Below are positions 1-64,000 of a stretch of 64,000 bases of DNA, in pieces. Source of the stretch: Hirudinaria manillensis (Eukaryota > Annelida > Clitellata > Hirudinida > Hirudinidae); NCBI GenBank assembly GCA_034509925.1, contig CM067527.1:11335001-11399000 (forward strand), given 5' to 3'. The position numbers and the translations under genes are program-made. The notes below the pieces were generated by a model. The model saw only the letters and a list, made by a program, of their open reading frames with translations, was not told where the DNA came from and did no database searches. Numbering within the stretch: position 1 is the first letter of the stretch; every line of letters starts with the position of its first letter.

Positions 1-2360
1 CTAAAACTGTAAATAGATTAGAATAAAAACCTGATATCTGGTTGGATCCATAGTCTCTTACACCCGCATTCAAAGCCATAGTTTCCTAAAATCTACAAAA
101 ACAAATATCTTACTCAACTGGTAAGAATACGTTTAATTAATATATAGCAATTATGAACAGGTTCAACTTTTACAGGTTCTCGTAACTTACGGTAAAGCGA
201 AATATTTGAACAGAGGTAAAAAAAAATAAAGAAATTAACATAACTTTTAACCACATTCTACTCACGTTTTGTACACACAAAGATAACTTGAAAAACTATA
301 TCCAGCAATACAACTCCGCCCTGTCTCCAAATATAAACATTATATCAGCCGGCCTCCACAATGTTATTTTTGTTCGCAATGAGAAGAACGATAAACATAA
401 TTAATAAAATATTTCGCCATTACATTTTATTTTAAATTATTTTAAAGTTACTTTTTTAATTGTGAAGTATTTCCGTGATCGCTTCGAGAAAATGGACTCT
501 GCAAAATTCAAGTCTAACAATAATAGAATTCTCATAAATTAATCCATCTGTATTATTATTTTCAAGACTTTCTATAGATATCCATTTACAATTTGCTTAA
601 AAATTTGAACATCCGTTTATTTCATTCATTCTTCTTTTGTGTACTTGTTTCGTTATAAAAATTATCTAATTAATCTTCCATAATAAATTTAAACAGGTAT
701 ACCAGGTGGTCCTCGTAGCAGGATGTGAATCAGGTTTTATAAAGACTATGGACATTATGTCTCTCTCTCATTTCATTTAGTTTTGTCTACATTTTGCTTA
801 TTTGTATTTAATAAATTTATTTCAAAATTTATTTATTTCAATCAAAATATCTTCTTGATTTGTTTTTTCGTTTAATTTCTGGTTTTTTCTAAGAGACGAG
901 ACCAAAGACGTTCTTTCGGATTGGGTTGATCCCCAGATTTGTTCTTTTCCATAAAATTTTTTTAATCAGATTAATTTATTTAGGCTGTCTTGAGTCCAGG
1001 ATGCATGCAGTCACATTGACGATATAACCGGATGTGCTGAACCATCAATCTGTTGTTATTATGTTTAAATTATAAATATTTATAATGCACATATATTTAT
1101 GTCAGTGTAAGCTTTTGCGTGACTTCAGTCAACGGGCAATGAAAGATTACAAATTATATTAATTAATGAATTTAATTAATAATCTGTTTTATCCACAAAC
1201 AAATTAAAACTTCCGGAACGAAAAAAAGAAATAAATAAATAAATAAAAGAAATAAGTCAAAATTTAATCGTCTTGAAAATAATTAATCGCTAAAATTGTT
1301 TAAATTTAGCAGCTGGAAATGACTTATAAATTGGCACAAAATGAAACATTTGGTTTCGTTCTGAATTTATTGGGTTAATTAGAAATTAAATTTATAAATT
1401 GAAACAATTATAGGATCAAGATATCAATAAATAAATAAATAAAAACGAATAAATAAAAATAAATAAATGAATAAATAAATAAATTAATTAATTAAATAAT
1501 TAAATAAATAAATAAATACATAAATAAATAAACAAGTTATTTTTACTCACAATTGTTGCAATTGTTCATTTTTATCATCTTTTTGAGAATATTTTAAAAC
1601 AAGTCGAATAAATGCAATGCGAATTGTTTCATAATTCATAATTTATAAAATATATATTAAAATTAATTAAAAAGTAATCTTCGAAAAAAAAATTTCCTAG
1701 CACATGAATGATTGCTTTCACGAGAGGTGATGAAGAAGCGGAAATGGAGGAAGACATTCTGATGTGCATCATCATCATCGTCGTCATCGTCACCATCATC
1801 GTCGTCGTCATCATCATCCTCATCATCGTTATCGTCATCATCAGCAGCTGCAGCAAAAAAGATACATTTTAATTATTTTAAAATTATTAATCTGTGACTT
1901 ATCCTGCCGTAAATAATAATAATAATAATAAAAACTAATAATTAAAACGTAGAAATGCTTTTTGAATCCGACATTTCGAAATTTAGTATTGCATGCCTCA
2001 ACAGGAAACGCAACGATCAACTTCAAATGATCTTTAGATATGGAAAGTTCCAATCCACATTCGCTTTCGTTTTCGGAGTTTCGGTCATAAATTCATCCGC
2101 TGATATTATTTTAAAATTATTTTTAAAGGAAAATTTAAAAAATAAAAATAAACGAAAATAAAATAAACTAAAATAAAATAAAGGAAGAAGATAAGAAAAA
2201 AAGAGTTTCGTAATTTTGACAGATTCGTCGCTAATCAAATGTAAGTTGAGAGATTGATGAAAAGTTAATCTGATAACAAAACAGGGATGCAAATGGTTTT
2301 AAGAGGTCTTTTTATTAAATATAAGTCTACCGGTATTTTAAAGAATTAAACAACAGCAAC
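1..2360. other. AT-rich non-coding DNA with short repeats
   Basis: No gene is recognisable on either strand. The stretch is AT-rich with an interrupted A3-4T tract at about 1425-1535 and a CAT/GTC-type triplet tract at about 1760-1850. Short open frames here are made of triplet repeat or AT-rich DNA and show no family motif. Confidence 0.7.

Positions 2361-2420
<60 letters not shown>
2361..2420. repeat. (ATT)n microsatellite
   Basis: About 20 uninterrupted ATT units. It sits just beyond the end of the retroelement fragment that follows. Confidence 0.95.
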
Positions 2421-2421
<1 letters not shown>

Positions 2422-2497
2422 CACATTTTTCCTGCTTCTTCTCGGTCTCACAGCCGGTGATGAATGAATGCTGAGCACTACCAGTGCTCTCAGCAAT

Positions 2498-2938
<441 letters not shown>

Positions 2939-3059
2939 CCTCATCGCCGCTACAATCATTATCATTATTGTGCGAAGAAATTTGACGTAATTAAACTCGT
3001 ACATGGATTGGAGGGATTTGTGGAAGAATTAAAAAAAATGATTAATTGAATGAGTGCAT

Positions 3060-3730
3060 GAGAGAAGAATGAATGGATGAATGGATGGATGGACGGATGG
3101 ATGAATTAATGAATGGATGGATGGACGGATGGTCGGATGGACGGATGCACGGATGGTCGGATGGATGGACGGATGGACGGACGTAGGGAAGAATGGAATG
3201 AAATGAATGAATGAATGCCAGGGCATGTGACCACTTTTACGATACCGGTTTCCACCTCGAGGGTGACATGACGTTTGCAATGGACTGAGATTTCAATGCA
3301 ACGTTAAGTTGCAATCATTTCAAGGTAAAAAGCCATCCTGCTAGGAATGAATTGATGGTTCTCTGAATGACTCTGATGACGACGAGGAAGACGACGACGA
3401 TGATGATGACGATGATGATGATGACGACGACCAGGAGGAGGAGGAGGAGAAGGATGATGATGATGATGACGACGACCAGGAGGAGGAGGAGAATGATGAT
3501 GATGTCGATCACAGTCAGCATGGCATGACGATTAACTCCGATGTCATCCTGACGACAAGTACGTATCTCCGTCAACGTCATCTTAATCCTCGTCAAAGGT
3601 AGTCCTTGTCCACCGAGAATATTAAATAAATAAAAAGATATTATATTATTAATAAAAGTGGGATATTATTATTGTTATAATTTGATGGACGGATGGACGG
3701 ACGTGTGATCGGACGGACGGACGAATGGAT
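3060..3730. repeat. GGAT/GGAC tetramers and GAT/GAC/GAG triplets
   Basis: Degenerate GGAT/GGAC units occupy about 3066-3200, then GAT/GAC/GAG triplets at about 3372-3520, then a second short GGAC/GGAT patch at about 3685-3735. The interruptions point to old, decaying arrays. Confidence 0.85.
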
Positions 3731-3735
3731 GGATG

Positions 3736-4168
3736 GATAACTATCTGGAATGAAAATTGTAAATAAGATCGTCATAATAAACTTTAAACTGTAATAACAT
3801 TAAATATGCAACAGTTGTTCGTTATAATTTCATTACATTTATTTGTATTTGCTAGACAATTATAAATATATTTATAATTATTAATTATACAGAGATATTA
3901 TATGAATTATAATATTTTACAATAATATTATATAATATTAAATTTAAATTTTATTTATGAATAAATATATTTATAATATAATTATATTTATTCATAATGT
4001 TGGAAAACAAACAAAACTGAATTTCTGCCATAATTTTTTGCTCCTTTCGAGGATAAAGTGACGAGTTCGATGCTGCATTTTAAGTGCAAAATCGATTTTT
4101 AATTTTTATTTTTAAAAAGTTTAAATAACAATATTTTGATTATTTTCCTGCTGGAAAAGTAATTTGCT

Positions 4169-4170
<2 letters not shown>
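3736..4170. other. AT-rich spacer, nothing recognised
   Basis: AT-rich DNA with stop codons in all frames; no repeat family or gene is visible. Confidence 0.6.
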
Positions 4171-4256
<86 letters not shown>

Positions 4257-4369
4257 TGACAACGACGACGACGATGATGATGATGATGATGACGGTGGTG
4301 ATGATGATGATGCTGATGATGAAAAGAAGATGCGGATTAAGAGGCAGATGATGGTAATGATGATGGCGG

Positions 4370-4400
<31 letters not shown>

Positions 4401-4733
4401 GACGACGACGATGATGATGATGACGATGATTATGCCGGTTGTAGCATGATAGGTCCAGTTGGCTGAAATTATTTCAGTCGTTGTTTTTTGCGAAAACCGA
4501 GAAACGCAACCTTAGAACATGCAAGATTTTAATAATAATAATATATTTTTAAATCAATCTTTATTTATAAAATAAAATATTTAAAATAAAAATATTATTT
4601 TGAATTAAATGAAGAAATTCGAGACATAAAAATATCATCAACATAAAGAACACTAACAAAGTCAAACATAAACATATATGAATCATTGGCGTGAATAATA
4701 ATCAAAATTATTATTATTAACAGTTTTAAGCAA

Positions 4734-4774
<41 letters not shown>

Positions 4775-5270
4775 TAATAATAATAATAATAACAACAATA
4801 ATAATAATAATAAAATATATTTCGTTGATGTTGAGGGGTTGGTAATTGGATATTCTTTTGCTCTGTTCTTTTCTCATGAATTTCATGGTGATGATAATGA
4901 TGATGATGATGATGATGATGACTTCAACAAAAGTTATGATGATGATGACGACAATGATTGCCACTATAGTTAATTACAGGTAATACAATGTTTGAGATCA
5001 TTAATTTAATAATAAATATATTATAAATAATATATATATATATAATATAATGTATAATAAATGTATTATTAAATCGGATAAAATGGAATATACACATAAA
5101 TAAAACATAAATAAAATCAAATTAAAATTATTACCAACATATATTTATATAATAACAAATTATTGAAAATAAAATCAATAATTAATTAATAATAATAATA
5201 ATAATTTATTAATTCCAACGCACAACAATTAACCATCATTTACGGAGAACGCTCGGACAGCAAGGGGCCA
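4171..5270. repeat. AAT and GAT/GAC triplet arrays with AT-rich spacers
   Basis: (AAT)n at about 4171-4256 is followed directly by GAT/GAC triplets at about 4258-4434. A second interrupted AAT array lies at about 4736-4812, and GAT units at about 4885-4960. The rest is AT-rich with no coding signal. Confidence 0.85.
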
Positions 5271-5319
5271 ATCATGGCGATAATGTGGTTAATTAGGGTG
5301 TGTACTGAAAGTAATGATG

Positions 5320-5620
5320 GCCGTGACGATGACGACGACGACGATGATAACGACGATGATGGTGATGACGACGACAATGACGACGATGATGACGACGATG
5401 ATGATGATCATGATGTTTATGGAAACTACTATCATTACCGTAACGAAGACGAGTTAGTGAGAGAATGATTATTATGGGAAAGGCTGCGATGACGACGACG
5501 ACGATGATGACGATGATGACGACGACGACGACGACGATGATGACGATCATGATGTGTATGGCAACTACTATCATTACCGTAACGAAAGATAGTGTCGATG
5601 GTGAGAGAATGATGATGATT
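5320..5620. repeat. GAT/GAC array containing a duplicated 55-60 bp unit
   Basis: Two similar segments at about 5405-5460 and 5537-5592 share a core read as DVYGNYYHYRNE on the plus strand (second copy in another frame), each embedded in GAT/GAC triplets. This is a partial tandem duplication inside a microsatellite. I find no gene context for the short peptide. Confidence 0.7.
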
Positions 5621-5734
5621 ATTAGATACCAACAACACCGGTTGACACCTGTAGTAGTAATCGTGTGACGTCACATGAGAAAGGCTGCCATGCTCTTTTC
5701 AATTCTAATGTGCATTGCGTGGAATGAAGCAATC

Positions 5735-5853
5735 AGTAATAATAATAATAATTAATTAATAATTAATGATAACTAGAATAATAATATTAATAATAATAAT
5801 AATAATAATAGTAAATGTTGTGGTAATGTTGTGATAATAATTAATAATAACTA

Positions 5854-5888
<35 letters not shown>

Positions 5889-6143
5889 GTAAATGTTGTG
5901 GTCAATTAATAATAACAATATTAATAATAATAGTAATAACAATAACAATGATAATAATAGTTAGAACAATAATAATAATAATAATGAGAGTAGTAATTAT
6001 AATGACCCCATCAAATACAAGCAATAATTAATGTTGTAAATTATAATTAATGATTTGCAGGTAGGCATGCTGATGCTTAGTTCAGCTTGTTATCACTAAT
6101 TACGTTACGACGACGACGACGACGACGACGACGATGGTGGTGG

Positions 6144-6185
<42 letters not shown>

Positions 6186-6186
6186 C

Positions 6187-6227
<41 letters not shown>

Positions 6228-6228
6228 C

Positions 6229-6291
<63 letters not shown>

Positions 6292-6310
6292 GGTGGTGGT
6301 GATGACGATG
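5735..6310. repeat. Interrupted AAT array followed by GAC/GAT/GGT array
   Basis: AAT units with many substitutions run from about 5735 to 5990. From 6103 to 6310 the array passes from GAC to GAT to GGT units in sequence, a compound microsatellite. Poly-His and poly-Met frames across it are artefacts. Confidence 0.9.
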
Positions 6311-6453
6311 GTGAGATAATCGTCTGCACTCAGAAGGAAGGACAGTACTCATCAATAATGGACTTTAAAAAAAAATGATTCCAAATGCTCTTTAAAAAAA
6401 TAGAATGAGTGATGACGTAACCTCGATGACGACGACAACGTCGATGGCGATGG

Positions 6454-6489
<36 letters not shown>

Positions 6490-7199
6490 CTATGGCGATG
6501 ACGACGAACGGCGAACAATGAAATCGATGAAAACATCTGAAAATGTAGGCATCTAATGAACAAAAGTGATGAGGACGACTATGGTGATGATGATGATGAA
6601 ATTGATGAATATTCATCTTCCTCCTCATCATCATCGTCATCGTCACCATCATCAACATCATCATCATCACCACCACCAGCAACATCATCACCACCTCCAC
6701 TATCATCATCATCACCTGCTTCCTGTTCTTCTGTTCAACATGCTCCTCCTGGAATCGATGCCAGCACTTCTCAGCGGTTCGATGGATGCTGATCTTGTGA
6801 ATTGTGGAAATGATTTTCAACACGATGATGATGGTGATGATGATGATGATGATGATGATGATGACGACGATGATGGTTATGAAGATGATGATAGAAGGAG
6901 ATGACGATGGTGGAGATGATGATGATGATGATGATGATAATGGTAGTGGAGGTGTTGATGATGATGAAGGCGGTGTCTAATAAGACCAGTCCCAGATTCT
7001 GGACACATGTTGTGCCCGTGTGAGCCCGTGAATTGCTTCGTGAAAAGTGATTGCACGAATGCACGAATGAATGAATGAATGAATGAATGAATGAACGAAC
7101 GAACGAACGAATGAATGAATGAATGAATGAATGAATGAATGAATGAATGAATGAATGAACGAATGAATGAATGAATGAATGAATGAATGAATGAATGAA

Positions 7200-7232
<33 letters not shown>
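6311..7232. repeat. ATC/GAT patches and (AATG)n array
   Basis: GAT or ATC patches lie at about 6440-6500, 6560-6720 and 6820-6970. An AATG tetramer array with AACG variants covers about 7060-7202 and ends in AAT units to about 7232. The ORFs across these patches are low-complexity and unsupported. Confidence 0.85.
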
Positions 7233-9636
7233 GCTTGCCTTACGACCACATTAACGATATTAATGGCTTGTTAATTATAAGTACATGATTACATTAGCAT
7301 TGCCTTTTTGTGCTTAACTAATAATTAATTATTAATAATTAATATTTAATATTATTTATAATTAATATTAATATTATAATTATTATTCATAACCATAACC
7401 AGCTGGCATAACATAACGAGAGGACGAATACATGTGCGCCCAAAACAGAATCCGACTATAAAAGGACTCCCGCGGTTCGATGATTTCATTTGGCGAGAAG
7501 TCTCCTGTTGTTGTTGTTGTTGCTGTTGTTGATGTTGCGTCGATGAATTCATGCAGTCGAAGCATTCGAACGTCGGTGCATGTTTTTAAAAGATGAATTG
7601 AATTGAATTGAATTGCGTGAATTTTTAGGGAGTGCATGGATCGATGCACGTCGTCGGATGAATTAATGCACTGTCGATCTGTCGATCTGTCGATCGGACG
7701 ACATTGTTTTGTTTTGCCACCGTCGGATGGTTTCTGTTGTTGCTGTTGTTGTTGTTGGAGTTCGGCTTTTAGCTGGAAGAAGTTGTATCATCATCATCAT
7801 CATCACCATCGTCGTCAGTAGCAGCATCATCATCAGCGTCGGACGATTGTTAATTCTGATGGCTAAATTAAAGTTCGGTTTTGAAATCAATTATTTATTT
7901 ATTTATTTACTAATTTATCAACATGTCTGACAAAATGACGGACCCGTTTCGTGATAAATGTCTTGCACGTCTGACGCCCTCCGCGTACAATTTGAGGCTT
8001 TCATGGGAGTTTAAAAGTGGAAGAATCGAGCGAAATTTTCCAATTTTTCCAGGATTACGTGACAGCCTTTCAGGAGAATGAATTCTCTTGAATTTCTTGA
8101 ATTAAATTTCGATTAATTTTAGCGATTAATTTCACAGAAAATCGATTAAAAGAAGTTGAAAATTAACTTAGAAACCGTACTGAAGGTACTATTCTGACGA
8201 GATGAGGATCTGAAGGCTGGGATTGAATTCATAACTTTTGTAAAGAAACGATTTGCAGAATCAATTAATTAACTTTTATTTTATTAATTTATTGATAGAA
8301 ATAAATGCGATTAAATTTAAAAATAAAATAATTCATTCGAGAAATGACGGACTGACCACAAGTTGTAGGTACTTTTGCTGTCGTTGTTTGAGTTATTGCT
8401 AGTGTTGTTGTTGTTGTTGTTGACTTGGATTTTCCGAGGATGTTGCTCTGAAAGCAAGTCGTGTTCAGCATTGAAATGGAGGTTGGTTTCTTTTAAGACT
8501 CATCTTTCGTTCTTCTCATCCACTTCATCATCGTCGTCATCATCATCATCATCATCGTCGTCATCATCATCATCATCATCATCATCATCGCAAGAAGAGA
8601 TTTTCATTTGAAGTTACACGCTCTGAATCCTTTATCCTGTGGAAATGTTCTGATCTTCTTGAATTAATGAGCAAACATAAGTCGTGTAATAATCAATTAA
8701 TCATGATTTTTAATCACAAACTCAAAACAACAACAACAACAACGACAACAACAGCAACAACAATTGCACAACTTAATCATAACGACAACAACAAAGGACA
8801 TCATTATCACCTTCACTGACGTCATCGTCGTAGTCATCATCATCATCATCATCTTCGTCATCTTCTGTTCTTTCAATGTAGTAGTCGTCATCGTCATCAT
8901 CATCATCATCATCATCATCACCAATGACGACGACAACAACGACGACGGCGGTTTGAGCGAGCGAAGAAGTAGCCGGCTGCTAATTCTCCATTCTCCTCCA
9001 ATCAGCTGCCGAAGAATTGGGTCACAATGGAATCAGACGATCCAGACACGAGCCATCATCGGCTCGATGATATTCAACCGGCGTGGAACATTTTCCAGAA
9101 ATATTAAGAAAAATAAATAATTTAAAGAAATAAATTGAATAGAATTGATTAGAATTACAATAAAAAAAAGATTAACAAATGAAAACAAGCAGATGGAGAG
9201 AGAAAAGTAGAATCTCAAATAGAATATAAAATATAACCTGAAAGGATGGTGATGATGATGATGAAGACGACGACGGCCATGATGACGATGAGGACGACGA
9301 CGACGATGGCGATGATCATGATGATCATGACGAATGCTTATCGTTATAGGACTATTTGGTTTAATAGCGCATTTCAATGCAAACCTTATCGGATGAAGGT
9401 GATTCATGACATCGCCTTGGAATCACAATCAGTTTCATCACCAACATCATCATCATCACCATCATCATCAGTATCCCCGGCAGCATCGTCATCATCACCA
9501 CCGGCATCACTATCATTATGCCGTCTCTGTGATAAGCCTTATCACTTTGTTTTTATTTACTTTCAGGTTTAAGCAACAAAAACAGCTTTTGAATCTGGAA
9601 TAACTTGAAATCGAAAACCCTGCCCCGCCCTGGACG
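7233..9636. other. Upstream flank of the cadherin gene, non-coding
   Basis: AT-rich DNA with short triplet patches (TTG at 7500-7530 and 7735-7760, CAT at about 8520-8595, ATC at about 8835-8945, GAT/CAT at about 9245-9510). No promoter motif can be identified with confidence; if the cadherin start at 9637 is right, its promoter and 5' UTR lie here. Confidence 0.5.
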
Positions 9637-11469
9637 ATGTCTCCCCACCCCGTCTTCCACGTCATCGTCATCATCATCATCATCATCAGCAGCACCTTCG
9701 TCATTTCAGTTTCATCCATTGTTCTCGATTCCGGTTCTATCGATTCAAAGAGCCATTCAACGACCACAACAACAATAGAAACAGCATCACAACAAGCGTC
9801 ATCTTTGCCTGTGAAATTGAACGCGGAAGCATCCAACGATAACAACAACTCACCGAGAGGAGGAAGTGATGACGACGACGACGACGACAACGACCAACAA
9901 ATGGTTAGAGACAAGGCAGCTACTGCCGAACAACTGCAAAGATTCGTCCCCAGTGACATCGTCAGTTGTAACCCCGAAACAAGATGTCAACAGGAAGTTG
10001 ATATTCGCCCTCCTTCCTCATCGTCGTCGTCGTCGTTATTGTCACTGTCATCATCATCAGCAACAGCGGTATCATCATCATCACAACCACCATCATTACT
10101 GTTCAGAAAAAGCGAGTATATGTTTCGCATCGAGTCGAAGTCCGGCATCGTTGATGAGTGCGATCAAAAAACCCACCAAGAATTGCACCTCGTCACGCAT
10201 GGACGTCACGAACACGTGACCGGAAATGGAGAGCGGAGTGGGTGGCCGGAGGCTGGGGAGCTTCTGTCCGACGCAACTTCCGTCGCCATGAAAGGTCTAG
10301 GATTGGTCCATCATCGTGGTCCTCCTCCTCGTCGTCGTCGTCATCATCATCGCTGGTGTCATCATCATCATCGTCAAAAACAACCTCACTGCTGGCATCA
10401 TTATCACAACGTGACTAAAAGAGAGAATGAAAAAGCCAAGAGCCGACAACATGCTAATCATCAGCCCCGTCGTAACTTCATTCATCATCATAATTATCAT
10501 CATCACCATCACCATTACAATCATAATCATAATCGTCATCGTCATCATCATCATCATAGTAATCGTCGATTGAAACAGTCGGGTCGAATATTTTACTTTT
10601 GTAATGGTAGTATCTTCCAGCCTCACCAAATATCACTTGTAACATCATCATCATCATCATTATCATCGCATTCACAACCATCGTCGTCGTCGTCGTCGTC
10701 ATCATCTTTATTTTCATCATCTCCGGCGCCATCAATATCATTATCGTCATCACCGTCGCCATTAGGATTATTATCAGCATCGATAGCATCATCATCATCA
10801 TCATCTTCCTCATCGCAACTGAGTTTTGCGGAGGAAAAGCCGAGCAATGAAGTTCAAGGTCATGCTCGGATGGAGTGGAGTTCACTCATGCGTGCAGATA
10901 CGACACCGGCCGGAAGTGCCGAGGCGAAAGAGAGGATGAAGACAACGCCGATGAGAATAATGGAGATGAGCGGGAGAAGAAGTAAGAGGAAGAAAACGAT
11001 GATGACGATAAGGAATGGAAGCCACGCAGAATCGAATGACGGATCGGAGGGAGTGGAAAACGTTTCCGGAAAGGTTCCATCAACGACAACAGCAACAATT
11101 ACTGCAATGCTCACATCATCAACTGTGACGCCACTACTGCCGCAATCATCATCATCATCATCGTCTGCATCATCATCGGTATCGTCATCGCCAACGTCAA
11201 ATGAGTCCACCAAAAAGAGAAGCAGAAGAGACCTCACCAGCGTTGGAAGCTCATCGAGGATCAGAATAAAAGTCTACGGCGTCATGGCAATGAAAGAGGA
11301 GGAAGAAGACGACGACGGAAACGACGAAGACGGCGACAACGACCGCAGCGACCGCAAGAACCGCGCCGACAGAATGGAAAAACCTATCCGCCAGCATGCC
11401 AACCTTTCCAGCTCCGACCACGACAGGCTGGCGGACGACATGGAAAAAACTGCCTCCAACGTCGTACAG
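9637..11469 (+). CDS. Cadherin exon 1: low-complexity N-terminal region
   Basis: An open frame of 611 codons ends at CAG|GTGAGT in phase 0. It begins with a run of about 20 Ile, Val and Ser that could act as a signal peptide, encoded largely by ATC units. The rest is poly-Ser, poly-His, poly-Asp and basic stretches with mixed synonymous codons. ATC repeats contain no stop codon in any plus-strand frame, so openness alone is weak proof of coding. The in-frame junction to a clear cadherin repeat is the main support. Confidence 0.55.
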
Positions 11470-12836
11470 GTGAGTCGGTGATGAATCGTTTCAATCACTC
11501 ACCTGGAATGGTCTCATGAACATCTGTGCATTCAGTCTCAAGAGTCGAGGCTTTCCAACCGAAAGCCAAGGAGTTCTTAACGCTCATGCTAGTTAAGCTC
11601 CATTAACTAGTGATTCAATGATGCGCTACATAAATTTCAGGTCGAGGAAAACTCACCTGTTGGGACCATCGTTGCCCTCATAAAGGTTAAAGGTCAGGAG
11701 AAGGAGGAGGCGTTTCTGGCAGACTGCGTCCTTCCATCATCACCATCGTCGTCGCAGTCTTTCCAGCTGAGCGAGCACGTGATCAACGAATTCCTGCTGA
11801 GAACTGGAAAGGTTTTCGACCGAGAGGTGGAGCCATCTGTGAGGCTGATCATAAGATGTCACAGGAACTCGGGGTCCTCGGCATCGTCGTCATCTTCGTC
11901 GTCGGCGAATCGATATCAGACGAAAAAAAAGTCGAGAAATCATCCGGGCGATAAAGAAGAACGACGGAGCGCCAACAAGAAAAGCGCCAAGAGCGCGATC
12001 AATGCGGACGACAATCGATTCAAGCGCGACGGAGGTCGAAGCCGCCTCAGCAAATCCCGTCCTCGTCGTCGTCGTCATCCTTCTTTTTTCCCGACTCTCC
12101 GTCTTCAGAGGGTGACAGGATATCTCCCTGAAGAAGTGACAAATTCGAGAGTCAACGGTGGCGATCATAAAGACGATTCTCAGCACTTTTCATCTTCGCG
12201 CTCGTCACCTTCTTTCCATCCGCCCAAAAACGAGAGCAAGAAAGACGACTACTCCAACTACGCCGACGATGAAGCCCAAGGCAGCCTGCTCTCGCCTGCG
12301 ATGCAACGACGACCACAACAACAACCACCACAACTACATCAACGGCATTCGCATCGACCCGACAGAAACGTCAAGAGAAAAGACAGCTACAACAACGACG
12401 ATGGCGACGTCGATGACGACGACTACGCGGAGGTGACGGTCGACGTCGTCATCGCTGACGTCAACGACAACCGACCAATGACGAGCTCGGATTCGTACGA
12501 AGCAGACGTTGAGGAAAACCTCCAACCGGAAGTGACGATTTTCAAGATGGCCGCCTGGGATCCGGATGCCGGAAATAACGGACTCCTGTCATACTCCTTG
12601 GAGCTGCAGTCCCCTTCCGGGAAGGATGGAGTGACGAGTGAGTGAATGGTTGAGCAATCGAGTTATTGGGTACGAGACTCAATGAACAATAGAATCACTA
12701 ATCACGTGAATGAATGAGAATTGCCAGCTGGAAAATGAACTGCTATCTACTTCCGGTTATTCATCATGGTTATCATCATCATCGTCATCATTATCATTGC
12801 CACCTTTACGGCCGTTTCATCATCACTACGGGCTTA

Positions 12837-12927
<91 letters not shown>

Positions 12928-15900
12928 TATTATTATTATTATTGCTGTTATTAATTCATAAATAGTGTAAGAGCTTTACCCTTAACGTTTAAACGATTCC
13001 ATCTTTCCTTTTAAATTGATTGCTTCACCAAATTTTCCATCAACGATGAGACTTTGGAGTGAGTGATGACCGAGCAAATGATTGCCGGCTCTGCATGGAA
13101 GAAGTTGCTTGCCAGAATTTATTAAATTAAATTAAATTTAAAGAAAAAAAAGAATACCAGCAGAAATATTTAAATAAATAAATAAATAAATAAATAAGTA
13201 AGTAAATAAATAAATAAATAATTTGTAAATAGAATGTTATGTTTAACTTTGTCAGAACATATTTGCTTGACATTTTAGAGAATCAGAATTGGCTAAGATA
13301 CTTGTAGTAATACTCAGGGATCCAACAATACATTAACGCATTAACCATTATTAATAATAAGTTAACGTAATGTAATAACCCGGGGTCCTCAAACTAATTA
13401 TAGAAGGTCAGGTTTATTGAAAGTTGTCAGATGCCTTGGAAGATGCACGATGCTTCAAATGTCTAAGTCTTGAAATCTGCTGTTCTCTAATTCTCGCTCT
13501 ACTTTCCGAGATAAATCCATTTGTCAAGGTACACAACCAAAGAGTCTGAATAGCAATTAATTATTTAATTATAAAATTATATTGCCGCTAAATTTAATTA
13601 ATTACTAAATTAATTAATCAGCAATATAATTTCAATTAATCTTCAATTATCTGGATCCAGGGATCCAACACTGCCCCCTCCTTAAATCTGTTCGTCCCGA
13701 ACAGACATCTATTCCCATTTTCATTTTTACTCTCGGAATAGGATCCGATTGTCTTCCAACAATCTCATGGCTGCGAATCCCAGATCCATTTGCTTTGCCA
13801 TCTTCTGGGATTTCTGTTGCCTCCCTTCTGCTTCTGTGTCCCGCAAGTTTCAGCCGCGGAACATCGCCATTTCCATGCTCAACCTCCTGCTCCACCATGC
13901 CGCCAGATCTCAGACTCTCTACAGGATCACCCGCTCCATTCTCCTTGCTAGGCACTCTCCCGAAATCCCGAGCACTCCCTTCTGTTATTCCCAATGGAGC
14001 CGAAACATCCGCTGATAAATCCATGGGCTGTTCTGTAGACTCTACTTGTTTCACCATCAAATCCGTGCGCTCCACCGGCAACTCCACGTGACTCATCAGT
14101 AACTCCTCGGGCTGCACCAACAACTCCACATGATCCACCGGCAATCCCACAGGCTCCTCCGAAAGTTCCATTTGCTCCACTAAAACCTCCGTGAGCCCTC
14201 TGGGCCCTGCTGACGACTCGACCTGATCTGGTAACACTATGGGCTCCAACGGCGAGTCCTCTGAATCCGCCATCACGCACAGCGTTTCTGGAGACACGCA
14301 CGCACTGTGGTCGGATGTGCCTTCGAATGACTCCATCCCAATGCTGCCAGAAACTGTACCTGGAACAACGGACATGATTTGTTCTTCGTTGGTAACCTTT
14401 TTGCAGAGTTCCTCTCCTTGTTCCTTGCAAGATGGAAGCACCACTTTGCTCTCCTCAAAAGAACCAACAGGACTCTTCTCGGTAGAGTTTCCACCCGAAA
14501 TCAGAGAGACATCCTGACACGGAACCGCTGTGTTTTTCAAATCACCCCTAATACTCCTAATACACTATCCTCTGTTAACTCTCTCTAATAATTCTTTTCC
14601 ATAGCTGACCATAATAAAATGAATGTTATACCTTGTGGCATGGCGTAATAGGATAATAACTAGTCACTTCTCGAATTGTAACAGCTCCTAATTGGCTACA
14701 TTTTTCAAAGACTTGCCAATCAATCTCCTCGTCTGACCGCGGGCACTTTAAGGAGTCTGACTAGTTCATATAATTAAGTCATTATTGCCTCATCATCACC
14801 ATCACATAAATCACCATCATCATCATCATCACAGGTTGGAAGAAAGTACTCTCCATAGACAAAGAGACGGGAGAAATAAGGAGTCAAGTTAGCTTTGACT
14901 ACGAAGCTCAGCCAATCTACAGGGCCCTCGTTTACATCTGCGACCACGGTGACCCCAGTCTGACCTCGACTATCCACTTCCGGGTCAGAGTTCAAGACCA
15001 GAACGACAATCCTCCTCAATTCGGCAAGTCCGTCTTCTACATGAGCGTGCCGGAAAACGATCGCGGTCTCCATGACGACCTGACCTCTCCGGTCGGTCAC
15101 GTGATCGCCACCGACGAAGACACCCTTCCGGAGTACAGGCGCATCGTCTACGCCATACTGGAAGAGCCAGGAACCAGAGACTTGAACTCCGGACCTGTCC
15201 TGGAAATGCTTTCCAATTCTCCTGGAGAACGCAACCATTCAACGTGGGATAAATCCAATCTATCTGAGCGCAAGTTTTTCGGCGAACCTTCCTTCTGGTT
15301 TTCCATCGACGAAGAGACGGGCATCATCAGAACGAAGCGCCCTCTGGATCGCGAATTCCAACCCTCTTTCCACTTCCGCGTCTCGGCCAGTCATCCCACC
15401 GTCGCCGGTCACGTGTCGGTGGCCCAGGTGGTGGTCTATGTCAACGACATCAATGACAACAAACCGGTCGTGGTGAGGCCGAAGCGAGACGAAATCGTCC
15501 AAGGATCGTGCCCTTTGACCGCTGGTTTGAACCTCTTGCGTTTGGAAGCGGTCGATCCCGACGAAGGACTGAATGGTCAGGCCGGTCTCAGGTTCGACCT
15601 GGTGTCAGTCAGTCCGGTCGAATTGGCAGCTCCGGGCCATCCTTTCCACGGCTGGATGAATCCGGTGAAGCTTTTCGGACTGGACCGAGCGTCTGGCATC
15701 TTGAGCGTTTCTACGATTGAATTAAAATTCCCCGACGACCTTTGCTCCACCTACAAGTTTAAAGTTCAAGTCTCGGATCGCGGGGACGAGCCTCCTAGTG
15801 ACGATCACAGGTTGACCTCCGACTTGGAATTCTACGTGACCTTCAACAACCAATCGGATGCCGTTCGCAAGTCTCTGTTCGCCATCGACAGCCAATCAGG

Positions 15901-17353
15901 TGACGGGCTGTCGAAACGTCGCTTTCACGGAAACTCGTCGACAATTCTTCAGGGTCCAATGACCGACAGTGGTCCGCTGACGGGAGGTCAGGGTTTGGTA
16001 ATGATGGCATGCTTAGGGGTGGTCGGTGCAGCCCTCTTTTTGGCGCTGGTGCTGATTTTATTGGGCGTGATTTTGCTGACGAGGAGGAGGAGGAGGAAGA
16101 GGAAGAAGACGCGAGAGAACAAAACCGAATCGAAGGAAAAGAGAACGACAGATGACTTGGAAAGGAAATGCTGTCGCTCCATTAAAATGCAAATGGCGAG
16201 CGCGGAAGATGAAGAGAGCAAGAATAATTGCAATCTCTGCTGTCGCGGTCTCGCGTGCACCCGAGCGGCTCAACTCAGTCCCCCCTTCTTCGGTTCGTCC
16301 GAAGTCGAGGCCGCTTGCAGCATCGCTAGCGACAATAGATCGAGTCGCGGCTGCTTCGACTGCGACCCGCCCCCGCCGCTGGAGGCAGTCTGCGCCAGGA
16401 AATTCTGCGACGCGAGAACCGAAATCGAGCGAATAGAGAATCGTCAAGAAATCAACTTGGAACTCGAGGGAACGGACTGCGTCGAGAGTCGCGCCTGTCG
16501 CCACGAGTCGTCGGCTGCAACGTCCGTCGACTGCTTGCTACCTGCCGCAACGTGCATCAAACCACCGATAAACGATGACGAAGAATGCGACTGTAAGGAC
16601 GAGCAAACCAAATTCTCTTTCATTGCAAACCCCCAACAAAATGAATCTCAGCACAGAAGCAGCTACGCCGACAGCGCTGGTCCTAGCTGCTACTACAGCA
16701 ACGCCAGTAGTTACGGTAGTCGTCGTTCAAACAGCCGGAGCAGTAGCGTCCTCAGCGACGTCGTCACCTGGAAAACCGGAACGACGACTTCCGGAGACAA
16801 CAAGTTCGTCATCGTCGAGGTCTGCGATTCCGACGACCGCTACTACCATGACCACCAGTCGCCGTGCGGCAGCCGAGACAGGCGACAGAGGCGAGCCAGC
16901 GACACCAGGCCGATCAGCTACCTCACTTCTCCTGGACAATCTGGAAAGTCTTCAAAGCGAAAAATGGACAACCGGTTATCTACGGAGGACTTGAACCATC
17001 TCCACCTTCATCATCTTCATCACCATCATCATCAGCAGCAGCCGCAAAATCTGCATCATCATCATCATCATCATCATAGCCATCATCGTCACCGTGATCA
17101 TCACCAACACCACGATCAACATCATCAACATCAACATCATCATCAGAAACGTAACGACGATAGTCGCTTCTCGCAGTTGCTGGAAGTCCAGCAGCGACAT
17201 GCGACGACGAAAAAGACGTCGACTTCCCCCAGCCACTACAACAACAACACCAACAACAAAAACCGCGAAAACGACGCAGACGAGAGCAACAACAATCCGC
17301 CCTCTTCACCTTTGACCCAGCTTCCGATCTGCGCTCAGGTAATGACCTTTTGA
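9637..17353 (+). CDS. Transmembrane cadherin (protocadherin-like), three exons
   Basis: Predicted calcium-dependent adhesion receptor at the plasma membrane. Exons are 9637-11469, 11641-12637 and 14835-17353; splice phases 0 and 1 both keep frame, giving about 1782 residues. Exon 1 supplies a hydrophobic N-terminus and about 600 low-complexity residues rich in Ser and His. Four cadherin repeats follow from residue 612: starts VEENSPVG, DVEENLQPEV and SVPENDRG, linkers DVNDNRP, DQNDNPP and DINDNKP, DxD motifs DPDAGNNG and DPDEGLNG, and DRE in repeats 1 and 3. A membrane segment at residues 1331-1358 (15995-16078) is followed by RRRRRKRKK and a 424-residue Cys-, Ser- and His-rich tail. The tail matches no catenin-binding motif I know, so protocadherin-like is inferred. 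A GT at 17339 could be a donor, but a stop follows four codons later. The exon 1 start is the weakest part. Confidence 0.8.
11470..11640 (+). other. Cadherin intron 1
   Basis: Donor GTGAGT, acceptor ATAAATTTCAG. The acceptor lies at the end of a GCGCTACATAAAT motif that recurs elsewhere in the window, which suggests that a dispersed repeat contributed the 3' splice site. Confidence 0.75.
11869..12426 (+). other. About 186-residue insertion inside cadherin repeat 1
   Basis: Within exon 2, the strand ending RLIIRCHRN and the strand beginning EVTVDVVIADVNDNRP should be almost contiguous in a cadherin fold. Between them lie about 186 residues rich in Ser, Arg, Lys, Asp and Gln, including poly-Ser near the start and acidic runs at the end. 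Without the insertion the repeat is about 93 residues, slightly short for the fold's usual 100-110. The block has no recognisable domain and is probably disordered. Confidence 0.7.
13371..13670 (-). repeat. Putative solo or 3' LTR
   Basis: Read on the minus strand it starts TGTTGGATCC directly after a purine-rich AAGGAGGGGGCAG tract, contains AATAAA near the far end and finishes GGTTATTACA, so it has TG..CA ends. No second copy is visible on the other side of the internal region, so the element is incomplete. The exact end is a guess from the terminal CA. Confidence 0.45.
13647..14540 (-). pseudogene. Gypsy-like retroelement C-terminal ORF, antisense in cadherin intron
   Basis: A 297-codon frame that runs into a polypurine tract and the LTR start. 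The protein is acidic and contains imperfect tandem units of about 10 residues (for example VELLVQPEEL, HVELPVERTD, QVESTEQPMD) around its centre. No protease, RT or integrase motif is seen. Position before the polypurine tract and LTR suggests the tail of an LTR-retrotransposon ORF, but a domesticated or unrelated gene cannot be excluded. Confidence 0.45.
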
Positions 17354-19150
17354 CAATTGAGGTGATGGAGATATCGCTTTGGTGATGTTATCGTTCAGGA
17401 TAGGATTGGAATTAGGACTAGGGTGTGGATGTGGCTGATGATGTCGATAGGGTTAGGGTTAAGTTTGGGATACCGTTAGGGACGAGGATATGATGATGAC
17501 GATGATGATGGTGATGATGATGATGATGATGAATGTAATGATTGCCATTTATTATGAGGCCCATAATGTAGGTGGCTTCAAAGTTCTTTGTTTTGTTATC
17601 TATGCAGGGAAGGGGGGCGATAATAAAGGTTTTCTTGGGATAAAAGATGTCCCTTTATAATGCCGTATCTAATGACTTCCGTTCTTTCTGTCATTCCACT
17701 GTGGGAGATCCATCAAACGTGATTGTAATGATGATGATGATGATGATGACGATGATGATGATTAATATTATTATTATTTGATCATATTAAAATCTATTTA
17801 AAAACCCATTTGGCGTGATCCATCATTTCAAAAAGTCCAATCATGGCTTTACAATCTTTTGAGGAGGTAATAAATTGAATTTACAAAAAAAATGAAAGTA
17901 ATCTGAGGTGGTTTCGAGAATCTATTCTAGAAAGACGACGTGAAATACTGTGGAACAGTTTAATCCTATTTTATATAATAATTTATATTATAATTTTATT
18001 ATTATCATAATTTAATTGTAATTATAATAAATTTAATAATTAATTTTTTAAACTTATTTATTAAACTTATTTTAAAATTATGTAATTAAACCTTTATTTA
18101 TATGTAATAAACATTTTAATTATTATTATAATTTAATTGTTATAATTATATTATAATTTATTTATTATAAATATATTATAATTTAATGATAGGCAAGATT
18201 ACTGTGTAATTCATACTCACGATATACTGCGTTAATTTAATTTATGCATGTTATGTCAACGTTTGATTATTTCTTATAATAAATCCACTAATAATTTTAT
18301 TTTTTACTTTTTAATTTTATTTGTAAAAATGTAAACAATTATATTATTTGATAAAGTGGAGACTTTTTGCAAAAATAACATTTATCATTCAAAAGAATTA
18401 AAAATAAAAAGAATTAAAAAGAAATTGTTGTTTTAGAAAAAGAAAAATAATTAGAAATCCATAGAAATCCGTCAGAAAGAATAACTGGATTTTAATCAAT
18501 CCAAAATTGAACACATGAAAAACTGTAAAATATTTTAAATTAATTTTATTATGACACTGACTATTGCAGCGCTACATAAATGCGCGTTTTATTTATTTAG
18601 TATTTTCAGTATCGTTAAGTAACCGAATTTAAAATAGACAATATTATATTATATTAAATAAAATTAAATAATAAAATTAAATAATAAGAATTTAAACATG
18701 GTTTTTTATTTTAAACTGGCGTCCTGATCCTGGGAAGTTCCTTGGCTTGACGGTGTCCCTTACCCCTATCCAATTGCGATCCACAACGGTGCACCTTGGA
18801 GTTGGAACATGAAAAATGGGAATTTCAGAAATAATAGATAGATTTATTGCCTCGGGTTCTTGTAATTTCAAAGTTTTTCAAAGCAATTGTTTTTTTATTT
18901 ACGAAGCATGTTTTGGAATAAAATGATTTAAAATATAAATGACTTTAAATAAAGAATAAAGAATGAAAATAATTCAAATTAGTTTTAATTCAATTGTTAA
19001 TTATTTCTTTTCAAGAATTTGAGATTTGCCTTGAGCTTCTCTTTCAAAATTTCGAGAATTACTTGATCGTTGATGAGATTAACATTTGTATTTATGGAAA
19101 AATATTAATTATTATAATTTAAAAAATTTAATTGTATTTATTATTATTAA
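17354..19150. other. AT-rich non-coding DNA downstream of cadherin
   Basis: GAT patches occur at about 17490-17532 and 17725-17765, and a GCGCTACATAAAT copy at 18569. The rest is AT-rich and contains no recognisable exon. No clear polyadenylation site could be assigned to the cadherin gene. Confidence 0.6.
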
Positions 19151-19155
19151 TAATT

Positions 19156-19455
19156 TAGATGGACGGATGGACGGATAGATGGATGGATGGACGGAAGGAC
19201 GGGTGGATGGATGGATGGATGGATGGATGGATGGATGGATGGATGGATGGATGGATGGATGGATGGATGGATGGATGGATGGATGGATGGATGGATGGAT
19301 GGATGGATGGATGGATGGATGGATGGATGGATGGATGGATGGATGGATGGATGGATGGATGGATGGATGGATGGATGGATGGATGGATGGATGGATGGAT
19401 GGATGGATTGATTGATGGATGGATGGATGGATGGACGGATGGATGGATGGATAGT
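19156..19455. repeat. (GGAT)n tetranucleotide array
   Basis: About 300 bp of GGAT units, nearly perfect from 19202 to 19405, with GGAC variants at both edges. Three overlapping frames of MDGW-type repeats are artefacts. Confidence 0.97.
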
Positions 19456-20110
19456 TGGATACATGAATGGATTCCGCTTTAAAGGGACACGGCTAATGTC
19501 CTGTAATTTGCAACGAGTGTCGTGAAAGTAGTCTCTCAGGGTCAATTAAAGTCCTTGTTTCTCGAACATATTTTGCTTCTTATTTTTGCTTTTTAGAAAA
19601 TTTCTCTTTAAATGAAAGATTTTATGAAATATTTTTTTATTTTAATGGATATTGTTTATTTATTCATTTGTTTATTTATTCATTTGTTTGTTTATTCTTT
19701 TGTTTGTTTAATTATTTTTTTTGCGATTATAAATTGAACAATGTAATGCACTCCGATGCAGCGTGCAATATATCAGATACAGTCCCATATTCTTATGAAT
19801 GGCACTGAACTCTAAGACCCCGGAAGTGCGGACCAATAAACAAGAACCAGAGGTTGCCATGACGACCGCTGACAAATTTCCGTGGAAAATATTTCTTCGT
19901 GGATGCAGAGTTTACTTCCAGGGTAACATTCGGGGTCAAGTACCCTCATGTACCACGTGCCATCCGGGGGCAAACCGCGGGCCAACCACGGGCCAACCAC
20001 GGTCCAACCACGGGCCAACCACTGGCCAACGGAACAACCGAAGGAACGGTCTAGTAATACCACGGTGAAGTTATACCAGGCTTAAAACTTACGCTTTGGT
20101 CACGTTCATA
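19456..20110. repeat. Spacer with GC-rich GGGCCAACCAC minisatellite
   Basis: An 11-12 bp unit GGGCCAACCAC is repeated about five times at about 19965-20034, unusually GC-rich for this locus. The flanks are unremarkable AT-rich DNA with TTTG/TTTA units near 19655-19720. No gene recognised. Confidence 0.7.
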
Positions 20111-21260
20111 CAATGAGTGATGTCCATTGATTTCTCGGGTTTTGAAAATAATTTCCGAACGATAAAAAGATTTGTTATGTTCCGGTCTGATTGCAACCGT
20201 GAATTCGTGCAGCTGTCGGTGTTGCTTTCCTCCTCATCCTCCTCCTCCTCCTCCTCCTCCTCCTCCTCCTGTTGTAAACTACAACGTCACGCTCCAGGTT
20301 CAACTGGATGCACGACGTTGAACTGGAAAAGTTGGAGAAAATCCATCACGACATCCGCCGGATGAAAATGTTTTCGAAAATGAAATTAAATCGTTCCCAA
20401 TAAACTTTGGCGAGCTCTCCTTTGCATAAACATGGGGGCATAGAGGCGTCAACCCTACGTTCCGATTGGTCTGAGAGGGATTTTTCTTAACGCCCTCGCT
20501 ATTGGTATTGATGGTCCCTTAAGATTGGCACCACCATTTCACGACAAGCCTATTGGTCGAATCAATCAAACCAACCCACCGATTGACCGATCAACCAACC
20601 ACGGTGTCAACCACAGTCAACCGGTTGCCTACCCCTTTGCATCATCGCGACACCTACCACCGATCTGAAAACTGTGGCCGCTGAAGTCGATAATCTCTCA
20701 ACTCGTAACGCAGTCGTCCTAATTGAAGGACGTCCTTGGATCATTTGCGGCTTCAAACAACAACAGCAACAACTGGAAACAACGCCAGCTTTTAACAAGC
20801 GGAACCATTATTACTATTGTGTCTTTTCATCGTCACAACCGCCACCATCCTAATCTTCATCATCATCAGCAGCAGCAGCAGCAGCAGTAGCATCATCATC
20901 ATCATCATCACCATCATCATCATCAGCAGCAGCAGCATCATCATCGTCATCTTCATCGTCGTCGTCATCGGCATGGACATCAATAGCATCATCAGCGTAA
21001 AAATGACGACCTCTAGGCAATCAAGAAGCAAGAATAAATGGGACGACAATTCTTACTCTGTGACTAAGAGTGATGATAGTGATGATGACGACGACGACGA
21101 TGAGGACGATGGCGATGACGACGACGACGATGGTGATATAACGATGATGATAATGATGTATGGTGTGATGCTTATGACTTCATATTGTTGTAGGTTATCG
21201 ATGACCATTGATAATGATGACGATGATGATGTCGACGACGATGATGACGATGATGATGTC

Positions 21261-21292
<32 letters not shown>

Positions 21293-21310
21293 CGATGTCA
21301 ACAGGCTTTA
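20111..21310. repeat. CCT, CAG/CAT and GAT/GAC arrays
   Basis: CCT units lie at about 20228-20270, mixed CAT/CAG units at about 20858-20990, and GAT/GAC units at about 21068-21300. Short open frames cross them, but none shows a conserved motif. The sequence between (20400-20800) is less repetitive but has no supported gene. Confidence 0.75.
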
Positions 21311-23790
21311 ACAAGTTCTCCACGTCAGGTGCACAAAACGAAATTGCAGGCAAAAAAATAATGTAAACATTTTTCTTGTTGCCGCTGAAATTTCGGTTGT
21401 TTTTGCCTTTCAAAAGAGTTGCTGAAGTCAAAAAATGTACTCAATTCGTTGAGTACTGATGATTGTACTCGACTGTACTGAATTATAAACTTCGGCGACT
21501 TCATTGGCCAATCAGGTCGGTCTTAAATAATTTAAACGAAATTAATTAACTAAATCAATTTTCGGATTTTTTGTTTAAAGCAGGGTATTATTAACAGAAG
21601 GGTTTGCAGTGAACTTGAAAGATATTGAAAGAATAAATGATAGTTTATTGTAATATTTACAAATTATTCACAAATTATTTGCTAATTATTTGCTATGAAT
21701 TAACTCTTTGTTCGTTAATGGATCGTTTTAACTGGCTTTAATTTTGCTCTTTAAGCAGAACGCATGTGAAATTGGTTTGTCACTGGTCAACATGGCATAC
21801 AAAACAATGGAACGTGCTTGGAAGACGTGACACTTTGTTTTTTTGTTTGTTTGTTTGTTTGTTTGTTTGTTTGTTTGTATTGCAACATCATTCGCAACAG
21901 ATTTCAAGAACCGACAAAACAATAAATGTTGCATACAGTTTGCAATAAGTCAAATGAACACTTACATAACACGTCAGATGAAAGTGTTTATTTCGTAGGG
22001 AACATGATATGACGTTCAACCTAAAGTCTCGAATAGCCTGTATCTAGTTTGTATCGGCTTTGTATCTGCTTTGTATCTGCTTTGTATATGCTTGGTATCT
22101 GCTTTGTATCCGCTCTGTATCTGCTTTGTATCGGCTTAAACACTTAAACAGTTAACTTGTTTCGTTATCGTTACGTAATAATATGCAATATAACGCCAAT
22201 TAAATTTAATAAAATATTTTTAAATTAAATTAAAAATAAAGAAAAACTGAACCAATGCCTACGTATCCAGGGTGATGAATGGGGACTACCAACTTCATTT
22301 TTTTAAACTTGGCCCTCTGGCGCCAAGCAAAAGAAAATTTGGTCGTCCATAAATTGAATTGAATGCCTTGCTTTAAAGGTTTCCATTTTCTCAAATTTGT
22401 GGTTAATTAAATTTAAAATAAATTTAAATTAAGTTTAAAATGATAATTTATTACAACTGTAAATCATTTCGTAATAATTGGATTTTAAGAATTGTTCATG
22501 ATTTTTTAAACTGCGGAGATGGCTGTCTATTAAAATATTATAATATCTAGAATATTAATTACAAATTATTACTTACACATTATTATACATAATATCGGTA
22601 ATTATAAAGGACTAAATTAACTCGAAATTATTAATAATTTAATTAAAAACATTTAAATACACATACAAAACAACATTAATACAATTGAAATACAAATCAA
22701 AACAATACAAAACAATACAATTAATTGCATACAATGAAATACAATTGAAATATAAATTAAAACATCTGAGAAAACAAAACTAAAAGCAGTAAACAAGACG
22801 AGCATCGTTAAAACCTTATTTACGGAGAAAACAAGGCTTCCAAAGATGTTCCGTGCCTGACTTTTTGTGCTCCTTTTTTTTTGCCCCACCTCGGGATGGG
22901 TGCATGGGTGGGTGAATGGATGGGTGGATGGGTGGGTGGATGGATAGGTGCATGGTTGGGTGAATGGATGGGTGCATGGGTGGGTGAATGGATGGGTGCA
23001 TGGGTGGGTGGGTAGGTGAGTGGTTATTGACCTGAGGAGATTCTAGGGCTGGCGGTTGGAGGATTAACGGTATGATTGTTCGTCTAATTTGAATTGAGAA
23101 GTGCATTTTATTTTTGCTATTATTATTATGTTCAAATCAATGGAATATAATTATTATTATTAATATAATAAACAAATATAATATATATAATAATAATATT
23201 ATATATAATGTTATATATATATTATCATATATATTATATTTATTATTATATTATTATTATTATTAATGTCCACCTACTCTTTAATTTCGAAGATTAAAAG
23301 TGAATTATGAAGTGGTTTTCCAAGGAGGCGGAAGTTTTGAAATTGTTGAATTGAAAGTAAAAATTAATAAATTGAAAATGCACGAATATTTTGTCGTTCG
23401 TCGTGATTATAAGAATCACCAAATGAACAATCACGATAATAATAATAAAAATAATAATAATAATAATAACATTAATAACAAATATCGTTTATAAATATGT
23501 ATTAAAATATGATAATATAACAATGAATGTTATTTTTATTATTATATCATTAGGATTGTAATATTGACATTATTAATATTTATTATTATTATTATTGTTA
23601 TTATTATTATTAATATTATTATTATTATTATTATTAATCATATAATATTCAATTGGTTATCTAGGCATCTCATTAGCTCAGATATCCCTAAGAATGTTTT
23701 ATATTCTTGTTATAATAATTACATTATATAACATTATTATTATCTTTATTCTTAATGTGACGTTATTATTATTATTATAATAGTATTATT
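21311..23790. repeat. Non-coding stretch with TTTG, 11-bp minisatellite and GGAT/GGGT arrays
   Basis: A GTTT array lies at 21836-21878. A minisatellite of unit TTTGTATCTGC, about nine copies with substitutions, runs from about 22047 to 22136. A degenerate GGGT/GGAT array lies at about 22895-23015. AT-rich tracts of TAT, AAT and ATT fill 23100-23250 and 23430-23790. No gene recognised. Confidence 0.75.
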
Positions 23791-23796
23791 ATTGTA

Positions 23797-24111
23797 ATGG
23801 AAGAATTCCACTCGGGCCATAATAATACGCCATCCATCAAGCAACCGTGGTCTCATAACATTCCAGCAACTGTTCAATTTCACGCTCAAAACCCGGAGAG
23901 AAGGAAATTATATTTGTGGTCACGTGGCGTCGAAGCCCGCGGACCACTGATTTTTATGGGGGCTGGCCGACCATCAATCCGAATTATATCTGTTGGCGTA
24001 ATTGTTTCTTATGCACGCGTCTCGCTTGGCTTAGTCAGTCGTGGGGTTGTACATCCTGGGGGTGTGGATTGCACCTCTGGGTGCCAACAGGGGGTGACGG
24101 ACGGTGAGTGA
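23797..24111 (+). other. Unassigned open frame of 104 codons
   Basis: This frame is not made of simple repeat and has a mixed composition, unlike most open frames nearby. I recognise no domain, signal peptide or membrane segment, and no splice partner was found. It may be chance or a repeat-derived fragment. Confidence 0.15.
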
Positions 24112-25000
24112 TTGGGAGGTATGTGATTTTTGTTTTTATTTATTTATTTATTTATTTGATTAAATTTCTGTCATTTGCATTTTGCTGTTAAAAAATGGTT
24201 TAAATAATTTTAAAAGTGGAAAAATGGATCATCTGAGTTGTTAAAGTTAATCGATTTAAGTCTCAATTATATAAAATATGTGAAAAAAGACACAGAAAAA
24301 AAACTGACGCTACGATTACGATTATGATTATGATTATGACCCAACTATGTTGCGATCAGAAGTTTTGGTTTAATAATAGTTTCAAATAATAGTTTGCAAA
24401 TAATTGATTTTTAAATTTAAACAAAAAAATACGAAATATATTCGAAAGAAAAGTGGAATTTCCGGAAATAAATTAAATTAAGAATTAAATTGAAAAAACA
24501 AAACAAAACGAACAAAAACAAAGTGAAATCATTTTTAATTAAGTCATGAGGCCACCATCGCTCAAATGACCTTCGGACAATTCCCGTCCATTTTGTTTTG
24601 AAATTATTTATTTATTTATTCATTTATACTTTTTATTCCAAAGAAATTGTTTCCAATTGTAGTTTTAAATTCGAATTTGTCAATTTTTCTTTTTAAATCT
24701 GAAATATTCAACAGACAGGAAACTCTCCACGAATGCCTCAGGCGCCAGAAATGTTAGAAAAAGATGCTTTTTGCCGTCCCGATGGCTTGATTTTCAGTTT
24801 CACCGTTTAGACATTAATTACATATTAATATTTATTATTAATATTATTAATATTGTTAATATTGTTGTTATTGTCGGAATAATAATAATAACATGAGTTT
24901 AAACAAATGATGTTCATCAGTTGCTACTATGTAAATTCAAATTTTTATAATTTCTTTATTCATTTATTTCATTGAGGTTACTACTGTATTATTATTATTG

Positions 25001-25078
<78 letters not shown>

Positions 25079-25089
25079 CATTATTATTA

Positions 25090-25120
<31 letters not shown>

Positions 25121-25537
25121 TCATTTAATGGATGAGCAGAAAGAGTCTTAGTACATTACATGTAATTCTTTAACATTTCCTCTTGTGCTGCTGTTTCAAT
25201 AGATAAAATATTGTCGTCCATTTCTCAATAATAATAATCATACCTGCTATCAAATCATCATCATCATCATCATCATCATTATCGTCATCATCGTCATCGT
25301 CGTCATCGTCATCATCACCATCAGGTCGTCATCTTCGTAGTCGTCGTCATCCAACGAATGAGTAGTAATACAGTGCGTGTCATAAGGTTGGGACATTCAT
25401 GTTTTTTAACCATAATTTTGTTTATAAAAGTCATATAAAATCCATTTATTTATATGATACGTAGATGTTCATTAGCTACTGGGAGACGTTAATTTCAGTG
25501 ATTTTGGGCAACTACATTTTGTAATTTAAGCAAAAAA
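24112..25537. repeat. AT-rich DNA with (ATT)n and (CAT)n arrays
   Basis: An interrupted ATT array covers about 25000-25121, and CAT/CGT triplets cover about 25256-25350. Otherwise AT-rich with no exon recognised. Confidence 0.75.
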
Positions 25538-25789
25538 CTAGAAATATGATAAAAAAAAAAAGTGAAAGTCGGCGAACCTCATATGAAAGCAAAAATCTTT
25601 ATTTTTCCGGTTAAAACAAACGTTTAAAATGTAAAATAAATAAAGCTGACAATGTGTTTTGTCATTCTTTTTCTGACGAAATACTTCCTGATCTCGATCT
25701 TTCATTGATTCCAAGAAGAGTTGCAGCCTCTTATCGTCCAACTTTATCATCTCCTCGTTCAGACATCTGTTTGCAATTCGAAAGTGCAA
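25538..25789 (-). other. Unassigned charged helical open frame
   Basis: On the minus strand about 40 residues are charged and helix-like (for example NEEMIKLDDKRLQLFLESMK) and not repeat-derived, which could be an exon. No family is recognised, and the C-terminal half becomes Phe-rich and unconvincing. Confidence 0.2.
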
Positions 25790-25799
25790 GGTTTTTTTT

Positions 25800-26237
25800 T
25801 ACCTAAAATTAGAATATACTTGATTAATGATCAATAACCATACACATTATTTGTGAAATATTGAGGTTATAAGAAATGCTTGCTGGAAATAGTAAAGAAC
25901 TAACCATTCCATGATGATGTTGATGATGACGACGATGACGATGATGATGATGATGAAGATGAAGACGATGAAGATGGTTGGTCGAATAGATGGAAAATTA
26001 GACGAGCAGGTATTAAATGACACATCATAGACATCCTCAAATAGACAATTCAAATAAAAATAATAATAATAATAATATTATATTAATATATATTAATATT
26101 ATTATAATAATATAATAATATTATAATAATATAATATTATATTAATATAATAATATTAATTAATATTACTAATAACTCTAATAATAATTATAATAATGAT
26201 AATAACTGTAATAATATTATTAAAATTAACAAAAACT

Positions 26238-26269
<32 letters not shown>

Positions 26270-26742
26270 CGTCATCAACAACGACAACAACAACAACATT
26301 CCATTTTTCTCTTTCAACTGCCATTAATAATAAGCTGTCTGTCTGTTTGTTTCGCTGGATTTGCCCATTTTGTTGTTGTTGTTGTTATTGTCCGCGTTCT
26401 ATTTTTGCTTCAGTTTTTGTGCTTCCCTTTGTATTGTTTTGTATTTCTGTCTGTCTGTCCGCCTGTGTGCTTATATGTCAGTATGTGCGTGTGTATGTGT
26501 GTGTATGTGTGTGTCCATGAGTGTATGGTACGCCTTATTGTTTATAGTCGACATTGTTGTTTATGTTGATTACGCAATCCCTTGATTTGCCAGCATCCGA
26601 GAACTAGGCAGCCTTCCAACATTTCTCTTCTCTTCGTCGCCTCTTCAATCATCATCATCACCTCAATCGACTACGTCGTCATCGTCATCATCATCATCAT
26701 CATCATCGTCGCTAACATCAATACTAATACCACCATCGTCGT

Positions 26743-26836
<94 letters not shown>

Positions 26837-27110
26837 GTAATAATAATAATAACAATAATAATAATAATAATAAATAATAATAACAACAATAACAACAATA
26901 TTAATAATAAATTTTATTATAATTTCTGACGTATTATCAGCTTTAAGAAGGAACGGAAATAATTTCTGTATTTTCAAATAATGCGCATTAAAATGTCCTA
27001 AAAAATGAAATCTTAATCCTCCTTGTGCTTATTAATCTCCGTGAAACTTTAATTAGACATTTGTGGACTCCATGCTTTTTTTTCTTAGAAGTTCCGGAAT
27101 AAATAAGCAG

Positions 27111-27145
<35 letters not shown>

Positions 27146-28200
27146 TGTAATAATAATATTTAAAATAATAATAATAATAATGATAATAATAATAATTGTA
27201 ATAATAACAACGACATTTAAAATAATGATGATGATGATAATAATAATGTATAAAGTGATATTATAATAATAATAATCTTTTAATAATAATAATAATAATA
27301 ATAATAATATAAATATAATAATATTCTTATCGTTTTTATTTATATATCAAAAATCAATAGATTAATTATTATCAATATTATTAAAGCATAAAGATTGTCA
27401 CAAATTAAGACATTAACACTCGAAATTCATTCAATATTTTCCAGCTTAAATGAAACAATATAAATAAATAAATAAATATAAATTAAATAAATTGAATTAA
27501 ATTTTAAATAAATTGTTTTTTTAAATTTTCAAAAATTATTTATTTATTAAATCGCATAAATATGAATTTAAAATTTATTCAACGGTTTAAGATTTCCTCG
27601 CAAATTATCTTCGCTTAAGAAAAACAATTGTGAAAGGAATTTTATCTTCAAGAATATTTTCAATTTTATCGAGAAATTATTTTAAATGCAATTTGAAGAT
27701 TTTTAAATTATTTCATTTATCGGTAGAAATTATATTTCTGGATTTATTTTTTGGAAATAAATGTATTTGGATTTATTTATTTATTTATTTATTTGTTTAT
27801 TAATTTATTTATTTCTTTCTTTCTTATTTTCCGGTTTTGTTATCGAAATCTAAGAAAGAGAAAAGATAAATAGTTGATTTCTGAGCGAAAGATATTGGAT
27901 AGTTTTGAATGAAATGAAAAGATTTAATCGTTTAAATTAATAAATAATAAATAAATAATTATTAAAAATGGCATTAAATCAATGCAATAAATATTATAAA
28001 ATATAAGTTATTACTGAGATAAATATGATTTAAATGTCTTTTGATATAAATATGTATTATATAGTTATTATTAGGATAAATATATTTTAAAATATTTATA
28101 TACATTTAAATAAAAATGTTTTTGAGATAATTATGTTTTAAAATAAATAAAATCAGAAACTATTAAACAATCCCCCGATCGATAATTGCTTTGTAGGCAT
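25800..28200. repeat. AT-rich DNA with GAT and AAT arrays
   Basis: GAT units at about 25920-25975; interrupted AAT tracts at about 26056-26270; TGTG-type dinucleotides at about 26480-26525; CAT units at about 26650-26712; a long (AAT)n at about 26745-26905; AAT tracts at about 27112-27310. From 27310 to 28200 the DNA is plain AT-rich. No gene recognised. Confidence 0.8.
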
Positions 28201-28219
28201 ATTATATCGCCTTTTTGAT

Positions 28220-28900
28220 CTTTTGTGATGACGACGATGACGGTGACGACGACGACGGCGGTGGCTGTCGAAATTCATAATGAAAGAATTGTTTACAAAA
28301 ATATAAATGTTTTTTACAGTCAATTTTTAAAAAAAAAGATAACTTTTTGAGTCTCATTGCTCTCAGAATCCACAAACCACTATCATCATCATCATCATCA
28401 TCATCCTCACCATGGTAATCGTTATCATCACCACCATCATCATCCTCACCATGGGAATCGTTATCATCACCAACATCATCATCATCATCATCATCACCGT
28501 GCTTGAAGGTTCGAGGCAAAGCATATGGTGCAGGGAATGAAATATTAAATTCCTCCTCCGTAAATCCTTCCTTTCTTCATCCGTCGATGAAATTGAAAAG
28601 AAAAACATCGTCGCCAGGAAAATGTTTTCAACGCAACAAGAAGTTTTGACGTGATTTGAATGTTCAATGTTGTTATTGTTGTTGATACTGTTGTTGTCGT
28701 CGTCGTCGTCGTCGTTGATGTTGTTGTTGGCGTTGTTGTTGATGTTGTTATTGTTGTTGATACTGTTGTTGTTGTCGTCGTCGTCGTTGATGTTGTTGTT
28801 GGCGTTGTTGTTGATGTTGTTATTGTTGTCGTTGTTGATATTGTAGTTCTTGTTGTTGTGTTTCGATGGGCTATCGTTGTTATTGTTATTGTTGTTGTGT
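28220..28900. repeat. GAC/CAT arrays and a GTT-rich higher-order repeat
   Basis: GAC/GAT units at about 28227-28265 and two similar CAT blocks at about 28380-28500, separated by a repeated TCACCATGG-type interruption. From about 28670 to 28860 GTT/GTC triplets form two copies of a longer unit of about 65 bp. The poly-Val frame here is an artefact. Confidence 0.8.
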
Positions 28901-30686
28901 TTCAGTGGGCTGTTGTGTGTCTCCGCATCGAGTTGTTAAATAGCATCGCGCAGTTCTGTATCCTTGAGAACAGGAGTGTGCGTCCTACGTCAAGAGAATG
29001 TTGCGCTATATAAATTCGACTGATTAATCCGGATCCTGGAATAAGGCGCTCATCCTCCGCTGCTGGAGAAATTGGAGTCTCGGAAAATGGATCTGAATTC
29101 TCATGCGAGCAACTCGGATGTTGTTTTGAAAGACTTTTAATTTCATTAAAACCATTTTTTTTTTCTTTTTTAAGAAATATATTAAAATTGATGAAAGGCG
29201 ATTTTAGATTTTAGATTGAGACCATTGAACGGTGGTGATGATGATGACGATGATGGTGATAAAAATTCAATTGCTGACGATGGTAATGATGATGATGACG
29301 ATGACGACGACGATGATGATGGTGATGATGAAATTGTGATTTATTAAAATGCAATAATACGATTTATGATCGGCGTACCTAGCCACCTCAACGTCGCCGA
29401 AACCATTATCATCAAATTCATCGTCGTCGTCGTCGTCATCATCATCTTCGTGGTCGTCGTCATCGACATCGTAAAAAAGTCCGCATATAAAATCATCAAC
29501 AACAGCAACAACAAAACAACAACAACAACAACAGCAGCAGTTTCAGAGCTCCCTCCAATCCATCCTTCAAATGCGAAACTAAAAGAAATACGTACGAAAA
29601 AAAAAGAAATGTCTCCACCACCCTCCTCCAAAGGAAAAAAATTATAAACGGATTATTATTATAAAATATATTGATATCATAATATTATATATTATATAGT
29701 TATTATTAGGATAAATATATTTTTAAATATTTATATATATTTTTAAATAAATGTTTTTAATTAAAATATACATATATATAACATAAAAAATGTTCAATCC
29801 CTCCAAAGGAAAAAAAAATTATGGTATCGCGAATGTCTTCGCCCGACTTATCGAAGTTTGGCGCTCGGAAAAACTACGTCTCAGTCCAGGAATAGATCCG
29901 TCCGAACGTGATCCGTCTGTCCACCGAGTGAGGGATTATCCATTGCGTCTTGGACAGTAGGATTAAAAAGCAAACATGACGGGATTCGGCGGGTTTGTCT
30001 TCCTTCGCTTTTTCTTCTGGCTCGCTCGTTTCTGTCTTATTGAGACGTTGACTTTTTGACGGCGCATTTTTTCCGCGCTAAGAAAAGACTCTTGCTGAGC
30101 TATCGTCTGAAAGGCCGCGAGTTCAAGACCTGTCTTCATCAATCAAGATGAATGAGAATTAGTTCCTCGGAGTTGTTGATGTGCACTGAAGAAGTGTTCC
30201 AACCCGATGCAGACGGCGAACGACCTATGACTGTCAAACCTATTTAGTGGTAATCCAGCCACCCATTCGTAACCACCCCCAAACCACTCAGTTGGGTGGA
30301 TCCTGATTCACGAGGCGCTAAATCACGTGATCGGCGTCACAGAAGGAGGATGAAGACGACGACGACGCAGACAGAAACGAAGAAGAGCGACAATTGGAAC
30401 GTTTTCGTTTCTGCTTCTTGTTTGAATAATGGTTCGTCCATGAACTCATGACTTCCGTGACGATGTTGATTCACTGGATTCCAAGACTTGTGGTGGCAGG
30501 GATTTATTGCAAGTCACAATCACTTTATATTATAAGAGCCACTGCAAGAAGTAAATACCAAGGTCTGAGGAAAAGTCCTGTGCGATTGGATGGATGGATG
30601 GATGGAAGAAGTAAAGGAAAGAATTAAGTACTGCAGTCCGTACATTATGAGGAGTGGATGTGGAGTCTTTAGAGCCTGGCTGCATA

Positions 30687-30719
<33 letters not shown>

Positions 30720-31260
30720 CTGACTCTCTCAACCGAGCGATTACGATCTGGTTGCTCGGTACATTGAATGCAAAGCATCAGATCTTTGATGGACAACTGT
30801 AAACTTTAACAAACATCACAAATTGATTGCAGCTCGTTTATAGTGGTCTTCTTCCAAGAATTCCAGTACTTACGCAGCTACTCGTAAAGCGGGAGACATG
30901 TTATCCAAAGGGTAGACATGAAGGCAAAACCCTCACGCACCCATCAGCCAAACCCACAGCTCCCAACTCGTATTCATGAACACCCACCCATCCGCCCACC
31001 CATCTCCCCTTCCCCCGAATCGAAACGTTCATGATTGGAGCCTTTGTGTTCACGAGGGCAAATGCTCCTAGTACTTTAGTGGCAGATAAATTTCTTTACA
31101 ACCTCCGCGGGAAATGCTGAGCGTAGGAGTGGATTCTAAAGTGAATTGGGTAGACTTTAGGGTGAACGACTGCTTCGAATCTGAGTAGAATTGGGTGGAA
31201 TATCGAGTGGACTGCCTTGCATAGAATCTGAGTAGGACGAACGTAAAAGCAACGACAGAA
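28901..31260. other. Mixed-composition non-coding DNA
   Basis: A GCGCTATATAAAT motif lies at 29003-29015 and GAT/GTC triplets at about 29230-29470. From about 29820 to 31250 the composition is more balanced than the surroundings, but all frames are broken and I recognise no gene. An (ACA)n array sits at 30688-30720. Confidence 0.5.
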
Positions 31261-32590
31261 GGATATCTAAAGATATAACAGAGTCTATTTAAAAATTGAT
31301 TTAAAAAAAAATAATAAAAATATTAAGTTTTTAATAAAATTTAATCCTTCATGAATAATCAGCGAATGTAAATTCCATTTTCAGAACGAATGCATTTACA
31401 AGGAGCTATTTATTCTATAAATTGAATTTAAAAAGACTTTTTTTTTATTTGGCTGGAGGAGATTGCAATCGCATGATATGATGACGACGACGATGACGAT
31501 AATAATGACGACGACAATGACGATGATGATGACGATGATGATGATGATAATGATGATAAAAACAGCAATAATACCGATAGACTCGAATCGCAACTGAAGT
31601 TATTTTAAACTTCGAAATCAAAGGCGATTGAAATTCACTTTCAGTAATTTTTAATCGCAACGAAGAAGTCTGAAGGTCGTCATTACGGCATAACCACCAC
31701 GACCACCACCAACAATAACAACAACATCATCGTCGTCGTCTTCGTCTTCATCATCATCATCGTCATCGTCGTCGTCGTCGTCATTTACATTTAAATTTAA
31801 GTAATTACAGTTACAATTATTCAAAATTAAAATTCAAATCAAGAATTTCTTTTTTAAAGTTTAAAATTCTTTAAAAATCGATTTAAGGCTGCAATTTTAA
31901 AAAATTTACGTTTGGTAATACACGCATTTGTTACACGACGCCGTGATACATGTTTATGCAAATGGGGAAGCTGATTAAAATTTAAAATTTATGCAACTCT
32001 GCAAGCAGGGCATTAGCAATACAAGAATGCACCAACAAAGAAAGAAAGAAACAAAGAAATAAATAAACAAATAAATAAACAAACAAATAAATAAACAAAT
32101 AAATAAACAAATAAATAAACAAAACCCAACAAGACAAACCTCGGTGCAACCGTGTTCGTGTTTTGCAACATATTTTTAGACTTTTTAAAACGTTATTAAT
32201 TATTTCTTTTCAGCGCAAACAAACATTTATCTTTAAAAAAACCAATTAAACTAAAGATTACTCTGTGAATAATAATAATAATTATAATTATAATAATCGC
32301 AACATTTAATTATTATTGTTATAACGATTATAATTGTTATAATCATAATTATAATGAATTAATAATAATAATAATTAATTTTTAGGGTTTTAATTACATA
32401 GGTAATTATTATTACTATTATTATAATGATTGTAGAAATATTAAATAACTTTATAAGTTAATAAATAATATAATTGCGCATTTCATTGATATTTTACTGT
32501 CCTGATTCCTGGAAGCATCCATAAAACATTTGATTGCAAAAAAGTGGAGAATTATCACCACGGTGATGTAGAGGGGTGTTAATCATCACT
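31261..32590. other. AT-rich DNA with GAT, GTC and AAAC/AAAT tracts
   Basis: GAT/GAC units at about 31480-31555, ATC/GTC units at about 31725-31780 and AAAT/AAAC units at about 32038-32122. No coding signal. Confidence 0.7.
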
Positions 32591-32591
32591 G

Positions 32592-32612
32592 GATGGACGG
32601 ACGGATGGATGG

Positions 32613-32648
<36 letters not shown>

Positions 32649-32722
32649 ATGGATGGATGGATGGATGGATGGATGGATGGATGGATGGATGGATGGATGG
32701 ACGAACTGATGGATGGATGGAG
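32592..32722. repeat. (GGAT)n array
   Basis: About 30 GGAT units with a few GGAC variants at the edges, the same motif as the larger array at 19.2 kb. Confidence 0.95.
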
Positions 32723-32874
32723 CCTTGGGTTAGGTTGTTACTCGCGGGTTGACTGGTTTTATGTATGGGGGGAGGTCGATAAAATCCTGATGGATGCGAA
32801 GTACCGAAGTGGCACGAACATAATATTTATTATTATCCCCGTAATTACAACAACGACAATAATAATAATAATAA

Positions 32875-32906
<32 letters not shown>

Positions 32907-33380
32907 TCGATGGAGCATAATAAAAGTCTGTTGCTTTGAACATGAAATTCGTGAAATTCCATATTTGCATCCGTAATTGAAAAAAAAATTTATTAACTTC
33001 ATTTCTAAGCTATTTATATAACAACTCAGTTTATATAATAATAACATTAATAATAATAATTATAATAATAAACGATGTTTATCATGGCCAAGCCATAATA
33101 TCCAGGCACATACATCCGATGGCCGTAGTGGAAAATTTGTTCAAAGTCTGGACATCAATAAGAATACAGAATGAGGTCTCACGTATGTGACGCAAATAAA
33201 TCCCTGGCTGGGGCGCCAACCCTTGCATCTGATACGCCGTCAGAGCCGACACCCCCCTTCAGATTATTTATGCTGCTGGCGATAATAAGGCCACTAACGC
33301 GGGTAATTTTCATAGCTTATTTATGAAAATTTATTTTTTATGAGTTGTAATCTAATAATAAAAAAAAAATCTTGAGAAAT
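32723..33380. other. Spacer, nothing recognised
   Basis: Contains a short AAT array at about 32857-32906. The segment 33075-33300 is non-repetitive and of mixed composition but shows no open frame or family motif. Confidence 0.55.
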
Positions 33381-33383
33381 CTT

Positions 33384-34150
33384 GGTGAGTGAGTGAGTGA
33401 GCGAGTGAGTGAGTGAGTGAGTGAGTGAGTGAGTGAGTGAGTGAGTGAGTGAGTGAGTGAGTGAGTGAGTGAGTGAGTGAGTGAGTGAGTGAGTGAGTGA
33501 GTGAGTGAGTGAGTGAGTGAGTGAGTGAGTGAGTGAGTGAGTGAGTGAGTGAGTGAGTGAGTGAGTGAGTGAGTGAGTGAGTGAGTGAGTGAGTGAGTGA
33601 GTGAGTGAGTGAGTGAGTGAGTGAGTGAGTGAGTGAGTGAGTGAGTGAGTGAGTGAGTGAGTGAGTGAGTGAGTGAGTGAGTGAGTGAGTGAGTGAGTGA
33701 GTGAGTGAGTGAGTGAGTGAGTGAGTGAGTGAGTGAGTGAGTGAGTGAGTGAGTGAGTGAGTGAGTGAGTGAGTGAGTGAGTGAGTGAGTGAGTGAGTGA
33801 GTGAGTGAGTGAGTGAGTGAGTGAGTGAGTGAGTGAGTGAGTGAGTGAGTGAGTGAGTGAGTGAGTGAGTGAGTGAGTGAGTGAGTGAGTGAGTGAGTGA
33901 GTGAGTGAGTGAGTGAGTGAGTGAGTGAGTGAGTGAGTGAGTGAGTGAGTGAGTGAGTGAGTGAGTGAGTGAGTGAGTGAGTGAGTGAGTGAGTGAGTGA
34001 GTGAGTGTGAGTGAGTGAGTGAGTGAGTGAGTGAGTGAGTGAGTGAGTGAGTGAGTGAGTGAGTGAGTGAGTGAGTGAGTGAGTGAGTGAGTGAGTGAGT
34101 GAGTGAGTGAGTGAGTGAGTGAGTGAGTGAGTGAGTGAGTGAGTGAGTGA
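33384..34150. repeat. Long (GTGA)n tetranucleotide array
   Basis: Almost perfect GTGA units over roughly 770 bp, the longest simple repeat in the window. There is a GCGA variant near 33400 and one phase break (GTGAGTGTGAGTG) near 34007, which divides it into blocks of about 620 and 140 bp. The minus-strand SLTH frame is an artefact: the unit has no stop in that frame. Confidence 0.98.
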
Positions 34151-36260
34151 CTCGGCCTGAAACTGATACCTTATCATTCCATCCTGTTTGCTAAATCCGT
34201 TTCATCCAACTACATTGAATGATGATCTTCTAAGCGCCTTCCTTTGTTAAGAAACAGTGGAAAAAATATTCCCAGGGGATTGAATCGATAAATTTTAAAA
34301 TGGAAAAAAAAATTTTAAAGCGGAAAATATAAATATCTTTTCCTTTTCGAATATTTTGCATTAAAGTGAATTACAATTAAGGCCGATATTTTGTCTAATT
34401 GACATTAAATGACCATATTTTATCTTTGTTAATTATAACAATAATATTATTAAACTAGTTATTGTTATTAACATAACTAGTGTTTAAATCGTTACTAGCA
34501 AATGTGGTTTTGATGATGATGATGACGATGATGATGATGACGACGATGATAACGATGATGATGAAGAAAATAATTTCCGATCTAATGCACGGTCAAAAGG
34601 TAGTTTGCATTAACGAATCCATCGTTCATCGAGATTTCTATTTGAACTTTTTTTTAAAATTAAAATTAATTAATTTTGAAAAATTTAAAAAACTTACCAT
34701 CATAAATACTGTTATTATTTACCTATTTATTTCTCATAATGATGACAATAATTAAAAATCTTAAAAAATTACTTACATCTTTAAAAACAAAAAAGCCAAC
34801 ATTGATATTTTACATTAATACTAATTTTTATTATTAATTGTAATATTACTATTAATACTGTTATTATTAATGATTTTAATTAATAATATTTTATTAATAA
34901 TAAAATATTATTAATAATAAAATATGAATATAAATTACTATTACTATTAATATAATATTACTATTAATAATATTGTTATTCTTAATTAATTAAAATCATT
35001 AATAATAACAGTATTAATAATATCAATAAAAGTATTTAGATCTGGAGATTCAAATGTTTACGAAAGAAATTATTATTATTATTATTATTATTATTTTATT
35101 TTTATTCATAAAAAACCAAAAAAATTCAAAAATGTCAGAGGAGGACACGTGACACAACAAACGAAAAATATATTATTTAATATAATTTAAAAACTTTTTG
35201 AAGAGTTTTGTGCTCCCAGAATTTCCAAAACATTAAAAAGAAAATTTAATTTTTAAAACATGCAAATTAATTCATAATTCATAATTTTGGTCGAATTTCT
35301 TAAATTTATTACAAATTAATTCCAATTTAATTTAAAAATAATTATTTAATTTTAACAAATAAGTGATAAATTCACAAAAAGCCAGCCAAATTCGAATTTT
35401 CATCGATGCGTTTATGTTAAGTACATGATTAATATTAATGAAACGTTTAATAATCCATGAATATTGATGAACTAATTAATTAGCATTCATTAGCTTTTAA
35501 ATTATTCCTCTCTTCCAGATAAAAAGAATCCCGCATCGTTCTACATTTGAAATTCAATCCCGTCTTTTCCTGTATTCATCAGCGTCATCGTCATCACCAT
35601 CTCCATCGTCGTCGTCGTCGTCTTCGTCATGTTTGCATTATTATTATTATTATTATTGAAAATAATATTTAATTCATTTAATTATAATAATAAAACAATT
35701 GGAGTGTTAAATTATTATTATTATTATTATTATTGTTGTTGTTCTTTTTAATTAACAATAATAAATTCATTAATAATAATTATTAATATTATTATTATTA
35801 TTAAAACCAATTTTCATCTTCATTTTCTAAATTAATTGCCATTTTGCCAGGAAAAAAAACGTTTTTTTGAATAATTTCGATTTTATTGCATTTAAATGGA
35901 TGAATATTTGATTAAAATATTAAAATATGAAAATATTATTTTTTCAACAAATCATGATAATTAATTATCAATTGCCGGCCAGTTGATATTCCCATCTTAC
36001 TGCAATAACAGATTAGGTAGAGAGATTAGGTTTATTATCTATATAATAATATCTTACATGTATATACATATAATTATAAAATGATAATAATCTTAATAAT
36101 TACTCACATTAAATGTAAAAGAAAAAAAACAGTTCTTTGATGTCGACTTTCGAAAGGAATTATTTGACAATTATTTTAAAAATAGTTATTATTTAAAATA
36201 AAAATCCGCAACTTTCAAATAAATGGAATAATTTGAAAATTATTATTAAAACATTACTTA
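34151..36260. repeat. AT-rich DNA with a 34-bp perfect inverted repeat
   Basis: Arms at 34851-34884 and 34985-35018 are exact reverse complements separated by 100 bp. GAT units lie at about 34513-34565, CAT/GTC at about 35585-35630 and ATT tracts at 35070-35095 and 35638-35735. No gene recognised. Confidence 0.75.
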
Positions 36261-36389
36261 GCTGATGGTGGATTGAACGGATGCCTGGACATGGAATCTC
36301 CACTTTCCCTAAGAACTCCCCGCTCGAATGAAGACCGATTCGACACAGGACACGCTTCAATGAACCGCTCCGTCTTTCTGCAATCGAGA

Positions 36390-36482
36390 AGTCGACTACA
36401 CCGACTGCATCGGCTGCATCGACTACATCGACTACACCGACTGCATCGGCTGCATCGACTACATCGACTACATCGACTGCAT
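36390..36482. repeat. 9-bp-based minisatellite (CATCGACTA-like)
   Basis: Units of CATCGACTA, CATCGGCTG and CACCGACTG alternate about ten times in a higher-order pattern. The plus-strand RLH frame (36273-36527) is a consequence of the 9-bp period and is not supported as a gene. Confidence 0.85.
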
Positions 36483-36527
36483 GTCCTGGCTTATTTCATC
36501 GGCTTCAGTGGCTACGAAGAAGACTAG

Positions 36528-37059
36528 CGCATGACATTCGGCTAACGGCTTCAAAAGACTGCAGACGTTTCTATCGGCTGACGACAGATGACGATCGCGG
36601 CTGCAACAACCACGAAGCCGTGACGATTGACAATCGTCTTCACTGACTTGTCGTGTCGCGTCGTGACTTTTCATGTTCTCCCGAGGTTTAAGTCGGCTAT
36701 ACATAATTTTTACAAATTCACAACACCGATAATATATTTATTTTAAGCTTATTCGATTTATTAGGCATACTAATAATAATAATAATAACCTTATAATTAT
36801 TTTTTTTTATTATTATTTTTTTTTTTATTGCCTAATAAATTAAATCATCGCAATTGTCCTTATCTTTTTGAATGCCCATTTAGAAAGTCGCTTCAGTATT
36901 GTTAAAAGATTTAGTATATGTTATATTATATTTTAATAAATGTAATATAATAAAAGTTATAACTATCAACATTATTGAAATATCTTAAGTATAAAAACTG
37001 TCATTATTATTATTATTAAGTCATTTATATAGCGCCGAATGCGTGAGCTACAGAGGCGC

Positions 37060-37122
<63 letters not shown>

Positions 37123-37863
37123 CATCGATTTGTTAATCAGAATATTTGGAAAACGTTGTTAATCATCTTGTGCTGCGATACTTTTCCAAATGGTCATTAA
37201 TACACTTTACAACGCTTTTGATTGCCAAAATTCCAACATGGCCAAGTTTCGATGGCTCCCGAGGACCTAATAATTCACCTACACGTCTGCCCACGATAAC
37301 ACAACCAAAGGGAGAAAGAAATGAGTGGGTGGAATGTTTGGGTAGGTTGGGTAGGTTGGGTAGGAACGAGTCGGATCGTAGCTGGAGAAGGATAAATGGA
37401 ACCCTAGTGGAACAGCCGAACAGTTGGATAGTCATACAATGTAGCGCCTCATAAATGATAGAGTCTGATCTGCCCATCCATTTGTGTAGAGCACTATTCA
37501 GAGGACGTCTATAATTAATATAATTTAATTAATGATGAATTTAATAATTCTTAATAATTCTTTAATAATTAAGAATTAAATTAAGAATTTTTTAATTTCT
37601 GAACTATATCTCCAAAGACTCGGCCCAACATGAATATGTTGCGCAATTGGGGCGTTATTAATGTTTACGAGGTTCGTTTGTATGCGACACCGGTGTTTTG
37701 TATTTTCTGTCGCTATGTTCTGTCGTGCATAAATTTAATAATACTTGAGCTGGAGTCTATTTATGACGATCATAATATTAATCAAAATATAATAAAATCT
37801 TTTAAAGTTAAAAAAATTTCTTTATATAACAATGGTAATGCCAATGATGATAATGATGACGAT

Positions 37864-37902
<39 letters not shown>

Positions 37903-40900
37903 TATAATAATAATAATCCACCTCAGATAGATTGACAGAGTTCATCTGAGAAGAGTTTTAATTGAAAACGATAGTAATGAAGTTAGAAAGACCTTGAACT
38001 CTGAAGGTCATTCGAGGCTTTGGGTTTCCCAGAAGTCAAAAGAAAAATGGTGGCGGGAGCTGTTCAAGATAATAACTTATAATATAAGGTGGCCATATTA
38101 ATAATAATTATGATGACGGATAATTATGAACGATTTGGAATAATTTTCAGAGTCTTACTTTATTTAATATTGATGAAACAAAAAATAATAGTCACAACCT
38201 TTTAACTTCCCCTCATTCAGTTTCTTTTTTCAGTATTTTTTTTTTAAATGTTTTAAAAATTTGATTTTTATTTGCGGCAAATTACGTAATTATAATCACT
38301 AATTATTTTGTAATTTTGGTAATTTTTGTAACATTTATAATGAAAATTATGAAATTCATAATTATCTCCGCATAAATGCAAGTTATAAATGTAAGTGCTT
38401 CATTTATAACTTTTGATAGAATGAGAACTAAGCATATTTGCCTCGAGTTTTTGTATTTTTTTTTTATCCTTTTATTAAATAATATTTTATTCAAAAATGA
38501 AATTTATCGAAAATCTTGGCGGCCATTTTTAGGAATATTTTTACGATTTAAGTAAAAAATGTTCAGAAAACTCGCGAAATTGAACGAGAAATCATATTTG
38601 AATTTCCAATGAATAAAGAAATAACAGCGGCGATTTCTGGTATTTTATAATTGCATAAATATTAAACAATGCCAACAAATTAAAAAATTTATTAATTTAA
38701 AAATTTAATATTCATAATTTATAATTTTTAAATTCAAAAATTGATTAATAATCTACGAATTAATTGTATGATATTTGAAACAATATTTAAAATATTAAAG
38801 TGTGACGGCGATGATGACGACGACGATGATGATGACGACGACGACGACGACGATGATGATCATGACAAAGTTCAGCATAACTTTGAATTTTTCACATCGC
38901 TTTAATAATTGATAGGATTTTGTTTTTTAAAAAAGCGAAAACAACAACATTAAATGTCAGGACCACGTTCGAATGAACCTAGTGCACAAACCAGAATGCA
39001 CAGAAAAACAAAATAATTTTTTTAATAAAATAAAAAATAAATAAAATAAATAAATAAAATAAAAATTTAATAAAGTCACTCGAAAGAATAAGAAAAAATT
39101 GTTTCAGCTCCGACAAAAGAACAACACATCACATTTCGAAACTAAACTTGGCGGCAAAAAAAAACCAAAAACACTGAAATTAATAAATTGACAGACTTCG
39201 TTCGTTCTATTATTTTCTCGAAATTGAGGGAAAAGATATATTTGACGACGATGACGACGACGACGATAATGATGACAACGATAACGACGACGACGATGAT
39301 GATGATAATTGTGACTGTGATTTGAAAAGAGGTTAGCGATAATCAACCCATCGTCATCTTCAGCGAGTGGTTCACGAGGTGCAAACGTTCCTGTTACCAG
39401 ACGAAAATCAGCTGATGGAAAGTGACGAAAAGGAGAATTTTATAATACGAGTCGTTCAGAAATTTTACTGTGCACTTGATTTAATTTTTAATTCGAATAA
39501 TTATCAAACGTTGCTGTTTTTGAAATTCGATCAAATAGATAATTCACCTTTACCATTGTCATCGTCACAATGATCATCATTATCGTCGTCGTCGTCATCA
39601 TCATCATCATCATTGTCATCGTCGTCGTCGTTCTCTTGATATCGATCTCATCTCCATCACTCGGGTCTCGGGGCCATATTGTTGAGAACCAATATACTCC
39701 TGTCCCATTTATCTTCAACGTCATTGGTCCTTCAGACTGACCCTCCATCTGACGTCACACACTTTTATTATCTCCGAGGAGATGAATAATTTATCCACCC
39801 ATCCCTGCTGACCGCCCAACTTGGCCGATCTACCCATCCTTTTTTCTTCATTCTTTTGCTTTCTCTTCCATCCACCAATCCATCCATCCATCCGTTCGTC
39901 CATCCATCCATCCGTCCGTCCGTCCGTCCGTTCATGCTTCAGTCCACTTGAATCTGTCTGTCTGCCTGCCGCGATAATAGGGGAATTAGAAGTAATGATT
40001 CCAGTTCAACATTCAGATACAAAGTACTCTAAACCAGTCGGTTGTTTTCATGATAAACAAAGCAAATGGGCGAAAATACGGAAATTTGTGTCTAATAAAA
40101 CACGTGCGTTTGTGGTCTACTTTTTCCAGCAAATTATTTTTCAAATGAAGTCTCAATTGATTTGCAACAATTGAAAGTAATTTCAGAAACAATTATGGAT
40201 TGTAACTACAATCATTACACCATAATTAAGAAGTACTGCTATATCGTTATTATTATTATTATTATTTATTATTATTATTATATGATTGTTATTATTACTG
40301 TTATATTTTTATTATATTATTATATAATGATGACGATTATTATTATCATTATTATTTTTATTAATACTTTAATTATACTCTCATTATTAGAAATGTTTAT
40401 CAACACCACCAATCCCTGGAACAATAATTATTTTAAACTAATATCGCTTTTACGTATCATCATTAAATAGATTTTGTTGACATCCTTATCTTTACTCATA
40501 TTCATTAACATAAAATTAACATAAAACATTTAAATTTCCTTTAATGATTCACATGAGTCATGATGAGACGAAAGATCGTGAATAATTCAAGGATGACGAG
40601 CGTACAAATCGAAGAAAAGATATTCATCAAATTTCTATTTCTATTAATTTATTATTTTATAAATTTTTTATATTTTTCTGATCAAAAGACAAGTAAATAT
40701 TTGAGAAAAAATATCGAATTGTACGTTTATTCTCACTGGCGATCATCGTCATCATAACTCGGATGACAGAATCACGTGTCGCACGCTTCATTAATCCGTC
40801 CTCATTAACATTTCCTGCTCGAGGCAAAATGAGATGAAATTATGGAAATATCAAGAAAAAGAAAAGCATGTTGTCGCTGAGGTGTTACAACACCTCCAAG

Positions 40901-41273
40901 GTCACTCACCTATGCGACAATGACGACGACGACGATGACGGTAGAGGTGATGATGATGACGACGACTACGATGATCAGGGATCGGCTTGTAATTGCCCAT
41001 CGACGATGCTAAGGTAAATAGTTCGCTTGACTTACGGGTACCAGCTTAATTCAGCTAATTGGGGAGAATTTGGGTGAGGATTATGCCCCGTACATTCGTT
41101 TTATTTACTTTATTACTTTTTTTAATATTAAAATATTAATTATAATATATTAAAATATATTTTTTAAATTATTCTTTTGAAATGGTTTGAAATTTTCCTA
41201 GCTGGAAATTAGTTGATTAATATTACTACTACTTAACTTCTTCTTCTTTTTCTTCTTCTTCTTCTTCTTCTTC

Positions 41274-41364
<91 letters not shown>

Positions 41365-42572
41365 TATTTTAATTTGCAAGGGCGGACGGGTAGAAAATAA
41401 CAAATGACTTTCCACAAATGCCCTCGAGTATTTTCAGACCCAACAGGGACACGTGTCATTGTGACGTCATCGTGAATTTGTTTCATCAGGGCATGCTTCT
41501 CAGAAGCTACCAACAACATCATTTTATTATAACCATCTTCATCACCGTCATCTCATTTTTCATTTCGATGCAATGATGCCTATATGTATGTTCGTCGGTT
41601 TCATCCAACCATCCATCCATCCATCCAAACCCATAAAGTCTCGAGAATCAAACAAACTACGCTTTCACCAACAAAATCACTATCATCGTTCCAGGATCGA
41701 TGCCTTGCTGGAAGATTAAATGCCAGACGCGAACGGTGTCCATCGAACACCCATCCATCCATCCATCCATCAGTCCATCCAACCATACTCAATGATTCTT
41801 TGATATTCTTTCAGTTCCCGACAATGCATTCATTTGTATTTTCCAATTTGACGCTAGAGTTATTCGTACTCATGCTCAGATAAAGTTCTTAATTTCAATT
41901 CTTCCAACAGTCCATCCATCCATCCATCCATCGGGACCCGATATTTGTCTCCGCAAAGTAAATCCAATATCGAAGAAATAAAAGAGTCAACTCAGTTTGA
42001 CCTCTGACTTTTTTATGGCTGGAAAATGACGGAGCCATTCAGGAATCGTCTGTGGTGAGAATGAGGAAGAAGATGAAGGGACGGATAGACAGGCGGAAAG
42101 ACGTCGGAGTGACAGATTCATGGATTACCTATTATTCTCCCGGCCCATTACCTGCTGCTATTTTTTTATTGATTTCTTTTAATTTCTTGAATAAATATGT
42201 GCAACAAGTATCTCTTAGTCATATTTCTTTCTAAGATCGTAGACATATCGTCATAATAGGATCTTAATGACTGCTAGAAAAGTACCTACCACCAATGGGC
42301 CGATTATATGTCTTTCGTTGCTCATTCTAATCATTTCAATCAGGACGTCCTTATCATTATTAGTATTATTGCTGTTGTTTGTATTTTTATTCCAATTCGA
42401 TCTCCGTAGCAAACACGATCTGGTTTTGTCCAGAAACCTTAGGACGTAATAAATTATTTTTCACATTATTATTCGATTATTTACAAGGTATCACAAACTA
42501 TTATTATTATTATAAATTTTACTAGAATGCTTTTATTAGAAGTCCAGCACGTATCAGCGATGACTAACAATC
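36528..42572. other. Gene-poor AT-rich region
   Basis: Holds GCGC(T/C)-type motifs at 37023-37036 and 37440-37457, ATT arrays at about 37060-37122, AAT at about 37868-37915, GAT/GAC at about 38805-38865 and 39245-39305, CATC tetramers at about 39875-39930, ATT at about 40245-40350, CTT then ATT at about 41238-41370, and short CATC patches at about 41610-41628, 41750-41785 and 41910-41932. Several open frames of 60-117 codons occur, but none shows a recognisable motif. Confidence 0.6.
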
Positions 42573-43922
42573 TCAGCATTTGCCAAATCCAGGAACGCAT
42601 TTCATTACTATTCGATTACCCCTGAATTCACGCTTGTCAAATAAAAGATTGCAACAAAGTCTGTCTCTTCTGCTCCTAAATACCACCAAACCGGCTCCAG
42701 TACTGATACCTCTCCTTTTGGCTATGCAAGCTTTCACGACGGGTACTTCGGTAGAGAAATAGGCTATCAACTCTTCAGCAGTAACGTCAAAGTCTAAATT
42801 GGTGATATAGATGGTGCAGTCAAATTCACGTTCAGGAATGCCTAATCTCTGGGCAAGCAGGAAACCTTGATCTTTAACGTCGTGTTTATAATCATAATCA
42901 TAAACCTCATCTTCGACATATTCGTTATTTTCGTTATTTTCGTCATATTCGGCATTTCCATAAGAACAATATTCTGGTTCATGTCCAAGTACACATTTCG
43001 TACAGAAATCTCTAGTTTCTCTATTATCTTCTACATCCCCTTCAAGCTCAACTTCCTCAAATATTTCAAAAATTTCTATACTGTCACCATAAGTATATAA
43101 TAAATTCGGATAAAGTATTACACCAGGCCTATCAACAAAGGCCTTATCAACACGCTTCTTAATATCAAATTTTGTGAAGGAATCCATACTTTCAAATATG
43201 ATTTCTCCAATTCCTGTACTCGTACCATCTTTGTTGTAAAATACATTTGCTTCTAAGACTTCCCACCATTCACCAAAATATTTTTCAAGGTTTTCCGCAG
43301 TCACATCGTCATCTAAATTGGTTATGTATATATGTGGATAGAAAGGATACAAACTGCAGTCATGGAACGAAGTTCCTAAAAATCCGCTGATTTTCGGGCG
43401 AGCGTTATTAACACAACTCTGATTCCTAAACAAACATTTGAAAAGTTTTCCATGTGGAAAATTAAATTCTACAATTGCTTTCCCCATCGAACTTCCGTCT
43501 TTGTTATGCAAAACGGTTGCTTTCTTTACTTTGAGAGGAGAGCGATAATGCTTTTTCAGATCTTCAGCTGTGACATCAAGTGGAAGATATTCCATCACGA
43601 CAGAAGAATGACGGAATTGGATTTGTCTTTTGTAGTCAGATTCTATGCTAAGAATCCTTCCTTTGAACGATGCATTCTTAAATTTTTCCTCGAGAACCTG
43701 TGCATCTTTCACGTTGAACAACATTACTTCTGCCCTTCCTTCGCTGAAGCCAGATTTGCAAGAAATAAATATGTCTTTGATTGGAACAACATCACCAATA
43801 AAATTTTTCAATTCCTTTTCTGTTACATCATAGTGTAGATCATAAATGTGCAACAGGCATTTCTTACTTTCGTTTTCAATTTCATTTTGAATCTCAAGTA
43901 CTAACTCTTCATATTTTGCCAT
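42573..43922 (-). CDS. Four-RRM RNA-binding protein, intronless
   Basis: A single 449-residue frame predicted to bind RNA or act as an RRM scaffold. Four RRM-like units are visible: about 22-95 (LLHIYDLHYDVTEKELKNF), 106-178 (VVMEYLPLDVTAEDLKKHY), 196-273 (IYITNLDDDVTAENLEKYF) and 368-442 (IYITNLDFDVTAEELIAYF). Each has the RNP2-like strand followed by D-V-T-x-E-x-L at helix 1. RNP1 is weak: units 2 and 3 have NKDG(S/T)S(M/T)G before beta 3, and the aromatic RNP1 residues are largely absent. An acidic, Tyr-rich linker lies at 282-350. The near-identical openings of units 3 and 4 suggest internal duplication. It is intronless among intron-rich genes, so a retrogene or young expanded family is possible. 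Fragments of a paralogue lie at 44.4 and 46.1 kb. No orthologue name is justified. Confidence 0.8.
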   Translation of the reverse strand: MAKYEELVLEIQNEIENESKKCLLHIYDLHYDVTEKELKNFIGDVVPIKDIFISCKSGFSEGRAEVMLFNVKDAQVLEEKFKNASFKGRILSIESDYKRQIQFRHSSVVMEYLPLDVTAEDLKKHYRSPLKVKKATVLHNKDGSSMGKAIVEFNFPHGKLFKCLFRNQSCVNNARPKISGFLGTSFHDCSLYPFYPHIYITNLDDDVTAENLEKYFGEWWEVLEANVFYNKDGTSTGIGEIIFESMDSFTKFDIKKRVDKAFVDRPGVILYPNLLYTYGDSIEIFEIFEEVELEGDVEDNRETRDFCTKCVLGHEPEYCSYGNAEYDENNENNEYVEDEVYDYDYKHDVKDQGFLLAQRLGIPEREFDCTIYITNLDFDVTAEELIAYFSTEVPVVKACIAKRRGISTGAGLVVFRSRRDRLCCNLLFDKREFRGNRIVMKCVPGFGKC

Positions 43923-44114
43923 TTTTGTTAATTTAAAGTTATAAAATAGGAATTCGCATGATTTTACATGGTCGCGAGGCTTTGACGTGCTTTAAAAAGA
44001 TCCAAAATATACTGCTTAAAATTTATATTTCAAGAAATTTCATTGGAGATTTAATTAATTTTAGTTTATGTTTGCATATTTTATGATCACATCTTCCCAA
44101 CTGAATCTTAAAAA

Positions 44115-44155
44115 ATCGTAAATATTTTGAATATATATATATATATATATATGAG

Positions 44156-44186
<31 letters not shown>

Positions 44187-44195
44187 TATTATATA

Positions 44196-44245
<50 letters not shown>
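44115..44245. repeat. (AT)n tract with internal palindrome
   Basis: AT dinucleotides with GAGATAT and its complement arranged around a centre near 44187, so the tract can fold into a long hairpin. Confidence 0.9.
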
Positions 44246-44246
<1 letters not shown>

Positions 44247-44371
44247 CGACGATGGTGGTTATTTTTATTAATAAAATATATATTAATCAAATAATATTTT
44301 CCGTAGTTATCTTTTTAATAGTATTAATATAGTTAATTCCAGCGACTTTCTTTCAGTTTCTGAGTGATCGT

Positions 44372-44453
44372 CTGGATCCTTCGTCTGGGTACTTCGGTAG
44401 AGAAATAGGCTCTCAAGTCTTCATCAGTAACGTCAAAGTCTATATTGGTGATA
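44372..44453 (-). pseudogene. Paralogue fragment of the four-RRM gene, RRM4 part
   Basis: About 75 bp closely match 42735-42808 (start of RRM4) in the same orientation. The match stops at the Gypsy remnant. It is one half of a second gene copy whose other half resumes after the LTR. Confidence 0.75.
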
Positions 44454-46127
44454 TGGAAACAGCATCAACCATAGCAGCCGATAGCCGTTTTACGATGTTT
44501 AAGTTTGGTAATATTGATGTCAGAATGCAGTTAGACTCCTATGCAGATGTTACCATCATAATCATCAAAACCTGGAGAAGAATTGGAGCACCTAGGTTAA
44601 AAAAGTCGTCCGTAAATTTGAGAGCTGCAAATGGAACAGAGATTGAAGTCCTGGGGGGAATTCAATGCAGAATTTTCCTGTGCATGTTATGAGGGGAAAG
44701 GTCGTTGTTTCATAGCGAAAATCACGGGACAATTGTTTGGCATTGAATGGATGAATCAATTACCTCCCTTATCTACTGCATTCGACTCATATCACTCATA
44801 TGATGCAAGATAGACAGTAAACCATCACAAGAAGAAACAGGTCTGGCAAGGGTAAGTATCATTTGTACGTAAGATGAGACAGATGAGAGGTCCGTTAGTT
44901 GATCTGGAGAAATCAAAAAAATACGTATAGAATGATAATCATCAAAAAGTGTTTTTCAGATTAAACTGATTCTCCAGTCAGGTCTAATAATGACATACTA
45001 TGACCCCCCGGAAAGACATAATGGCATTTTGTTCATTGGAACTATTGCGGTAATCCCAAAGAACCTTTAGCGGGGATTATTAGACATGCTCCAGGTCAGT
45101 CATCCAGGGATGACAAAGATGAAATTGCTAGCCAGGCAATGTGTCTACTGGCAAGGACTAGACTAAGACTTTGAGGCAATGGTAAAACAATGTGTCAGAG
45201 CGCAGCAAAATTGCCTACAAAGAACGCATTAGCTCCATGGCATGAGCTAAACGGAGTGTGGTAAAGAATACACATTGATTTTGCAGGACCAATGGCAGGT
45301 TCAATGTTCCTAGTAGTGGTGGACGCATATTCAAAATGGCCTAAAGTGGTATAAATAAAGCATCAGCAGACGATCCTAGAATTAAATAGGATATTTTCAA
45401 GATTCGGATGCCCCAAGACACTTGTATCGGATAAATGAATCCAACTTACAGCAACTGAATTTGCGAGATTACAAGATGTCTACGTCCGAGATTTCAAAGA
45501 CCCAAATCACGCAAAACGGGCTTCCGGAATAATTACCAAACGAATTGGAAAAACAAGCTACGAAGTAGAAGTTGATAGGAGAATAATAAAAGATACGCTA
45601 ATCAGCTGAGACCTCGAAGGAGCTTCAAAAGAATACCTTTTGAAGCTTTTGATTTGACAAGGCTAGCGGACTTACAGGGCACTACAGGGTTTTCTTCCTC
45701 AACAACGACATTGGTGAAACCCGAGAAGTTCAATGAGAATAAGGATAACGCCCCAGTAGTGCAGGCTCAAAAACTGGTTATTGAGGCAATAGAGAATGAT
45801 AACATTATGGGTGCAGCCGAAATAAAGACAGTACCAGAGCCAGTATTGTAGATAACTACACGTCATCATAGCCAACCAAAACGTCCGGTGATTGATTGCA
45901 GCAAGAAGAGCTGTGATGCCATGTGAGGGGGAGGTGTTAAGAAGAGGCAGTATAAGTTATATTGCTTTTTAAGATTTTAGAATTCATTGATTTTTATATG
46001 TATTCATGGTCTCTGAATAAGCTCCCCAAGCGTGAATGCCTTAGTCAAATAAAGTAGAGAGATTCCGGTACTAGTGTTCCTAATTTCGCTCGCTCTCGTA
46101 GCAGTTCGTCTAGGCAGCGATATAACA
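44453..46127 (+). mobile_element. Decayed Ty3/Gypsy retrotransposon
   Basis: Protease region at 44453-44692 with LDSYADVTIII (catalytic Asp kept, usual Gly lost) and LRAANGTEIEVLGG. After a large gap, the integrase Zn-binding segment (SHPGMTKMKLLARQ, about 45100-45140) and core (IHIDFAGPMAG, MFLVVVDAYSKWPK, RFGCPKTLVSD at about 45265-45430) follow with stops and frame changes. Reverse transcriptase and RNase H are missing, and no 5' LTR is seen, so it is an internally deleted, inactive remnant. A purine-rich tract precedes the 3' LTR. Confidence 0.8.
45935..46127 (+). repeat. 3' LTR of the Gypsy remnant
   Basis: A 193-bp unit with short inverted ends TGTTA and TAACA, preceded by GAGGGGGAGG and containing AATAAA. 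Immediately after it the RRM paralogue sequence resumes, which fixes the right boundary. Confidence 0.7.
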
Positions 46128-46235
46128 CTTTACTTTGAGCGGAGAGCGATAACACTTTTTCAAATCTTCAGCTATGACATCAAGTGGAAGATATTCTATC
46201 AAGAGAGAATCCATACGGAATTGAATGTCTCTATA
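46128..46235 (-). pseudogene. Paralogue fragment of the four-RRM gene, RRM2 part
   Basis: About 105 bp match 43520-43630 (start of RRM2) in the same orientation with substitutions. Together with the fragment at 44.4 kb it shows a duplicated gene copy interrupted and partly deleted by the retroelement. Confidence 0.75.
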
Positions 46236-46249
46236 ATAATAATAATAAT

Positions 46250-46400
46250 AGTTGATTTGTATAGCGCCATATGCATAGCGTCGGAGGCGCTTTGTGTGAT
46301 GTTGTGTCTAGTCCGGTAGGTATTTCCTGAAGAGGTGAGTCTTCAGGTGACGCTTGAAGAGCTCCAGGGATGGCTGGGCTACTCTATAGATTCTAAGTTC
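46250..46400. repeat. Dispersed repeat with GTATAGCGCC box
   Basis: Begins ATTTGTATAGCGCC and continues with GGAGGCGCTTTGTG, GAAGAGGTGAGTCTTCAGG and GCTTGAAGAGCTCCAGGGA. I recognise this arrangement as a short interspersed repeat type seen in many animal genomes; the class is uncertain. Confidence 0.5.
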
Positions 46401-48620
46401 GAGCGTGACTTGCAGCATCTTTAAACTACACCTTTAATTTCAAAATAGCAGTTCATCTGTTCATTTCTACAATCAATTCTATTTTTTAAATAATCAAAGT
46501 GTCCATCCGCTGTAAACTAATGTTACTCATTGTAAAATCCCAATCACTTGCATAACCCGATCCCAGCTTATTCTATCAAAGACTTTATCTGCCTCGACAT
46601 CTCGAAATAATTGTTCGTAAAGGTTATCAAACTTTAAATGTGACACTCGACATAATATGAAAATCTGATACCAGATAATCGAGCAGTGAATGAACCCAGG
46701 ATTTATAATTTATTACAGCGTTAATTGTCCTCGACGCCATTTCTCCATCTTGACTATTCCATTTTTTATTCTTAAAGTTCTCTTAAATGCAATCAGCGCT
46801 TGCAAAAGAACAATATTTACATTTTTTGCTTTCATTTTACAGCCCTAACTGTTTTATTACTTTATTATTATTAGGTTGCTGCGTTTATTAAAAATATTGT
46901 TAATTAATTCAAATTCTGAGAAATTTTATTCTAAACTTAAATATTAGCACAAAATGATAATCGAACGCTTTAAATAAGAAGTAGTGAAAAGCCGTAAATA
47001 ATCTAAATTATTGGATAAATATTAATTAAAGATTATTAATATTAGTCCATTGCACGTCATTGAAAGTATGCGTATGGCACGGCGGCGGCAACCGGTCGGC
47101 ATTTAGTGAAGGCTGGAATCTCTCCTTTGTGGAGTATTAAAGCAGCTTAAAACTGGATGATGATGGTGACGACAGATATGATGAAGAAGACTACGACGTA
47201 GTTAATGGCGACAATGCCAAGGATGCCTCTCAGAGCTGAAAAGGAAGCGATAAATCTCTTTGAGAATAAAGTAGGCATCTGTCATCATTAGCCTCAATAA
47301 TTCCTGAGAGGAAAAACTGAGATTTGAACTCATATCCTATCGAGCGATGTGAAATAAATGTAAAGTTTGCAGCTTTGATGTGTACAAGTCAGCTATCGAT
47401 GGTCTAGTCTAGAAACAGATCGACTGATCTTTTAAATGAAAGTGAGAAATGAGATTCACATCAACATTGCCATCATCAAGGATGATTCAACAGACCCAGG
47501 AAATAAGAGGAGAGGAGAGACTGAGACATCCATCCATCTGGCAGCTTCTACCTCCCCTAATGCATAATATCATTCTCTCCTGATGCACAACAACCGTGGG
47601 CATTGGTCGAACTTCAGTCACATTAAAACCCTATCACACAATCCTCCTGCACTGGTCCTGACTAAACTTGACCCCAGTTAATCGCAAACTCTTCTAGTTA
47701 GCTATGAATTTCAGCTATGAATAATAAATTTCACGGAATATGCCTCATCAACATCAAATGGAGAAGAGACTGCATGGCCAAGAAAAGATCAAAGACAAAA
47801 GTTAAAAATGTCAATGAAGACTTTAGCTGGATGCTCTGATTTTAAAATCTAAATTTTAAAACATACTACTTGGGGATTTCGACAAAAGAAAGAACAACAT
47901 CAATAATAATAAACGCTAGTTATCGCTTTAGAAACACTGCCTCGAGCGGCTTTAACTATCGTCCCATCCACAGCTGATCTACAAATACAACACCCACAAA
48001 TCCAAGCAGAAAAAACCTTAGCGAGCGAAGTTTATGACTTTGAACGAAAATCAAAAGAAACAAAAACAAACTGCGATCGGAATGCGACTTGCGCTGGGCA
48101 CGTGGTTTTCACTCAACAGGATGGGTTCAATAAAATTAGTGAAGATAGCTGAGTAGCAGAGCTGAGCTATCACCCAGATGCTATCATGTTGTTGTTGCCA
48201 CCATCATGTCATGCCTTGCTCTTGCCCTCATTGACCTCTTTGAGTTCAGTGCCAATCCTGATCGCCTGTCAGGCCTTCTATGTTCCTCCTCGGCACTGGC
48301 TTCTGATTCGTGACACTCCTCTGGCATCTTCTTTATCCCTTCTGACCTATTGTGAAGAAAAGAGAATCAGGTTGGAGAATCAAGCATTAGCCCTGTCATC
48401 AATGACAGCTATTGTCAACCCAGGCATCCTCTTTAACATCTTCATTGTCATCAAAGCCATCATCGTTGTCATTACCTGGTGGATATTGGGGATCCTGGCA
48501 GCTCCATTGGTTTAGTCTCCCCGCTTCTCACAGAGGAGTCTTTGGGGGGTCCACAAAGAGCCTTTGCCCATCTGCACGCACATGGAATTAATGACTACAA
48601 ACACCTTTGTCGCCACTGGA
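46401..48620. other. Non-coding or unresolved DNA downstream of the GIGYF copy
   Basis: Mixed composition with no clear exon. A minus-strand stretch at about 48400-48480 reads as an acidic Asp/Asn-rich segment (GNDNDDGFDDNEDVKEDAW) and could be a remnant GIGYF exon, but no splice evidence supports it. The plus-strand 109-codon frame at 48186-48515 shows no motif. Confidence 0.4.
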
Positions 48621-48624
48621 AGTG

Positions 48625-50510
48625 CTGTGCAATCAGGAGACGTAATCTTTAATGTACTAAGAAATACTACACTTTGTTATTGTTGTAGTTTGAGCTTTTT
48701 AAAATTTTCCAACTGCTCCTGCTGCATCTTCCTCAAGGCTTCAGCTTTCTCCTGGTTCAAGTCAAAATAAAATAAAAAGCTGTTAATTGTATATTTAAAT
48801 AAAATCCACAAAATAATCACACCTATATCTGCTATAAATTCCCACTATTATCAATACCACAGTCATCACAACCTGTCTTCTCCTCAGTTCTTCCAGTTTC
48901 TGTCTCTCCATCATTTCTGCTGACCCGAGCGACCTCTGCCTCTCCTCTCCGGTCAGAGCCATCTGCAACCTCGCAGCCTCCTGATGGAGAAGCGCTCGAA
49001 TGTGTTGCTCCCTGACCCCGCCGATGGCCAATCCCTCCAGCTGATTGGACTGATCTCAGTTGAGGTTCAAACCTCCCGTGAGTAAGGATGAATCCATTCT
49101 TTGTTGCTGCATCTCGAGTGCCAGGTACTGCAACTGCTCTAGAGCATGTGCAGTAATCGGTCGAGACAACTCCAAGCCCATTAGACCTTTGTCCCAGCCT
49201 GGAATTGCAAAAGGAAGAACATTTTACAAAACTCAGACTTCTTTATGAGAATCTTTCATCGTTAAAGTTGGCGATCGATAATCTGTCGCATTTGCATACC
49301 TTTTGAGGGATACGAGCTGACGTCATTGGCCACCTTCCAGAGAGAGGATGCCACTTGCTGAGGAATGGACGTCTGATTGGCTTGGAATAGGTAGGAAGCT
49401 GTGGTCACAGCCCTGCTTGACCAAGAGAGTCATGTTGAAATACCCCACGCTGAACCATTCGGACATCTGAAGTTGAGTGAAAGGACCTGAAAGAAAGTAT
49501 AATTTTCTGTCATGTCTTTGATCTCTTCAATGGATATCTTGTATCTGGTTACAGTCATTAATTACCGTCATAATCATCATCATCACCACTACCCATACTA
49601 ACCATGTATGTCACCCTGTGGATCTCTGTAGAACCACTTGTAGGCATCCTCGTGCTCGGGCGGGACGAAACCCTTGATGAAGTTCTGTTGCGAATGTTGT
49701 TGGCATTGTTGTCGCACATGCTGCTGGTTAAAAATTTGCTGCTGTTGCTGAGGAGGAAGAAGAAACTGTTGTTGCTGTTGCTATTCCAGCAAGAACTTTG
49801 ACTCGATGTGCTTTGGAAAGATGGCAGTGAAGTCTGCGGCAATGACAGAGTTGCCAAATGTTTTCTGCTGCGAAGACACCTGAAGAATAGCTTCGCCGGA
49901 CATCGGTTCATCCTCGCTATTGTTCATGAGGCTGTCGACGAGGCTCTCTACATCGAAGGACATGCCGGCATAAAGACTAGAAATCTGAGGCTCTGGGGCA
50001 GCCGCGTTTTGGATGACCTCGGGACTCGATCTGGCATCGAGGTATTGGTTGGACGTTTCTGAAAGACACCTAGATTCCTCTGGTTCAGCTGTGGACACTG
50101 ACTCCACTTTCTGTGTTTCATTCTCATCTGAGGAACTGTATTTCTGTCCACTCTTAACATCCAAGTAGTCTCTCGAGGCATCTTTGACTTTGGCTCGTCT
50201 TTTTCCTCTGCCTCGACCGAGGGGTTCCCGCCATCCTCTTTGGAATTCTTGTCTGCCTCGTCCGTGCTCCACTCGGGAAGTTGCTCTGTGCAATCAGGAG
50301 ACGTAAGTAATCTTTAATGTACTAAGAAATACTATACATATTATCATAAACATCATTAGCAGCAGCAACTGGCATTACCAGATTCATCCTCGTAGTGATT
50401 GTTCTGGGCGTGGGATGAGCTAAAAGACCTCCTAAAGACCTTCTCCTTGAATGAATCATCAGAACCACGATTTCTGCTGTTCTCCCAGGGCTCTCTCCAA
50501 CTCCTATTGG
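48625..50510 (-). pseudogene. GIGYF: Disrupted GIGYF (GYF-domain) gene copy
   Basis: GIGYF proteins bind proline-rich partners through a GYF domain and work with 4EHP in translational repression. Exons recognised: about 50379-50510, 49603-50285, 49300-49486, 48873-49198 and one starting at 48751. The joined GYF core reads YKWFYRDPQGDIHG then PFTQLQMSEWFSVGYF then NMTLLVKQ, with intact GT-AG introns; LPEWSTDEAD lies upstream. The copy is broken: a frame change near 50200, TAG at 49781-49783 in a Gln run, a frame change near 49400, and TGA at 49056-49058. The 5' exons are missing where a LINE and a hAT piece lie. Retained introns argue for a DNA-level duplicate. Assembly error is an alternative for the frame changes but less likely for two stops. 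Confidence 0.8.
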
Positions 50511-50514
50511 ATGG

Positions 50515-51045
50515 GATCAATGGCAAAAGGCAACAATGAAGAACATTCGCATCTTTAACGGCTTTAAGGCTAGAGGGTGGGTGGCGACGTTGTATGAGGC
50601 GATGGAGGTATGGCGGACTTGACGTCGCCTGTATGCGATATGTGATGGTTGATATTTTAAATGAGATTCGGGCGGCGATGGGTAACCAGTGCAGTTCTCT
50701 CAGGCACTCAGAGCTGTCAAGACTCGGGTTAAGTAGCACGAGCTTGGCTAACTTATTTTGAATGCCTTGAAGGGATTGGATCAGGGAAGCAGATGATCCA
50801 TATAGAAAAGAGTTGCAGTAGGCGAGATAGAACCAGCGAGTGGGCGAGTGCAGATGTTGTGTCAACGGAGAGGAGTGGGCGGATATGCCGTATAGCCCAG
50901 ATGAAATGGTTGCAGGCTTTAACTATGGAGGCTGCATGTTGTCTGAAGCTCAAATGAGAATCAAACGTGACCCCAAGAAGTTTTAGAGTAGCCGAGGAAG
51001 GGAGAGTAGTTCCTGCTATCTCTATGGAAGACGGAGGGTTGAGAG
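50515..51045 (-). mobile_element. LINE fragment, 3' part of reverse transcriptase ORF
   Basis: Minus-strand segments LLGVTFDSHLSFRQH, YCNSFLYG and LRELHWLPIAARISFK are typical of the region after the catalytic core in Jockey/CR1-type non-LTR reverse transcriptases. A frame change at about 50820-50860 breaks it. The 5' part is missing where the hAT end begins, and its 3' side abuts a GIGYF exon. Confidence 0.75.
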
Positions 51046-51440
51046 TAGTGATCGACCGGGGCGTCAATTTTAGCCGGGGCCGGGTTTGGGGGAGCGGTTG
51101 CCGGGGGCAGCCGGGACCGGGGTTGAAGCCGGGGTTGGGGAGGCAATCTATAATAACGTTAACTAACGGTGCTTTTATTCTCTAAACATGTTGTAAACGT
51201 CAAATAATGTATAAGTATATTTATTATGTCAAAGAGATTCTGTAAAACCTGTAATAAAAAAAATTTTCACAACGACAACTCTTCCACGCTCCGTTGTGAA
51301 AACTTAGAAAAACATTAAATCGTTGATGGAAACTCATGAAAATCAAATCTTATTGTGACATTCGATACATTTGAAAGTGAATTTTTGTGAAAAATCAAAG
51401 TGGTCTAAAAGCATTGTAGACAGATTTCACAGATTTTCAA
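51046..51440 (+). mobile_element. 5' end of a hAT transposon
   Basis: Begins TAGTGATCGACCGGG and stays closely similar to the complete element at 56.8 kb for about 300 bp, then diverges near 51352. It includes the GC-rich CCGGGG subterminal repeats and a BED-finger-like segment (RFCKTCNKKNFH…H) that keeps both N-terminal cysteines. The 3' end is missing, so it is truncated. Confidence 0.75.
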
Positions 51441-51487
51441 TGATCACCATAATAACCAATTGAGCTTGACCACTTGACTTATTTTTC

Positions 51488-54400
51488 TTATTTCTTATTT
51501 CTCTTTGGATTTGACTGACTTCTTGTTGATGCCTTTCTTTTCCCTTATAATAAAAGCAATTCCAAATTTAATGCAAACTGGCTTATTTTTAAATAAATGT
51601 TAAACTCACCTTTTCTAGAAGGTGCATCTTCATCTTGAACCTGGAATAGAAAATACTTTAAATTTTAATAAATGCTACATAAAGAGAAATCTAATCGATG
51701 GAACAACTAAAAATTTCATGTATCTCATGCAGCTATATAACTAAAAATTCATGGACTAACCTCTGGACCAGGAACATAACCGTAGGTTGTGTAAATCGAC
51801 CAAATGAAATCGGCTAGCAAAAAAATTTAAATGTAATTATTCAACCAAACCAAAAATTTACTTATTTATTCATATACATCTCAAGAAACAAAATATTGCA
51901 AAATTCAAGAATATTACCTTTCTTATTTCCCAACATATCAGATAGAACGGCAAGCCTTGAGATACCATCTTCATTTTCTTTATTGAAATTATTTCGCATT
52001 TCTTCCAATTGTAAAGCCATCTGAAAATTCATCAATTTACCAGCGTGACTCAACTTATTATAAACTCATTTGACCAAACAATTCTTCAAAATCTCTAAAA
52101 ATCTGAGTAATGAAAAAATATAAAACTCCTCACATATTGCGAGTACATCGATATTTCTTTCCCCCTAAACTGAAAGATTTCAATGCAAATATTATTAACA
52201 CAATAATTATAAATTCTGATATTGTGGTTTTCTTAATTAATCTGCTAAATTAATATAAGTCACAAATAAAACACTTACAATAGATTCTGTTGCAGGTGCT
52301 ACCAAAGTGCTGAGGTTCTCAATTCCCAGCTGGTATTTTGCAACAGTAAAAAGTCTAAAGAGTATGCTTGACTGCCATCCTTTGCTAAAACAAATTAATT
52401 TTATTCAATTTCCAAAACACCGGAGGTGCATTCTTATAGATGTCCTCAAGAGTAGACATGCATTCATGGAAGTGAAACTTACCTTGATTCTGAATTTGGA
52501 AGGTACGCAAGAGCCAGGATGATTACCCGGAGGTGGTCAGCGACGATCCTACTTGACACGTCCACTGGTTTGATGCCACCTGGTGTTATGGCTTTGAGGG
52601 ACCTCTAAAATTGCAAATGCAAAGTACTTAATGTAAAAAATGGATCTTTGATATTACTATTATTATTGTTATTATTATTAAAACAATGATGCGTAATGAA
52701 CCAGGTAAAAAAATTTTTCAAAGAAAAAATCCGCAATTTTTACTCTTGATATTTCCCTCATCAGAGGAATGAACGGGATGCTTTCAAACGGTGATGCCGT
52801 GCTTTTGGATCTTGCCAAATGCTCCAGGTGAGCCATTGTTTGGGAAAGCAGCCTCTTTCCTTCCAATCTGAAATTATATTTTAATCAATAATAATAGCAT
52901 TATTATTTTATTTATTTAGATTACAAATAAATTGAAATGATTATCATTATGTAAACAAATCATCAAAGATTAAAAGCAACAAAAAAGCGAATATTACCTA
53001 ACAAAATTTAGTGACCATATAATATCAAGTGTGTTTCTTGGTTTAATTGGGTAGGACAACAGACACGACAATCCAGTGATCTTAGGATCTGCCTCTTCTT
53101 GGTGGATGTTCTCGTCTTTCAGTCTATAATTATTTATTTATATATATAAATATATATTTATAATCACATACAATCAGTTAGAGACTAATCTAAACTTGAA
53201 GCTTTTCCATCAAAAATCATGCAAACTATTTTTAATTTTAATATTAAAATATAAAGACGTACCCAAATTTTCGTAAACAAATCTTTAGTTCAAGATTGGG
53301 CCCTCTTGTGCTGTCTTTTACTGTAATGACAATTTTTGAAGCGTCCAGTCCCAGAGTATTTATCAGGAAATCCAAAATGTCGTTCAAAATGATGTTCTAA
53401 AAAGTAAATGTGATGTCTATCAAGAATGGAACTTAATAGAAATGATCATAAAATCCTTTTATATCAATGCAATCCAATTTAACATAAATAAGATGAAAAT
53501 AAGTCACCCACTTTGTTGGAATCAAAAGAATATGATTCAAAAATATTTGAGGCGGATAATGTATGGACGTCTTCCTCAAAACTTCTCAACTGAGCTTGGT
53601 CTTTCACTGATAATATTCTCCTAAGCCCTATTGTTGGAAAGTCAGTCCTCTTGTTTTCCAGCTCCTAAAAATCAAAGTTATTAATATTTTAAAATCACTT
53701 CATTCAGTTAGCAAAACAAAAACAGAAGCAAACTTTAATAGTAGACAAAAGGATGTCTTTATAAAACTGTCGTCCACACAATATCGGATTCGTCAAGTAA
53801 TTTGTCGTGTAACCTTTGGCTTTGAAAATCTTTTCTATTCCACTATAGATGTTCTCGATGTTGTAATCAGCTAGTTGTAATCATGGTGGAATTGATTAAA
53901 TGCAAACTAATACTTTATATAATGTTAGTTGATCATTGAACATTTGAATTGTCCTAAGAATGTTAGTTAAAAATTCTGACGAATCTTACTCGGCATTTTG
54001 GGTATGCGCTCCTTCGTGTCGAGTGAACTGCCTTCGTTCGAAGTTATGATGTTTGATTTACGGTCGGGTAAATTTCTTGGAGGATCGTAGCATACTTCAG
54101 GAGTGGAACGTTGGGCGGGATTGTATGCACGGAGGGGAACCGAAATGGTTCCATGCTCACTCATATTAGGTGATTTGCTTTCGTCACCATTGTGGTTCAG
54201 CAGTGCTGCTTCAGAATCCGACCTCTGAGTGAGATTGCATGGAAGGAAAGGCTTTACATCTTTGAGCACATTGCTTTCGTCACCATTGTGGTTCAGCAGT
54301 GCTGATTCAGAATCCGACCTCTGAGTGAGATTGAGTGGAAGGAAAGGCTTTACATCTTGGAGCACATTGCTTTCGTCACCATTGTGGTTCAGCAGTGCTG

Positions 54401-55216
54401 ATTCAGAATCCGACCTCTGAGTGAGATTGAGTGGAAGGAAAGGCTTTACATCTTGAAGCACATTCCTTTCGTCACCATTGTGGTTCAGCAGTGCTGCTTC
54501 AGAATCCGACCTCTGAGTGAGATTGCATGGAAGGAAAGGCTTTACATCTTTGAGCACATTGCTTTCGTCACCATTGTGGTTCAGCAGTGCTGCTTCAGAA
54601 TCCGACCTCTGAGTGAGATTGCGTGGAAGGAAAGGCTTTACATCTTCAAGCACATTGCTTTCGTCGACGTTGTTTGAAGTCTTTTCAATAGCTTCCTTCC
54701 AGTCGTTGTAGTTCTTGGCAGTAATGGCTTCTAGGCTGACGACCTTCTTGTTGCTCTGAGTGACCTGAAAATTATTCTCATTTGGTATCAATTAAGTCTC
54801 AAATATTTGTCACCTTTCAACTTTGAGAAGCCAGTGCATGAGTGAAAACAGAACCCTCTAATGAGACAAATGAATGGGATGAACCACTCAGTTCAGAACA
54901 AATGATTCCTCAATTCAAACCTTGAAGGCAAAGTCCCTGGTTTCCGTGCCACTTTGATACGGAGTGAAAGTAGATCCGATCAATTGGTAGGAGGTCAACA
55001 GCTTGCTTTGATTATCGTCTGCAATTAAACAAATTATGCAAATCAAAGTCATAATTAATTACATAATTGGACCTCTATTACACGACGAAAGAAACTTTTG
55101 TTACTGTTATAATAATTACAACTACTACTATTACTGACAGTAACAATCATCAATGTCAGCAAAAATCAAAGAAATGCAAATTAAAATTCATTTTGAGATT
55201 TATTATTATAATAGCA

Positions 55217-55275
<59 letters not shown>

Positions 55276-55667
55276 CATCATCGGCTAACAGACACCAAAC
55301 AACCTTCATAGCACCAGAGTCGTCCTCTCGACAACTTGAACCACCTCATCAGCCACTGCCTGGGGTTTTTCTAAAGAAACAGAAATTTAATGTTAGCAAC
55401 TACTCATTGTCTCCAGTTTTCCACCTCTAGGAGTTTATACCAGGTGCAGACACAGACGATTTGCATGGACATGGAACTTGCAAACAATACTAATGTCGAA
55501 GTTGTTGTCACGGTCATCATACATGTAGTAGTCACATTAACATAATCATCAGCAAAACTCTACGAGGTTTAGGATCATTTAATGAACAATCAAGAGTAGT
55601 GGCCTACCTCAACTTCTTCTATGAGCCATCCTTCCATTTCAGAATGTGGTTTTGCTAAGCTAAGCAT
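51488..55667 (-). CDS. PH domain, 32-residue repeats and AlaRS-like pseudoenzyme
   Basis: Sixteen exons, all in phase, give about 726 residues: 55608-55667, 55304-55370, 54921-55018, 53990-54764, 53734-53870, 53512-53664, 53263-53396, 52998-53123, 52744-52867, 52483-52604, 52279-52384, 52134-52169, 51918-52020, 51761-51813, 51610-51640, 51488-51543. Residues 11-103 form a PH domain (MEGWL, PRQWLMRWFKLSRGRLWCY, C-terminal helix Trp97). Five 32-residue repeats span 112-271. Residues 335-698 follow the AlaRS class II order: KIFKAKGY, GLRRILS and NIFESYSF (motif 2), LGLDASKIVITV, IIWSLNFV, MAHLEHL (motif 3), RIVADHLR, WSIYTTYGYVP. The motif 3 Arg (GLER) is His here, and the GPCGPCSE loop has no counterpart. 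The protein ends in a basic tail (KRKASTRSQSNPKRNKK) with no editing or C-Ala domain. Inference: a catalytically dead synthetase paralogue directed to membranes or partners. The start may lie further upstream, since CAG precedes GTGAATATG. Confidence 0.75.
54177..54656 (-). repeat. Five in-frame 96-bp tandem repeats
   Basis: Each unit encodes 32 residues beginning NV(L)xDVKPFLPxNLTQRS and ending NHNGDE(S/R). Units 3 and 4 are identical in protein and units 2 and 5 differ only at the last residue, indicating recent expansion or gene conversion. Each carries an N-L-T sequon; this matters only if the protein enters the secretory path, which is not expected. Confidence 0.95.
55215..55275. repeat. 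(ATT)n microsatellite in an intron
   Basis: About 20 ATT units inside the second intron of the PH-AlaRS-like gene. Confidence 0.95.
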
Positions 55668-56783
55668 ATTCACCTGATTTAGCTGTTGACATGAAAAGTA
55701 TTTTGATGGAACATTTAAGATTTGTTACAAATGACTCTGAATATCCTTTTATACTTCATAAAAGATTAAGTTTTTAAAACCATAGAGATCTATAATCAAA
55801 ATCCACCTTTAGTCAGCGACGGCAGAGCGGTTATAGGGTTTAGGCGATAATTTATAAACATAAACATAAACATATAACAAATTTTTGGAAAGAGGAGATG
55901 ATAACCTTTTATTCTTAAAAGATTTTAATTTACCTTTTTATATCAATTTTTATTAACGAAAATTCAATAAATTTATTGCACAAGGAAAAATATTGCTTTA
56001 TATATCATTTATAAAATGATGTATAGGCTTACTGATTTCCAAAGTTTCTTAGTGGATATAATTCTCTTCAAGGATGTCTGACAGGAATATCGCACGAGGA
56101 GATGGGAAAAACCACATTCCGAATTTCTGGAGCACTCGAGACGCCTACATTTCCATTAGTATTGCATTATTTTCCGACCGGCAGTGTTTGGCCTTTTCCA
56201 ATGCATCTGGAAGGGAAGCGTGTGAGGCATTTTATTGAAGGGACGCAATTCAGAGGATTACAACGAGGAACGCATTGGGGATGGGAGAACATTTGCGGAT
56301 TTAAAGCTGGGGACAGGGAGCGCCATTACCCTACTCATCCACGTGATATTTAAAATATCAGAAAATTTAGAATAAAGAATATGCACGATGACTGGGAAGA
56401 AACAGATTTAATTTATGGAAATGGAAAAAACTGTCAGCCAAGGTCAATCCAGGTTCCGACGCATGCCTTCCGCCTCTTTGGTATTTTAGATCCACCCAAC
56501 CAGATGTCGGGTAAGAGGGGGTCCGGCCAGAGATGCGAGGGAAAGACGAGACCGGGATAGGAAAGAGTACCAGTCCCGTTGGAAAGTGGGTGGACGATGG
56601 AAAACAAATATGGCACGGTTTTGTGTGTCCATGCTGTCACAATTTGCCGTTTCACGATGTACTTCCATTGCCTGCTTTTAGAGGTGAATTCGTTGAAAAG
56701 GGTGATTTATCGCACTACAGGCGTTATTATTGATATCATTATTATCGGTTGAAAGGTGAAGTCACGATCGAACGCGCCGAGTA
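55668..56783. other. Region upstream of the PH-AlaRS-like gene
   Basis: AT-rich to about 56050, then mixed composition with plus-strand frames of 83 and 66 codons (56102-56353, 56533-56733) that match nothing I know. It may hold the promoter or upstream exons of the minus-strand gene. Confidence 0.4.
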
Positions 56784-56791
56784 CCGTCAAC

Positions 56792-57956
56792 TAGTGATCG
56801 ACCGGGGCGACAATTTTAGCCGGGACCGGGGCCGGGACCGGGGTAGGGGGAGCGGTTGCCGGGGGCAGCCGGGGCCGGGGTTCAGGCGGGCCGGGGTTAG
56901 CCGGGGCCGGGGTTGAAGCCGGGGTTGGGGAGGCCATCTATAATAACGTTAACTAACGGTGCTTTTATTCTCTAAACATGTTGTAAACGTCAAATAATAT
57001 ATAAGTATGCTTATTATGTCAAAGAGATTCTGTAAAACCTATAATAAAAAAAAATTTTCACAACAACTTTTCCACGCTCCGTTGCGAAAACTTAGAAAAA
57101 CATTAAATCGTTGATGGAATCTCATGAAAATCAAATCTTTGTAAATACTAATCGATTACTGTTTTGTGAAGGCCAAAGTGATGAAAGTTAAACGGTAATT
57201 TTTTAAAAACTCATAGTTTTAAGGACATCATTCCAGGTTCCAGCCGATGATGTTTATTTAACTCCATCGAGTTAAGGCAACTTTCTCAGGCTCCTTTTGA
57301 TGGGAGGGTACCTGCTTCTTGTTCAGGAACAGAGGAGGGTCATTCAAGCAAGGACAACGACCTTTGGGAAGAAGTTTTGAAGAGAAGAAGCTTTGAGAGA
57401 AGAAGCTTCCGAAATTACGGGAAAGAAAGCACCCGAAGCAGAGAGGGAATTGGAGGCTTACCTTTCAAAAAAGCGCATAAATAGAACGGATGACCCACTG
57501 GCCTACTGGAAAATTTACAGGAGCGAGTTACCAGGCTTGGCGAAGCTGGCAAGGATTTACCTAAGCCCACCTCCCAGTTCAAGTGATAGTGAACGGGAGT
57601 TTAAAGTGGCACAGTCTATTCAAAAAGGGAGAATTAGACAGTTGCCCAAAAATGTTGAAACTTTAGTATTCATTAAGTATAACTTAAGAGCTCTATCGTA
57701 CTCCACTAATTTGCCGGCTGTACCTGAGGACTTTAACTCTCCGAACGATATATTTTATGATTCGTCGGATGATGAATACATTTTATCTAAGTTGACAAAG
57801 CTAAAAATTAGACTTTTGTTTACCCCCGGCTAAACCCCGGTTGAATTTAAGCCGGGGCGGGACCGGGGCCGGGGAATGTTAAAAAGCCGGGACCGGGACC
57901 CCGGTGGTAAAAAAGGCCGGGGTTCAGCCGGGTCCGGGGTCCCCGGTCGTTCACTA
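56792..57956 (+). mobile_element. Complete non-autonomous hAT element
   Basis: Length 1165 bp. Terminal inverted repeats TAGTGAWCGACCGGGG (16 bp, one mismatch) are flanked by an exact 8-bp target duplication CCGTCAAC at 56784-56791 and 57957-57964. Subterminal regions are full of CCGGGG units. Inside are a BED-finger remnant in which the second Cys is changed to Tyr, and the transposase C-terminus; the catalytic centre is deleted, so it can move only if helped in trans. Confidence 0.92.
57393..57833 (+). pseudogene. hAT transposase C-terminal dimerisation domain
   Basis: The 146-codon frame carries the hAT dimerisation signature: ERELEAYLSKK, DPLAYWKIYRSELPGLAKLA, YLSPPPSSSDSEREFKVA and LPKNVETLVFIKYN. 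In full-length hAT transposases this domain mediates dimerisation and closes the RNase-H-like fold; here the preceding catalytic part is absent. The frame runs up to the 3' subterminal repeats. Confidence 0.85.
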
Positions 57957-58235
57957 CCGTCAACTGCCAATGTCACTGAGAATTCGCAGTCCGAAAAAGT
58001 GCGATTGCCCTAGAAAGATTTTCTAACTCTGACTGAGGACCGAGAGCACAACGTACATTAAACTCTTGGAAGCGCCGCACTCTCTCTAGAATCTCTATGA
58101 TTCTACACTCAGGACTCCTCTCCAGTTGCAAACGCGGGCGCCAAGCATTCTTTGGACGCCGGCTGGGGCATTGATTATTCAGCGTTTTCCTTGCAATGAG
58201 TTTCCCTTCTGAATGTAGCGCACTTGTTTGGATTG

Positions 58236-58720
58236 ATTTTTAGTCCTGCGCATATGAAATAACGATAACCAACGTATTAACATGTATTCGTAAATTATGT
58301 AGTAAATACTTAGATTACAGATGGAATTTCATTTTCGAAGGTGAATATGGAGATATAACAGGAGTAAACAAAGAGGTTTATTCCATTCTTTCTCAAGAAC
58401 TGCAACTACATTTTTTAGATATTTGGCAAGGAGACCCTGTAAATATAGTAGGTACTAAAATGAAGTACACTTATTCACCCAACGGTCTCATGCCCAAAGT
58501 TAATGGGAACATCAAACATTTAGAAATGTTGGGGAAAATCTTTGCTAAGGTGGTCAAGAATGGGTATTTGCTCGACATCCCAGTAAGAGACGAACTTTTT
58601 CAATTATTGGTGGTAAGAAAAAGCTCCCATCTGAGTATAAAGTACTTCGACATGGTACAAAGTTTGATTCTTTATTAAACGCCTTCAAAAGAGTAATCAA
58701 ACTTTTTGCACCAAAGCGGG
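58236..58720 (+). pseudogene. HECT-type E3 ligase N-lobe-like fragment
   Basis: A plus-strand frame reads FIFEGEYGDITGVNKEVYS, ILSQELQ, GLMPKV, LEMLGKIFAKVVKNGYLLD and IPVRDELFQLLV, the order and spacing of a HECT N-lobe (E-GE-G..G...E, GLxP, LGK..AK, LLDxP). A possible acceptor TTTTTAG precedes the open frame near 58236; after LLV either a GTAAGA donor or a frame change to KKLPSEYKVLRHGTKF follows. The C-lobe with the catalytic Cys is not in the window. It lies head to head with the minus-strand TCAF-like gene. Gene fragment or remote exon cannot be separated. Confidence 0.5.
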
Positions 58721-58775
58721 AAATCGACTTTTAACTAATTTCAGACGATCGGGAACTTCTTTTGTTAACTCGTCG

Positions 58776-60205
58776 TCAGGCAGGAAAGGCCTGAAATTCA
58801 AGGTTTGCGATCTTTTTCAATCCTCCCTCGGATAGTGGTAGATCCCAGAAAATGGCTACTGGAGCCAAGTTCAACTTCGTCTCTTCCGAAAAGATCAAGA
58901 ACCACAGATCGATTTTATCTTGATCGTTCTTTGGCTTTTCAGATGGATTTAATGTCTGATATCGTCTGAAGACGCGTTTGTAGGCGTCCCATTTGAAACA
59001 GTGAATTAGCTGAGCATAGGTGTGCAAAGCCATTCCTGCCTCCATTTTCCATTTCGAAAAGTCTGCCCCAGATTTCAGATAAATCAAAGCTCCCTTCCTC
59101 TGCTTCATCAACCACGAATGAGTCCAGGGATCGATTCCGCAGATGACGCTCATGCCGTACAAAGTGAAGATGTTCACCGTCACTTCGAGAGTCCCGTCAA
59201 ACGTCCACTCGCTCTGCTACATGTTGTGCCCAATCTCGTGGTAAACCCCCCAGAAAGCAGCCGATTTGAAAGAATTTGCACTCAGGAGAAAGCTTTCTTT
59301 ATTAGATTCGGCTACATCCAAATGAGTTACGATGGGATATCCGGCGTGCATGTATCCGTGAGAGGGTTGGATATCGGCTACTTGCCACATCTTGCGTTCC
59401 TTATCGATTTGAGTCCCTCTAAGATCACGATACGCCTTCAACAACTGGTCATACAAATCCATAACTTGGGTTGGATCATCGATATTTCTGATCGAAGAAG
59501 ATGGCAGAGTCACTGTGACATATTTTCCTGAAATGTCTGCCCACAATCCGGGATCGCATCGACTTTCTTTGAGGGATTTCCATTGCTTTTCGATCATTTG
59601 CACGAACGCGGAAGAATGTTTTGGGGGAAGTTCTTTGAGTTGCCTGAAAAGATCCACTTTGTCCGTCCACCTTCCAATCTCTTGTGAGGCATAGCCACTC
59701 AAGTTGGCTTCGCTGGCCTTGCTCAGCTCGGGCGCATATCCGGGACCGTGTGACTTTGAGATTTCTTTGGAATATGATATGCCAACTCCTAGCAAAATGT
59801 TCGTGTAAGCCATTTCGTTCGGCTTCTTACCTGGATTGCACTGTATGTAACCCCACGGAGTAGCCGCATGGACGAATGATCCTCCTTTTTAATGTATTCT
59901 TCCACTATTTGAATGGCAACTGACTCCCTAATGCCAGTGCTCATCAGGATGTCGAATGTTTCCAATTCTTTCGCGGTTTTTACACCTTGGTTCGAGTCCA
60001 AATTGAGAATTTTCACTTTGTTGGGGAGCTCTTTCCTGGTCAACCAATTCCTAACGTTTCTGTAGAGAATTGAATTTTCAAATGATCCATTCAGGTCACT
60101 TAGTTGATTGCCATAACCGCTGTGTGCGAAGACGAAAATCCGACCTTTGCCAAGTTCGGCAGCGGCCATGATGACATCTTCTTCGTTTCGTCCCGTCAAG
60201 ATAGG
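58776..60205 (-). pseudogene. TCAF-like protein with M60 peptidase domain, disrupted
   Basis: TCAF proteins bind TRPM8 channels in vertebrates and share a gluzincin M60-like domain. Segments in order: AAAELGKGRIFVFAHSGYG, FVHAATPWGYIQCNPGK, then MAYTNILLGVGISYS, WGVYHEIGHNM (HExxH zinc motif) and EVTVNIFTLYGM. One frame requires a base change at the AAAAAGG run near 59886 (EEYIKK to GGSFVHAATP), and TAG at 59217-59219 interrupts the reading directly after HEIGHNM; TAA at 60206-60208 bounds it upstream. No introns are seen over 1.4 kb and the N-terminus is missing, since TRIP4 ends 680 bp upstream. A truncated, possibly retrocopied pseudogene is most likely; uncorrected assembly errors are the alternative. 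Confidence 0.7.
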
Positions 60206-60208
60206 TTA

Positions 60209-60882
60209 AGGTATTACATCATCATTATAAGCTTTAAACTACATTTATTATGTGACAACGATTTTGTTAGAAAATTACTTTCGCTCTTGTCGGTATGATC
60301 CAGCAAAATAGAAACACAAAAAACACATACTTTTAAAACTACAAAGAACAGTAAAAACGCTGACTTAAAAACCAAAGTTTGCCCCACTAGATATCATGCT
60401 CGCAGTTTGAACTGTGTGAATCCACCCTCAGTTCTAATAACGACTAACGATTCATTTATACCTTAAATGAGCACTGATCAGAGTTATTGTCCTTATCTTG
60501 AGAAGACAACTCATATGCAAAGATACCAAATCTCATTATTTTAGGTTACTTAATGGGCTTGCATTTTACTTCTGGCCTATTAGAATATGTCTCATCAAAC
60601 ATCGGTGCTTATAAAGTGAAATCATTTCAGTTTCTTATAGTTTCCACCTTAATAGAATGCAATATGTACAAGGTGCAAATAGAAACCATGGGAATGCACC
60701 ATCTTTTCGTGGTGGTGGTTGTTTGGCAGGCCTGGGGAAACTTTTTTGTAAAAGATTCAAAGATTTCACATAAATTTTCAAAAATACCTGCAAAAACAAA
60801 TTTATTCACACAAGGTCAAAGATGCTTGATGTTTCTGAAATTCTACAATCTCTGCAAAGTACAGAACCCCTACAATACCGGC
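60209..60882. other. Spacer between TCAF-like copy and TRIP4
   Basis: No exon is recognisable on either strand. A plus-strand 147-codon frame at 60553-60996 overlaps the TRIP4 terminal exon and is a shadow. Confidence 0.6.
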
Positions 60883-63800
60883 TCAACACGATGCTTGCCA
60901 GTCCAACATTTTCTTAGCTCCTGCATGTATATGCTTATCAAGAGTATCTGTAAAATGGCAATTCATAGATCACATGCTAGAATAGTTCTCAAATAAAGTA
61001 TCGATATCTGTATTGATAACAATAGAATCTAGTTTTTTAAAGATAAAATGAATCTCACAGATTTTGTGCTGCCCCCTGATTGGCAGATTGATCTTCATTT
61101 CAAGAGGTTCTTCACAGATGAAAACATAGGGTGACTCTGATTCACCAGTCGTGTACTGATGGATAAAGAAATAAAGAATGATTAGTACGGCCATAGTGAC
61201 CTGCATGCATCATGCGTACTCATGACCGAATTTATTATGCTAATCGCTCTCTATGTGTGCTAGCAGTCGGTCGATCAAACAGACTTATTAAATATTTAAT
61301 CTTTTTCATAACTAGATCATGATTAATAATAATAATAATAATAATAACAATAACAACAATAATAATAATAATAAAAATAATAATAATAATAATAACAACG
61401 ATAATAATAATAATAATACTGGTAATAATAATAACAATTTGGTCTGTTAGAGTGGCACGTGTCCGGTGGACTTCAAGACCATCATGCCTGTACACATCGG
61501 CTACTCAATCCAAACCAAATGCCGTACAAAATGAACCTCTCAAAAGGTTCATCTCTGACAACTCAATGAGAACCTCACCTTGATCCTGTACTCTTCTTGT
61601 GGCAGGCAGTCCGTCACAACCACCCTACCCAAGATGACGCCTCGTTGGTAGCTGGGTGGAAACTTTAATTTCTTCCCTGTGGTGGTATTTTTTTTTACAA
61701 CAACGATAGTTAATTTCAATAAGGAATCAAGGAAAATAATTATTTAAAAATTAATTAAAAACTCGATAATTAATTAAAAATAATCACCTAACGATTTAAG
61801 ATTTGAAATAATAAATCATTGACCAAGTTAAAAATTAACCAACCGGGATATAGGGCTCTGTACATGGCCTCAACATTCTCTACTTCTGTAGGGTCAGGAA
61901 TTTTGCTTGTGGAGGCTATCCACAGGGGACCTCTATGATTGGTGTACCAGGTCCTACCCTCGTGCCTTTGGGAATAGAAGGATGATTTTTTGTTTTAGGT
62001 CAAAACAAAAGCACACGATTACAAATGTCCTCATTTTGACAAATTCGTTTTGCTTCGATTTAATAAAATTATGAATATTAGGTTAAAAAAATAAAAGAAA
62101 TTGCATCCCACTTTTTAATGCCGGCCACGAGCAAGGAAGCCCAAGGCTGGTGCATGCTGAGAGCCTTTCCCTGGTCGACGGTCATCTGTAGGTCACCGTC
62201 CTGAATGACCTGCAGATGGGATTTGCTTCTTCCATTGCATTCAGACAATGGTAGGGATGCTTCTGAGATGAACTAAAAGCAGTAAAAAGTAAAACGTTAA
62301 AATATCAAATGTTCCAGACAGATCAATGATCGATTGATTGATCAATAAAACATTCACACAAATCGCATCAAGAAGCTGATGATAATAATTATAACAATGT
62401 TTGTTATATATACATATAACCATTCTTCATCATCAATAATCACCTACTCAAGCAAACTCACCTCTGCCTTTAAGTTCGAGGGTTCGAATCCGATCCCGGT
62501 AACTCCTTCTCCGATCCTCCTCTCGTTCCTTCCGTCCGTTCCAAAGTTGGCAGCCATGACTGCAGAGTCCTCCGTGGCATCGTAATTCTCCGATTCCGTC
62601 TCGAAAACCCTCTTGTTGGCAAAGTCAAAGGTCACTTTGCAGGGTCCGAGTCGTGAGGCGAACCTCTGAGCCCTCTGCTCTTCTTCCTTTTTCTGGAGCA
62701 GTTTCTTTTCTTCTTCGTTCAGCCAGTTGTTGCCGGTCGTGGTGAAATAATCATTCTCGTCATCAATGACCCGCGTCCTCTTCACGCTGGCGATTCGAAT
62801 TTATCGAGATAATTAATTAACTAATTTAATTAATAAATGAAGTGGTTGATAAATAAAAGTTATTTACAATAAAATGTATTAATTCAATTGAAATTAATTA
62901 ATTAATTAAAAAAACGACAAGATGATTCTCAACGACGATGCCGACCTGTTCTTGTCGAACTCGAGCAACTTCTCCTTGTGTTCGATGGCCCTCTTCCAGT
63001 CCTCGTCCTCTGCATCCGCGTTCGAATCCTGTCGAGGGACGGAGGTCGCCTGAGGTCGCGCCATCAGCTGATCTCTCAGCTTCAGGCCTTTCTTGGAGTT
63101 CGAGGAGAGTATCTGCTCTTCTCGACTGCTGCACACCTGATGACGATGAAGACGACGACAATGTTGTTGTTAACAATTTCATTGGCAGATTAACCGTGAT
63201 AATGATAATGATGATTGTACTTGTGCATGCAACACGTTAAAAACGATGAAGCCGAGTAGTTGCTTGGACGACTGGTGTGCAATGAATGGTCACAAAAATG
63301 CTTTAACGTGTTGACTTATTCTTAAGCCAACTAGAATTATTATTGCTTTTAACTACCTATAAAGGTTATCAATGGAACTAATTTGGGCTACTAATGGCAA
63401 AAGCAAAATCAAGAATGATGATGATGATGATGATGATAACGATGATGATGATGATAATGACGATGATGATGATGATGATGATAACTGACCAAATTTCCAC
63501 AGAAGAAGCACGGTCCTGATCCCTCTTGTTCGCACACAATTCGACCGCATTCGAGGCAGTTGTTGACCAAGTCGTGCTTTGACGCTTGACATTCGCATGC
63601 ATGTCTCCCTGCGACGATGCGAATTGTTTGTCATGAATTCAATTATCAAACAAGTGATTAATAATAAAATATTTAATAAATATAAATTCCATTCCATGAT
63701 GTTAGTGATTACAAAGAAGCAGTAATTGAACAGCTTATATCACTGGCATTAAATTATTTTCTGAACAATTAAATATGGAAACCACAAATTCAATTATTCA

Positions 63801-64000
63801 TGTCAAGTCATCTCCACAAAGCCACAAGAAAGTCGTAAGAAGTCAGAACTTAAACAGCCACTCAAACTTCTAGAATCAGTCGGAACAACAACAACGACGA
63901 CGACAACGACAACCACAACAACAACAACGACTATTTGTTCACCGGGCAGTTTGGCTGCAGTTCTGTCCTTGCCATCAGTTCCAAACAATGGCACAAAGTT
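60883..64000 (-). CDS. TRIP4: TRIP4 / ASC-1 homologue, last nine exons
   Basis: Subunit of the ASC-1 complex, which acts in transcription coactivation and, with ASCC3, in splitting collided ribosomes. Exons (63943->64000, 63490-63608, 62946-63136, 62462-62786, 62112-62272, 61844-61965, 61579-61676, 61059-61155, 60883-60947) are all in phase and give 411 residues, close to the matching part of human TRIP4. The C2HC5 zinc finger is intact (CECQASKHDLVNNCLECG, IVCEQEGSGPCFFCG). A conserved SVKRTRVIDDENDYF block and coiled region follow. The ASCH domain reads LSMHQPWASLLVAGIKKHEG, RTWYTNHRGPLWIAST and VILGRVVVTDCL. The C-terminus is SESPYVFICEEP to LDKHIHAGAKK. No broken frames. The 5' exons lie beyond the window end. 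Confidence 0.95.
61325..61435. repeat. Interrupted (AAT/AAC)n in a TRIP4 intron
   Basis: AAT and AAC triplets inside the intron between the exons at 61579 and 61155. The minus-strand poly-Ile frame here is an artefact. Confidence 0.9.
63417..63482. repeat. (GAT)n in a TRIP4 intron, next to the donor
   Basis: GAT units end two bases from the donor (GTCAGT on the minus strand) of the zinc-finger exon. The triplet array thus lies at the very start of the intron. Confidence 0.9.

Follow-up and report, generated by a model that had tools for sequence, protein, structure and literature searches.

The window analysed here, a stretch of 64,000 nucleotides of the Hirudinaria manillensis assembly (contig CM067527.1), carries on its minus strand a gene in which PH exons and an alanyl-tRNA synthetase (AlaRS)-like region share one reading frame. 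Rebuilt from the sequence, the model comprises 16 exons between 55667 and 51487 (Table 1) that form a single open frame of 726 amino acids closing at a stop codon, with GT-AG borders at 15 of 15 introns. The original prediction had proposed 16 exons without a frame break, a PH domain followed by tandem repeats, and a junction between 53990 and 53870 that restores codon phase (CCG A|CT), all of which recur in the rebuilt model; its 3' boundary of 51488 leaves out the final base of the stop codon. The exons of the AlaRS-like region have a GC content of 0.40, compared to 0.23 in their introns. Hemerythrin-like matches at 44-49% identity are consistent with a lophotrochozoan source without proving one.

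Table 1. Features of the PH-AlaRS-like gene and of the DNA shared with the PLEKHA-like locus (positions within the window).
Feature	Position	Strand	Remarks
Exon 1	55608..55667	-	Starts at first in-frame ATG downstream of the stop at 55725-55727; PH domain begins
Exon 2	55304..55370	-	PH domain
Exon 3	54921..55018	-	PH domain
Exon 4	53990..54764	-	PH domain ends; followed by five 32-aa repeats and an acidic linker
Tandem array in exon 4	54175..54665	-	96-bp unit, 5.1 copies, 96% matching; 32 aa, in frame
Exon 5	53734..53870	-	AlaRS-like; counterpart of AARS1 coding exon 1, minus the start codon
Exon 6	53512..53664	-	AlaRS-like; motif 2 region eroded
Exon 7	53263..53396	-	AlaRS-like
Exon 8	52998..53123	-	AlaRS-like; without GPCGPCSE segment
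Exon 9	52744..52867	-	AlaRS-like; without motif 3 (GMGLER)
Exon 10	52483..52604	-	AlaRS-like; similarity most evident here, DVSSRIVADHLR
Exon 11	52279..52384	-	AlaRS-like, helical domain
Exon 12	52134..52169	-	Micro-exon of 36 nt; counterpart is a 39-nt AARS1 exon
Exon 13	51918..52020	-	AlaRS-like, helical domain
Exon 14	51761..51813	-	AlaRS homology ends here (IYTTYGY vs LYDTYGF)
Exon 15	51610..51640	-	Tail, no homology found; placed by splice sites and frame only
Exon 16	51487..51543	-	K/R-rich tail and stop codon; placed by splice sites and frame only
PLEKHA4/5/6/7-like block, introns included	54598..55649	-	66% DNA identity over 1219 columns
Second short PLEKHA-like piece	55682..55801	-	66% over 148 columns; ~1.7 kb further upstream in the PLEKHA-like locus

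The PH domain (residues 10-104) is recognized by Pfam PF00169 at E 1.9e-11 (44.8 bits, cut-off 25.1), and its nearest relatives are the PH domains of PLEKHA4-7, which make up seven of the eight distinct sequences hit in the PDB at E 0.01 or lower. A weak Pfam match of the repeats to PI3K_p85B (E 3.8e-5, 23.8 bits, cut-off 27), in which no single stretch passes, was attributed to the repetition and discounted. When the genome was searched with residues 1-333, four of the six matches were the gene itself and two belonged to one PLEKHA-like locus (contig C3 near 2.036 Mb, locus L027). Exon pieces of that locus, joined by eye, match PH at E 3e-14 and TBCA_PH at E 1.2e-17; WW domains were not confirmed there (best E 0.13). 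The PH domains of the two genes are identical at 58 of 98 residues, and all three PH introns retain DNA that can be aligned to the paralogue (local scores of 108, 124, and 53). Where the paralogue has TBCA_PH, a domain that Pfam does not list for the 726-aa protein, the window gene has the AlaRS-like region. The PLEKHA4/5/6/7 subfamily is described as a single gene in invertebrates (PMC8983885).

For residues 334-726, Pfam and NCBIfam each list AlaRS as the only family, at scores below the curated cut-offs. PF01411 matches this part alone at E 0.0024 (16.9 bits, cut-off 30.3) and the whole protein at E 0.012, and the NCBIfam AlaRS model matches at E 0.0011 (17.6 bits, far under its cut-off of 529). 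In the PDB, the AlaRS matches are at E 0.13, not far from ATP-synthase subunits, which are unrelated and match at 0.28-0.29. A six-frame search of the genome for the AlaRS family gave 14 matches from which the window locus was absent, and the ten matches listed for a genome search with residues 334-726 were all the gene itself, with neither AARS1 nor AARS2 among them. Under shuffle controls the signal is clearer: a custom profile built from 82 AlaRS rows scores 26.7 bits, compared to at most 5.0 in 2000 shuffles, and hhalign returns a probability of 93.6% (score 59.1, 345 columns), where 60 shuffles score no higher than 25.4 and the reversed sequence scores 16.8. Residues 540-693 contribute nearly all of the profile score, and the first 206 AlaRS-like residues alone reach 0.6 bits; for these residues homology rests on the colinearity found by hhalign and on the introns. 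The AlaRS-like part is colinear with residues 9-421 of the AARS1 of the same genome and 20-23% identical to it; one pairwise comparison gives 76 of 380 residues identical for AARS1 and 56 of 255 for AARS2. The part keeps 64 of 88 hydrophobic columns, compared to 25-39 when shifted by one to eight positions, a contrast that should be read with the fact that the alignment itself was optimized for similarity. In a protein tree of 30 rows (27 bacterial AlaRS, taken as every third of 80, with AARS1, AARS2, and the window protein), the window protein sits on a branch of ~10 changes per site, which makes placement impossible.

The AlaRS homology is settled by the introns, which agree with those of AARS1 in order and phase and, in most cases, also in position. 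All nine introns in the AlaRS-like span match AARS1 introns in order and phase and six of them fall at the same alignment column, while random placement of introns gave more than three exact coincidences in none of 200,000 trials. Internal exon lengths differ from those of AARS1 by multiples of three in eight of eight exons, a regularity that the phase match already implies and that adds no separate evidence, and exon 5 has ~46 codons compared to 48 in AARS1 coding exon 1. The nucleotide sequence of these introns has not kept the resemblance: AlaRS-like introns aligned to their matching AARS1 introns have a mean score of 12.9 (n = 9), as against 12.8 (n = 72) for non-matching ones, and none of the nine DNA matches between the AARS1 locus and the window lies inside the gene. 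The earlier suggestion of a genuine, degenerate AlaRS homologue read in frame is thus borne out by the introns together with the shuffle-controlled profile and hhalign scores. The canonical genes sought elsewhere in the assembly were both found, AARS1 on contig C3 (locus L019) and AARS2 on contig C7, and the window gene was accordingly rejected as the cell's own AlaRS. AARS2 has its first four introns as in AARS1 and none at the fifth, in a comparison that covers the part up to its fifth exon, where the AARS2 model ends; as a parent in place of AARS1, it would be compatible with the sequence.

The class II signatures of an active enzyme (motifs 2 and 3) and the GPCGPCSE segment of AlaRS are eroded or lost: GMGLER of motif 3 reads LEH with a gap, GGKHND is missing, and GPCSEIHFD reads GLSCLLSYP. 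The loss is partial, with 33 of 101 aligned conserved AlaRS columns (of 134) kept, and AARS1 Arg 77 and Trp 215 align with Arg and Trp, the former being among the columns kept. Ser and Thr appear to stand opposite the Asn and Asp with which AlaRS recognizes the G3:U70 pair of tRNA-Ala. Further, the protein ends 32 residues past the AlaRS homology, such that the editing (tRNA_SAD) and C-Ala domains are absent; when the genome was searched for tRNA_SAD, both matches obtained lay outside the window, though AARS1 and AARS2 were missed as well. The erosion of the class II motifs makes a catalytically dead pseudo-synthetase very likely, and the gene has the features of a synthetase paralogue with an added domain, a duplicate whose catalytic motifs were lost and whose frame and fold core were kept.

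Both parts can be traced to genes of the same genome, and the difference in intron preservation suggests an order of events. Because the PH introns still align to their source and the AlaRS introns do not, the PH part appears to be the younger; on the alignments, it was copied from a PLEKHA4/5/6/7-like gene together with its introns. In a first step, the 5' half of AARS1 (the aminoacylation domain and most of the helical tRNA-recognition domain) would have been duplicated as intron-bearing DNA and would then have diverged to its present identity with loss of the class II motifs. Later, a PLEKHA4/5/6/7-like segment with PH exons and introns would have been inserted in front of the AARS1 copy and spliced in frame close to the start of the former AARS1 coding sequence, and the 32-aa linker repeat would have expanded to five copies. 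The product of this two-step chimera, a non-catalytic pseudo-synthetase, would serve as a binding scaffold or adaptor in which both modules keep a folding core without their ligand residues, a reading that we hold to be probable, with considerable room for doubt. The long acidic linker would join the two modules, and the strongly basic tail could provide nuclear or RNA binding. The homology, the shared introns, the loss of motifs, the origin of both parts, and the open frame are read from the sequence itself; we infer that the joined transcript is expressed and that its product folds and acts in this way.

The alternatives considered below overlap one another and the preferred reading, and the likelihoods attached to them are not intended to add up to a whole. 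The locus may instead hold two transcription units, a copied PH-repeat fragment that ends at 53967-53969 and an old AARS1-derived pseudo-synthetase with an unrecognized first exon of its own. The seemingly younger age of the PH block would agree with this arrangement, as would the splice signals between the two parts: with the intron after exon 4 retained, the frame stops at that position, seven codons further on, and the 53870 acceptor (score 4.7) ranks 16th of 28, below nearby AGs at 53953 (7.6) and 53906 (5.6). Since these stronger acceptors lead into a stop (frames determined by eye), a shorter product with the PH part alone is possible. Conversely, the AlaRS-like frame needs an upstream exon because it meets a stop 10 bases 5' of exon 5 and has no Met until residue 528; with the frame closed upstream and lacking a Met of its own, any first exon outside the fusion would need a place among the PH exons or 5' of them. 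The 53990 donor, though ranked 20th of 30 by score, is usable and in phase, and two separate units are considered unlikely.

A different role for the joined protein, close to that first imagined, would be a membrane-tethered regulator whose PH domain carries the AlaRS fold to phosphoinositides, where that fold binds tRNA-Ala or the true enzyme. The PH fold required for this is present, but in comparison with PLEKHA4 the segment GWLHKQ..WKRRWF reads GWLIEE..WLMRWF, such that K is replaced by E and KR by LM and one Arg of the segment remains. We take the replaced basic residues of the beta1-beta2 segment to be those of the lipid site (the phosphoinositide-binding motif); the net charge of the domain is 0, compared to +6 in the PLEKHA-like paralogue. 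AlaRS dimerizes via its C-terminal domain, so that in a protein without this domain pairing with AARS1 is not expected. Nothing in the sequence evidence points to regulation of the true AlaRS, though such a role would be compatible with it. Precedents for the components exist: the PH domain of PLEKHA5 has been suggested to bind plasma-membrane phosphoinositides (PMC8458771), synthetase modules acting on membrane lipids are known in ErdS and LysX (PMC9437257), and SLIMP shows that a collapsed site need not remove a synthetase copy from an active complex (PMC10570016). A viral mini-AlaRS recognizes G3:U70 even though it lacks the conserved Asn and Asp, but retains motifs 1-3, which the window protein does not (PMC10036535). 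With the lipid-site residues and the charge changed, and apparently the Asn and Asp as well, the proposal that phosphoinositide membranes receive tRNA or a synthetase fold in this way is weakened and is judged quite unlikely.

The gene could also be a decaying relic, a pseudogene that is open by chance, as might be supposed from the ~20% identity to AARS1, the eroded motifs, the tree branch of ~10 changes per site, and a PH dN/dS of ~0.5, which fits relaxed constraint. Yet there are no stops in 361 codons, where same-base shuffles average 24 and none of 20,000 was stop-free, and the frame is kept through the length changes of all eight internal exons, the splice borders are intact throughout, and the hydrophobic core is retained. 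The codon-usage score (0.05 in frame; -0.12 and -0.02 in the other two frames) gives the preferred reading no clear support. The argument for selection on the AlaRS part rests on the frame and the fold core; a recent onset of decay would be compatible with all of these observations, but decay as the explanation for the locus is distinctly improbable. Finally, that the AlaRS likeness reflects chance or another class II-like fold, as library E-values of ~0.001-0.01 under the curated cut-offs and the proximity of the ATP-synthase subunits in the PDB search might imply, is held to be refuted by the nine introns shared with AARS1 and the shuffle-controlled profile scores.

Dead tRNA synthetase copies with new jobs comprise few well-studied cases, in which the path of change is largely hidden. 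Here both donor genes persist in the same genome, such that the emergence of a protein from a synthetase becomes open to tracing and testing, with shared introns as proof of descent and as a pointer to the sequence in which the steps occurred. Compared to AARS1, the window protein shares the colinear residues, the nine introns, and the hydrophobic core, but lacks the editing and C-Ala domains and a start codon of its own and has a PH domain in front. SLIMP likewise arose in animals by duplication of a class II synthetase, evolves fast, and has a catalytic pocket that has collapsed, but it derives from SerRS, is mitochondrial, and partners with an active subunit, and no PH domain is mentioned in the portion of its description consulted (PMC10570016). 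The Tupanvirus mini-AlaRS similarly consists only of catalytic and tRNA-recognition domains and has replaced the G3:U70 Asn and Asp, the Asp by Thr as apparently occurred here; it differs in being an active enzyme with motifs 1-3 conserved and in not being an AARS1 duplicate that bears introns and a PH domain (PMC10036535). Other AlaRS relatives outside of the standard enzyme, the aa:CP ligases (PMC9437257) and an AlaRS-like protein of natural-product synthesis (PMC12945691), are described as working enzymes. In helminths, alanyl aaRS-like genes occur in several copies, for which the portion of the source consulted states no activity and the main text names neither a PH domain nor pleckstrin (PMC6498573). 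Animal AlaRS-like copies are thus already known (PMC6498573), and it is the PH pairing and the traceable history that appear new as far as the literature searches went; the original expectation that no PH-AlaRS fusion had been described agrees with paper searches and term look-ups, which found none. That the protein represents an unreported animal kind, a PH-pseudo-AlaRS adaptor whose lipid-binding and tRNA-synthetase domains were both stripped of their ligand sites and reused together as a scaffold, with AARS1 and then a PLEKHA gene, each identifiable in the same genome, as the sources of its two-step assembly, is a tentative proposal to which we give slightly less than an even chance.

The 5' end of the model may still be refined by the PLEKHA-like paralogue. 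In-frame residues just 5' of exon 1, LNVPSKYFSCQQ, are similar to LNVPSKHFSCEQ of that locus, and an additional exon upstream of exon 1 is possible for this reason. Judging by eye from the paralogue sequence, the donor of exon 1 may lie six bases earlier.

The window corresponds to G000:C2:11335001-11399000. Its minus strand between positions 56500 and 50500 was read and the exons rebuilt there, and the 148 Mb genome (23 contigs) was searched for relatives. The original prediction of a gene joining a PH domain to an alanyl-tRNA synthetase (AlaRS)-like region held in its exon count, its coordinates and the codon phase at the join, with only the 3′ end moving by one base. The gene is listed below with the neighbouring features of the window and with L027, the locus related to its PH part.

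Positions of the PH-AlaRS gene, its neighbours in the window and the related locus L027
Feature	Position	Strand	Observation
Looks like a protocadherin gene	9604-17353	+	Long open frames, cadherin-like repeats, membrane-spanning segment and long cytoplasmic tail (by eye)
Long simple repeat	33321-34201	-	Reads THSL in all three minus-strand frames, therefore apparently a tetranucleotide repeat
Possible retrocopy (RNA-binding protein gene)	42573-43991	-	Single 472-aa open frame with four RRM stretches (RRM_1, E 1.5e-25), apparently intronless
LINE-like reverse-transcriptase remnant (by eye)	50356-51181	-	Directly 3′ of the PH-AlaRS gene; no Pfam match in the one piece scanned
PH-AlaRS gene	55667-51487	-	16 exons, 15 GT-AG introns, 726 residues; sole stop at the end of the model
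hAT transposase dimerisation region	57381-57833	+	E 1.4e-14; opposite strand to the PH-AlaRS gene and upstream of it
Open frame	58244-58678	+	HECT match below threshold (E 0.029, 14.5 bits; cut-off 23.9)
Peptidase M60-type exons	59217-60205	-	Frame 59217-59888, E 4.5e-19; resemble TCAF proteins
TRIP4 exon	62444-62800	-	TRIP4_3rd, E 2.6e-18
L027, PLEKHA4/5/6/7-like gene	G000:C3:2032000-2041999		So assigned from matches to PH (E 3e-14) and to TBCA_PH (E 1.2e-17), the latter lying further downstream, in exon pieces joined by eye; upstream WW domain candidate, unconfirmed (E 0.13)

The introns shared with AARS1 are the decisive evidence on the AlaRS-like region: it arose from an AARS1-type gene through duplication at the DNA level, and its reading frame was held. 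The canonical genes, sought as the original prediction had proposed, were both located in the assembly with the AlaRS family (AARS1 on contig C3, AARS2 on contig C7), and exons were defined for their 5′ halves. Three alignments were made blind to intron positions. In these, each of the nine introns that the gene has across the AlaRS span finds its partner among the nine of AARS1, in matching order and phase (0,0,2,2,0,2,0,0,1). Six fall at the same column and one a residue off, one borders a gap in the alignment (1 residue to one side of it, 10 to the other) and one is displaced by 10-15 residues; random placement gave at most three exact coincidences in 200,000 trials. Exon 12, of 36 nt, has a 39-nt partner in AARS1. 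Compared with their AARS1 counterparts, the eight internal exons fall short by 36, 12, 66, 21, 24, 3, 3 and 9 bases. Each difference is divisible by three, a regularity that follows from the matching phases and so adds no independent evidence. The two tail introns had no counterpart in this comparison.

Sequence similarity points the same way. Alanine-tRNA ligase was the only family matched by residues 334-726, below the cut-off in both Pfam (E 0.0024, 16.9 bits; cut-off 30.3) and NCBIfam (E 0.0011, 17.6 bits; cut-off 529). The window was absent among the 14 matches listed in a genome-wide AlaRS family search, and a genome search with these residues returned, among the matches listed, only the gene itself. 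The top two PDB matches were AlaRS (E 0.13); a pair of ATP-synthase subunits came next (0.28-0.29). A custom profile built from AARS1, AARS2 and 80 bacterial AlaRS scored 26.7 bits, against 5.0 for the best of 2000 shuffles, with the signal located in residues 540-693 (the initial 206 residues of the region alone gave 0.6 bits). Alignment with hhalign covered residues 340-694 over 345 columns (probability 93.6%, score 59.1), compared with 25.4 for the best of 60 shuffles and 16.8 for the reversed sequence. Together with the shared introns, these controlled scores bear out the predicted homology.

The PH domain (residues 10-104, Pfam E 1.9e-11) has its relatives among the PLEKHA proteins: of eight distinct PDB sequences with E up to 0.01, seven were PLEKHA4/5/6/7 and one KIAA1914. 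Residues 1-333 gave six genomic matches, four to the gene itself and two to L027, near 2.036 Mb on C3. The two loci align through exons and introns at 66% identity over 1219 columns (202 gap columns counted), or 68% over 1058 columns under other settings, and a second short alignment lies upstream of exon 1, about 1.7 kb further away in L027. The long alignment stops within the first linker repeat, a 96-bp unit present in 5.1 in-frame copies. At the protein level 58 of 98 PH residues are identical (dN 0.32, dS 0.60, with the end of exon 1 in L027 uncertain by two codons), and dN/dS near 0.5 would allow relaxed or changed constraint since fusion. The three PH introns are 67-81% identical to L027 at aligned positions and give local scores of 108, 124 and 53, while AlaRS-part introns score no differently against their matching AARS1 introns (mean 12.9, n = 9) than against non-matching ones (mean 12.8, n = 72). 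Because the PH introns still align to their donor and the AlaRS introns no longer do, the AlaRS part was most likely duplicated first from an AARS1-type gene, and the PH segment would have been captured later.

The two parts probably form one gene, through the predicted join at 53990|53870. A stop lies 10 bases 5′ of exon 5 and the first methionine is residue 528; the AlaRS frame therefore requires an upstream exon. Also counted for one gene are the in-phase PH donor at 53990 (score 5.8, 20th of 30) and the acceptor at 53870 (4.7, 16th of 28), scored by leave-one-out on this gene, AARS1 and AARS2. Against it, AGs at 53953 (7.6) and 53906 (5.6) outscore that acceptor and by eye run into a stop, and intron retention would give a PH-repeat protein ending at 53967-53969.

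The AlaRS-like frame has no stop in 361 codons, where same-base shuffles average 24 and none of 20,000 was stop-free, and GC is 0.40 in its exons versus 0.23 in its introns. Codon usage was uninformative on coding status. Zero stops, intact GT-AG sites, the GC difference and the preserved fold core argue that the gene was probably protein-coding through most of its divergence. That core is seen in the hydrophobic columns, of which 64 of 88 remain hydrophobic, whereas offsetting the alignment by 1 to 8 leaves 25-39. Conversely, of 134 AlaRS columns conserved at 95% or more, 101 are aligned and 33 kept. In motif 2, RAGGKHND has shrunk to RSF plus a gap; GPCSEIHFD is replaced by GLSCLLSYP, and in motif 3 LEH and a gap stand in place of GMGLER. 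Still present are the Arg at 77, the IWNLVF Trp and the helical-domain DH.R. According to PMC10036535, G3:U70 is read by an Asn and an Asp; these appear to align here with Ser and Thr, the choice of AARS1 columns being our reading and not given in that paper. In the PH domain, GWLHKQ of PLEKHA4 is replaced by GWLIEE and WKRRWF by WLMRWF, with a net charge of 0 versus +6 in the L027 paralogue. Given the eroded motifs, the hydrophobic core and the altered PH basic residues, both domains look like folds retained with their ligand sites gone.

The protein is most likely a non-catalytic adaptor, a role we infer, in which two old ligand-binding folds would now bind other proteins, spaced by the repeat linker and carrying a strongly basic C-terminal tail (net +6 across 32 residues). 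In the portions of the open-licence literature searched, no PH/pleckstrin-synthetase fusion was described; "pleckstrin" is absent from the main text of PMC9437257, PMC6498573, PMC11580382 and PMC7373986, and "PH domain" from that of the latter three. Synthetase paralogues with added domains are already known, and helminth synthetases carry other odd domains and several alanyl aaRS-like copies (PMC6498573). The PH-AlaRS pairing with double ligand-site loss is, as far as seen in that literature, not in print. A parallel is offered by SLIMP, an animal synthetase duplicate whose site has collapsed (PMC10570016). In the Tupanvirus mini-AlaRS (PMC10036535), catalytic and recognition domains suffice for activity, but motifs 1-3 are retained, unlike in the window protein.
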